From positions 1-39,316 of the IMG/VR virus record IMGVR_UViG_3300046648_000376: a stretch of DNA of 39,316 nt. One strand, given 5' to 3'. Source of the stretch: a virus. The notes below the pieces were generated by a model that was given only the letters and a program-made list of their open reading frames with translations, searched no databases and was not told where the DNA came from. Positions 1 to 39,316 of this stretch are shown in pieces. Numbering within the stretch: the first letter of the stretch is position 1; each line of letters opens with the position of its first letter. The translations under genes and the position numbers were made by a program.

Positions 1-66
1 GATGGGGTTCGTCTAGCAGGGCCGGGAAGTTTAGCCGAAAACATGAAAATTGACCATGAAACATGA

Positions 67-95
67 TTGACCAACGGTAGGCTCGTCTCTATACT
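67..95 (+). promoter_or_regulatory. promoter of tRNA-Leu
   Basis: TTGACC at 67-72 and TATACT at 90-95 are separated by 17 bases, an almost ideal sigma-70 promoter. The mature tRNA 5' end is at 109, so the primary transcript needs only a short leader. It belongs to the host, since it lies outside the left attachment core. Confidence 0.8.
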
Positions 96-108
96 TCGCC
101 GCCATTGA

Positions 109-193
109 GCCCTGATGGCGGAATTGGTAGACGCGGCGGATTCAAAATCCGTTTTCGAAAGGAGTGGGAGTTCGAGTCTCCCTCGGGGCACCA
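109..193 (+). tRNA. tRNA-Leu (anticodon CAA), prophage target
   Basis: The acceptor stem GCCCTGA (109-115) pairs with TCGGGGC (183-189, one G-U pair), followed by A and an encoded CCA at 191-193. The anticodon loop TTCAAAA gives CAA, reading UUG. The T arm is GGGAG-TTCGAGT-CTCCC (166-182), and the extra bases before it fit the long variable arm of leucine tRNAs. The last 14 bases recur at 36259-36272, marking this gene as the integration site. The gene remains intact because the core ends exactly at CCA. Confidence 0.95.
180..193 (+). other. attL core (tRNA-Leu 3' end)
   Basis: CCCTCGGGGCACCA at 180-193 is identical to 36259-36272. The base 5' of the core differs (T at 179, C at 36258) and so does the base after CCA, so the identical core is exactly 14 bases. 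Cores at a tRNA 3' end are typical of tyrosine-integrase prophages. Confidence 0.85.
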
Positions 194-204
194 GCACAAT
201 AAAG

Positions 205-235
205 AAAGGCCTTGATTATCAAGGCCTTTTTTTTT
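205..235 (+). terminator. intrinsic terminator after tRNA-Leu (phage-supplied)
   Basis: An 11-bp perfect stem (205-215 with 219-229), a 3-base loop and a run of nine T. It lies just inside the prophage, so the phage brings its own terminator for the tRNA whose host terminator was displaced to 36312-36344. It should also isolate the prophage from tRNA read-through. Confidence 0.9.
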
Positions 236-238
236 GGA

Positions 239-258
239 TGGCGTAAATCTGGCGTACT
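239..258 (+). repeat. candidate integrase/Xis arm-site repeats, left
   Basis: TGGCGTAAA at 239-247 and TGGCGTACT at 250-258 are direct repeats with an 11-base period. The same 9-mer occurs twice with the same 11-base period at 36112 and 36123 beside the integrase. Repeats flanking the core on both arms are the usual layout of arm-type sites of tyrosine integrases. The role is inferred. Confidence 0.55.
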
Positions 259-461
259 GATCTTCTCCCGGATTCAGTCGACAATGTGGAAACGCACAGC
301 ATCAGCTAATCCACACTGATTGCCTAAACCAGCCAAGGGTTGGGTTTTCATCTCAGGGTGGTCCAGTGGAAAGATGCGGACGCCGAGCTGCGGCCCGCCT
401 CAAACGCTTTGATCCGCTAGACTCCTTGCATTGCTTCTGAACCATCGGGTAAAGGTTTTTT

Positions 462-1859
462 ATGAAGACATCGTTCAGGAGTTTTCTGACACCACCTGCT
501 GAGGTGATAGAGGCGGCGTGGGCTTCCGATAAATCCGTATTTATCTTCGATACCAACGTCCTCCTAAACCTCTATGGTTTTGAAGAGCAGACGAGAACGG
601 ATTTTTTTTCCGCAGTGGCCAAGCTAGGCGGCAAGGTTTTCCTACCGTTCCACGTCGGACTCGAATACCACCTGGGGCGCCTTGCCGTCATCCGAAATGA
701 GAAAAAAACCTTCAGAGAATTAACTTCAATTTCCAAGAATCTTGAGGAAAAACTAGAGAAAGATCTTGGAGAACTAAAACTTTCGGAAAAATTTCCGCAA
801 GTTGGCAAATTTGCTAATAAATTGCGCGAGAATATCAAAACCGCGCTTTCGACCTTCGCTGAAGATATCGACCCGTGGAACAAGCAGCAACCGGACGTTA
901 GGTCTGACGATAAAATTCTGGATTCGATAGACGCTTTTAGTGATGGGCACATTGGCCCCCCTCCCGCAAGCCAGGATTGGCTAAATAATCTTTATAAAGA
1001 TGGCGCGGAGCGATACGCCAACAAAGTCCCGCCTGGCTTTCGCGACATCACTAAGGACAAAGACCATCGTTCCCCGACCTTCGTTCATAACGAGCTGACG
1101 TACGAACGGAAATATGGTGATCTGATAATCTGGAGACAGATTTTGGAGCATGTTCGAGAAGAACATCTCGATAACGTGTTTTTTGTCACTGACGACGCCA
1201 AGGAGGACTGGTGGACAAAGATCAACTCTGGCGGAGAGAAAATCATCGGCCCGCACGAAGCGCTGCGCTCTGAAATTTATAAAATCCCCAACGTCCATCT
1301 GTTTCATATGTATTCAACTTCTGACTTCTTGGACAACGGCAGAAGAATACTAGACGTTAAGATTAACCAACGTTCTATTGACGACGCAACTAATAAAACG
1401 GTAACCATAAGAACGACCGATAACCCGATGAAGTCTGGATTGCCATCAAACTTTTGGGACAATATCCGACGGTCTGTCGAGGCCAGTAGAACATCCATTC
1501 CGTCCAACAATCTGATTGCTGCCCGTACACTCTCAGGCATCATGCGAGCTGGAGATCCTATCAACCATGTGGTTGACGACTCAACATATGTAGATGCGAG
1601 CATGATATTCGCAGCAATAAATGCAGAACGTAACCGCCTGCTCTCCGAGGGGGTAGCTGCTGGCGCTACCCCCTATGGTAAAACCGTTGCCTGGCTTGAG
1701 GCGCAAAGGCTAGCCGCCGAAATTAATTTACATCAGTCTAAATCTGCAGAACTTCAGTTCGATGAGATGTGGAGAAAAGCTGTCTCCGAAAGTGCGCTGA
1801 AAACATTAGGGATTCGTCCAGATGATCTGGACCCGGATTCGGAATTGGCTGACGCATAA
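462..1859 (+). CDS. PIN-like domain protein (PIN_8-type), cargo/defence candidate
   Basis: 465 aa. Residues 26-38 read as the opening strand of a PIN-type metal-dependent RNase fold (FIFDTNVLLNLY, Asp30). An acidic segment follows at about residue 217 (YGDLIIW), and FVTDDAKEDWW near 240-250 supplies further carboxylates, consistent with an intact active site. Large single proteins with this N-terminal PIN-like domain occur in bacteria and phages, often beside defence genes; the substrate is unknown. The ATG is preceded by AAAGG with a six-T spacer. It stands alone between attL and the candidate cos, where phiCTX-type phages carry accessory genes. Codon use is more AT-rich than in the structural genes, suggesting separate acquisition. 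Domain call likely; defence role inferred. Confidence 0.75.
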   Translation: MKTSFRSFLTPPAEVIEAAWASDKSVFIFDTNVLLNLYGFEEQTRTDFFSAVAKLGGKVFLPFHVGLEYHLGRLAVIRNEKKTFRELTSISKNLEEKLEKDLGELKLSEKFPQVGKFANKLRENIKTALSTFAEDIDPWNKQQPDVRSDDKILDSIDAFSDGHIGPPPASQDWLNNLYKDGAERYANKVPPGFRDITKDKDHRSPTFVHNELTYERKYGDLIIWRQILEHVREEHLDNVFFVTDDAKEDWWTKINSGGEKIIGPHEALRSEIYKIPNVHLFHMYSTSDFLDNGRRILDVKINQRSIDDATNKTVTIRTTDNPMKSGLPSNFWDNIRRSVEASRTSIPSNNLIAARTLSGIMRAGDPINHVVDDSTYVDASMIFAAINAERNRLLSEGVAAGATPYGKTVAWLEAQRLAAEINLHQSKSAELQFDEMWRKAVSESALKTLGIRPDDLDPDSELADA

Positions 1860-2717
1860 CCGCGCCCACCTCGAAAGCCAAGCCATAAGTGAAGCTCAGA
1901 AGCCTCTGCGTCGCTTGAGTTTCGTCTGGGACTGCGGACCGCGGATGCCAGTGTACATTCTGGAGGGAGAGGCACTGGCCGCAGGCGCCCCGCTATACCG
2001 TTCCTGTTTCATGTTGACCCACGGGAAACCAGTGTTTTAGGTAAGTTTTCTTCCCGATCCCGTCCAGCCCTTATAAATCAAGGGCTACAGCGTATTAGAT
2101 TGGGTAAGTTTTATAGTCAGATATAGTAATGAACTTACTTTTTGGCAGGGTCAGAAACCCAAAAACAAATATCGTTACAAATCAATCACTTAAGAAAAAA
2201 TTACTCTCCCCCTTACTTAAAAAAGCTGGTGCTAAGTAAGTGCCCAAAACCGCATCGCGTGTGGGCTACAGCCAATCTCCAACCGCTTCACACCTAAATT
2301 ACTTGTTTCCCGTGGGTCACCAGAGAAATGGACTGCCCACAACGCTCTGTGAGCGCTCCAAAAACAAGGGACCCGGTGCAGCGATTTGCAGGGTTTCTCG
2401 GCACCTCTGTCGCACAGGAGAGGCCCGGGGGGGGCTGTAGAGAGCCTCTTGCAGATGTGCAGAAAAAACGACCAATTTAGCCCGCAGGCGAGGTGGGGGG
2501 ATGACGGCGCGCGCAGGGTGCAGACGTACGAGCCTAAGTCAACCAGTCGCAGATTGAAGGGCCACCGGTTTTTGTCGTAGAGTCCAGCTGCTGCTGAGGG
2601 CATAGATGATGATGAGCGCTGCCGATAACTGTGGCTTGTATCGCTGATGGTTGCAGGCGACGCTAACGGGCACCGCAAGGCGCACCGCGTCGGCAATTTA
2701 GAAAGGGAGATTTACCG
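1860..2717. other. non-coding region, left of and including cos
   Basis: No convincing gene in 850 bases. The left part (about 2040-2240) is AT-rich, with GGTAAGTTTT repeated at 2040 and 2104 and an inverted repeat CTTACTTA/TAAGTAAG (2212-2219 with 2233-2240). The right part is G-rich around the candidate cos at 2487-2505. Short open frames here (for example 1822-2040 and 2386-2580) lack ribosome sites and recognisable sequence. Confidence 0.6.
2487..2505 (+). other. cos: candidate cos (cohesive end) site
   Basis: GGCGAGGTGGGGGGATGAC matches the P2 19-base cohesive end as I recall it (GGCGAGGCGGGGAAAGCAC) at 14 of 19 positions, including the first seven bases. Position and orientation fit P2: the site lies to the left of portal Q, which is transcribed toward it. 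Exact nick positions cannot be read from sequence. Confidence 0.6.
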
Positions 2718-3107
2718 ATGGAACAGGAAAACTTTCACGCTAGCGTTCAGTACAACGACTTCAAAGGCACCGCTGCTGCTGACCGCCATGACATGGGGGA
2801 CATAGGAAGCTACCTCGACAGCCTAGGATTACTGAAGGAAGGCGAGTTCCTTATTGGTGTTGAGGTATACGCAAGAGAACTGATGGGGCGTGCCCAAGTA
2901 ACCCATATGGACATGACCGCTTTGGTAACAAGGTATGAGGGCTTTGACGACGTTCAGGCGGCTGTCGATTCGGGCACCCCACTCCAAGTACGCAAGATAC
3001 GGGTAGAGCTGCCCCTTGTAGAATTTTTTACACTTTTCAAGCGGTTTCAGATTTCAATATCCGTCAATGGCATGATCGATAATCGGGACATTGCCGTCGA
3101 CGCGTAA
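2718..3107 (+). CDS. conserved hypothetical protein between cos and portal
   Basis: 129 aa, soluble and rather acidic, with no motif I can name and no signal peptide or membrane segment. The ATG has a good ribosome site (AAAGGGAG, 8 bases upstream). It is transcribed toward the portal gene and ends 13 bases before the portal stop, so the two converge. The position, the first gene after cos and outside the late operons, is where P2-like phages often carry lysogenic-conversion genes. Function unknown; the real-gene call rests on ribosome site, codon use and length. Confidence 0.65.
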   Translation: MEQENFHASVQYNDFKGTAAADRHDMGDIGSYLDSLGLLKEGEFLIGVEVYARELMGRAQVTHMDMTALVTRYEGFDDVQAAVDSGTPLQVRKIRVELPLVEFFTLFKRFQISISVNGMIDNRDIAVDA

Positions 3108-3135
3108 AAAAGTGCCCTGGTCATATGACCGGGGC
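3105..3135 (-). terminator. terminator of the P-Q operon
   Basis: GCCCTGGTCAT/ATGACCGGGGC (3114-3135) is an 11-bp palindrome with one G-T pair. Read leftward it is followed by a run of T (the A run at 3106-3111 on the + strand). It overlaps the portal stop codon and separates the two convergent genes. Confidence 0.65.
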
Positions 3136-4173
3136 CAACTCATACGACTTAAACGTCATAACCGCCTCCCCCACCCACTCATTCAGTTGCATCATCCTCG
3201 CCTGAATCGGCTCCAGCTCATTCGCCGCATAGATCTGCGCCGCCTCCCTGATCGACCCAAACCCACCGGCATTCTGCGGAACAATCCCCATCAACTGCGG
3301 CGGTATCCGGAGGCTGGCCAGCACGTCATCGCGCGTCTGATTCTTGATCGAGTTGAATTCATCCTTGGCCGTCACCTCGCTCACCGGAATGATCTGCAGC
3401 CCGTCCTTCTTCCCGTTCGGTGAATAAACAAACAGGTTGCGGAAGTTGCCAGGCCCCTTGGAATCCTTCAGGGCTTTACGAAGGGAGTCGACGTCCGCCT
3501 CGTTCTGCGCGGCGTCGGTCATGTAGAGGATGAAGCCGGCGTGGCTGCCGTTCTCATAATACTTGCGGCGGAACAGCGTGGCCGACTCGTTCAACAGTGC
3601 CGACTGCAACGCGCTGATCCATTCCGGCAGGCCGTACACCTCCTGGTGCAAATCTGCTTCGCGCAGATGAAAGATCGTACCGGGCTCAAACTCATGCTCG
3701 CTTTTCCAGCCTTGAACCATGAAGTGCCGGCCGTCGTTGCCGCACCGCATGTATTTAGCCAAGGGCGGCTTTAAATCGCGCACTTGCCCAAGCACAGAGC
3801 GCCGCGCTTCCAGGTAGCCGTTGCCCAGACACAGGAAGTCCAGCGCGAACTGTTCAAACGCCGCCCGCGACAAGAGCGGATGCGGGATGAACGTCTTGCT
3901 CAGCAAATTGCGCTTGAACATCAGCCCCGAATGCAAATGCACGCTGCAGCCCACCGAGCGTGCCAAGCCATCCAGCGACAGCGGCGGCTCGTACCACTTC
4001 CCGTTGAACCAGCACTCCAAGTAATCGAATAGCTCGCGGCCGCTCAGCACTGGTGCGGGATCGCCGATACTGAACGCCTCGATCTTGCCTTCGGTGCGCG
4101 GTATGACTTCCTGCGTGGCCGGGGTCGTGGAGGCTGGTAATTGCGGGCGGTAATTGCTACGTCTCGACATCAA
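3121..4173 (-). CDS. Q: phage portal protein (P2 gpQ family)
   Basis: 350 aa, the usual length for P2 gpQ (PBSX-type portal family). It forms the dodecameric ring at the capsid vertex through which DNA enters and to which the tail attaches. The sequence has the family's central pattern (LDFLCLGNGYLE, about residues 120-135) and a C-terminal GGFGSIREAAQIYAANEL segment. It is translationally coupled to terminase P by an ATGA overlap at 4170-4173, as in P2. Transcription runs leftward toward cos and ends at the hairpin over its stop codon. It is complete. Confidence 0.95.
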   Translation of the reverse strand: MMSRRSNYRPQLPASTTPATQEVIPRTEGKIEAFSIGDPAPVLSGRELFDYLECWFNGKWYEPPLSLDGLARSVGCSVHLHSGLMFKRNLLSKTFIPHPLLSRAAFEQFALDFLCLGNGYLEARRSVLGQVRDLKPPLAKYMRCGNDGRHFMVQGWKSEHEFEPGTIFHLREADLHQEVYGLPEWISALQSALLNESATLFRRKYYENGSHAGFILYMTDAAQNEADVDSLRKALKDSKGPGNFRNLFVYSPNGKKDGLQIIPVSEVTAKDEFNSIKNQTRDDVLASLRIPPQLMGIVPQNAGGFGSIREAAQIYAANELEPIQARMMQLNEWVGEAVMTFKSYELAPVI

Positions 4174-5927
4174 AAAATCTCCATCCGCCCGGTGTTGGCA
4201 GCGGTCTGCCCTTCAAGCGGTTCGTTGTGCAGTGCGTGAAAGAGCGCCCACGCCAGATCGGCATGACCGGTGGTGTCGTTGCGCCCTGCGGTGTAGGTAA
4301 ATTGGCGACCGCCTGCGGTGATGGTCTTGCGGATCGCCATCAGCGACTGCGCCATGTCGGTCCAGCCGGCGTCGAATTCCAGGCGGCCCCTGTGGATGAC
4401 GTCGTAAGCCTTCAGCACCAGGCGCGTTTTGACTTCCGGCGAATAACTGAACGTGGTCACATTGGGGAAAAACTGGCGCACCAGCTGCGCGACCCCGCTG
4501 CCAAGCCCGGTGACATCGATGCCGATGTAGGTCACCCAGTAACGGTCGCAGACGGCTTTGATGGCGCTGGCCTGCGCGGCGAAGTCCATGCCCCTGAACT
4601 GGTGACGCTCCAGCACCCGGAATTTGCCTCCGGGCACCAGCGGCGGCGCGACCACCACCAGTCCGGAACAGTCGCCGGTTTCTGCGGGGTCATACCCTAC
4701 CCAGACCTGCCTATCACCAAATGGGCGCATGGCGAACGGCTTGTAGTCCTCGGCCCATTCAACCCAGCTGTCGACCATGCACGGCTGCAGCGTCGACAGC
4801 GGGAAGATGCTGGACCCATCGTCAACAAATTCGCACATCAGCAGGTTGGCGAACGCTTCGGGGCTGTATTCGCGGCGTAGCTCTTCAACATCAAACAGGT
4901 CACAACCGCCCTGCTCCGCATCCAAGATCGTGACGATCTGGCGCCATAGACGGTCTTCGCAATACCGCCCCTGCTGCAGCGCGCCATGGGCCACGTCGAC
5001 TTTGGTGTGTTGAGCCGCCGGCTTGCCCTTGTTGAAGCGCTCGCCGGTCCAGAATGTGTACGCCTCATGGGCCATGCTGGACGGTGTAGAGAAATAGGTT
5101 TTCCGCCACTTCTTGTGCATCGCCATGCCCGAAGCGACCTTGTTCAGCTCCTCGAACTTGAACGTCCAGAAGAACTCGTCGAAGTAGAAATTCCCGTGGT
5201 AGCCCTGGGCGGTCCGGGCGTTGGTGCCGAGGAAAAACAACTCGGCGCCGTTGGGCAGGACGATGGGGTCACCGGTCAACTCGACACCGATCACCTCACG
5301 GGCGAACGCTTGGATGTATCCCCGAAACAGGTAGGCCTGGTTCTTTGACGCTGACAGGAAAATCTGATTGCGTCCGGTCTCCAGCGCATCCAGAAAAGCT
5401 TCCCGCGCGAAGTAGTAGGTGGCGCCGATCTGCCGACTTTTGAGGATGACGCGGGTCCGCTGATTGCCGGCCCGGTACCAGTCCTTCTGATAATCGAAAC
5501 AACCATCGATAAACGCCTCGCGCAGCAGCTCGATCTGCTCTTCGCTGATGTCGTTTTTCGGGGTCTTTCTCTTCGGGCCTTCGTTGCGTTTGGCCAGATT
5601 AGGATTGAGATCAGTTTCGGTACCGCCGCCCTGAAAGCGCTGAATGCGAGCCTGGCGTTCAAGCTGGCGGTGCAACAGATCGATCTCTTTGAAGTCCCCG
5701 CCACTCTTGCCCTCCTTCAGAATCAGCTGAACCAGCCGCGCCTCCAGTGCGCCACCGATACGCTCGACATTATCGGCCCGGTCCCACTCGTCTCGGGCCT
5801 TCCAGCTGTGTAGGGTTTTCTCCTTCTCGCCCGTTGCTTCGGCAATCTCGCAGACACGCCAGCCCATCCAATACAGAAACTTGGATTGGCGCCGGGGATC
5901 GATGGGGAGCAGCTCAGTGGTATTCAT
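4170..5927 (-). CDS. P: terminase large subunit, ATPase/nuclease (P2 gpP)
   Basis: 585 aa. An N-terminal helix-turn-helix (residues 12-45) is followed by the packaging ATPase: a Walker A variant SRQIGAT (164-170), Walker B FYFDEF (247-252) and the coupling segment FSTPSS (279-284). The C-terminal RNase H-like nuclease has Asp413 (GYDPAE), Asp471 (IGIDVTG) and a HADLAWALF segment near 563. It pumps DNA into the procapsid. The ATG at 5927 aligns with the P2 gpP N-terminus but has no ribosome site. The predicted Ogr promoter places the transcript start at or one base before this ATG. Portal Q follows with an ATGA overlap. Confidence 0.95.
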   Translation of the reverse strand: MNTTELLPIDPRRQSKFLYWMGWRVCEIAEATGEKEKTLHSWKARDEWDRADNVERIGGALEARLVQLILKEGKSGGDFKEIDLLHRQLERQARIQRFQGGGTETDLNPNLAKRNEGPKRKTPKNDISEEQIELLREAFIDGCFDYQKDWYRAGNQRTRVILKSRQIGATYYFAREAFLDALETGRNQIFLSASKNQAYLFRGYIQAFAREVIGVELTGDPIVLPNGAELFFLGTNARTAQGYHGNFYFDEFFWTFKFEELNKVASGMAMHKKWRKTYFSTPSSMAHEAYTFWTGERFNKGKPAAQHTKVDVAHGALQQGRYCEDRLWRQIVTILDAEQGGCDLFDVEELRREYSPEAFANLLMCEFVDDGSSIFPLSTLQPCMVDSWVEWAEDYKPFAMRPFGDRQVWVGYDPAETGDCSGLVVVAPPLVPGGKFRVLERHQFRGMDFAAQASAIKAVCDRYWVTYIGIDVTGLGSGVAQLVRQFFPNVTTFSYSPEVKTRLVLKAYDVIHRGRLEFDAGWTDMAQSLMAIRKTITAGGRQFTYTAGRNDTTGHADLAWALFHALHNEPLEGQTAANTGRMEIF

Positions 5928-5934
5928 CGCAGCG

Positions 5935-5993
5935 ATGCTGCCGCTCGCGCGTGAGGTTCGGAACTGCGCGAGCCTGTAGATGCTTATAGGACA
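5935..5993 (-). promoter_or_regulatory. Ogr-dependent late promoter PP
   Basis: On the minus strand: TGT-N13-ACA (5993 down to 5975), then 34 bases, then CAGCAT (5940-5935) as a -10-like box. Spacing is identical to the candidates before O, V and FI. The predicted start lies 0-1 base before the terminase ATG. Confidence 0.75.
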
Positions 5994-6061
5994 GACCGAA
6001 AGCCGGTTTGAACTAGCTCAAAATCGGCCTTCTCTGAAAATATACAAGAGAGGGAATGAGC

Positions 6062-7237
6062 TTATTCCTCTTCGTCGGCAGTATAAATAATGCCGACATT
6101 TGCGGTGTAGTCACCTGTCCGACCTGCCACTTGACTCATGATGCCCTCTGGAGTGTCGTCGCGGAAATTCACGATATGCCCAACCAATACGCCGTCATCA
6201 GTAAACTCGGCTTCCTCGCTGTCCATCCACTCATCAAGCTCTTCGGGAGTTAGATTTACTTCAGCGGCTAAAAGCTCCTCGAAAGTTTCTTGATTTCGTG
6301 CCCCTTCGCTTGGATATAAAACGGAGTCATATTTAGCAGGGAGCAGTGCAAACTCGCCCCACCCAAGGTTACTGACGGACAAACCAGTCCCATTCCGAGA
6401 AACAGCACCGTACATCATCAAAACTCGGCCAATTGCAGCCTCTGTGATTTTGTGTTCTGCAGAATCGCGCACGGTCATCTTCAACGTAAAGTCTTGATAA
6501 TCGCTTTCGTTATTATACTCAAGACGCGTCATTTGAATATTAGTTGGATTGCCATCACCCATTAAACGGATTCGTTTGATCCGACCATAATAAAGCTTTG
6601 GCTTTTCATTAATCTCTAAGACTCTGGATACATCGACTAACGCATCACTTAGCAGCTGAGGATATTGAGCCTCAGGGAGATAATAGTATTTATGATAATT
6701 CTTATCAAAGTTAATACAGAGCCCGCGCACCGTCGTGATACGGCTCGGAAGCTTTATCTGTGATCCGTTGTGTCGCCGAATAGGGACTTCCGCGAGCTCG
6801 CCATCAATATCCTCAACAACTGGCCCGGTATATATCTCACCGGGCAGTAGAGGTGCAACTGGCTTATTCTTCATAAAGCTTTTGACTACGACCAGTAACT
6901 TATCATCTACAGCTTGCTTCGCTTCTTCTTCATCTGTGAATCTCATGCCATCCCGTTTCTTCACCCGCAGTCCACAAGGCGGCTTATGCTTTCGGCTATG
7001 CGCGAAAAAAGCAGCACGACCATTTGAATCTTTGTCACCTTCTTCGGGTGAGCGAAAAAGACCAACACAGCATTCAGGGCAAAAAATCGATCCCTTCATC
7101 TCATTCTGGTATTCGGACGTCAGGATCGACTGAGCGGATGCGCGAAGAACAGTTTTATCCCCAACTCCATACACCCAGCCGGGGAGATAGTATGCAAACT
7201 TGATTCGATTGCTGTCCGACTTGTTCAAAACTTCCAT
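6062..7237 (-). CDS. cargo protein with a CoiA-like zinc motif, unknown function
   Basis: 391 aa from the ATG at 7237, chosen because AAAGGA lies 7 bases upstream; an upstream in-frame ATG at 7309 lacks a ribosome site. Residues 53-88 carry FCPEC (Cys53, Cys56), then AFFAHS (His80) and Cys88, resembling the N-terminal zinc/nuclease-like motif of CoiA-type proteins. The rest is acidic and unrecognised, with no membrane segment. The gene is clearly more AT-rich than its neighbours. It sits precisely between the two divergent late promoters PP and PO, where P2 has no gene, so it is a cargo insertion with its own expression. A phage-defence role is plausible but inferred from position only. Confidence 0.65.
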   Translation of the reverse strand: MEVLNKSDSNRIKFAYYLPGWVYGVGDKTVLRASAQSILTSEYQNEMKGSIFCPECCVGLFRSPEEGDKDSNGRAAFFAHSRKHKPPCGLRVKKRDGMRFTDEEEAKQAVDDKLLVVVKSFMKNKPVAPLLPGEIYTGPVVEDIDGELAEVPIRRHNGSQIKLPSRITTVRGLCINFDKNYHKYYYLPEAQYPQLLSDALVDVSRVLEINEKPKLYYGRIKRIRLMGDGNPTNIQMTRLEYNNESDYQDFTLKMTVRDSAEHKITEAAIGRVLMMYGAVSRNGTGLSVSNLGWGEFALLPAKYDSVLYPSEGARNQETFEELLAAEVNLTPEELDEWMDSEEAEFTDDGVLVGHIVNFRDDTPEGIMSQVAGRTGDYTANVGIIYTADEEE

Positions 7238-7339
7238 TTCAAAATCCTTTCTGAAAACAACCACATTATGTATTTTCACTGAGCATGGATAGTGGCACAT
7301 ATGCATCATTTGTAAAACTTATTAGCTGTCCCGACTCCT

Positions 7340-7398
7340 TGTGTCTCCCTTCCTTACAACCCCGACTGATTGCCCCGACGCGCGCGCGTCCCGAACAT
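7340..7398 (+). promoter_or_regulatory. Ogr-dependent late promoter PO
   Basis: TTGT-N13-ACAA (TGT 7340-7342, ACA 7356-7358), then 34 bases, then GAACAT (7393-7398). The predicted start near 7405 gives a leader of about 50 bases before gene O. Same architecture as the P, V and FI promoters. Confidence 0.75.
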
Positions 7399-7457
7399 GC
7401 CCTCATCGCAACGCACCGCAACCCAAGCGTGCGTCAACCGCCTTGAGGGCTTCAGGC

Positions 7458-8291
7458 ATGAAGAAATTTCGCAGCAAATGGTTCCGGGTCGCCGTCGAGG
7501 GCGCGACCACCGATGGTCGTCGTATTGAGCGTGAATGGATCGAGCAGATGGCGTCCAGTTATGACCGCAGCAAGTACGGCGCCCGGGTCTGGATGGAACA
7601 CATTCGCGGCACGCTGCCCGACTCCCCGTTCCGCGCTTATGGCGACATCCTTGCGGTAAAAGCCGAAGACGTCGAAATAGACGGCAAAAAAATTCATGCA
7701 CTGTTCGCCCAGATCGAGCCGACCGATGACCTGGTGAGCATGGTCAACAAGCTCAAGCAGAAGATCTTCACCAGCATCGAAGTGCGCGAGAAGTTTGCCG
7801 ACACCGGCAAGGCCTACCTAATGGGCTTGGGCGTCACCGATACCCCCGCCAGCCTGGGCACAGAAATGCTCGCGTTTTCTGCTCAGCATCCCGACGCCAG
7901 CCCGCTCAAGGCACGCAAACAGTCCCCGGACAACCTGTTCACCGTTGCTGAAGAAACCGAACTCGTCTTCGAAGAGTACGAAGAAAAGCCCAGCCTCGGC
8001 GCCCAGCTATTCAGCAAGGTGCAGGAGTTGCTCAAAGGCAAGCAGACCAAGGATGACAACGAATTCGGGGCCATCGGCCAAGCGGTCGAAGCCATCGCCG
8101 AGCATGGCAAAGATCTCGCCGAGCAGATCACCGTCGCACATACGAATCACGGAGAGCTCAGCAGCCAGGTCCAGCAACTGAGCACCGACTTGTGCGAGCT
8201 CAAATCCATCTTGAGCAAAACCCAAGATCACAACCAGATCAAGCGCCCACCGGTAACCGGCAGCGGCAATCAAGCCCTGGCGCAATTCTGA
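7458..8291 (+). CDS. O: capsid scaffolding protein / serine protease (P2 gpO)
   Basis: 277 aa. It acts as internal scaffold for procapsid assembly and as the maturation protease that cuts capsid, scaffold and portal. With the start at 7458 (GAGGG 8 bases upstream) the protein begins KKFRSKWFRVAVEGATTDG. The catalytic residues known in P2 gpO (Asp19, His48, Ser107) then fall at Asp19, His48 and Ser106. The C-terminal half (about residues 170-260) is charged and helical, as expected for the scaffold part. It is the first gene of the O-S late operon. An earlier in-frame start at 7341 would put the ATG inside the promoter and is rejected. Confidence 0.95.
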   Translation: MKKFRSKWFRVAVEGATTDGRRIEREWIEQMASSYDRSKYGARVWMEHIRGTLPDSPFRAYGDILAVKAEDVEIDGKKIHALFAQIEPTDDLVSMVNKLKQKIFTSIEVREKFADTGKAYLMGLGVTDTPASLGTEMLAFSAQHPDASPLKARKQSPDNLFTVAEETELVFEEYEEKPSLGAQLFSKVQELLKGKQTKDDNEFGAIGQAVEAIAEHGKDLAEQITVAHTNHGELSSQVQQLSTDLCELKSILSKTQDHNQIKRPPVTGSGNQALAQF

Positions 8292-8330
8292 CCTGACGGC
8301 CCGAACAGCCAGCCTCTACCGGAGAATCCC

Positions 8331-9365
8331 ATGCGTAATGACACTCGAAAACTCTACACCGGCTACCTTGGCCAAGTCGCAAAACTCAACGGCGTTGACT
8401 CGGCCGGCGCCACTTTTAACGTGGACCCGACCATTCAGCAACGGCTAGAAACCAAGATTCAGGAGTCGAGTGAATTCCTGACCAAGATCAACATCATTGG
8501 CGTCGACGAGCAGGAAGGGGAAAAGGTGGGTCTCGGCGTCGGCGGCACCGTCGCTAGCCGAACCAACACCAGCGTGCAAGCCAGAACGCCACGAAGCATC
8601 GGCACCCTGTCCGACGATAAATACAAAACTGAGCAAACAGATTTCGATACCTTCGTCAGCTACAAGCAGCTCGACGCCTGGGCGAAATTTCCCGATTTCC
8701 AGACCCGGCTTTCGAGCGCCATCGCCCAGCGACAAGCTCTCGACCGCATCCAGATCGGCTTTTACGGCACCACCGCGGCTGAGCAAACCGATCGCACTGC
8801 GCACCCCCTGCTCGAAGACGTGAACATCGGCTGGCTCCAACAATACCGAACTCATGCACCGGATCGGGTGCTGAAAGAGGGCGGAACCGCCGGCAAGATC
8901 AGTATCGGCAAAACCGGTGACTTCAAAAACATTGATGCCATGGTGTATGACGCCATCCAGCTACTGGACCCTTGGTACCGCCGCAACCCCGGACTGGTGG
9001 TAATGACCGGCCGTGAGCTCGTGCATGACAAGTTCCTGGCCCTGGTCAACAACGACCAGGACGCCACCAACAAGCTGGCAAGCGACTTGATCATCTCGCA
9101 GCGCCGCGTGGGCGGGTTGCCGCTTTACGAGGTGCCGTACATGCCGGAAGGCACGATCCTCATTACGACCTTCAGCAATTTGTCGGTGTACTGGCAGATC
9201 GGAGCCCGTCGTCGCTACATCAAGGAGGAGCCCGACTGGAACCGGGTCAGCAACTTCGAATCCTCGAACGAAGCCTACGTGGTCGAGGAATACGGCATGG
9301 GCTGCCTACTGGAAAATATCGCGCCCGCCGACACGGAAGAACCCGCGCCAGTGGACGAGGGCTAA
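8331..9365 (+). CDS. N: major capsid protein (P2 gpN)
   Basis: 344 aa, close to P2 gpN (357 aa); HK97-fold subunit of the T=7 head. The N-terminal motif MRNDTRKLYTGYLGQVAKLNG is typical of the family, and the first 30 or so residues are expected to be removed by gpO. GGAGA lies 6 bases before the ATG, a strong ribosome site fitting high expression. It lies 39 bases after O and 3 bases before M. Confidence 0.95.
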   Translation: MRNDTRKLYTGYLGQVAKLNGVDSAGATFNVDPTIQQRLETKIQESSEFLTKINIIGVDEQEGEKVGLGVGGTVASRTNTSVQARTPRSIGTLSDDKYKTEQTDFDTFVSYKQLDAWAKFPDFQTRLSSAIAQRQALDRIQIGFYGTTAAEQTDRTAHPLLEDVNIGWLQQYRTHAPDRVLKEGGTAGKISIGKTGDFKNIDAMVYDAIQLLDPWYRRNPGLVVMTGRELVHDKFLALVNNDQDATNKLASDLIISQRRVGGLPLYEVPYMPEGTILITTFSNLSVYWQIGARRRYIKEEPDWNRVSNFESSNEAYVVEEYGMGCLLENIAPADTEEPAPVDEG

Positions 9366-9368
9366 GCG

Positions 9369-10070
9369 ATGGTGCTCAGCCTTGCTCAAGCACACCAGCG
9401 CCGCGCACGCGCGGCAATGGATTCGGCCAAAAAAGCGCCGCAACAATCCATGGCCGGTGCAACGGCTTACGAACATCAGCTTAACCAGCTCCTGCAGGAT
9501 CGGCTGCGCTTGAAGTCGATTCAGTCCAACGAAGGCAAGGCAGCACTCAAACTGCAGCTCTTGCCCGAATACATCCCCTACGTAACAGGCGTGATCGAGG
9601 CCGGCAACGGGGCTCAGGATGACGTCATGACCACCGTCATGGTCTGGCGCATCGACGCCGGCGACTACCGTGGCGCGTTGGACATTGCCGGCTATGTGCT
9701 CAAACACGGCTTGATCATGCCCGATCGCTTCGAGCGCACGACCGGCTGCCTGGTTGCGGAGGAGATCGCCACTGCGGCGCTGAAGACACAAAAGGCGGGC
9801 GGCACATTTGACCGGAACATCCTGTATCGCACCGCTGAACTGACTGAAGAGCAGGACATGCCTGATCAGGCACGGGCAAAGCTTTACCTCGCCACCGGCC
9901 GCGCCACCCTAGACGGTATCAGCGCCGAATTGCCGGGCCAGCCCGGACAGATTCAAGCGGGTATCGATCTGCTCAGACGCGCCATTGCACTGCATGACAG
10001 CTGCGGCGGCAAAAAAGACCTGGAGAGCGCCGAGCGCCTCCTGAAAAAACACGCTGCACCCGCCGTTTAA
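9369..10070 (+). CDS. M: terminase small subunit / endonuclease (P2 gpM)
   Basis: 233 aa, the family's usual length. It forms the packaging complex with gpP and is thought to recognise and cut cos. Recognisable family segments are LLPEYIPYVTGV (about residues 57-70), VMVWRIDAGD and ALDIAGYVLKHGL. The gene starts 3 bases after the capsid stop, so the two are probably translated in step. Confidence 0.93.
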   Translation: MVLSLAQAHQRRARAAMDSAKKAPQQSMAGATAYEHQLNQLLQDRLRLKSIQSNEGKAALKLQLLPEYIPYVTGVIEAGNGAQDDVMTTVMVWRIDAGDYRGALDIAGYVLKHGLIMPDRFERTTGCLVAEEIATAALKTQKAGGTFDRNILYRTAELTEEQDMPDQARAKLYLATGRATLDGISAELPGQPGQIQAGIDLLRRAIALHDSCGGKKDLESAERLLKKHAAPAV

Positions 10071-10187
10071 CGGCACCCAGCGACCCGAGCGTCCCCACGC
10101 ACCCCGCCGGCTCGAGGCGGATCGGTCAGGCCCCACCGCCGGACCGCAAAGCCTCGACCACCGGCGACCTATTTTCGAGTGCAGTCC

Positions 10188-10649
10188 ATGAGCGCGTTTG
10201 TAGCCAGCGGCACAGTCGATAGCGGCATTATCAACACCGACCCGTTCTGGCCGACGATCGACCTGGACAACATGCGGGCCACCCTGCGCATCGACGCGAG
10301 CGTCACCCCGGCTCGCCTGGAAACCGCAGTTATCGCTGCGGCCATCACACTGAACCGCGAGCTGAGTGAATGGCGGGCCACCCAACAAGCCGCCGGTCAC
10401 GCACAGCTGGAGGACGTCCCCGGCGAGAAGGTCAATGACGTCTCCGTCCACGTTCACCTGTATCGCCGTGCGATCGAAGCGGGTACCGGCGCCGAGGTGT
10501 GTGAGCGCTACCGCTCCTACGACACCACCCACTCGGGCAACGCAGACGCTGAACGGCTCACCCCCAACATCGACGACTACCGCCGAGACCTGCGCTGGGC
10601 TGTACGCGACTTCCTCGGCCGCCCGCGCAGTACCGTGGAGTTGATCTGA
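10188..10649 (+). CDS. L: head completion/stabilisation protein (P2 gpL)
   Basis: 153 aa. It closes the filled head and forms the connector to which the tail binds. The segment NTDPFWPTIDLDNMRATLRI near the N-terminus is characteristic of the family. ATG at 10188 is preferred over a GTG nine bases upstream. A 117-base gap separates it from M, in which I see no gene. The stop codon shares a base with the start of gene X. Confidence 0.92.
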   Translation: MSAFVASGTVDSGIINTDPFWPTIDLDNMRATLRIDASVTPARLETAVIAAAITLNRELSEWRATQQAAGHAQLEDVPGEKVNDVSVHVHLYRRAIEAGTGAEVCERYRSYDTTHSGNADAERLTPNIDDYRRDLRWAVRDFLGRPRSTVELI

Positions 10650-10861
10650 TGACCACCGCCATTCGCACCCAACAACACGACACGGTAGACGCCCTTTGCT
10701 GGCGACATTACGGCCGCACAGCGGGCGTCACCGAGGCCGTGCTTGAAGCCAATCCGGGCCTGGCCGATCACGGCCCGATCCTGCCGCAAGGGATCGTCGT
10801 TAATCTGCCGGCAGCACAGCTCGCAGCACCGCAGCGGCAGATGGTGAATTTATGGGACTGA
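10649..10861 (+). CDS. X: tail protein X (P2 gpX, LysM-like)
   Basis: 70 aa, as in P2 gpX. The short protein has a LysM-like pattern: HDTVDALCWRHYG, then a central ANPGL, then ILPQGIVVNLP near the C-terminus. It is needed for tail assembly, probably at the baseplate hub. The start overlaps the L stop by one base, indicating coupling. Confidence 0.92.
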   Translation: MTTAIRTQQHDTVDALCWRHYGRTAGVTEAVLEANPGLADHGPILPQGIVVNLPAAQLAAPQRQMVNLWD

Positions 10862-10906
10862 ACCTTCCGCTAAGCAGCACTCACCCGACCGCCCTTGGAC
10901 AACGGA

Positions 10907-11230
10907 ATGAACCGCATGCCTGAACGTCCCGATACCTGGGCCTGGCTCGCTGCCTGGCTCGAAGAAAACTGGCCCGCCCTTTATGCCGGCATCCTCGCCG
11001 TAGTGATCGCGGCCCTTCGCGTCATCTACGGCGGCGGCACGTTGCGCCGGATGATGATCGAGGCCCCGCTCTGCGGAACCCTGGCGCTCGCTGCCAGCCA
11101 TGGCTTGGCACTGATCGGCATCCCCTCCGCCACCGCGCCCTTTTTCGGCGGAGTGATCGGTTTGCTGGGTGTGGAAGGTGTACGCGCAGCTGCTCAAAAG
11201 TTTTTCATCCGCAAGGTAGAACAACCATGA
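10907..11230 (+). CDS. holin
   Basis: About 107 aa with three hydrophobic segments (near residues 25-43, 55-75 and 80-100) and a charged C-terminus, the topology of a class I holin. It permeabilises the inner membrane at the time of lysis so the endolysin can reach the wall. Starts at 10907 (GGA 7 bases upstream) or 10916 are both possible; two starts a few residues apart would allow a holin/antiholin pair as in lambda S, but this cannot be decided here. Its stop overlaps the endolysin start (ATGA 11227-11230). Confidence 0.85.
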   Translation: MNRMPERPDTWAWLAAWLEENWPALYAGILAVVIAALRVIYGGGTLRRMMIEAPLCGTLALAASHGLALIGIPSATAPFFGGVIGLLGVEGVRAAAQKFFIRKVEQP

Positions 11231-12069
11231 AAACCCTACGCCATGGCGACCGCTCGCAAGCCGTTCGCCAATTGCAGAAGACGCTCAATCAGAAGGGTGC
11301 CGGATTGGTGGTCGACGGCGACTACAGCGATGCGACCGAGGCGGCGGTGCGGTCCTATCAACTGAGAGTCGGCCTCGTAGCGGACGGTGTGGCCGGGGAC
11401 AAAACACAGACCAGCCTGACCGGAGGGGACTGTGCCTTGTATCTGCGCAATAGCGACCTGGTTGCGGCCGCTTCCCGCCTCGACGTGTCGCTGAGCAGCA
11501 TTTACGCGGTCAATGAAGTGGAGTCCAGAGGGAAGGGTTTCCTGGACAACGGCAAGCCGGTAATCCTTTTCGAACGCCACATTATGTATCGCCAGCTCAC
11601 CACTCCACGCCATGAAGGCGACGATGCGGCGGCGCTTCAAGATCATGCTGATCAACTGGTCATTGGCAATCCGGCGCTGATCAACCCCAAGCCAGGCGGA
11701 TACGCTGGCGGCACCGCTGAGCATCAGCGTCTAAGCATGGCTCGCCTGATTGATGACACCGCAGCGCTGGAATCCACTTCGTGGGGCGCCTTTCAGATTA
11801 TGGGTCTGCACTGGAAGCGCCTTGGCTACGGCAGCGTGCAGGATTTCGTTGCTGCCATGAGCGAAGGGGAATCGCAGCAGTTTGACGCGTTTGCTCGGTT
11901 CATCGAGACCGACCCACAGCTTCACAAGGCACTGAAGGCCAGTAAGTGGGCTGAATTCGCCAAGCTTTATAACGGGCCGAACTATCGACGCAACCTGTAC
12001 GACATCAAACTCCGACGCGCCTTCGAGCGGCACGCGAACTGCGATTGCGGCCAAGCCGTGCCGCTATGA
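11227..12069 (+). CDS. endolysin: peptidoglycan-binding + N-acetylmuramidase
   Basis: 280 aa. Residues 5-65 form a PG_binding_1 repeat (RQLQKTLNQKGAGLVVDGDYS, with a second VADGVAGDKT half). Residues 85-275 match the DUF3380-type N-acetylmuramidase domain, with the likely catalytic Glu in AVNEVESRGKGF (about residues 95-107) and the conserved STSWGAFQIMGLHW segment near 185. It cuts glycan strands during lysis. There is no signal peptide, so it depends on the holin. It differs from P2 gpK, which lacks this domain pair. ATGA overlaps link it to genes on both sides. Confidence 0.93.
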   Translation: MKTLRHGDRSQAVRQLQKTLNQKGAGLVVDGDYSDATEAAVRSYQLRVGLVADGVAGDKTQTSLTGGDCALYLRNSDLVAAASRLDVSLSSIYAVNEVESRGKGFLDNGKPVILFERHIMYRQLTTPRHEGDDAAALQDHADQLVIGNPALINPKPGGYAGGTAEHQRLSMARLIDDTAALESTSWGAFQIMGLHWKRLGYGSVQDFVAAMSEGESQQFDAFARFIETDPQLHKALKASKWAEFAKLYNGPNYRRNLYDIKLRRAFERHANCDCGQAVPL

Positions 12070-12272
12070 TCGACTTTGATGCCGTGCGCAAACTTAAGCT
12101 GGAAGACGGGGATCTGCTTGTAGTGCCGCAATCCACTGGGCAGGAAGGCATGCGGGATCTGTCTGAAGCCCTGCGCCTCCTCGATCCAGGCTGCAAGTTT
12201 GTTGTTGTGCGGGGGCCCCTCACGCAACTCGACACTTGTGCCATGAACAGCCTCGGCTGGCACCGCGCATGA
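12066..12272 (+). CDS. small lysis-cassette protein, unknown
   Basis: 68 aa, soluble, starting with MIDFDAVRKLKLEDGDLLVV. ATGA overlaps at both ends (with endolysin at 12066 and Rz at 12269) leave little doubt that it is translated. No motif recognised; it is not hydrophobic enough to be an antiholin of the usual kind. The tight packing between endolysin and spanin suggests a role in lysis or its timing, by position only. Confidence 0.8.
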   Translation: MIDFDAVRKLKLEDGDLLVVPQSTGQEGMRDLSEALRLLDPGCKFVVVRGPLTQLDTCAMNSLGWHRA

Positions 12273-12712
12273 CAACACTGCGCCAGGCGCTTTACGGCAT
12301 TGCTCTGCTCGGTGCATTGGCGCTGCTGGTCTGGGGTCAGCAACAGCGCATCAACTTCGCCGATAAAAACGCCGAGCTCGCAACGGGTGCAGCAGCTACC
12401 GCCCGCGAAGACGCCGAGCGCAACCTCACGACCGCCAATACCCTGCAAACCACCCTGCAACAGGAACGCGACGCCCAGCGGTCTTTGCGGGTGGAGCAGG
12501 ATCGACTGCGCAGCGCCTTGGCAAAACGCGGACGAACTCTGGAGACACTTAAACGTGAAAACGCCGAACTTCGCGACTGGGCTGCTCAGTCTTTGCCTGC
12601 CACTGCTCGCCAACTGCGCGAGCGCCCCGCCCTCACCGGCGCCGACGCTTATCGTCAGTGGCTGTCCGGCAGTGGTGCCGTGCAGCCTGCCGGCGACCAG
12701 TCCGTCCAATAA
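12269..12712 (+). CDS. lysB: inner-membrane spanin (Rz / LysB-like)
   Basis: 147 aa. One N-terminal transmembrane helix (YGIALLGALALLVWG, residues 8-23) is followed by a long periplasmic coiled coil (about 30-115) rich in Ala, Glu, Gln and Arg, the hallmark of Rz i-spanins. With Rz1 it fuses inner and outer membranes in the last lysis step. The start at 12269 overlaps the previous stop (ATGA). The Rz1 gene begins inside it in the +1 frame. Confidence 0.9.
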   Translation: MTTLRQALYGIALLGALALLVWGQQQRINFADKNAELATGAAATAREDAERNLTTANTLQTTLQQERDAQRSLRVEQDRLRSALAKRGRTLETLKRENAELRDWAAQSLPATARQLRERPALTGADAYRQWLSGSGAVQPAGDQSVQ

Positions 12713-12812
12713 CGGCGCCCTGTTGAGCGACCAGGATCTCGTGGAAAACGCCTGGGCAGAATGCGCGGGGCAGATCGACATGATATATCGACATCAAGAG
12801 GCTACCCCATGA
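12555..12812 (+). CDS. lysC: outer-membrane lipoprotein spanin (Rz1 / LysC-like), nested
   Basis: 85 aa from a GTG at 12555, reading in the +1 frame of Rz and running 100 bases past its end. The N-terminus VKTPNFATGLLSLCLPLLANC is a lipoprotein signal with lipobox LANC and lipidated Cys21, followed by a Pro-rich stretch (SAPPSPAPT), as in Rz1 proteins. The stop overlaps the start of gene R (ATGA at 12809). Nested Rz/Rz1 genes are the rule in P2-like phages. Confidence 0.88.
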   Translation: MKTPNFATGLLSLCLPLLANCASAPPSPAPTLIVSGCPAVVPCSLPATSPSNNGALLSDQDLVENAWAECAGQIDMIYRHQEATP

Positions 12813-13285
12813 ACAAACCCGAAAGCCTGCGCGCCCATCTGCTCACCACCGTGGCCGAACTCAAACACAACCCCGACCGCCTCTTGATATTCGTCGACAA
12901 CGGCAAGGTCAGATGCACTGCCGCCGCTAGCCTGTCGTTCGAATACAGCTTCGATCTGCAGATCATCCTGACGGACTTCGCAGGCCACCCCGACAGCATC
13001 ATGCTGCCGATCCTCGGCTGGGTCAGCGTTCACCAGTCAGAGCTGTTGGAGAACTTCGACAAGGTCAAAAATGGCATCCAGTTCGAAGCCGATATTCTCG
13101 ACAAAAACAAGGTCGACCTCAGCCTAAGCCTGTCGCTGACAGAGCGAGTCATCGTCGGGAAGGATGATCACGGCAACGCCACTGTGAGGCATGCAGGGGA
13201 GCCGCAGCGCGTGGCCGATTACCTCGACCCGGACTGGGTACCCGGCAACCTGGGCAATACCAGTGAATGGGTGGTGCCCGAATGA
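12809..13285 (+). CDS. R: tail completion protein R (P2 gpR)
   Basis: 158 aa, matching the length of P2 gpR. The start MNKPESLRAHLLTTVAEL is typical. It acts at the head-proximal end of the tail, making it competent to join heads. The ATG overlaps the Rz1 stop and its own stop overlaps the S start. Confidence 0.92.
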   Translation: MNKPESLRAHLLTTVAELKHNPDRLLIFVDNGKVRCTAAASLSFEYSFDLQIILTDFAGHPDSIMLPILGWVSVHQSELLENFDKVKNGIQFEADILDKNKVDLSLSLSLTERVIVGKDDHGNATVRHAGEPQRVADYLDPDWVPGNLGNTSEWVVPE

Positions 13286-13746
13286 ACGACAACTTGGAGG
13301 CGTTGGAGGAATGGGCCGGAGGCCTGCTTTCGCAACTGGAGCCCGCGGCTCGAAGCAAACTCGCGCGTGAGCTGGGCCAGGCATTGCGCCGAAGCCAGCA
13401 GCAACGGATTGCGGCGCAGCGTAATCCGGACGGGTCAAAATACGTCCCTCGCAAGCAGCGCGACCTGCGCGGCAAGCAGGGACGGGTGAAACGCACAGCT
13501 CAGATGTTTAAGAAGCTGCGTACCGCAAGCCATATGAAGACGCGTGGGGATAGCAATGCCGTAACCGTGGGATTTACTGGCCGGGTTGCACGTATCGCTC
13601 GTGTGCACCAATACGGTCTTATTGACCAGATAGAACCGCAGGACTGTAACGTCCGCTATAAGCAGCGAAAGGTCCTTGGATTCACTGCAGCGGAAATAGA
13701 TCTCATCAGAGATAGACTGATATCTCATCTCAAACAGTACAGCTAA
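13282..13746 (+). CDS. S: tail completion / virion morphogenesis protein S (P2 gpS)
   Basis: 154 aa. Characteristic features are a basic middle (SQQQRIAAQRNPDGSKYVPRK), the ARVHQYGL segment near residue 112 and the C-terminal LGFTAAEIDLIRD. It works with gpR in tail completion. It is the last gene of the O-S operon and ends 10 bases before the convergent HNH-like cargo gene, with no terminator visible between them. Confidence 0.92.
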   Translation: MNDNLEALEEWAGGLLSQLEPAARSKLARELGQALRRSQQQRIAAQRNPDGSKYVPRKQRDLRGKQGRVKRTAQMFKKLRTASHMKTRGDSNAVTVGFTGRVARIARVHQYGLIDQIEPQDCNVRYKQRKVLGFTAAEIDLIRDRLISHLKQYS

Positions 13747-13756
13747 GCCAACAAAA

Positions 13757-14521
13757 CTATCTCTGAGGAAAGTCAGCCCCTCGAAGATCCTGAAGCAAGT
13801 CAGGGTGAAAATATGTGGTCTTGGTTGATGGGACCACAATCCGATTTAATGTAGAGTCAACAGGGACTCCCTTTGGCATGCCGTCCGACTCAGAGAGCCC
13901 TCGGAGAAAAGCCTTCCATTTATGCGGCGGCTCATTTTTATAAGGCGAAATTATAAAAAACCAAAAACAATTAATAGCAACCAATCGCACCATAAAACGG
14001 TCAGAAAGCACACCACTGTATGGTACTTCGCCACACCTGAGCAACTCTGGTTCTAACATCCCAATAAGATTACCCTCCGAATCAATTTGCCGCGAGGATG
14101 TCACCACCTGAAGCCTCAACATTAAGCTACCTCTGTGCGTTCCCTCCAGAATGTATTTAGTAAACTTCTTCAGATGTTTAACTGCCCTAGCATTCCCGAC
14201 GCTCCTCGCAGCATTATAAGACACCTTAAGAAACACCCTCATGAGCAAATCATAGTCGTAGTCAAAAGCCGCGTCTTCACCAGGCAAAAGATATTTTTTA
14301 AAGTTTGCATCAAACAAACTGCTGAGGTAATTGTCGAGTGCACTAAGGACCACATTATTGCATTTCTGGCATACATCTCTGATGACAGCGTCACCTTTAT
14401 AGAATTTGTTTTGGACTTTATTATAAGTAAGGAGCTCGTTAAATTTTTTGATTAAAGACGCGGGCCAAATATGTTCCTTCGTCATAACCCCACCTGCACC
14501 ACAATAAGCACACACCTTCAT
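13757..14521 (-). CDS. HNH-like endonuclease-type protein, cargo
   Basis: 254 aa from the ATG at 14521, which has GGAG 6 bases upstream; an ATG four codons earlier contains that ribosome site and is less likely. The N-terminus has the zinc-bound HNH layout: Cys4-x2-Cys7, the KEHIWP motif with His17, then Cys51-x2-Cys54 followed by two Asn. No recognisable domain after residue 60. It is markedly AT-rich and opposes the late operons, inserted between S and the V promoter, the place of orf30 in P2. It could be a homing-type nuclease, but the lack of any visible intron or duplicated target makes a cargo/defence role at least as likely. Confidence 0.7.
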   Translation of the reverse strand: MKVCAYCGAGGVMTKEHIWPASLIKKFNELLTYNKVQNKFYKGDAVIRDVCQKCNNVVLSALDNYLSSLFDANFKKYLLPGEDAAFDYDYDLLMRVFLKVSYNAARSVGNARAVKHLKKFTKYILEGTHRGSLMLRLQVVTSSRQIDSEGNLIGMLEPELLRCGEVPYSGVLSDRFMVRLVAINCFWFFIISPYKNEPPHKWKAFLRGLSESDGMPKGVPVDSTLNRIVVPSTKTTYFHPDLLQDLRGADFPQR

Positions 14522-14580
14522 TTCGGTCTCCATTTTCGATTTGAAATATAATTCTTAGTTAAACGAGAGTATTCCCTACC

Positions 14581-14639
14581 TGTATAGAGCAAAACGACAA
14601 CTGAGAGAAGCTGCGATCGCGTGGAGGCGTCGTCAACAT
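14581..14639 (+). promoter_or_regulatory. Ogr-dependent late promoter PV
   Basis: TGT-N13-ACA (14581-14583 and 14597-14599), then 34 bases, then CAACAT (14634-14639). Seven bases separate this -10-like box from the ATG of gene V, so transcription should start at about 14646-14647. Confidence 0.75.
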
Positions 14640-14646
14640 TAACGCC

Positions 14647-15249
14647 ATGAACGACCTCCCCTCCCTCGCCCGCATGCTCGAAAACCTCATCCGCTTCGGC
14701 GTCATCGCCGCTGTGCAGATGGCGCCGCCGCGTGTACAGGTCAAGACCGGCAAGCTCACCACTGCCTGGCTGCCGTGGATCGCTCTGCGCGCCGGAGCGG
14801 ACCAGGAGTGGGACCCGCCCACCGTTGACGAGCAAGTGATCCTGTTCAGTCCATCTGGCCAACTCGCCAACGGCATTGCGCTGACGGGTGTATTCAGCGA
14901 TCACATCCCGGCCAACGGTGATCGGCCAGGATTGCATCGGCGCACATACCAGGACGGCACAGTCGTCGAGTACGACAGCGTCGCGCATCACCTGAGCGCC
15001 GTACTGGTGGATGGCGGCACCACGGACCTGATCAGCTCGGGCGGAATTCATATCGTTGGCCCGATCACCCACGAAGGCGATTACACGCATCAGGGGAGTT
15101 ACACCCAGACGGGCAGCTACACCCAAACCGGCGACCAGACCGTGACGGGGACAGTCACCGTCTCAGCCGATGTCGTCGCTGCAGGCGTGAGCCTGGTCAA
15201 CCACATGCACCTGGGCAACCTCGGCGCGCCAACGAGTCCGCCGCTATGA
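14647..15249 (+). CDS. V: baseplate spike protein V (P2 gpV)
   Basis: 200 aa. An N-terminal OB-fold-like part (to about residue 85) is followed by a beta-helix with repeated GSYTQTG turns (residues 150-170). The tip has the His-x-His motif (NHMHLG, near 182-186) that binds an iron ion in P2 gpV. It forms the trimeric membrane-piercing needle under the baseplate. The start aligns with P2 gpV (LARxLxNxIRxGxI) but has no usable ribosome site: the only GGAGG is 19 bases upstream. This agrees with a leaderless transcript from PV. The stop overlaps W (ATGA). Confidence 0.95.
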   Translation: MNDLPSLARMLENLIRFGVIAAVQMAPPRVQVKTGKLTTAWLPWIALRAGADQEWDPPTVDEQVILFSPSGQLANGIALTGVFSDHIPANGDRPGLHRRTYQDGTVVEYDSVAHHLSAVLVDGGTTDLISSGGIHIVGPITHEGDYTHQGSYTQTGSYTQTGDQTVTGTVTVSADVVAAGVSLVNHMHLGNLGAPTSPPL

Positions 15250-15590
15250 ACCGCAAAACCGGCGGGGCTATCGACACCCTGGACCATATCAGCCAGTCCA
15301 TCACAGACATCCTCACCACTCGCATTGGCACCCGCGTGATGCGTCGTGAATACGGCAGCCTGCTGCCGGAGCTGGTGGACCACCCTTTCAACGACGTAAC
15401 GCGTCTGCGGGTCTACGCAAGCACGGTCATGGCGTTAATGCGCTGGGAGCCACGCATCAGCCTCAGCCGTGTCCAGTTCGTGGGCGTCAGCCTGCAAGGC
15501 GAAACCGTGATGGATCTGCAGGGGAGCGTCGTCGACAGCAACGAAGCCTTGAGCCTCAGCATCCCTCTGCAATTGGGGGGCAGCGTATGA
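15246..15590 (+). CDS. W: baseplate wedge protein W (P2 gpW, gp25-like)
   Basis: 114 aa, of the T4 gp25 / GPW family. The conserved core is RIGTRVMRREYGSLLPELVD (residues 31-50), containing the EYGS/EPRIxL pattern. It builds the inner baseplate wedge and starts sheath assembly. ATGA overlaps with V and J. Confidence 0.95.
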   Translation: MNRKTGGAIDTLDHISQSITDILTTRIGTRVMRREYGSLLPELVDHPFNDVTRLRVYASTVMALMRWEPRISLSRVQFVGVSLQGETVMDLQGSVVDSNEALSLSIPLQLGGSV

Positions 15591-16498
15591 ACACCTTCGC
15601 CGCGATTGACCTCAGCCTCCTCCCACCCCCGCAGATCGTTGAGCAGATCGATTACGAACAGATACTGGCCGAACGCAAAGCCTTCGCCTTAAGCCTCTGG
15701 CCAGAGCCTGAGCGAGCAGAAATTGCTGCACGCCTGAGTCTTGAGTCCGAGCCGCTGACCAAACTGATCGAGGAGAATGCGTACCGCGAAACCCTCTGGC
15801 GTCAGCGCGTCAATGAAGCCGCCCTGGCAAACCTGCTTGCCGCCGCGCGTGGCGCTGATCTGGAGCAGCTCGCAGCCAACTTCAACGTCAGCCGACTGGT
15901 GATTCAGCAGGGTAATTCGAGCTCTGCAGCAACGGCCGCACCGGTTATGGAGGGCGACGACAGCTTGCGCGAACGTGCGCAGATGGCATGGGAGGGTTTG
16001 AGCACTGCCGGGCCACGCAACAGCTATATTTTTCACGCCAGGGGTGCTGATGGTCGGGTGGCCGACGCCACAGCGGAAAGCCCGTCACCGGCCGTCGCGG
16101 TGGTGACTGTTCAAGGCATCGCCGGCGACGGCCACGTCGACCAATCGCTGCTGGCGATCGTCGCCGCCTACCTCAGCGACGACGATCGCCGTCCTGTCGC
16201 GGACCGCCTGACGGTCCAGAGCGCCGAGATCATCGAATACCAGGTCAGCGCTGCGATTTATCTGCTCACCAGCGGCCCGGAGTCCGAGCCCATCCTGGCC
16301 GCAGCCGAGCAGCGGCTGCTTGCCTATGTTCACCAGCGGCGTCGTTTGGGGATGGAAGTTTCCGAATCTGCAATCCATGCCGCGCTGCATGTTGAAGGCG
16401 TGCGAAAGGTCGAGCTGGATGATTGGCTCAACATCACAGCAACTGCCTATCAGGCCCCCTATTGCACCGCGGTCAACCTCTCACAGGGGGTCGAATGA
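15587..16498 (+). CDS. J: baseplate assembly protein J (P2 gpJ)
   Basis: 303 aa, the normal size. Family features: an N-terminal FAAIDLSLLPPPQIVEQIDY, a middle GNSSSAATAAPVMEGDDSLRERA region and GPRNSYIFHARGADGRVADA near 145. It forms the outer baseplate wedge with gpI. ATGA overlaps on both sides. Confidence 0.95.
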   Translation: MNTFAAIDLSLLPPPQIVEQIDYEQILAERKAFALSLWPEPERAEIAARLSLESEPLTKLIEENAYRETLWRQRVNEAALANLLAAARGADLEQLAANFNVSRLVIQQGNSSSAATAAPVMEGDDSLRERAQMAWEGLSTAGPRNSYIFHARGADGRVADATAESPSPAVAVVTVQGIAGDGHVDQSLLAIVAAYLSDDDRRPVADRLTVQSAEIIEYQVSAAIYLLTSGPESEPILAAAEQRLLAYVHQRRRLGMEVSESAIHAALHVEGVRKVELDDWLNITATAYQAPYCTAVNLSQGVE

Positions 16499-17115
16499 TG
16501 ACCGAGGCTCCGCTGCTGCCACGCAACTCAAAACAGCTGGAGAGACTGGGCGCGCAGGCGCTGGCGCAGATCCAGCGCGTGCCCATCCCTCTACGCCAAC
16601 TGGGCAATCCTGACACCTGCCCAGCTGACCTGCTGCCCTACCTGGCGTGGGCCTTTTCAGTGGATCGGTGGGACAGCAAGTGGCCAGAAGACACAAAGCG
16701 CGCGGCCATCCGTGCGGCGTATTTCATCCACTCCCGCAAGGGCACGATCGGCGCATTGCGGCGGGTGGTCGAGCCGTTGGGATACCTGATTGAGGTGTTG
16801 GAGTGGTGGCAGACCCAACCGGAAGGCGTACCCGGCACCTTCGCGCTGAAGGTTGGCGTGCTGGACACCGGCATCACAGAAGAGATGTACCAGGAACTCA
16901 CCTGGCTGATCGACGACGCGAGGCCGCTCACCCGCCACCTGACCGGGCTCGTGATCAGCCTGGCGAGCAGTGGCGGCTTTTACATGGGTGCCTGCGTTTA
17001 CGACGGTGACGAAATCGACGTGTATCCACCGCCGGCGCACGACATAAACGTCGGTGGCAGTTTCGGGATGGGCGGGCGCCAAACCTCAATTGATGCATTG
17101 GAAGTTTTCGGATGA
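16495..17115 (+). CDS. I: tail protein I (P2 gpI)
   Basis: 206 aa from the ATGATG at 16495 that overlaps the J stop. The core LLPYLAWAFSVDRWDSKWPE (about residues 42-61) followed by KRAAIRAAYFIHSRKGTIGA is diagnostic of the gpI family. It joins gpJ in the baseplate wedge and connects to the fibres. The stop overlaps the H start. Confidence 0.95.
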   Translation: MMTEAPLLPRNSKQLERLGAQALAQIQRVPIPLRQLGNPDTCPADLLPYLAWAFSVDRWDSKWPEDTKRAAIRAAYFIHSRKGTIGALRRVVEPLGYLIEVLEWWQTQPEGVPGTFALKVGVLDTGITEEMYQELTWLIDDARPLTRHLTGLVISLASSGGFYMGACVYDGDEIDVYPPPAHDINVGGSFGMGGRQTSIDALEVFG

Positions 17116-18413
17116 TTGATCAGACCTCTCAGTTCTTTGCGATCCTCACCAACGTAGGTGCCGCCAAGCAAGCGAACGCAGACGCGCTGGGCGTGGCGTG
17201 GACGATCTCGAAAATGGGGGTGGGAGATGCGAAAGGCTCAGATCCCGTGCCCGATCCTGCCCAGACACAGCTCATCAACGAACAACGCCGCGCGCCGCTC
17301 AATCAGCTCCGCGTAGACGATTCCAATAGCGCAATCATCATCGCCGAACAGGTCATACCGGCAGAGGTCGGCGGCTGGTGGATTCGAGAGATTGGGCTGT
17401 ATGACGCCGATGATGACCTGGTGGCTATCGCCAACTGCGCGCCGTCCTTCAAGCCGTTGCTGGCGCAGGGCTCGGGCCGCACGCAGATAGTGCGGATCAA
17501 CCTGCTGGTCAGCAATGCCAGCAACATCGAGCTGAAAATTGACCCCAGTGTGGTGTTGGCCTCGCGCGATTACGTCGACCGGATGCGCCTGGGCATTCTC
17601 GGAGAGCTTGCAACTCGAATCATCAACGTCAACACCTCCAAAACGCTGACCACAAAAGACATGGGGCTTGTGCTGATCGATGCATCGGCTGCCGATCTGG
17701 TGGTGCAGCTGCCTCCCGCCAATTCCAAGCTGGGCACCCGTGATGTGATCGTTCGCCGGACGGACAATCAGGGCACACGCCTGGTCATCAAGGCAGCAGG
17801 CACAGACCGGCTCAAATTCCACACTCACCTGAATCCCTACGGCTATCCGCTTTTGGTGCTCATGGGCGCGGGGGATTGGTGGCACCTGCGTAGCGATGCC
17901 AAGGGCAGCTGGTGGCCGATAGGCCGTCATGACAGCACACCATTAGGACGACCGGTTTTCGAGACGACTACGGTTTTCAATCCCGGTGGCTACGGCGCAC
18001 TTAACGGACCCACGCTGCTGCGCGCCGAGTGGCCATGGCTTTGGGATCACGCCCAAAACTCCGGGATGACTGTCCTGGAAGCGCAACGTTTGGGTAACGA
18101 AGGTGGGTGGACCGAAGGTGATGGAAACCTCACTTTCAGAGGTCCGGAAGGGCGCGGTGAGTTTTTGCGTGTGATGGATGAAGGTCGTGGAGTGGACGTC
18201 AACCGAACCGCCGGTAGCTATCAAGCACCTGAAATTCAGTCCCATGTTCACACAATGATATTACCGAGGGACTGGGGCGGATCCGTGGCAGGTAATGCGG
18301 TGCTCGGCGACCAAAACAACTATGGGTTTCAGGACGTGACCACTACTTCGACAGGGGGCGACGAAACGCGCCCCCGCAATATTGCCTATCCCGGCCGTAT
18401 AAAACTGATCTGA
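17112..18413 (+). CDS. H: tail fibre protein H
   Basis: 433 aa. Residues 1-160 match the conserved N-terminal fibre domain that docks to the baseplate (SQFFAILTNVGAAKQANADA, then WIREIGLYDADDDLVAIANC). The C-terminal third has the collar-type pattern (FRGPEGRGEFLRVMDEGRGVD, HVHTM, NIAYPGRI) typical of receptor-binding tips. It is shorter than P2 gpH, with little shaft between the two ends. It determines host range with the chaperone encoded next. Confidence 0.92.
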   Translation: MIDQTSQFFAILTNVGAAKQANADALGVAWTISKMGVGDAKGSDPVPDPAQTQLINEQRRAPLNQLRVDDSNSAIIIAEQVIPAEVGGWWIREIGLYDADDDLVAIANCAPSFKPLLAQGSGRTQIVRINLLVSNASNIELKIDPSVVLASRDYVDRMRLGILGELATRIINVNTSKTLTTKDMGLVLIDASAADLVVQLPPANSKLGTRDVIVRRTDNQGTRLVIKAAGTDRLKFHTHLNPYGYPLLVLMGAGDWWHLRSDAKGSWWPIGRHDSTPLGRPVFETTTVFNPGGYGALNGPTLLRAEWPWLWDHAQNSGMTVLEAQRLGNEGGWTEGDGNLTFRGPEGRGEFLRVMDEGRGVDVNRTAGSYQAPEIQSHVHTMILPRDWGGSVAGNAVLGDQNNYGFQDVTTTSTGGDETRPRNIAYPGRIKLI

Positions 18414-18420
18414 GGAATCC

Positions 18421-18984
18421 ATGACTATTTATCTCTTGGACAACATGAATATCTGCACCGGGCCTGTTGAGGTTCCCATGATCCCAGGCCTTGGGCCGCA
18501 GTTGCCGAGTAATGCCCTAGAACTTGACGAGATTCTACCGCTGCCTGCCCCGGGCAACGTCTGGATCTGGCAGAACGGCTGCTTGATAGAAATCGCTGAC
18601 CAGCGTGGCGTCGCTTACCAGACAGACACCGGGAAGGAAGAACCATGGACCGAGCTCGGCGAACTGCCTGAGCACCTGACCTTCATGCCACGGCCCGGCA
18701 CACATTACGTCTGGACCGACCAAGGCTGGAAACTGGACGAAGAGGCAGAGCAAGCGGCGTTGGTAGCTCGCAGATTGGGCGAGCGAGACGGCTTTTTATA
18801 TGAGGCTGGCCTGCGCATCGCGCCTTTGCAAGACGCCATGGACCTCAATAGAGCCACTGACGAAGAAGAGGCCGCATTGTTGCAGTGGAAGGGCTATCGC
18901 GTGGATCTCAACCGCATTGAAGATCAGGAAGGCTTCCCGTCAGACATCCAATGGCCGGCCCCGCCCGAGACCCGCTATTCCTAG
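18421..18984 (+). CDS. G: tail fibre assembly chaperone (P2 gpG type)
   Basis: 187 aa, Caudo_TAP-like, needed for trimerisation of the fibre. The middle has NVWIWQNGCLIEIADQRG and the end IQWPAPPETRYS. GAGGA lies 4 bases before the ATG, 7 bases after the H stop. The C-terminal region (about 115-175) diverges from the more usual family ending, as expected for a partner matched to its own fibre. Confidence 0.88.
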   Translation: MTIYLLDNMNICTGPVEVPMIPGLGPQLPSNALELDEILPLPAPGNVWIWQNGCLIEIADQRGVAYQTDTGKEEPWTELGELPEHLTFMPRPGTHYVWTDQGWKLDEEAEQAALVARRLGERDGFLYEAGLRIAPLQDAMDLNRATDEEEAALLQWKGYRVDLNRIEDQEGFPSDIQWPAPPETRYS

Positions 18985-18997
18985 TAAAGAAAGAGGA

Positions 18998-19033
18998 CGG
19001 TCAGCCCAGGTGTTCCAGCACCTGAGCTGACCG
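18998..19033 (+). promoter_or_regulatory. intercistronic hairpin after G
   Basis: CGGTCAGC...CAGGTG pairs with CACCTG...GCTGACCG (18998-19012 with 19019-19033; one C-A mismatch and a 6-base loop). There is no T run after it, so it is not a classic terminator. It could slow polymerase or protect the 3' end of the fibre mRNA ahead of the Com/methyltransferase genes. Confidence 0.5.
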
Positions 19034-19124
19034 CCAGTCCGCAGCACCAACCTGCAAACCAGCCAAGGCCCTCTGCTCACGCGCGAGCGACAGGGAGCCT
19101 ATCAGATGCCGAAGGTTTGCCTAG

Positions 19125-19319
19125 ATGATTGAAATACGCTGTGGCCAATGCGCCCGCAAGCTGGCTGCGGCCAGCGGCTTCACCGAACTGCAAATCAAGT
19201 GCCCGCGCTGTCGGACGCTTAATCACCTGAAGGCCCCGAGCCTCCTGCCAGAACGCCCAGAGCATCCCACCACCGGAACATCAGGATGCCCACCATTGGA
19301 AGCCTGTTCGCAGGCATAG
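19125..19319 (+). CDS. com: Com-like zinc-finger translational regulator
   Basis: 64 aa. Residues 1-34 match the Mu Com family: IEIRCGQC (Cys6, Cys9), then IKCPRCRTLNHL (Cys26, Cys29), a four-cysteine zinc knuckle. In Mu, Com binds the mom mRNA and opens a stem-loop that hides the mom start. Here com overlaps the methyltransferase start by 34 bases (19286-19319), the same arrangement with a different modification enzyme. The C-terminal 30 residues are low in structure and largely dictated by the overlap. AAGG lies 9 bases before the ATG. Confidence 0.85.
   Translation: MIEIRCGQCARKLAAASGFTELQIKCPRCRTLNHLKAPSLLPERPEHPTTGTSGCPPLEACSQA
19262..19315 (+). promoter_or_regulatory. mRNA stem-loops over the methyltransferase start
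   Basis: GCATCC (19262-19267) is complementary to GGATGC (19284-19289), which contains the methyltransferase ATG at 19286; the ribosome site GGAA (19275-19278) lies in the loop. A second hairpin, GCCTG-TTCG-CAGGC (19302-19315), has a UUCG loop. Together they resemble the start-sequestering structure that Com opens in Mu. Folding was judged by eye only. Confidence 0.55.
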
Positions 19320-20137
19320 GAGGCTTTGACCTTGGATTCGAAAACGCAGGCTTCAGCACCGCTTGGCAAGTTGAACTCAACCCGGTTAACCGGGCTGTCC
19401 TTGCCGATCGATTTCCCCACGCACGGCGATTCGAGGACGTGCGCCAGTGCGGAGCTCACAACCTCAGCCCTGTCGACGTTATCACCGGCGGATTCCCCTG
19501 CCAGGACATCAGCCTCGCCGGCGCCCGCGCCACCAACAAAGACAAACGCGGCCTGCGTGGTGAGCGCAGCGGTTTATTCTGGGAAGTCATACGCATCCTC
19601 AAGGAAATACAACCCCGCTGGGTGGTGCTTGAAAATGTCGTTAACCTGCTCGCTGTCAACGATAGCGAAGACTTTGAGACAGTCATCAGGGCCCTTGCGG
19701 ACTGCGGGTATGTGGGATGCTGGCGAGTGCTTAATGCTCAGTATTTCGGAGTCCCCCAGCAGCGTCGTCGCCTATTCCTGGTCGCAGGTCTTGGACGAAT
19801 GCCCCCCATGGAGCTCCTGGCTGACGCCGCGCCAGTGGACGCAATATCTCCAGCGTCTAGCGCGACACCCTGGCCAGTGCCGGCGGATGCCTGGGCTGCC
19901 AATACTCTCCTGGCAAACAAGGCCGGATCGCAGATCGCTCTGGGCTGTACCACTTTCATCGCTGAACCGAACCGATGGGATCAGATGGTTGAGCGGCAGC
20001 GAGCGTCTGACGATCATGGGCTTTGCCTGGGACTGGATGCGGCCAACCTTGCAGAAGCTTTCAGTGCCGGAAACGCCGTCGTGCCGCAAATCGCGGAGTG
20101 GATAGCAAGAAAGCTGATGAAAGTGGAACCGCTCTGA
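19286..20137 (+). CDS. DNA cytosine-5 methyltransferase (Dcm type)
   Basis: 283 aa, short for the family. Motif I is SLFAGIGGFDLGF (6-18), motif IV GGFPCQDIS with catalytic Cys72, motif VI VLENVV (114-119), motif VIII QQRRRLFLV (158-166) and motif X AGNAVVPQIAEW (261-272). It transfers methyl groups from SAM to cytosine C5; the specificity cannot be read. The likely purpose is protecting phage DNA from host restriction late in infection, as Mom does in Mu. It is expressed after the fibre genes and probably controlled by Com. The target-recognition segment (about 170-255) is weak in this frame, and the expected GF..DW signature appears in the +1 frame instead (see findings). Confidence 0.85.
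   Translation: MPTIGSLFAGIGGFDLGFENAGFSTAWQVELNPVNRAVLADRFPHARRFEDVRQCGAHNLSPVDVITGGFPCQDISLAGARATNKDKRGLRGERSGLFWEVIRILKEIQPRWVVLENVVNLLAVNDSEDFETVIRALADCGYVGCWRVLNAQYFGVPQQRRRLFLVAGLGRMPPMELLADAAPVDAISPASSATPWPVPADAWAANTLLANKAGSQIALGCTTFIAEPNRWDQMVERQRASDDHGLCLGLDAANLAEAFSAGNAVVPQIAEWIARKLMKVEPL
19326..20105 (+). CDS. possible second coding frame within the methyltransferase
   Basis: An open frame of up to 259 codons in the +1 phase of the methyltransferase. Most of its first half looks like a GC-rich shadow (Ser/Ala/Pro-rich). The last 100 residues, from about 19800, read as ordinary protein (WSSWLTPRQWTQYLQRLAR, then WLSGSERLTIMGFAWDWM). They resemble the segment between target recognition and motif X of C5 methyltransferases. 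By my hand count, third-position GC from 19800 to 20105 is higher in this frame (about 70%) than in the annotated frame (about 60%). No clear ribosome site. It may be dual coding, or a trace of two compensating frameshifts. Confidence 0.3.
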   Translation: MTLDSKTQASAPLGKLNSTRLTGLSLPIDFPTHGDSRTCASAELTTSALSTLSPADSPARTSASPAPAPPTKTNAACVVSAAVYSGKSYASSRKYNPAGWCLKMSLTCSLSTIAKTLRQSSGPLRTAGMWDAGECLMLSISESPSSVVAYSWSQVLDECPPWSSWLTPRQWTQYLQRLARHPGQCRRMPGLPILSWQTRPDRRSLWAVPLSSLNRTDGIRWLSGSERLTIMGFAWDWMRPTLQKLSVPETPSCRKSRSG

Positions 20138-20159
20138 CTTAGGGCGTGGGTCCGCCACC

Positions 20160-20218
20160 TGTAGTCGCACCCGCTACAACACTGCCCGCTCGCGAAGCCG
20201 GCGCGCGCGCGGCAGCCT
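20160..20218 (+). promoter_or_regulatory. Ogr-dependent late promoter PF
   Basis: TGT-N13-ACA (20160-20162 and 20176-20178), then 34 bases, then CAGCCT (20213-20218). The predicted start near 20225 leaves a leader of about 30 bases before the sheath gene. Same architecture as the other three late promoters. Confidence 0.75.
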
Positions 20219-20254
20219 GTGCACAGTCTTTCAACTACAGCACAGGCGCTCTTC

Positions 20255-21424
20255 ATGCCCGATTATCTCCATGGTGTGCGGGTCATCGAGCTCAACGATG
20301 GCACCCGCCCTATCCGCACTATCCCCACCGCAGTCATCGGCATGGTTTGCACAGCTGAAGATGCTGACGAAACGGTGTTTCCCCTGGACACTCCGGTCCT
20401 GATCACCAACGTGCAAACCGCTGTCGGCAAGGCGGGCGTCAAAGGCACGCTTGCGAGCAGCCTGCAGGCCATCGCCGATCAGACCAAGCCATACACCATC
20501 GTGGTTCGAGTCGCGGAAGGCGTTGACGAGGCGGCTACCACCAGCGCGCTGATCGGCACTACCACTCCTACGGGCCAATACACCGGCATGAAAGCGCTGC
20601 TCGCGGCCAAAGCGCGAGTTGGAATGACCCCACGCATCCTCGGTGTACCAGGTCTGGACAGCCTGCCGGTTGCCACCGCTCTGGCCTCGATCGCTAAAGA
20701 CCTGCGTGCATTTGCTTACGTCGGCGCGTGGGAGTGCAAGAACAAGGAAGAGGTGGTCGCCTACCGGGATAATTTCGGTGCGCGTGAACTGATGGTGATC
20801 TGGCCGGAATTCCAGAGCTGGGACACCGCCGCGAACCAGACCACCACTGCGCCGGCGGTCGCCAGAGCATTGGGACTACGCGCCAAAATCGATCAGGACA
20901 CCGGCTGGCATAAAACCCTGTCCAACGTCGCCGTCAACGGCGTCACCGGGATCAGTGCCGATGTGTTCTGGGATCTGCAGAACCCGGCCACTGACGCCAA
21001 TTACCTCAACAGCAACGAGGTCACCACGCTGATAAACGAGGGCGGGTATCGCTTCTGGGGAAGCCGGACCACCAGCGAAGACCCTCTGTTCGCGTTCGAG
21101 AACTACACCCGGACGGCGCAGATCCTCGCCGACACCATGGCAGAAGCTCATATGTGGGCGGTAGACAAGCCGATGAATCCGTCGCTTGTGCGCGACATCA
21201 TCGAAGGCATCAACGCCAAGTTTCGAGAGCTGGTTGCTCAGGGCTACCTCATTGGCGGCAGTTGCTGGTACCCGGAGGACATCAACGACAAGGACACCCT
21301 CAAGGCCGGCAAGCTGTGGATCGATTACGACTACACCCCGGTGCCGCCGCTGGAAGACCTGACCCTGCGCCAGCGCATCACTGACCGTTACCTGGTTGAC
21401 TTCGCAAGTCGTATCAACAGCTGA
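20255..21424 (+). CDS. FI: tail sheath protein (P2 gpFI)
   Basis: 389 aa, close to P2 FI (396). The start MPDYLHGVRVIELNDGTRPI is diagnostic of the family, fixing the ATG at 20255 rather than an upstream codon. It forms the contractile sheath around the tail tube. Other family marks are WECKNKEEVVAYRDNFG near 165 and the C-terminal LRQRITDRYLVDF. First gene of the FI-D operon. The ribosome site is weak, unusual for so abundant a protein. Confidence 0.95.
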   Translation: MPDYLHGVRVIELNDGTRPIRTIPTAVIGMVCTAEDADETVFPLDTPVLITNVQTAVGKAGVKGTLASSLQAIADQTKPYTIVVRVAEGVDEAATTSALIGTTTPTGQYTGMKALLAAKARVGMTPRILGVPGLDSLPVATALASIAKDLRAFAYVGAWECKNKEEVVAYRDNFGARELMVIWPEFQSWDTAANQTTTAPAVARALGLRAKIDQDTGWHKTLSNVAVNGVTGISADVFWDLQNPATDANYLNSNEVTTLINEGGYRFWGSRTTSEDPLFAFENYTRTAQILADTMAEAHMWAVDKPMNPSLVRDIIEGINAKFRELVAQGYLIGGSCWYPEDINDKDTLKAGKLWIDYDYTPVPPLEDLTLRQRITDRYLVDFASRINS

Positions 21425-21427
21425 ATT

Positions 21428-21447
21428 ACAGCCGCTGCGGCGGCTGT
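21428..21447 (+). promoter_or_regulatory. hairpin between sheath and tube genes
   Basis: ACAGCCGC-TGCG-GCGGCTGT is a perfect 8-bp stem with a 4-base loop, directly after the sheath stop and 33 bases before the tube start. No T run follows. It may stabilise the sheath mRNA or tune the sheath/tube ratio. Confidence 0.5.
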
Positions 21448-21480
21448 TGAACCCGCGCCATCCGCACAGAGATTCCCGAC

Positions 21481-21996
21481 ATGGCCATGCCACGCAAACT
21501 CAAAAACATGAATTTATTCAACGACGCGAGCTGTTATCTGGGCGTCGTCAAATCCGTCACCCTGCCGCCCTTGGGCCGCAAGATGGAGGGCTATCGCGGC
21601 GGCGGTATGAACGGCCCGGTGAAAGCTGACCTTGGGTTCTCCGATGACGGCATCCAGTTCGAGTGGAAGACGGGCGGGATTGACCTGATTGCTTTGCGTC
21701 AGTTTGGCGCGATTAACGCATCGGCTGTTCCGCTGCGTTTTTCGGGGTCGTTCCAGCAAGACGACACAGGGGAGATCAGCGCCGTTGAAGTGGTGATGCG
21801 GGGTCGTCACGAAACCATCGAAATGGGCGACGCCCAGCCCGGGGAGGACACCGAACACAGCATCACCACGACCTGCACGTACTACAAGCTGACTGTCGAC
21901 AACAAGGAGATCATCGAGATCGATCTGCTCAACTTCATCGAAAAGGTTAACGGCGTCGACATGCTGGAAAAACAGCGCAAGGCCATCGGCCTCTAA
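21481..21996 (+). CDS. FII: tail tube protein (P2 gpFII)
   Basis: 171 aa (P2 FII is 172). The opening MPRKLKNMNLFNDASCYLG is diagnostic. It forms the hexameric rings of the inner tube. Mid-protein WKTGGIDLIALRQFG and the C-terminal LNFIEKVNGVDMLEKQRKAIG fit the family. Confidence 0.95.
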   Translation: MAMPRKLKNMNLFNDASCYLGVVKSVTLPPLGRKMEGYRGGGMNGPVKADLGFSDDGIQFEWKTGGIDLIALRQFGAINASAVPLRFSGSFQQDDTGEISAVEVVMRGRHETIEMGDAQPGEDTEHSITTTCTYYKLTVDNKEIIEIDLLNFIEKVNGVDMLEKQRKAIGL

Positions 21997-22048
21997 CCGA
22001 GCACCCTCGTTCAAAGCCAACTAATCCGGGAATCACCAGGAGCACACA

Positions 22049-22378
22049 ATGCAAGATAACGACACCGATAAGACTCTGCCGGTTGCCGACGACAACACCG
22101 TTGCCCTTGACACGCCCATCAAGCGCGGCAGCTCAGAGATCACAAGCATCACCTTGCGCAAACCTTCTTCCGGAGAGCTGCGAGGCGTGCAATTGGTGGA
22201 ACTGCTTAACATGGACGTGGCAAGCCTGATCAAGGTTATTCCGCGTATCAGCAGCCCTGCCCTCACCGCGCCGGAAGCGTCAGGCATGGACCCCGCAGAC
22301 CTCCTGGCCATCGGAAGTAAGGTCGCTGGTTTTTTGTTGCAGAAGTCGGTGAAGACGGCTGCATCCCTCGCTGCGTAG
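22049..22378 (+). CDS. E: tail assembly chaperone E (P2 gpE)
   Basis: 109 aa. AGGAG is 6 bases before the ATG. As in P2, this gene precedes the tape measure and yields two products: gpE and, by -1 frameshifting at T TTT TTG (22330-22336), a longer E+E'. Both are thought to coat the tape measure during tail assembly. Recognisable segments are ITSITLRKPSSGELRGVQL and the LL-rich end. Codon 96 (TTG 22334-22336) is the slip site. Confidence 0.93.
   Translation: MQDNDTDKTLPVADDNTVALDTPIKRGSSEITSITLRKPSSGELRGVQLVELLNMDVASLIKVIPRISSPALTAPEASGMDPADLLAIGSKVAGFLLQKSVKTAASLAA
22330..22336 (+). promoter_or_regulatory. -1 ribosomal frameshift site of E/E+E'
   Basis: The heptamer T TTT TTG is in phase with gene E (GGT TTT TTG), the canonical X XXY YYZ form and the same kind used in P2. 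After the slip, the frame stays open from 22336 through the E' ATG at 22387 to the stop at 22506, giving a fusion of about 152 aa. Confidence 0.85.
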
Positions 22379-22386
22379 AGGACGCA

Positions 22387-22506
22387 ATGGCTGACTTGGC
22401 CGTTGTCTTTCACTGGGCTCCCGCCGACATGGATCAGTTGGGGCTTCAAGATCTGATGGACTGGCGTGAGCGCGCCAGGGTGCGGAGCTCCACCGATGGC
22501 AAATGA
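22387..22506 (+). CDS. E': E' extension (P2 GpE family segment)
   Basis: 39 aa if started at its own ATG, but more likely made mainly as the tail of the E+E' frameshift product. The sequence (MADLAVVFHWAPADMDQ, then LMDWRERARVR) is the classic GpE-family motif. It overlaps the tape-measure start by 11 bases. Confidence 0.88.
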   Translation: MADLAVVFHWAPADMDQLGLQDLMDWRERARVRSSTDGK

Positions 22507-25060
22507 TCTGAAACTGCGGGTGTTGCTCAACGCCATCGACCAGGCCACAAAACCCCTTCGCGCTATCCAGCGACAGTCAGCCGAGGCAGGACAGGCTCTC
22601 AAGGCGGCGCGCGAGAAGCTGAAAAACCTCAACGACAGCCAGAAGCAGATCGGCGGGTTTCGCGAGTTGAAGCAGGGCCTAAGCGCCACCAGGGCCGCTT
22701 TGGAAGGTGCCCGTGCGCACACCCAGCAACTGGGCCGTGTGCTGGCTCAAACCCGGAATCCCACACGCGCCATGACGCGAGAGTTTGAGCAGGCAAAACG
22801 TGCATTGCAGCAGCTCAAGGGGCAGGAAACGGATCAGACACTCCAACTCCAGCAGATGCGTCACAAGCTGCAGGCTGCCGGCATCTCAACCCGGACGCTG
22901 AGCGAGCACGAGCGGCGGCTGCGTCAAGACATCAGCGGCGCCAACCAACAAATGGATGCGCAACGCCGACGCCTCGAAACACTGACACGTCAGCAGCAAC
23001 AACTGACCCGAGCGAGCCAGGCCTATCAGCGGCAACAACAAACCGCGGGCAATCTGGCGGGCAAGGGAGCGGCTGCGGTGGCCGGTGGAGCGGGTGCGTT
23101 GTATGCCGGCGCGCGCATGATGACGCCGGGCGTGGAATTTGACGCCAGCATGAGCCGCGTTCAAGCGATCACCCGGCTCGACAAGGGCGATCCGGACAAG
23201 GCGAAGCAGCTTCAAGGACTGCGCAACCAGTCTCGCGAACTCGGCGGCTCGACAACGTTTACAGCTGGACAAGCCGCCGATGCTCAAGGCTACCTGGGCA
23301 TGGCGGGTTTTGATCCTAAGGCCATCAAGGCTGCAATGCCCGGCATGCTAAATCTCGCTGCCGCCGGTGGCGCGGAACTGGCGCAGACAGCCGATATTGC
23401 CTCGAACATCATGTCCGGATTGGGCATGACAGCTGACCAGATGGACAAATTGGGCGACGTGCTGGTGGGCACGTTCACGCGCTCCAACACCAACTTGCAA
23501 ATGCTTGGCGACACCATGAAGTACGCCGCACCAATGGCGAAAACCTACGGAGTGGAACTCGAAGTCGCGGCCGCCATGGCCGGTAAGCTGGGTGATGCAG
23601 GTCTTCAGGGCAGCATGGGCGGTACCGCGCTCAGCTCGATCATGAACCGCTTGGCTGCGCCGCCCAAATCAGCGCAGAAAGCCCTCGCGCAGCTGAAGAT
23701 AAAAACCGCTGATGCCAACGGCAACCTGCGACAGATGCCCGATATCCTCAAGGAAATCTACGACAAAACCAAAAGCCTTGGCACTGCGCAGAAAGGTGGA
23801 CTGTTCAAAGCGATCGCAGGCGAAGAGGCAGTCAAGGGCATGGCTCAGCTGGTGGAACAAGCCGGCATAGGCGAGCTTCAGAAACTCATTGCCACGTTGC
23901 GCCAAACCCAGGGTGAAGCAGGCAAGACTTCTCGGGTCATGGCTGACAATTTGAAAGGTGACCTGACCACGCTCAGCAGCGCTTGGCAGGACCTGGGCAT
24001 CGAGCTGGAAGAACAACAGGACGGGCCGTTACGCTCGTTGGCCCAGACAATTACCGGCATCATTCGCAGCGTAAAAAGCTGGGCAGCTGAAAACCCTAAA
24101 CTTGCCGCCGGGCTGGTGAGGACTGTTGCGATCGTTGCCGCGCTGGCAGTGGGCATTGGAGGGCTGCTACTGGGCGTCGCCGGTGCGATGCTGCCCTTCA
24201 TTGCCCTTCGCCTGGCATTCGCTCAACTGGGGATCAGGTTGCCGGGATTGATCGGCATCTTGTGGAACTTTGGTAAAACCGTCCTCCCGTTTGTTGGCCG
24301 AGCTCTGCTGTGGCTCGGCCGCGCATTTCTGCTGAACCCCATCGGTCTGGCGATCACCGCCATCGCGGCAGCTGCCTATCTGATCTATCAAAACTGGGAC
24401 GCCGTCAAAGCCTATTTCACTGAGGCGTGGGCAGAAATAAAGGCCGGTTTCGACGGCGGCGTCGGCGGCATCACCGCCACGCTGGTCAACTTCAGCCCGC
24501 TCGGCCTGATCTACCAAGCCTTCGCCGGGGTGTTGAGTTACATGGGTTTCGAGCTGCCGGGCCGGTTCACCGAGTTCGGCGACATGATCGTGAGCGGCCT
24601 GGTCAACGGGTTAATGGCGGGCATGGGTCAGATCAAGGGCGCGATCACCTCAATCGGTGACTCAACCATTGGCTGGTTCAAAGAAAAGCTCGGCATTCAC
24701 AGCCCCTCCCGGGTGTTTGCCGAGCTGGGCGGTTTCACCACTGCTGGCCTGACTCAAGGGCTTGAAGCCGGAACGAAGGGGCCACTCAATGCAGTTTTAA
24801 GCATGGGCAAGCAACTGACGGCCGCCGGCTCACTTGCGCTCGGAGCGGCGGCCATGCCAGCGATGGCGGTCGATGAGGGACCGCCGATCAGTGCCGCCGG
24901 CTCATCGGCCTACGACAGTCACGACACTTACGAAATAAATATCCAACCTGCCGCTGGCATGGATCCCCAGGCGATAGCACGTGCAGTGCGCGCTGAGCTG
25001 AGCCGTATTCAAAGCGAAAAAGCTGCCCGTCAGCGCAGCAAGCTTTCTGACCTGGAGTGA
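22496..25060 (+). CDS. T: tail tape measure protein (P2 gpT)
   Basis: 854 aa. The ATG at 22496 (GGAG 8 bases upstream) lies inside the end of E'. Residues 10-190 are coiled coil, rich in Gln, Arg and Leu. The TP901-type core starts near 215 (GVEFDASMSRVQAITRL, then LGGSTTFTAGQAADA). Hydrophobic helices at roughly 535-625 are expected to enter the host membrane on ejection. The C-terminus has the IHSPSRVFAELG segment common in tape measures. Its length sets the tail length, slightly longer than P2 (815 aa). Confidence 0.95.
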   Translation: MANDLKLRVLLNAIDQATKPLRAIQRQSAEAGQALKAAREKLKNLNDSQKQIGGFRELKQGLSATRAALEGARAHTQQLGRVLAQTRNPTRAMTREFEQAKRALQQLKGQETDQTLQLQQMRHKLQAAGISTRTLSEHERRLRQDISGANQQMDAQRRRLETLTRQQQQLTRASQAYQRQQQTAGNLAGKGAAAVAGGAGALYAGARMMTPGVEFDASMSRVQAITRLDKGDPDKAKQLQGLRNQSRELGGSTTFTAGQAADAQGYLGMAGFDPKAIKAAMPGMLNLAAAGGAELAQTADIASNIMSGLGMTADQMDKLGDVLVGTFTRSNTNLQMLGDTMKYAAPMAKTYGVELEVAAAMAGKLGDAGLQGSMGGTALSSIMNRLAAPPKSAQKALAQLKIKTADANGNLRQMPDILKEIYDKTKSLGTAQKGGLFKAIAGEEAVKGMAQLVEQAGIGELQKLIATLRQTQGEAGKTSRVMADNLKGDLTTLSSAWQDLGIELEEQQDGPLRSLAQTITGIIRSVKSWAAENPKLAAGLVRTVAIVAALAVGIGGLLLGVAGAMLPFIALRLAFAQLGIRLPGLIGILWNFGKTVLPFVGRALLWLGRAFLLNPIGLAITAIAAAAYLIYQNWDAVKAYFTEAWAEIKAGFDGGVGGITATLVNFSPLGLIYQAFAGVLSYMGFELPGRFTEFGDMIVSGLVNGLMAGMGQIKGAITSIGDSTIGWFKEKLGIHSPSRVFAELGGFTTAGLTQGLEAGTKGPLNAVLSMGKQLTAAGSLALGAAAMPAMAVDEGPPISAAGSSAYDSHDTYEINIQPAAGMDPQAIARAVRAELSRIQSEKAARQRSKLSDLE

Positions 25061-25066
25061 AAAACC

Positions 25067-25507
25067 ATGATGCTTGCCCTCGGCATGTTCGTCTTCAGCC
25101 TATCCACAGCGGCCTACCAAGAACTGCAACGTCAGACCGACTGGCGCCATCCCAGCAGTAGCCGGGTGGGTGCCGCGCCCGCACGCCAGTTCGTCGGCCG
25201 CGGCGATGACTCCATCTCCCTTCCGGGCGTCATCCTGCCGGAGCTGACGGGCAGCTTCCTCAGCCTCGACGCCCTGCGGCTAATGGCCAACACGGGCAAA
25301 GCCTGGCCGATGGTTGAGGGCAGCGGGCGCATTTACGGGCTGTGGATAATCGAAAGCCTCAGCGAAACCAAAACCCTGTTCTTTCGTGACGGCACCCCGC
25401 GTCGTATTGAATTCACGCTCAGCCTCAAGCGCATTGATGACGACCGAATTGATCTCCTGGGCGCAGCCACCAGCGTGGGTGCCAACGTTTTGCGGGGCAT
25501 TTTGTGA
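25067..25507 (+). CDS. U: tail protein U (P2 gpU)
   Basis: 146 aa. The beginning MLALGMFVFSLSTAAYQELQ is characteristic, as is GRIYGLWIIESLSETKTLFF near 100-120. It acts at the tail tip with gpD. The start lies 6 bases after the tape-measure stop; its stop overlaps the GTG start of D. Confidence 0.95.
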   Translation: MMLALGMFVFSLSTAAYQELQRQTDWRHPSSSRVGAAPARQFVGRGDDSISLPGVILPELTGSFLSLDALRLMANTGKAWPMVEGSGRIYGLWIIESLSETKTLFFRDGTPRRIEFTLSLKRIDDDRIDLLGAATSVGANVLRGIL

Positions 25508-26769
25508 TTGAGGCCGCTGTTTCCAAGGTGACCGGCTACCTGCAAGGTGCTGTTGAGCGCTACCGGCGAGATGCTGCTTATCCGGTCGCGGCTTTCCGCC
25601 TGACCGTGGACGGGGCTGATATCGCCAATCTGATCAGCCCGCGACTCATGCGCCTGGCCCTGACAGACAACCGTGGGGTGGAGGCCGACCAACTGAGCAT
25701 CACCCTGAGCGATCACGACGGCTTACTGACCATCCCGCCCAAGGGCGCGGTGCTCCGGCTTTGGCTGGGCTGGAGTGATACAGGCCTGGTCGACAAGGGC
25801 ACCTACACGGTCGATGAAACTGAACACAGCGGACCGCCCGACGTGCTGAGCATCCGAGCGCGATCGGCAGATCTGCGCGCCGGCTTGAAGACCAAACGTG
25901 AGCGCAGCTGGAGCAATACGACGCTGGGAGAAGTACTTGGAGAAATCGCCAATGGCAACAAGCTCACCGCCAACATCGCGACAGCGCTCGCCGGCGCTCC
26001 CATCCTGCAGCTCGACCAGGCGAACGAGTCGGACGCCAATTTGCTCAGCCGGCTGGGCGAGGAGTTCGACGCCGTGACTAGCGTCAAAGCGGGGTGTTTG
26101 TTGTGTCTGCCGGCAGGCGGCGGCAAGACCGCCAGCGGCATGGCGCTCCCACACATCACCCTCACACGAGCGGACGGCGATCAGCACCGCTACCTTCAGG
26201 CGGACCGTGACGCGTACGACGGCGTGCGGGCTTACTTCTACGACGTCAACAGCGCGAAGAAGCAAGAGGCTATTGCCGGCGCCGGCGATAACCTGAAAGA
26301 CCTGCGCCACACCTACAGCGATCGCCAGTCAGCCTTACGCGCGGCACGGGCCGAATTCAACCGGTTACAGCGCGGCAGTGCGACGTTGAGTTACACCCTC
26401 GCCCTGGGCCGACCGGAGCTCATTCCCGAACTGACTTACACGCTGCAAGGCGTGAAGCCAGACATCGACGACATCATTTGGTATGGGGGCAACGTTCAGC
26501 ATAGCCTCAGCGCTGACAGTGGCTACACCGTAAGCCTGGAGCTGGAAAGTAAACTGCCAGAAGACACGCTTGAGGATCTGGTCGAGGAAACACCAGGGGA
26601 TTACACGGGGGTCATCGCGTACTACCGCGATCAGAAAACCGGGAAGGAAAAAGCGGTGATGGCGGGGGATCAGGCGAAGCCGAAGCGGCTGCGATACCTG
26701 TATGCAAAGGAGAGAACGGCAAGGCGGGCTGCGGAGCGGGAGTGGCTAAGAAGCCACGTAGATAAATAA
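25504..26769 (+). CDS. D: baseplate hub protein D (P2 gpD, late control)
   Basis: 421 aa. GTG start inside a GTGA overlap with U. An N-terminal hub domain (FRLTVDGADIANLISPRLM, then LSDHDGLLTIPPKGAVLRLW) is related to T4 gp27, which carries the spike. The C-terminal portion is charged (KTGKEKAVMAGDQAKPKRLR). Last late gene, 7 bases from the convergent cargo operon, with no visible terminator between. Confidence 0.95.
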   Translation: MIEAAVSKVTGYLQGAVERYRRDAAYPVAAFRLTVDGADIANLISPRLMRLALTDNRGVEADQLSITLSDHDGLLTIPPKGAVLRLWLGWSDTGLVDKGTYTVDETEHSGPPDVLSIRARSADLRAGLKTKRERSWSNTTLGEVLGEIANGNKLTANIATALAGAPILQLDQANESDANLLSRLGEEFDAVTSVKAGCLLCLPAGGGKTASGMALPHITLTRADGDQHRYLQADRDAYDGVRAYFYDVNSAKKQEAIAGAGDNLKDLRHTYSDRQSALRAARAEFNRLQRGSATLSYTLALGRPELIPELTYTLQGVKPDIDDIIWYGGNVQHSLSADSGYTVSLELESKLPEDTLEDLVEETPGDYTGVIAYYRDQKTGKEKAVMAGDQAKPKRLRYLYAKERTARRAAEREWLRSHVDK

Positions 26770-26775
26770 CAGATG

Positions 26776-27348
26776 TCACTTGTCGTTTTTTTTATCTTTC
26801 TTAGCGTACAGCTCAAACCAGCACGTAGCCCTAAAAATCGCAAATACGGCGCTAAAGATTTGAACCATCGAGTACATATAGACAAAGTATCCAAAAAACC
26901 AAACCAGACGATTAGCCACACTTATGAAATCATAATAACCGCTCGGCATCCCATCTACATGAAAGTACGCAGACTTGATAGTTAATGCAATTATAACGGC
27001 GACTGCCTGCGTTATAATGAAATGTGCAAATGCAGACACCAAAGCCATGAAGGGAGAAATTTTAGTGCCTTCATCATCGGCTAAAAAGCGACTAAAGCCG
27101 GAGTCCATACCTAAAAATACCGCGAGACCCGCTAACGTAAAGCCTAAGATAGTAGGTACGCTAGCAATCACAATATCCCACCAACCGGGATGATACCAAG
27201 CACCAAAATTTATAAGAGTTAAAACTAACGACACATAGAAATAGGTCGAACTGAATAGCGAGGGGAAGCCGCCATACATAGTCCAATATCTACCCCATAT
27301 AGACTTAACCCCTTTAAAATCTTTTTTGAGCCTTTCTAAACGAGCCAT
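26776..27348 (-). CDS. four-helix membrane protein, cargo (possible effector)
   Basis: 190 aa with four strong hydrophobic segments near residues 31-52, 56-80, 97-125 and 138-170; both termini are charged and probably cytoplasmic. No enzyme motif. It starts 2 bases after the end of the DUF4747-like gene with AAGG 5 bases before the ATG, so the two are one operon. AT-rich, unlike the neighbouring tail genes. Two-gene units that pair a soluble protein with a small membrane protein are common among abortive-infection systems, where the membrane protein is the killer; that role is inferred. Confidence 0.7.
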   Translation of the reverse strand: MARLERLKKDFKGVKSIWGRYWTMYGGFPSLFSSTYFYVSLVLTLINFGAWYHPGWWDIVIASVPTILGFTLAGLAVFLGMDSGFSRFLADDEGTKISPFMALVSAFAHFIITQAVAVIIALTIKSAYFHVDGMPSGYYDFISVANRLVWFFGYFVYMYSMVQIFSAVFAIFRATCWFELYAKKDKKNDK

Positions 27349-27350
27349 AG

Positions 27351-28232
27351 CTACCTTGTAATCTCGCGATGTATTTCAACAACCTTATCATAAAGTGCGT
27401 CAAACTCAGAGGTCAGGTTCGGATTATACTTCGTAGTTTCATGTAATGGCATGTTTTTAGTTGATAAATATTTCTTAGTCCCTGCCTCATCTCGACCTTC
27501 AACTGACACATGTCCGTTGTCATTAGCGACCGCAGCCAGAGTAGTTAAGAATTGATCTGGGCGTAGACCTTCACTGCTGGCCTCTACAAATTCAATCTTT
27601 TCAGTTTTTGCGTTAAGGCTGTTTAACCTTCTAAGAACCTCCGCTTCCATCTCTTCGAGATCATCCGGATTTGGTCGGTCAATCTCCATCCTTAAAACTG
27701 AGATCCGTTTCAAAGACAGCAGCTCATTTAAACCACTAGGGTCTGGCTGAACAGTGACATTCAGAGCACCAAAGTCAGCAAGCTCGCTTCTTTCAAAAAC
27801 TCTTTCAAAAAACCTCTTAACCAGACCGGGTGAGAGATTGTGTTTAGGCTTCGCGCTTATAAAATAAAAACGATGTCCTTTAGGAAAGAAAATATACTGA
27901 AATTTCTTGAAGTGAGGTTTGAGATTGTCCGGAATATTAATTTCCGCAATCTCATCTTCGGTCGCAGCATCCATGACCTCAGTATTAAACCACGCCGCGG
28001 TCGAATCCAACTTCAAGAATTTATAAATTTCACCGGTAACACCTTCAAGGGGGTTCGCAGGATTCAAATATCGACACGATCCAAGAAGAAGTGCATCATC
28101 CCCGCGAACTAGCGCATCAAACTTGTGGCGAGCCATAAGCCGAAGCAGTTCTATATATTTTTCAGGGGTGTGAGGCTGCAGGACAATATTAAGAGCGCCA
28201 ATATGAATTGCAGAGGTTCGAGTCCGTACCAT
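27351..28232 (-). CDS. DUF4747-like protein, cargo (possible sensor)
   Basis: 293 aa. The N-terminus IGALNIVLQPHTPEKYIELL, then GEIYKFLKLDSTAAWFNTE and LKPHFKKFQYIFFPKGHRFYFI (about residues 85-130), match the DUF4747 family, whose function is not established. GGAAG lies 6 bases before the ATG. No catalytic motif is visible; the second half is mixed alpha/beta. First gene of a two-gene operon with the membrane protein. It is located between the last late gene and the repressor, opposite in direction to the late operon, so it may be expressed in the lysogen. Confidence 0.75.
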   Translation of the reverse strand: MVRTRTSAIHIGALNIVLQPHTPEKYIELLRLMARHKFDALVRGDDALLLGSCRYLNPANPLEGVTGEIYKFLKLDSTAAWFNTEVMDAATEDEIAEINIPDNLKPHFKKFQYIFFPKGHRFYFISAKPKHNLSPGLVKRFFERVFERSELADFGALNVTVQPDPSGLNELLSLKRISVLRMEIDRPNPDDLEEMEAEVLRRLNSLNAKTEKIEFVEASSEGLRPDQFLTTLAAVANDNGHVSVEGRDEAGTKKYLSTKNMPLHETTKYNPNLTSEFDALYDKVVEIHREITR

Positions 28233-28524
28233 AACATTCTTCCATAATACTTACAAAGCGCGTCGACGCACTTTCGAATTAATTAACGATTAGGAAAAGC
28301 GGTTATTTTCCATAGCGGAATAATAAACATGTAGTTAGACGGCGACCTTTCAGGCAACACAACTCTGTTGAGACATTGCCCGCATCAAATATTGCTTTGC
28401 GCATTGATCATTTCCGTATGTGGTCTGGGCAGTGGAGGGAAGCCAATCGCCATCGAAACGGAAGCCTCTTATGAGATCAGCAGCGATTTTCATATCTGCC
28501 CGATCCGTTCCTGACGGGTACAGA
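28233..28524. other. region downstream of the repressor
   Basis: Nearly 300 bases without a firm gene. The left 90 bases are AT-rich and should hold the promoter of the DUF4747 operon; TATTAT at about 28249-28254 (minus strand) is a -10 candidate without a clear -35. A minus-strand frame at 28350-28550 (TTG start, 66 codons) overlaps the repressor end and is uncertain. Confidence 0.4.
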
Positions 28525-28941
28525 TTAAGCTGGCCGATTGATATCGGCAAGAGCCGCGGTCAACTCTGCGACGCGCTGCTCAATATCCCTTACCCGCTTC
28601 CTCTCCTCAGCGACGCGCTGCACATCTCGCTGGTCGTCCTCACCCAGCGCACGAAAGACCGATAAAAACGCTTTTTCTCGTGAGCCTTTTCCAGCTTCAC
28701 CGAGGGAAATTTCCTCTCCTGCCCGATGAATTGAGCCTGTTCCCGTCAGCAGCCAGTCAAGGGAGACCCCATACTCCTCCGCTATATCTACACATAATGA
28801 GTAAGGCACCGAGCTCCTGGATCGCCAGTTACCCATCGTCTGGCGATTGGTCCCAGTACGCTCACACAGCTGCGAATCGTTCGTTACGCCCAACGCTATT
28901 TGGAGGCGATCCAATACGTCAGCAGCACTTTTTTTACCCAA
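28525..28941 (-). CDS. C: immunity repressor (CI-type N-terminal HTH)
   Basis: 138 aa from a TTG start at 28941; no other start would keep the DNA-binding domain. TAGGAG lies 10 bases upstream. Residues 5-60 match the phage CI-repressor N-terminal helix-turn-helix (VLDRLQIALGVTNDSQLCER, then NRQTMGNWRSRSSVPYSLC, then YGVSLDWLLTG). The C-terminus (about 85-135) is a charged, probably coiled dimerisation helix; there is no LexA-type protease domain, so induction is not through self-cleavage. It diverges from the Cro-like gene across two operators, one of which covers its own start codon, implying autoregulation. Confidence 0.88.
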   Translation of the reverse strand: MGKKSAADVLDRLQIALGVTNDSQLCERTGTNRQTMGNWRSRSSVPYSLCVDIAEEYGVSLDWLLTGTGSIHRAGEEISLGEAGKGSREKAFLSVFRALGEDDQRDVQRVAEERKRVRDIEQRVAELTAALADINRPA

Positions 28942-28950
28942 TTTGGGGAA
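28934..28950. promoter_or_regulatory. operator O1 (overlaps repressor start)
   Basis: TTACCC-AATTT-GGGGAA, a 17-base near-palindrome with the same half-sites as O2. The repressor's TTG start (28939-28941) lies within it, so repressor binding here would block its own expression. Confidence 0.75.
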
Positions 28951-28957
28951 ACTCCTA

Positions 28958-28986
28958 TTGACTTACCCATTTTGGGTAACTACGCT
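28958..28986 (+). promoter_or_regulatory. early promoter with embedded operator O2
   Basis: TTGACT (28958-28963) and TACGCT (28981-28986) are 17 bases apart. The perfect palindrome TTACCC-ATTTT-GGGTAA (28963-28979) fills the spacer, so bound repressor must exclude RNA polymerase. It drives the early operon from 29030. O1 and O2 are 29 bases apart, start to start. Confidence 0.8.
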
Positions 28987-29029
28987 ACACGCAATGAGTA
29001 CATCTTAACCAAGTAGGAACACTGCAACC

Positions 29030-29326
29030 ATGAGTCAAGCCATGGAAAAGCGCCAGATCCAAGCTCGACTGATCGAACACGGCAGCAATTTTCGCCAGTT
29101 CGCCATCAGTCATGGCTATGAACCGCGCACGGTTACTCAGGTGGTGCAGCGCTGGGCAGGTCACGACACGTTGCCGCGTGGGCGCCTGTCGTTTCGCATC
29201 TTGAGGGATCTGTCGAAGTTGATCGGTACCGAGGTCCTCCCAGGAATCCTAACCGAGAACCCCGATGCACAGCCCCCAGCCGAGACTGCTTGGACAACTG
29301 TAGAGGCGGTGACGCCAAGGAGGTAA
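29030..29326 (+). CDS. Cro/Cox-like early regulator
   Basis: 98 aa, first gene of the early operon and divergent from the repressor. Residues 6-45 form a helix-turn-helix (KRQIQARLIEHGSNFRQFAI, then HGYEPRTVTQVVQRW), similar to small phage regulators that work as Cro or Cox. By position it should repress the lysogenic promoter and favour the lytic cycle. Whether it also acts in excision like P2 Cox is uncertain, because an AlpA/Xis-like gene lies beside the integrase. Confidence 0.75.
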   Translation: MSQAMEKRQIQARLIEHGSNFRQFAISHGYEPRTVTQVVQRWAGHDTLPRGRLSFRILRDLSKLIGTEVLPGILTENPDAQPPAETAWTTVEAVTPRR

Positions 29327-29332
29327 CAGAAT

Positions 29333-29809
29333 ATGAAGCGATCCATTCTAACCAGCAAAAGGCAGGTAATGAGTGCAGTGATTTGCAGCTATCCAGGTGG
29401 ACGGGAATGCGCCGCTGCCCGCCTCGGATATCCGCTCAAAAAATTTGATAACCACGTCTACGAAAACGCGGGCGGCCGTCCGTTGAGTGATGACCAGGTG
29501 CACCTGCTGGAGCAAGACGCTGGCACGACCTACTTCCCTGAATACGTCGCGGCGATGTACGGCGGCATGTACGTACCGTTAGCCAAAACCGAGGAACTCG
29601 ATAACGTCGAGCTGTACAGCCTCTCGGTTAATGCCGCAGCAAAACGTGGACTCGTCGATCAGTTTATTGCCAAGGCTCTAGAGGATGGAGCGATTGACCG
29701 AGGAGAAGCCGACGTGATTCTCGCCGCACTCAGCCGCTACATGGCAGCGCGCCAGTCCGAAGTGCTGGCGACCATCCAGTTGCACAGTCGCGCTGGCAAT
29801 CAGAACTAA
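29333..29809 (+). CDS. CII-like regulatory protein (Phage_CP76/YmfL type)
   Basis: 158 aa. The N-terminal half has the family pattern YPGGRECAAARLGYPLKKFD, then NAGGRPLSDDQVHLLEQ and FPEYVAAMYGG, as in 186-type CII regulators. This suggests a role in establishing lysogeny by activating the repressor gene. The C-terminal half (about 100-155) is helical. Ribosome site AGGAGG precedes the first ATG. It lies 6 bases after the Cro-like gene. Confidence 0.8.
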   Translation: MKRSILTSKRQVMSAVICSYPGGRECAAARLGYPLKKFDNHVYENAGGRPLSDDQVHLLEQDAGTTYFPEYVAAMYGGMYVPLAKTEELDNVELYSLSVNAAAKRGLVDQFIAKALEDGAIDRGEADVILAALSRYMAARQSEVLATIQLHSRAGNQN

Positions 29810-29830
29810 TCCCCCCAGGAGCCATATCTC

Positions 29831-30019
29831 ATGACGAGTCTTTTAAACGAACGCCGCGAAGTTATCAGCGGTTTGATCTCCGTTGCCGAGAACGCCTTCG
29901 GAGATCTCAAACAAGCTTTAGAAATCGCCCAGAACGATGAGGATTTAGCCAACGTGCGCTTCGCCATCGGGCAATCGGTGTTCCCCCTCAATTTGGCTCA
30001 TGAGGCACTGAAAAAATGA
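29831..30019 (+). CDS. small early protein, unknown
   Basis: 62 aa, acidic and helical (MTSLLNERREVISGLISVAE). CAGGAG is upstream of the ATG at a slightly long distance. It overlaps the next small frame by an ATGA. No motif recognised; the tight spacing in the early operon supports it. Confidence 0.65.
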   Translation: MTSLLNERREVISGLISVAENAFGDLKQALEIAQNDEDLANVRFAIGQSVFPLNLAHEALKK

Positions 30020-30117
30020 TGACCCGTCCTGTGAACATAACTGCAGTAGCCGTTCTGCCCTGCGATCCAGCGGACCGCCGCGCGACAGATAACCTGGACT
30101 TGTTCCCGAAGGGCTGA
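30016..30117 (+). CDS. 33-aa early mini-protein
   Basis: MMTRPVNITAVAVLPCDPAD begins the frame. It starts at an ATGA overlap with the preceding gene and ends 2 bases before the ogr ATG, so it exactly fills the gap between two genes. Function unknown; it may serve mainly to couple translation of ogr. Confidence 0.5.
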   Translation: MMTRPVNITAVAVLPCDPADRRATDNLDLFPKG

Positions 30118-30119
30118 TC

Positions 30120-30413
30120 ATGAGCACCTACAAACTCGTTTGCCCGCATTGCCACGGCCGCATGCGGATACGCACAAGCGAAGGCACGCACATTTTCCTG
30201 CGGGTTGCCTACCTGCAATGCACGAACGAGGCGTGCGGCTGGTCAGTGCGTGCCGAGTTCGAGATGACTCACGAGATGAGCCCGAGCGGTATGGCAAACC
30301 CCACCGTCCAGTTGCCGATCGCCGACGTGGCGCTGCGGCGGGCGGCGATGCGAACCGCGAATGATCAACCGGACTTGTTAGACCAGATGGATACGGAGGC
30401 GACACAGATATGA
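30120..30413 (+). CDS. ogr: Ogr/Delta-family late transcription activator
   Basis: 97 aa. Four cysteines (8, 11, 34, 39) in the Ogr layout CPHC-x22-C-x4-CGW, a zinc-binding domain; P2 Ogr and P4 Delta bind TGT...ACA sites upstream of late promoters and contact RNA polymerase alpha. Four matching sites precede P, O, V and FI here. Unlike P2, where ogr follows D, this gene lies in the early operon, so early transcription directly supplies the late activator. It overlaps the next gene by ATGA (30410). Confidence 0.9.
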   Translation: MSTYKLVCPHCHGRMRIRTSEGTHIFLRVAYLQCTNEACGWSVRAEFEMTHEMSPSGMANPTVQLPIADVALRRAAMRTANDQPDLLDQMDTEATQI

Positions 30414-30787
30414 ACACCCCACCCCTCACGATTAACCCGACCAGTGACTACCGGAGCGCGATGCAACAGGCTGCCGTAGCCTACTTGTACCGCCACCGGT
30501 GCGAGCACCTGGCCGGTGACGCCCATCTCATGAGCAACTGCGTTAGGTATCTGACGCTGTCCCTGGAGGTGCCTCACTTTCTCGTGCAGCGCATCGCCGA
30601 GCTGGCTGTGATGGAGTTCGAGAGCATGACCTGCAATCGAATTACATCACTTGGCGTGGACCTGACCAGCAGCCCGGACAGGCAAACCATCTGGCTGTTG
30701 GACACTTCCACACAACAGCAGCACTCAGTACCCGCACGCGTACTACCCACACGTCTGCTTTCCACACGCACCGTCCTCTCGAACTAA
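30410..30787 (+). CDS. hypothetical early protein
   Basis: 125 aa. The ATGA overlap with ogr shows coupling. The first 90 residues look like an ordinary soluble helical protein (HRCEHLAGDAHLMSNCVRYL, then VPHFLVQRIAELAVMEFE); the last 30 are low in complexity (Thr, Ser, Arg). No family recognised. Confidence 0.65.
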   Translation: MNTPPLTINPTSDYRSAMQQAAVAYLYRHRCEHLAGDAHLMSNCVRYLTLSLEVPHFLVQRIAELAVMEFESMTCNRITSLGVDLTSSPDRQTIWLLDTSTQQQHSVPARVLPTRLLSTRTVLSN

Positions 30788-30856
30788 CCCAAACCACCCC
30801 TGATCGATGCCCGTTTTGTATGGGTAGGGGAAAATTGCATCTGACTGGCAGCCGAC

Positions 30857-31096
30857 ATGAGCAAGATCACCATAAAACTTGAGCTGGACGAACAGCAGGC
30901 CAAGCACTACCTGCTGTGGCTGACCAGTCAGTACGAAGTCACCATGGCGGATGTTTGGTATTCAGACCGCTACAGACACGTGCCAAGCGGGAAGCGCGCG
31001 CCGAGAGTGCTTGAGGATATCCCTCATCTGGCAGGCATCTGCAGGACGCGCACCGAGCTGAAAAAGCAACTCCTGGTTGTGGAGCATGTCCAGTGA
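30857..31096 (+). CDS. small hypothetical protein before primase
   Basis: 79 aa, basic, beginning MSKITIKLELDEQQAKHYLL. It overlaps the GTG start of the primase gene (GTGA 31093-31096), so translation is coupled. No domain recognised. A 69-base gap precedes it. Confidence 0.7.
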   Translation: MSKITIKLELDEQQAKHYLLWLTSQYEVTMADVWYSDRYRHVPSGKRAPRVLEDIPHLAGICRTRTELKKQLLVVEHVQ

Positions 31097-33906
31097 TCCG
31101 CAAACCCATGGAGCATCAAATCCGTGCTGACGTGCTGCAGCGCCTCGAACTCGATTACGGCCTTCAGCACATGGCCGGCACGCATTACATGCGCAAGGGC
31201 ACCTGCCCTCAGTGCAACCAGAAGCGCCTGTTCTCGCGCCATGACGAGCCCTGGTTCGTCCGCTGCGGTCGTGAGGAAAAATGCCGCTACGTGGCCCCCG
31301 TCAAAGAGTTATACCCCGACTTGTTTGACGACTGGAGCAAGCGCGCGCCAGCCACCAACGAGCAGCCTACCGCCAGCGCAAAGGCGTATCTGACGTTCGC
31401 CCGGGGATTTCGCGTTGAGCTTATTGACGGGTGGTACACACAGGAAAGCTATTTTGATCGAGACCTGAATATCGGCTCGGCCACGGTTCGTTTTCCGCTC
31501 GAGCACGGCGGTTACTGGGAGCGGCTGATCGATCAACCTTCACGCTTCGGCAAGAAGAAAGCGCGTTTTCAGCCACTCAAAAGCTACCGCGGGCACTGGT
31601 GGTGCCCGCCCTGCCTCGACCTTCTGGAGGTCACTGAGCTATGGATCGTCGAGGGCATCTTCGACGCGATCGCGCTCATTCAAAACGGGATCGCTGCCGT
31701 CGCTGCTTTGTCCTCGAATGCTTTTCCGGAGGAATCGCTGAAAGCGCTGACCACTGACCGGGGCGGCAAAACACCCAAGTTGGTTTGGGCGCTGGATAAC
31801 GAGCCAGGCGCTCATAAATACACCCGCACCTGGGTAAAGCGCGCCCGTGAACTTGGCTACACATGTGACGCCGCACAGATCCCGCAGCCGGATGCCCGCA
31901 AGGTTGACTGGAATGATCTGCATCAGCGCTGGGCGTTTATGGATGACGAACAGGCGCGGGCTGATCGGATCGACAAAGACCTGACAGAAGCCCGACACAA
32001 GGGCGCGTTGTTGATTGCCGAAAGCGCCAGCGACAAAGCCTTGCTGATGTACCAGTGGCGCGAACGGGAGGAGTTCCACTTCTGCTTCGACTCGCGGCTG
32101 TATTGGTGGAAATTGGATCTCGCGAAGTTCAACAGCGCAAAGCAGGCACTGGACGGCAGCGATCGCCAGGAAGACCAGCTGCTGAATGAAAAGGCCCTGA
32201 GGGAGAAGGCGCTGCGCATGTCCGGCTGCGTCGTCGAGATCGCCAACTGCTACCCCAAAGCCCTGTATTTCCAGCGCAACGAGATCACGGACGAGTCCTG
32301 GTACTTCTTCCGCGTCGACTTCCCGCACGACGGCGGCTCTGTCAAAAACACCTTCACCGGCGGCCAGGTGGCGGCCGCCAGCGAGTTCAAGAAACGACTT
32401 CTCGGCATGGGCGCCGGGGCCGTGTTCACCGGCAGTGGACAACAGTTGGACAAACTCATGAAAGACCAGCTCTTTGGCATCAAAACCGTATCAACCATCG
32501 ACTACGTGGGCTACAGCAAGGAATACGGCTGTTACGTGTTCAACGATGTGGCGGTCCGCGAAGGCCAAGTGATCAAGATCAACGAAGAAGAGTTCTTCGA
32601 AATGGGCAAGCTGAAGCTCAAGACGTTGCAGAAGGGGGTGAAAATCGACCTCGAGAAAGACGGCAAGAGGTACGATTCGCAGTGGCTGGATCTGTTGTGG
32701 CAATGTTTCGGTGGCCAAGGCCTCGTCGCTTTGACGTTCTGGTTCGGGTCACTGTTCGCCGAGCAGATCCGGAGCCGTTACCAGTCGTACCCTTTCCTTG
32801 AGGCGACCGGTGAGGCCGGAGCGGGCAAGACGACCTTGCTCACGTTGCTGTGGAAGCTCTTCGGGCGTGATGGTTACGAGGGGTTCGACCCTTCCAAATC
32901 AACCAAGGCCGGCCGCAGTCGGTTGATGGGCCAGGTCTCCGGGATGCCGATCGTGCTGTTGGAGTCAGACCGAAGCGGCGAAGATAAAGCCCACGCCAAA
33001 ACCTTCGAATGGGATGAGCTCAAGGATTATTACGGCGGTGGCACGCTTGCAACCAAGGGCGTCAAAACGGCCGGCAATGAGACCTATGAGCCTCCCTTTC
33101 GCGGCACGATCGCTATCAGCCAGAACGCTCCAGTAGTGGCTTCTGAGGCCATCATGACCCGGATCGTGAAGCTGCATTTCGTGCGGCCAAACGTGACACC
33201 GGAAAGCCGTGCGGCTGCAGATCTCCTCAACTCGCTTGAAGGCTGGACGCTGAGCAACTTCGTGCTGCAGGCGGTGCGTAAGGAACTGGAGGTGATGGAG
33301 CATTTTGCACAGTGTCTGCCGGGCTACGAGGCAAAGCTTCGTAACCTGCACTCCCATTGCTTCGCCTGTGAGTCGCCGTTCAAGGATGAGCAGAGCGACT
33401 GTGCTCATTGCGGAAACAAGCTTCGTGGTTACATTCGCGTTGAGCGTATCAACAAGAATCACGCCCAGATGCTCGCCCTGCTCGACTGTCTTCGCATGGT
33501 GGTACCGCTCACCGAACCGCAGCTCAGCCACACCCGCACCCAGATCATTCGCATGGCGATTGAGCGCCAGGCCTCGATCAGCTCGGACCACCCGGTCGTG
33601 GCGGAATTTTGGGAGGTTTACGAGTACTTGGAGGGCCTTGATGCAAACGGCCCAGTGGTGAATCACAGCAAGAAAGCCAACGTCATCGCCATCAACCTCA
33701 ACGACTTCGTGAAGTGCGCCATCGAACATCGCCAGAAAGTGGCCGATGTCGGTGACCTGCGCGAACGCTTGAGGGACTCCCGCTCACGCAAACTGCTCGA
33801 CGTCAACAAGGCAACCGACAGCGCGGTGCGTGCTTACCAGGCTCGGACCACAAGTGCGGTTACCGCCAAACAACCGATTGTGAAGTGCTGGCACTTCCAG
33901 GCCTGA
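31093..33906 (+). CDS. primase-helicase replication protein
   Basis: 937 aa from GTG (GGAG 8 bases upstream). An N-terminal zinc site (Cys38, Cys41, Cys58, Cys64) is followed by a Toprim domain with WIVEGIFDAI near 186 and WALDNEPG near 234 (catalytic acidic residues). A Walker A GEAGAGKTT near 575 and LLESD (Walker B-like) near 620 indicate a helicase ATPase. A second zinc ribbon is near 755-775 (CFACES...CAHCGNKL). It should unwind and prime DNA at the phage origin. P2 and 186 use a gene A rolling-circle nickase here instead; no such gene is in the window, so replication mode probably differs. Confidence 0.88.
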   Translation: MIRKPMEHQIRADVLQRLELDYGLQHMAGTHYMRKGTCPQCNQKRLFSRHDEPWFVRCGREEKCRYVAPVKELYPDLFDDWSKRAPATNEQPTASAKAYLTFARGFRVELIDGWYTQESYFDRDLNIGSATVRFPLEHGGYWERLIDQPSRFGKKKARFQPLKSYRGHWWCPPCLDLLEVTELWIVEGIFDAIALIQNGIAAVAALSSNAFPEESLKALTTDRGGKTPKLVWALDNEPGAHKYTRTWVKRARELGYTCDAAQIPQPDARKVDWNDLHQRWAFMDDEQARADRIDKDLTEARHKGALLIAESASDKALLMYQWREREEFHFCFDSRLYWWKLDLAKFNSAKQALDGSDRQEDQLLNEKALREKALRMSGCVVEIANCYPKALYFQRNEITDESWYFFRVDFPHDGGSVKNTFTGGQVAAASEFKKRLLGMGAGAVFTGSGQQLDKLMKDQLFGIKTVSTIDYVGYSKEYGCYVFNDVAVREGQVIKINEEEFFEMGKLKLKTLQKGVKIDLEKDGKRYDSQWLDLLWQCFGGQGLVALTFWFGSLFAEQIRSRYQSYPFLEATGEAGAGKTTLLTLLWKLFGRDGYEGFDPSKSTKAGRSRLMGQVSGMPIVLLESDRSGEDKAHAKTFEWDELKDYYGGGTLATKGVKTAGNETYEPPFRGTIAISQNAPVVASEAIMTRIVKLHFVRPNVTPESRAAADLLNSLEGWTLSNFVLQAVRKELEVMEHFAQCLPGYEAKLRNLHSHCFACESPFKDEQSDCAHCGNKLRGYIRVERINKNHAQMLALLDCLRMVVPLTEPQLSHTRTQIIRMAIERQASISSDHPVVAEFWEVYEYLEGLDANGPVVNHSKKANVIAINLNDFVKCAIEHRQKVADVGDLRERLRDSRSRKLLDVNKATDSAVRAYQARTTSAVTAKQPIVKCWHFQA

Positions 33907-33968
33907 TTGATCAACCGCATCACCCGCCAGACGCTGCAACGTCTGACACCATCCAAAGGAGAAGCACC

Positions 33969-34280
33969 ATGCACGTACAAATCATCAGCGGTGACGGCAA
34001 GAACGGGGAAACAGCCCGGCTCAAGGTTCTGAAAGGGCTGGGGGACTGGCTTGGACAAACCTGGCAAGGGGTCCATGCGGACGCGTATAGCGCCGCAAGC
34101 CTGATCGAGATTCTTGAGGTTCGAGCTTCAACCGAACGGGAAATCCTGGTGTTGGAATGCAGCCGGGAACAGATTCAGGCAGTGCTGGAGTGGCAGTCAG
34201 CGACGGATGAAGTTGTCGAGCTTGAAAACGTGCTGCTGCACATGGTGCGCAAGCAAAACATAAAAGGCGAAAGCCAGTAA
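33969..34280 (+). CDS. hypothetical early protein
   Basis: 103 aa from the ATG at 33969, chosen because AAAGGAG lies 7 bases upstream. Begins MHVQIISGDGKNGETARLKV; mixed alpha/beta, no family recognised. The 21 bases covering its ribosome site and first codons (33953-33973) are repeated exactly in front of the next gene. Confidence 0.65.
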   Translation: MHVQIISGDGKNGETARLKVLKGLGDWLGQTWQGVHADAYSAASLIEILEVRASTEREILVLECSREQIQAVLEWQSATDEVVELENVLLHMVRKQNIKGESQ

Positions 34281-34286
34281 GAAGGT

Positions 34287-34316
34287 GGTGTCGAGGGGCT
34301 GCAACCCCTCGACACC
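34287..34316 (+). promoter_or_regulatory. 12-bp intercistronic hairpin
   Basis: GGTGTCGAGGGG (34287-34298) pairs perfectly with CCCCTCGACACC (34305-34316) around CTGCAA. No T run follows. It lies between the hypothetical gene and the Arc-like gene, 10 bases before the repeated ribosome-site leader. It could be an RNA-processing or pausing signal. Confidence 0.6.
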
Positions 34317-34338
34317 GACCACCCAAAGGAGAAGCACC

Positions 34339-34659
34339 ATGCAAGTGAATCAACCCCAAGGCGGCAATGCAGAGGCTATCACAACCCTCATGCTCTCGGC
34401 CGGCCAGGGCAAGACCAGAGCGAGCAATTACGCCTCACGGACGGCCGATAAATTCGTTCTCCGGATGCCCGAGGGCATGCGGTCTCGCATCGAAAACTTG
34501 GCAAGTGAGGGTCATCGCAGCATGAACGCTGAAATGATCATGCGTCTTGAGCGCTCATTCATCGATACCGATGTGGTCGCACAGCAGACCCTGCTGATCC
34601 AGCAACTCAGCGCCCGGATTCACGAGCTGGAACAGCAGCGTGAGGTGGCCCATGGTTGA
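34339..34659 (+). CDS. Arc-like ribbon-helix-helix DNA-binding protein
   Basis: 106 aa from the ATG with AAAGGAG 7 bases upstream. Residues 33-70 match the Arc family (KFVLRMPEGMRSRIENLASE, then RSMNAEMIMRLERSF): a beta strand that enters the major groove followed by two helices. The C-terminus is a likely coiled coil. In P22, Arc represses an antirepressor promoter; here it may tune the end of the early operon or the integrase region. Confidence 0.85.
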   Translation: MQVNQPQGGNAEAITTLMLSAGQGKTRASNYASRTADKFVLRMPEGMRSRIENLASEGHRSMNAEMIMRLERSFIDTDVVAQQTLLIQQLSARIHELEQQREVAHG

Positions 34660-34765
34660 GCTCTTCCTTTTGTGCGGCGGTTCGGCCGGCTTCAGCGACA
34701 TTGGGCAAACGGAGTGTTCAGTTCAGGCCGACCAAGGATGCAAGGAGCGTGAGTATGTCAGCTGA
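34652..34765 (+). CDS. 37-aa mini-protein between Arc and AlpA-like genes
   Basis: Starts MVELFLLCGGSAGFSDIGQT at an ATG overlapping the Arc stop and ends inside the start of the next gene. Overlaps at both ends suggest it is translated, possibly only to couple the two neighbours. Two of its three cysteines lie in the second half. No family assigned. Confidence 0.45.
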   Translation: MVELFLLCGGSAGFSDIGQTECSVQADQGCKEREYVS

Positions 34766-35069
34766 TTTACATCAAGCGCCGCCGGACCTGATGCTGTCGA
34801 TCCAGCAACTGATTGAGCAGCTACGGCGGCCGGCAGTCTCCTCGGAGAATGAACTGTGGACAGCACAAGACATCGCGGCCTACCTGAAGCTGTCGGCCTG
34901 CACAATCGAACGACGTGTCGTTGTTCAGCCGGGATTCCCGGCCAGCGTGCAGCCCTGCGCCACAGGTGCCAAAGCGGCTAAAAGATGGTTTGCCGGCGAG
35001 GTCATAATCTGGTTACGGCAGCACCGGGCAAAGCTGCCACTACCTAGGCGACCAAAGCAAAGATCCTGA
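34755..35069 (+). CDS. AlpA/excisionase-like HTH protein
   Basis: 104 aa from the ATG at 34755 (AAGGAG 7 bases upstream). Residues 38-85 hold a MerR/AlpA-type helix-turn-helix (WTAQDIAAYLKLSACTIERR, then RWFAGEVIIWLRQHR). It is the last gene of the early operon, converging on the integrase gene across a shared terminator, the usual place of a directionality factor. It probably bends attachment-site DNA for excision; the repeats at 239 and 36112 are candidate targets. Confidence 0.75.
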   Translation: MSADLHQAPPDLMLSIQQLIEQLRRPAVSSENELWTAQDIAAYLKLSACTIERRVVVQPGFPASVQPCATGAKAAKRWFAGEVIIWLRQHRAKLPLPRRPKQRS

Positions 35070-35073
35070 GGGT

Positions 35074-35100
35074 AAAAGCCTGCGCACTGCGCAGGCTTTT
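35074..35100. terminator. bidirectional terminator between early operon and int
   Basis: AAAAGCCTGCGCA and TGCGCAGGCTTTT are perfect inverted copies with one central base, giving A/T runs on both sides. It lies between two convergent genes and can end transcription both ways. Confidence 0.85.
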
Positions 35101-35102
35101 TA

Positions 35103-36101
35103 TTACCCCAAACGTTCCGCCAGCTCTGCAGCGGTGGCGTTGTAATAGACCATCAGCGACTTCAAGTCCTTATGGCCAGTGATGCGGGCCAGATCCAGCA
35201 CATCGACCTTGCGAGCAAGCCTGGTAATGGCCTCGTGACGAGTGTCGTGAAAGGTGAGTCCGTCGATGTTGAGCTCGTCTCTGATTCGACGGAACAACGT
35301 ATCGGCAGATCCAGACTCGAGACGAAAAAGACGATCGTCGGGACCCTTCCCCCTGTAGAGCGGCTCTAAAAGCTCGCCCGCCCGCTTGCTCAGCGGTACG
35401 TTGCGGCTGGAACCGTTCTTCGTCTTCGGCAGACGTACGAACCGCTCTGGCAGCTTCACCCACTTCGCGGTCATGCCCAGGATCTCGCCCTGTCTCATCG
35501 CGGTTTCGATGGCGATGAGGAATGCGTACGCAAGCTCCTGGAGCATCGTGGTCGGTGCCTGGCCTTCTACGAACCCGAACCGGTTTATCAACGCGGCGAT
35601 TTCGGATTGCGCTACGCGACGTTCGCGGTGAGGCATGTTGCTTGGACGCCTGGTGTCTCGAACGGGATTGACAAGGCAGGCTTTCCATTCTGTCCTGGCA
35701 ATTTCAAACACTGACGACAGCAACGTCATCTCGCGTCGGACGGTCGACGTCTGAACGGTCTTGAGCCTTGAGTCTCGCCACTGGGCGATCTGTTCGGATG
35801 TGATCGCGCTCATCAGCTCCCCTACACACTCAAGCGATTTGTCGAAGTTGTCCAGCCTTAACTCCTCCCAGCGCTGGCCAGCTTTGGACGGGGACACATC
35901 GTGCTTATAACGGCGCAAGCCTTCCGATAGAGTCATCGTCACAGTCGAGCGGGATTTCCCGTTCCGAGAAGCAATTTCAACCTCTCGCGCAGTCGCCCAC
36001 GCCACCGCAGCGGCTTTTGAGTCGAACGTCTGGGAGTCCCGCACGCCCAATTTGGCCACCTCTGCGCGCCATCCACCGCTTCGCTTCCGATACGAGGCCA
36101 T
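35103..36101 (-). CDS. int: tyrosine integrase
   Basis: 332 aa from the ATG at 36101, chosen for AGGAG 6 bases upstream; an in-frame ATG at 36140 would run through the arm repeats. Catalytic set: Arg203 (ETAMRQGEI), Lys in LPKTKNGSSR, His285-x2-Arg288 (FHDTRHEA), His310 (TGHKDLKS) and Tyr319 or 320 (MVYYN). The N-terminal part (1-60) is the arm-binding type, followed by a SAM-like core-binding domain. It recombines attP with the tRNA-Leu 3' end. The gene lies 158 bases from attR and reads away from it. Confidence 0.95.
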   Translation of the reverse strand: MASYRKRSGGWRAEVAKLGVRDSQTFDSKAAAVAWATAREVEIASRNGKSRSTVTMTLSEGLRRYKHDVSPSKAGQRWEELRLDNFDKSLECVGELMSAITSEQIAQWRDSRLKTVQTSTVRREMTLLSSVFEIARTEWKACLVNPVRDTRRPSNMPHRERRVAQSEIAALINRFGFVEGQAPTTMLQELAYAFLIAIETAMRQGEILGMTAKWVKLPERFVRLPKTKNGSSRNVPLSKRAGELLEPLYRGKGPDDRLFRLESGSADTLFRRIRDELNIDGLTFHDTRHEAITRLARKVDVLDLARITGHKDLKSLMVYYNATAAELAERLG

Positions 36102-36111
36102 AACACCCTCC

Positions 36112-36131
36112 TGGCGTAAAAATGGCGTAAA
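36112..36131 (+). repeat. candidate arm-site repeats, right
   Basis: TGGCGTAAA at 36112-36120 and 36123-36131: the same 9-mer and the same 11-base period as at 239/250. They cover the integrase leader, so binding there could also repress int. Confidence 0.6.
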
Positions 36132-36258
36132 GGCTATCACGTCGACGCCAAATGCTGACGGAGGCTGTCTGCACTAATTCCCTGCCGGAGCCAGTGAATA
36201 CGGGGGTTGTACGGAAATGACCGGGACGGACATTTCCTGTCGGAGGGCTCCCGTTGCC

Positions 36259-36272
36259 CCCTCGGGGCACCA
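36259..36272 (+). other. attR core
   Basis: CCCTCGGGGCACCA, identical to 180-193. It marks the right end of the prophage. Only the tRNA 3' end is repeated; the rest of the tRNA is absent here. Confidence 0.85.
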
Positions 36273-36311
36273 AACAGCAGCACCTTCAAGTGGTTACGTA
36301 GCTTGAAGCAC

Positions 36312-36344
36312 AAAAAAACCGGCCAGATTTGAGCCGGTTTTTTT
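36312..36344 (+). terminator. original host terminator of tRNA-Leu
   Basis: AAAAAAACCGGC pairs with GCCGGTTTTTTT around a 9-base loop. It lies 40 bases beyond attR, where the terminator of the undisrupted tRNA gene would have been. Confidence 0.8.
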
Positions 36345-36569
36345 GTGGGCGGGATTTGGTGATTCAGCAGCACCAGGGCATCTGATGCGCCATGCCGGCG
36401 CCAGTGCTGGAAGGCTTCAGGCCAGGCTGGAAATCACTGGCTCCAGCGTTTTCCGCGGACAGTCGCTGCATGCCACGGCTTCAGGGCGCAAATAGCCCAA
36501 GATGCGGATCCGCGTCATGGGTCACCAACAACGCGACGCACGCCAGCTCCAATGGCCAGGCGCTCATGG
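36345..36569. other. host spacer, no gene seen
   Basis: Moderately GC-rich host DNA between the tRNA terminator and the orphan immunity gene. A 63-codon frame at 36392-36583 has no ribosome site or recognisable sequence and is not called. Confidence 0.5.
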
Positions 36570-36953
36570 CTACGTGCGTGTAAAAAGGCCAAATACTGAG
36601 CCGACGAAGGTATCTAGAGCACAATTACGTTTTCGACCGATTTCCGTATCCAGAACCTCGTTTACCTCAGTCAGAAATTCGAACAATCCGCAATTAAAGT
36701 AATACTCTACAAACATCAACTCCTGATTGAACGGCGGATCATAGTAATCCACGAACTGCCCTACTGAAAATCTTCTTAGATAGCGCTTTATTTGCTGCCT
36801 CAATAAAAATATATCCAACCAATAGTACTCCTGCACATAGTCATGCACTATCTCCGGCAACGTGACTTGCACCTCGTCCGAATCTTCACCCGAGAATGCG
36901 TCGACTGCTCTGCCTGCCTCATACATAAACCCCATGATATGCCAATATGCCAC
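36570..36953 (-). CDS. orphan immunity protein (paralogue of 37348-37731)
   Basis: 127 aa, about half identical to the protein at 37348-37731. Shared blocks are HIMGFMY, YYWLDIFLLR-QI, DPPFNQEL-FVEYYF and LDxEI. Predicted mostly helical and acidic, as expected for an inhibitor of a basic RNase. It follows the truncated toxin fragment at 37025-37318 by 71 bases, so the two form a displaced cassette. Retained orphan immunity genes protect against sister strains carrying the matching toxin. Immunity role inferred from context and paralogy. Confidence 0.7.
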   Translation of the reverse strand: MAYWHIMGFMYEAGRAVDAFSGEDSDEVQVTLPEIVHDYVQEYYWLDIFLLRQQIKRYLRRFSVGQFVDYYDPPFNQELMFVEYYFNCGLFEFLTEVNEVLDTEIGRKRNCALDTFVGSVFGLFTRT

Positions 36954-37024
36954 ACGCCCGCCTTAATCAGTAAACACCGACCGGCCCGTCGCAGGACCTT
37001 AAACCCAATTAGAACGCACTTGCT

Positions 37025-37318
37025 TCAGGATATGGGAAAAGCAGTCAATACGTAATACGGCATAGTATTGAACTCCTTGAATTCAATAACCACCTCAACA
37101 CTCCGCATTTCCACTTGCACTTCTGGCTCTTCCTTCAACACTCCCCAGCCTACGACCCTATCCAGAGTCGTCTTGAATGAAACCACGTGCTTCCTTAGGT
37201 ATGCCGCGACGAGTGAGTGCAACTTTATTCTCAGGTTATGAACGTGCACTACCTCCTTTAACGCCCACTCCGCGGTCTCAATATCGCTGAAAGTCGAAAC
37301 CATCCCTATACTTCTCAT
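37025..37318 (-). pseudogene. truncated RNase A-like toxin C-terminus (orphan)
   Basis: 97 codons, homologous to residues 190-281 of the toxin at 37779-38624: MVSTFSDIETAEWALKEV corresponds to the STF...AEWAVSQV block, and the end EVVIEFKEFNTMPYYVLTAF to its C-terminus. The region that carries the catalytic His and Arg is missing, so it cannot be an active RNase. No clear ribosome site. It is a displaced toxin tip of the kind left when polymorphic toxins exchange C-termini, and could be re-used by recombination. Confidence 0.7.
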
Positions 37319-37347
37319 ATCTGTGCCCCCGGCGTGACAACCAATGT

Positions 37348-37731
37348 CTATTTACGAATAAAAAATGAAAAAGTGTTGCCGATAATTACGTCCACAAAAC
37401 GAGCTCTCTTCTTAGGGATTTCCGCATCTAAAAGCGTCAATACCTGATGCAAAAACGGGAATAATTCACATTGGAAATAATACTCGACGAAACACAACTC
37501 TTGATTGAACGGTGGGTCGCGATGATCTACCTTGCCATCCACCGCATACTTAGCCAAATAATTCATTATCTGCCTGCGCAACAAGAAAATATCAAGCCAA
37601 TAATAATCATGCACATACGTCTGAACAATTTCTCCCAAGGTATCGGGAACAACCACCTCGCCCTCCGGCATAAATTCGCCAACTGCCTCCCCGACGTCGT
37701 ACATAAACCCCATAATATGACCGTATGCCAT
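37348..37731 (-). CDS. probable immunity protein for the RNase A-like toxin
   Basis: 127 aa, acidic and helical, lying 47 bases downstream of the complete toxin gene on the same strand. Immunity genes always follow their toxin in CDI and related systems. Paralogous to 36570-36953, with most difference in residues 15-35 and the loop near 65-75, which would be expected to set toxin specificity. No signal peptide, fitting neutralisation in the cytoplasm. Confidence 0.75.
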   Translation of the reverse strand: MAYGHIMGFMYDVGEAVGEFMPEGEVVVPDTLGEIVQTYVHDYYWLDIFLLRRQIMNYLAKYAVDGKVDHRDPPFNQELCFVEYYFQCELFPFLHQVLTLLDAEIPKKRARFVDVIIGNTFSFFIRK

Positions 37732-37778
37732 AGCTCCCTCATACTCTTAAAAACTAGAAACCAATCCGTCAAGCCAGA

Positions 37779-38624
37779 TTAAGGCACTGGAAAAGCCGTA
37801 AATATGTACATCGGCATATTATTGAATTCTTTAAGCTCAATAATGACTCTAACCTTACTCATCTCTAAAGGCACATCCGGAGCTACCCGTTTGATCCCCC
37901 ACCCCACGGGGGTATTAAGCTCCATATTCAAAACAAGTCTCTCTTTTTTCAGTAGGAACCGGGCCTTTGAATAAAACTGGATTTTCAGTCTATTAGCCCG
38001 TAAAACTTGACTAACTGCCCATTCAGCCATCTCTACGGTCCGAAATGTAGACATGACTTCTGCATTACTTCTTTTCTTCAAGCGTCTCTGTAGCCCCGCC
38101 AAGACCATTGCGATGTGAAACTGTTTAGTATGCCCGCCAATGCCATTCCTAGGGGCATTAGGAAATCTTTCACTTACTTCGACCGTCATCCTCCCCGCCC
38201 GCACCGAAGAAATCCTGAACGCGTTATAGAGCGAAGCCGTAGATAGCGGCACCGCAAACTCAGCCGCAAGCGCGACGACTTGTCCGGTGGTGCGCGATGC
38301 ACCCATCACTTCAGCAGCGCTCATGCCAGCTCTGAACGCATATGAGTCAGTTTCTTTGCCGGATACCAATTGGTGTGCGCCGGCCGCCAACTGGTCGGCG
38401 GCGTGTACGCCCAATGCGACACAGCCTACTTTGGAAATCATCGTAGGTTCCGGGATGGCGCATAACACCCCAGCGCCGGCGAGTTCGATGATGCCTCCTA
38501 CCAAACGCAGGCTGCCAAGGACTCGATTGGTGGAAATTTCATAGGGTGAGAGGGACTCGCGCTCCAGAATGGCTGCCATTTGGGCAAGGCTGAGCGTGAC
38601 GCGAAACTCGTCCTGGTCGGGCAA
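37779..38624 (-). CDS. RNase A-like (CdiA-CT type) toxin with pre-toxin region
   Basis: 281 aa from a TTG start with AAGGA 8 bases upstream. Residues 1-140 are a pre-toxin region with hydrophobic helices (LRLVGGIIELAGAGVLCAI near 39-57). Residues 160-281 match the bacterial RNase A-like toxin family: GGHTKQFH, STFRTVEMAEWAV, PVGWGIKR and the C-terminal MYIFTAFP. By comparison with the Yersinia kristensenii CdiA toxin as I recall it (His, Arg, Thr, Tyr), this protein has His170, Arg181 and Thr276, but Phe278 in place of Tyr. It would cleave RNA in competitors. There is no large CdiA stalk or secretion signal, so it may be a type VI cargo effector or a reservoir module. Confidence 0.8.
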   Translation of the reverse strand: MPDQDEFRVTLSLAQMAAILERESLSPYEISTNRVLGSLRLVGGIIELAGAGVLCAIPEPTMISKVGCVALGVHAADQLAAGAHQLVSGKETDSYAFRAGMSAAEVMGASRTTGQVVALAAEFAVPLSTASLYNAFRISSVRAGRMTVEVSERFPNAPRNGIGGHTKQFHIAMVLAGLQRRLKKRSNAEVMSTFRTVEMAEWAVSQVLRANRLKIQFYSKARFLLKKERLVLNMELNTPVGWGIKRVAPDVPLEMSKVRVIIELKEFNNMPMYIFTAFPVP

Positions 38625-38631
38625 AGGTCAT

Positions 38632-38989
38632 TTCCTTATGATTAATGGATTGAAATTCCCAAAGTCGAGGACGTCAAAAAGACAGGTGCTGCCGTGTGAA
38701 TGCAGTGCTGCGCCAAGCAGTTAATCAGCTGAGATTTTTGCTCTCTGGGGAGTAGAAACTAGCGCGGGCTTTTTTGAGCAACAAGGCGGACGGCGAAAAT
38801 CAGAAATGCCCTACAGGCATAGGGACTATTGGCTACAGAGTGAGTATGGGCGGTCGGGTGTGTGAGCTTCACTCACTGTAGACATCACGACTTGCCATGC
38901 GACCCCGGACACGAGGTGTGACACTTCTGGCATTGGCTAGAAGAAAAAATCGCCTGAAAATGCGCCCGCCAAAAATCAGGAAGATCCCA
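38632..38989. other. intergenic region upstream of toxin and terminal gene
   Basis: About 350 bases between divergent genes. It holds an imperfect inverted repeat, CTACAGAGTGAG (38833-38844) with CTCACTGTAG (38872-38881), and must contain the promoters of both genes; no strong -35/-10 pair was found. Confidence 0.4.
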
Positions 38990-39316
38990 ATGGAAGTGGA
39001 ACGTGTCCGGCACCTAGACTGCAGCGAGCCTGATAAATTCGGGATGCATGAGTACTACTATGAGTGGGATGACTACTGGTTCACGGACGGAGCCCTGTTC
39101 CTCTTGGCCCGAAGCCACACCGACGAACCGGAAGAAGCGGACTTTATGGGAATCAATCTTGATGGGGAATCTCGAGAAATCGCGCTGACGGACTTAAGCC
39201 ACCCGTTATTTATAGCGGCATATGCCTATCTGTTGACCGAGGGGAAGGTTAAATTCAATCGGTTCACTGGCAAAGGGTACAAAGTCATGGATACACTTTC
39301 GCCAAACGAGATCTGA
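38990..39316 (+). CDS. hypothetical protein at window end
   Basis: 108 aa from the ATG at 38990, which has AGGAAG 6 bases upstream; the longer frame from 38897 lacks a ribosome site and has a low-quality basic leader. Acidic and aromatic-rich (HEYYYEWDDYWFTDGALFLL, then FMGINLDGES). The size and acidity fit an immunity-type protein, and it lies next to the toxin cluster but on the opposite strand, so this is only a suggestion. The stop is the last codon of the window. Confidence 0.65.
   Translation: MEVERVRHLDCSEPDKFGMHEYYYEWDDYWFTDGALFLLARSHTDEPEEADFMGINLDGESREIALTDLSHPLFIAAYAYLLTEGKVKFNRFTGKGYKVMDTLSPNEI

Follow-up and report, generated by a model that had tools for sequence, protein, structure and literature searches.

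What do the short inverted repeats in front of the late operons of this phage do: do they mark P2-type promoters activated by Ogr, and does the DNA around the transcription start also decide whether the first gene of each operon is translated? The locus is a viral sequence of 39,316 nucleotides (IMG/VR record IMGVR_UViG_3300046648_000376), analysed over its whole length and called the window below. It encodes gpP (the large terminase, with Terminase_5/6 domains), gpO, gpN, gpV, gpFI, and Ogr, and the closest named relatives of the phage are in Pseudomonas. The protein encoded at 13757–14533 was considered as a defence protein and rejected, its matches in defence libraries being weak and judged to be chance.

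Four late-promoter sites and their geometry

The first-pass annotation had described TGT-N13-ACA followed, after 34 bases, by a −10-like hexamer upstream of P, O, V, and FI. The coordinates, strands, and spacings were reproduced at every site, and the hexamers, all of the form NANNNT, were those it had given. The sites are laid out as follows:

5935–5993, minus strand: late promoter P; dyad 5993–5975, −35-position block about 5963–5958, hexamer CAGCAT 5940–5935, predicted +1 at 5928–5926
7340–7398, plus strand: late promoter O; dyad 7340–7358, TTG at the −35 position (about 7370), hexamer GAACAT 7393–7398, predicted +1 at 7405–7407
14581–14639, plus strand: late promoter V; dyad 14581–14599, CTGC at the −35 position, hexamer CAACAT 14634–14639, predicted +1 at 14646–14648
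20160–20218, plus strand: late promoter FI; dyad 20160–20178 (TGTA-N11-TACA), CTCG at the −35 position, hexamer CAGCCT 20213–20218, predicted +1 at 20225–20227

The longest reading frames begin at 7341 and 20219, overlapping or abutting the promoters, and homology places the true starts at 7458 (gpO) and 20255 (gpFI). When relatives were aligned on the dyad, a third conserved block appeared at site positions 30–34, corresponding to the −35 position and lying 17 bases 5′ of the hexamer; the 34-base gap is therefore not featureless. At the four window sites this block is only weak, and the NANNNT hexamer lies 34 bases from the half-site, like in P2 PO and PP. The −35 block, the start codons at +1, and the hairpin arms described below were absent from the first-pass annotation. 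More than 10 bases upstream of the dyad, the V and FI sites of relatives had an identity of 0.25–0.27, which is the chance level, so conservation starts at the dyad. In most relatives, a single palindromic dyad is used in both directions for P and O, and P2 and the Stenotrophomonas phage Smp131 (PMC3931495) likewise have one site for the two operons. The P and O sites of the window and of two relatives are about 1.3 kb apart, with one long reading frame between them in the window.

The dyad alone is weak evidence, since TGT-N13-ACA occurred 12 times in the window vs. 6.4 expected, which is just about twice the expected frequency. The full strict pattern occurred six times vs. 0.39 expected; these matches were the four late sites, the FI palindrome read in reverse, and one at 1475, apparently by chance. 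A spacer and gap pair common to all four upstream regions was found in 0 of 20,000 dinucleotide shuffles, and a shared spacer alone likewise in none. With a 68-column matrix built from relatives, the window excluded, the late sites were the top four matches in the window (48, 40, 24.7, and 15.5), and the fifth (7.3) was again the FI dyad in reverse; only four sites stood out, one each for the P, O, V, and F operons. For the scan of the host genome that the first-pass annotation had proposed, five genomes with related prophages (four Pseudomonas, one Serratia) stood in for the host. In the four Pseudomonas genomes (6–7 Mb), 15 of 22 strict matches were prophage late promoters; the strict pattern gave no match in the Serratia genome, which carries an N12 prophage.

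These results bear on the simplest alternative, coincidental spacing in GC-rich intergenic regions or plain sigma70 promoters that would need no Ogr. The modest excess of the dyad alone would fit it. Coincidence among the four spacings is, however, excluded by the shuffles together with conservation, the sites being retained in relatives while the sequence immediately upstream of the V and FI dyads is random. The −35 and −10 elements match the sigma70 consensus poorly, and a sigma70 consensus scan of 5900–7500 gave background only. We consider this alternative extremely improbable.

The activator itself is encoded in the window, as the first-pass annotation had reported:

30120–30413, plus strand: ogr, late activator; C4 zinc finger, N13 type, with Arg where P2 has His12

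The protein carries the motif C-X2-C-X22-C-X4-C and matched PF04606 (E 7.7e-17), and a direct search of the PDB with Ogr found no relative. Smp131 has an Ogr homologue with the same CX2CX22CX4C motif and four predicted late promoters (PMC3931495). In P2 (NC_001895), the promoters PP, PO, PV, and PF serve the same four operons, with a dyad near −55 and an NANNNT −10 element 34–35 bases from the right half-site. Placed on the annotated sites of the P2 sequence, this gap is 34 in PO and PP and 35 in PV and PF; annotated starts lie 6–8 bases after the hexamer and 46–48 bases from the half-site. We predicted +1 in the window at 7–9 bases 3′ of the hexamer, a calibration on P2 with an uncertainty of about one base each way. 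The centre of the dyad is about 56–58 bases from this +1 at all four sites, and 55.5–57.5 bases from the annotated starts in P2. By these gap and start distances the geometry of the window is that of P2, with the left half-site one base farther away.

We infer that Ogr would bind TTGTA-N11-TACAA centred near −55 and recruit host RNA polymerase to a core formed by the weak −35 block and the degenerate −10 element (NANNNT), 34 bases 3′ of the right half-site. As far as sequence can tell, the four sites are with very high probability Ogr-dependent late promoters of P2 type in a P2-like temperate phage of Pseudomonas. The promoter reading, already implied in the first-pass annotation, fits every comparative test (P2 geometry, the ogr gene, and conservation in dozens of relatives, seen at FI, O, and V) and is close to certain; promoters of this kind are already known.

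Spacer length and the Ogr clade

The first-pass annotation had set a 13-base spacer against the 12 bases of P2, which is correct: all four window sites have 13 bases and not the 12 of P2 and 186. The property is, however, clade-wide in Pseudomonas, Burkholderiaceae, and Providencia and not specific to this phage, and it has been published for the Ralstonia phages phiRSA1 and phiRSY1, where TGTTGT-X13-ACAACA lies upstream of four late operons and an Ogr homologue is encoded (PMC5694545). The consulted part of that report gives the N13 spacer and contains no −10/−35 geometry, clade analysis, or start-site or hairpin observation. Smp131 is described as N12, unlike the window, but the fourth of its sites, in the form published, is 19 bases long and would be N13 (PMC3931495). 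The sites of P2 itself are less symmetrical than those of the window, with TGT-N12-CCA in PO and PF, TGG-N12-ACA in PP, and N11 in PV. The 13-base spacer thus marks a variant within the P2-type late promoters and not an exclusion from them.

Among close relatives examined, about 75 of 79 had N13 upstream of FI. N13 also dominated at V, and upstream of O there were 55 N13 vs. 6 N12 matches. In 399 FI loci, pooled from several scans that overlap one another, the two main classes were N13 with a gap of 34 (167) and N12 with a gap of 34 (123). The downstream half-site was usually 34 bases from the −10 element, whichever spacer was present. The V and FI spacers agreed in all 84 Ogr types in which both were called N12 or N13. 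On the Ogr tree, from which a few types with other or ambiguous spacer calls were left out and in which entries of the P2 clade were manually assigned N12 on the basis of the annotated site, the N12 phages (P2/186-type) formed one branch with 98% support, with 1 change vs. 36 expected with shuffled labels; the FI tree had 2 spacer changes. The cause is not isolated by these trees (spacing may be tied to Ogr or to the phage), because spacer and Ogr type both follow phage phylogeny.

Residue 12 of Ogr (P2 numbering) was His in 48 of 48 N12 proteins and in 1 of 64 N13 proteins. Two N13 Ogr proteins keep the TKERY stretch of P2 but have Arg12. By this correlation, residue 12 is the best candidate for a residue that sets the spacing. 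To our knowledge, the N12/N13 split and its association with residue 12 are a new generalisation.

The promoter-start region and translation of the first gene

Two of the operons have a start codon at the predicted transcription start:

5925–5927, minus strand: gpP start codon, coinciding with the predicted +1 and lacking a Shine-Dalgarno sequence; distance kept in relatives
14647–14649, plus strand: gpV start codon, coinciding with the predicted +1 and lacking a Shine-Dalgarno sequence

The V ATG lay on the predicted +1, 65–66 bases from the start of the dyad, in all 135 N13 promoters, and the P ATG in 36 of 39, the other three also having an in-frame ATG there. Shine-Dalgarno-like sequences were found at 1 of 135 V starts, 0 of 39 P starts, and 47 of 47 O starts. 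V start placement was the same in N12 phages, and in P2 the annotated V start site is the V ATG. P2's P, unlike that of the window, is preceded by a 24-base leader containing a Shine-Dalgarno sequence, so a leaderless P is not family-wide.

At the other two operons, an inverted repeat joins the promoter DNA to the ribosome-binding site:

7399–7405, plus strand: predicted O hairpin, 5′ arm, GCCCTCA, encoded 5′ of +1
7444–7450, plus strand: O hairpin 3′ arm, TGAGGGC, holding the Shine-Dalgarno sequence; gpO starts at ATG 7458, not GTG 7341
20215–20222, plus strand: FI hairpin 5′ arm, GCCTGTGC, within the −10 element and discriminator
20240–20247, plus strand: FI hairpin 3′ arm, GCACAGGC, covering the presumed AGG ribosome site; gpFI starts at ATG 20255, not GTG 20219

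At FI, the −10 and discriminator region would pair with the ribosome site. Across the family, the computed cost of opening this site was 12.2 kcal/mol in readthrough RNA, 5.7 in the operon's own RNA, and 6.6 in readthrough RNA with the upstream part shuffled; 90% exceeded 3 kcal vs. 6% once the upstream part was shuffled. In the window, the computed values were 15.1 kcal/mol for readthrough and 6.1 from the predicted, P2-calibrated +1. Access to the FI site appeared as the 5′ end of the RNA was moved from −12 to 0. When positions −13 to −1 were swapped between phages, FI lost 5.5 kcal, most of the effect, and the native arrangement was higher in 43 of 50, and swapping −45 to −14 had little effect at FI. 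In the control genes N, M, FII, W, and U of the same phages, differences were 0–0.9. Between clades, the FI arm sequences change completely and complementarity is retained. Covariation, counted for the named helix on an alignment not fitted to it, scored 0.241 vs. 0.129 after shuffling (0 of 500 shuffles reached 0.241), and the best slide scored 0.111. Simple stem scoring also supported the FI hairpin (39/47). Automatic consensus folding of the full mixed FI alignment (24 leaders) returned no structure, owing to misalignment of outlying clades, and the covariation was seen only for the named helix. In N12 phages the FI hairpin was weaker (67% of FI; 24/34 in the arm swap).

At O, the computed family values were 12.3 kcal/mol for readthrough vs. 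6.4 for own RNA, with 88% above 3 kcal, and those of the window were 15.1 and, from the P2-calibrated +1, 8.1 kcal/mol. Arm-swap evidence is weak here: the native arrangement was higher in 8 of 11 by folding, but in 3 of 7 by stem score, which did not support the O hairpin. The O arms vary too little among relatives for covariation to be provable. The O promoter of P2, unlike that of the window, has no hairpin (7.6 vs. 7.5).

These features suggest a translation lock, by which late genes would be translated only from RNA begun at their own promoter. RNA begun at the V or P ATG would start with AUG and be translated. At FI and O, the strand that hides the ribosome site in upstream-derived RNA would be encoded between about −11 and −1, and RNA begun at +1 would lack it and be translatable. 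Transcripts entering from adjacent operons, inserted genes, or flanking sequence would carry either the hiding strand or an internal AUG that lacks a ribosome site, and late translation would become conditional on Ogr-driven initiation. At FI, the covariation, arm swaps, and control genes lend this reading support from sequence comparison and computed folding; for the late genes as a group we hold it to be somewhat favoured. Promoters and lock combined are, in our judgement, very likely the best explanation of the locus.

Three other explanations were weighed. The most serious is that there are Ogr promoters only, the FI and O repeats arising as by-products of sequence conserved for the promoter and the ribosome site, and the leaders of P and V being simply short. 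The near-invariant arms and weak swap evidence at O, and the lack of such a hairpin at P2's O, would agree with it. At FI, however, arms that diverge widely still pair, as the swaps and the covariation count showed, the control genes of the same phages showed no such effect, and the V start distance is constant within one base over 135 promoters; we find this possible but doubtful. The FI repeat, extending over −10 to +25, could also be a DNA operator for a repressor or a second activator, and its position astride the promoter start is the classic one. An operator would be expected to preserve its sequence, whereas these arms are replaced between clades with pairing kept, and the 3′ arm sits at the ribosome site; we regard an operator as improbable. 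Finally, transcription may start about 12 bases upstream of the +1 predicted for this phage; the hairpin would then become an ordinary 5′ stem in a normal FI leader that protects or regulates the mRNA, with short leaders at P and V. This is slightly less probable still: the 5′ arm includes part of the conserved −10 hexamer, from which P2 starts are annotated at the short distance given above, and in P2 the V ATG is itself the annotated V start.

A promoter placed within a stem is known from T4. Long transcripts of gene e, soc, I-TevI, and Aeh1 mobE form a stem that hides the ribosome site; RNA initiated at a late promoter located at the stem's 5′ strand lacks this strand and is translated (PMC3014915, PMC2988022). 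The arrangement proposed here, computed from the sequence of the window, would be similar. The T4 system relies on the phage's own late sigma factor and its cases are single genes, whereas in the window the stem would serve two of four Ogr operons, the other two being leaderless. In the literature searched, which covered the primary P2 promoter papers in part, the lock is new for the P2 family.

For the family, the comparison points to a general rule of late promoters, in which the distance between half-site and −10 element is nearly fixed and the spacer is 12 or 13 bases by Ogr clade; residue 12 of Ogr is a specific, testable candidate determinant of spacing. The entire late regulon of N13 P2-like phages may, on a modest balance of probability, be locked twice, Ogr controlling transcription and the promoter-start region gating translation of the first gene, which would shield it from readthrough of neighbouring operons or inserted cargo genes. 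If true, a lock in promoter DNA would help account for the tolerance of prophages to cargo genes inserted immediately next to late operons, and it would show one stretch of DNA acting as both promoter and RNA switch.

Genes near the late promoters and ogr

In most relatives, a single dyad, the predicted Ogr site, is common to P and O, whereas in the window this arrangement is split by a 415-aa reading frame. The frame occupies part of the interval between the P and O dyads (5994-7339), so that the window carries a separate dyad on either side of it; the same organization was found in the related sequences L092 and L094. No match of the frame to any family was found. The V and FI dyads are each immediately preceded by a cargo-like gene, and the identity of the DNA upstream of these dyads among relatives was at chance level. 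The stretch from the tail operon to ogr contains two further genes, adjacent to each other.

6062-7309, minus strand, 415-aa reading frame
13757-14533, minus strand, cargo-like protein gene with a weak phrog_10503 match
19286-20137, cargo-like gene of a C5 cytosine methyltransferase-like protein
26776-28232, minus strand, phrog_20580 and phrog_10040

Start codons of gpO and gpFI

The longest-ORF starts of gpO (7341) and gpFI (20219) fall inside the promoter or directly after it. Homology supports ATG 7458 for gpO and ATG 20255 for gpFI as the starts.

Host labels and FI promoters of relatives

Two P2-type prophage or phage sequences, L252 and hit H7 (OR820920), carry the labels Chryseobacterium and Bacillus pumilus, which look like contamination or misassignment. 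Upstream of FI in the Burkholderia phages KS14 and FLC10 (L170, L171), a search for a TGT-Nk-[AC]CA dyad found none; a tail-fibre gene is close upstream, and FI may have no late promoter of its own in these phages. The FI promoter of a Moraxellaceae MAG (L239) has an apparent 14-base spacer, with the usual 34 bases to the hexamer CATCCT, and possibly represents a third spacer class beside N12 and N13.
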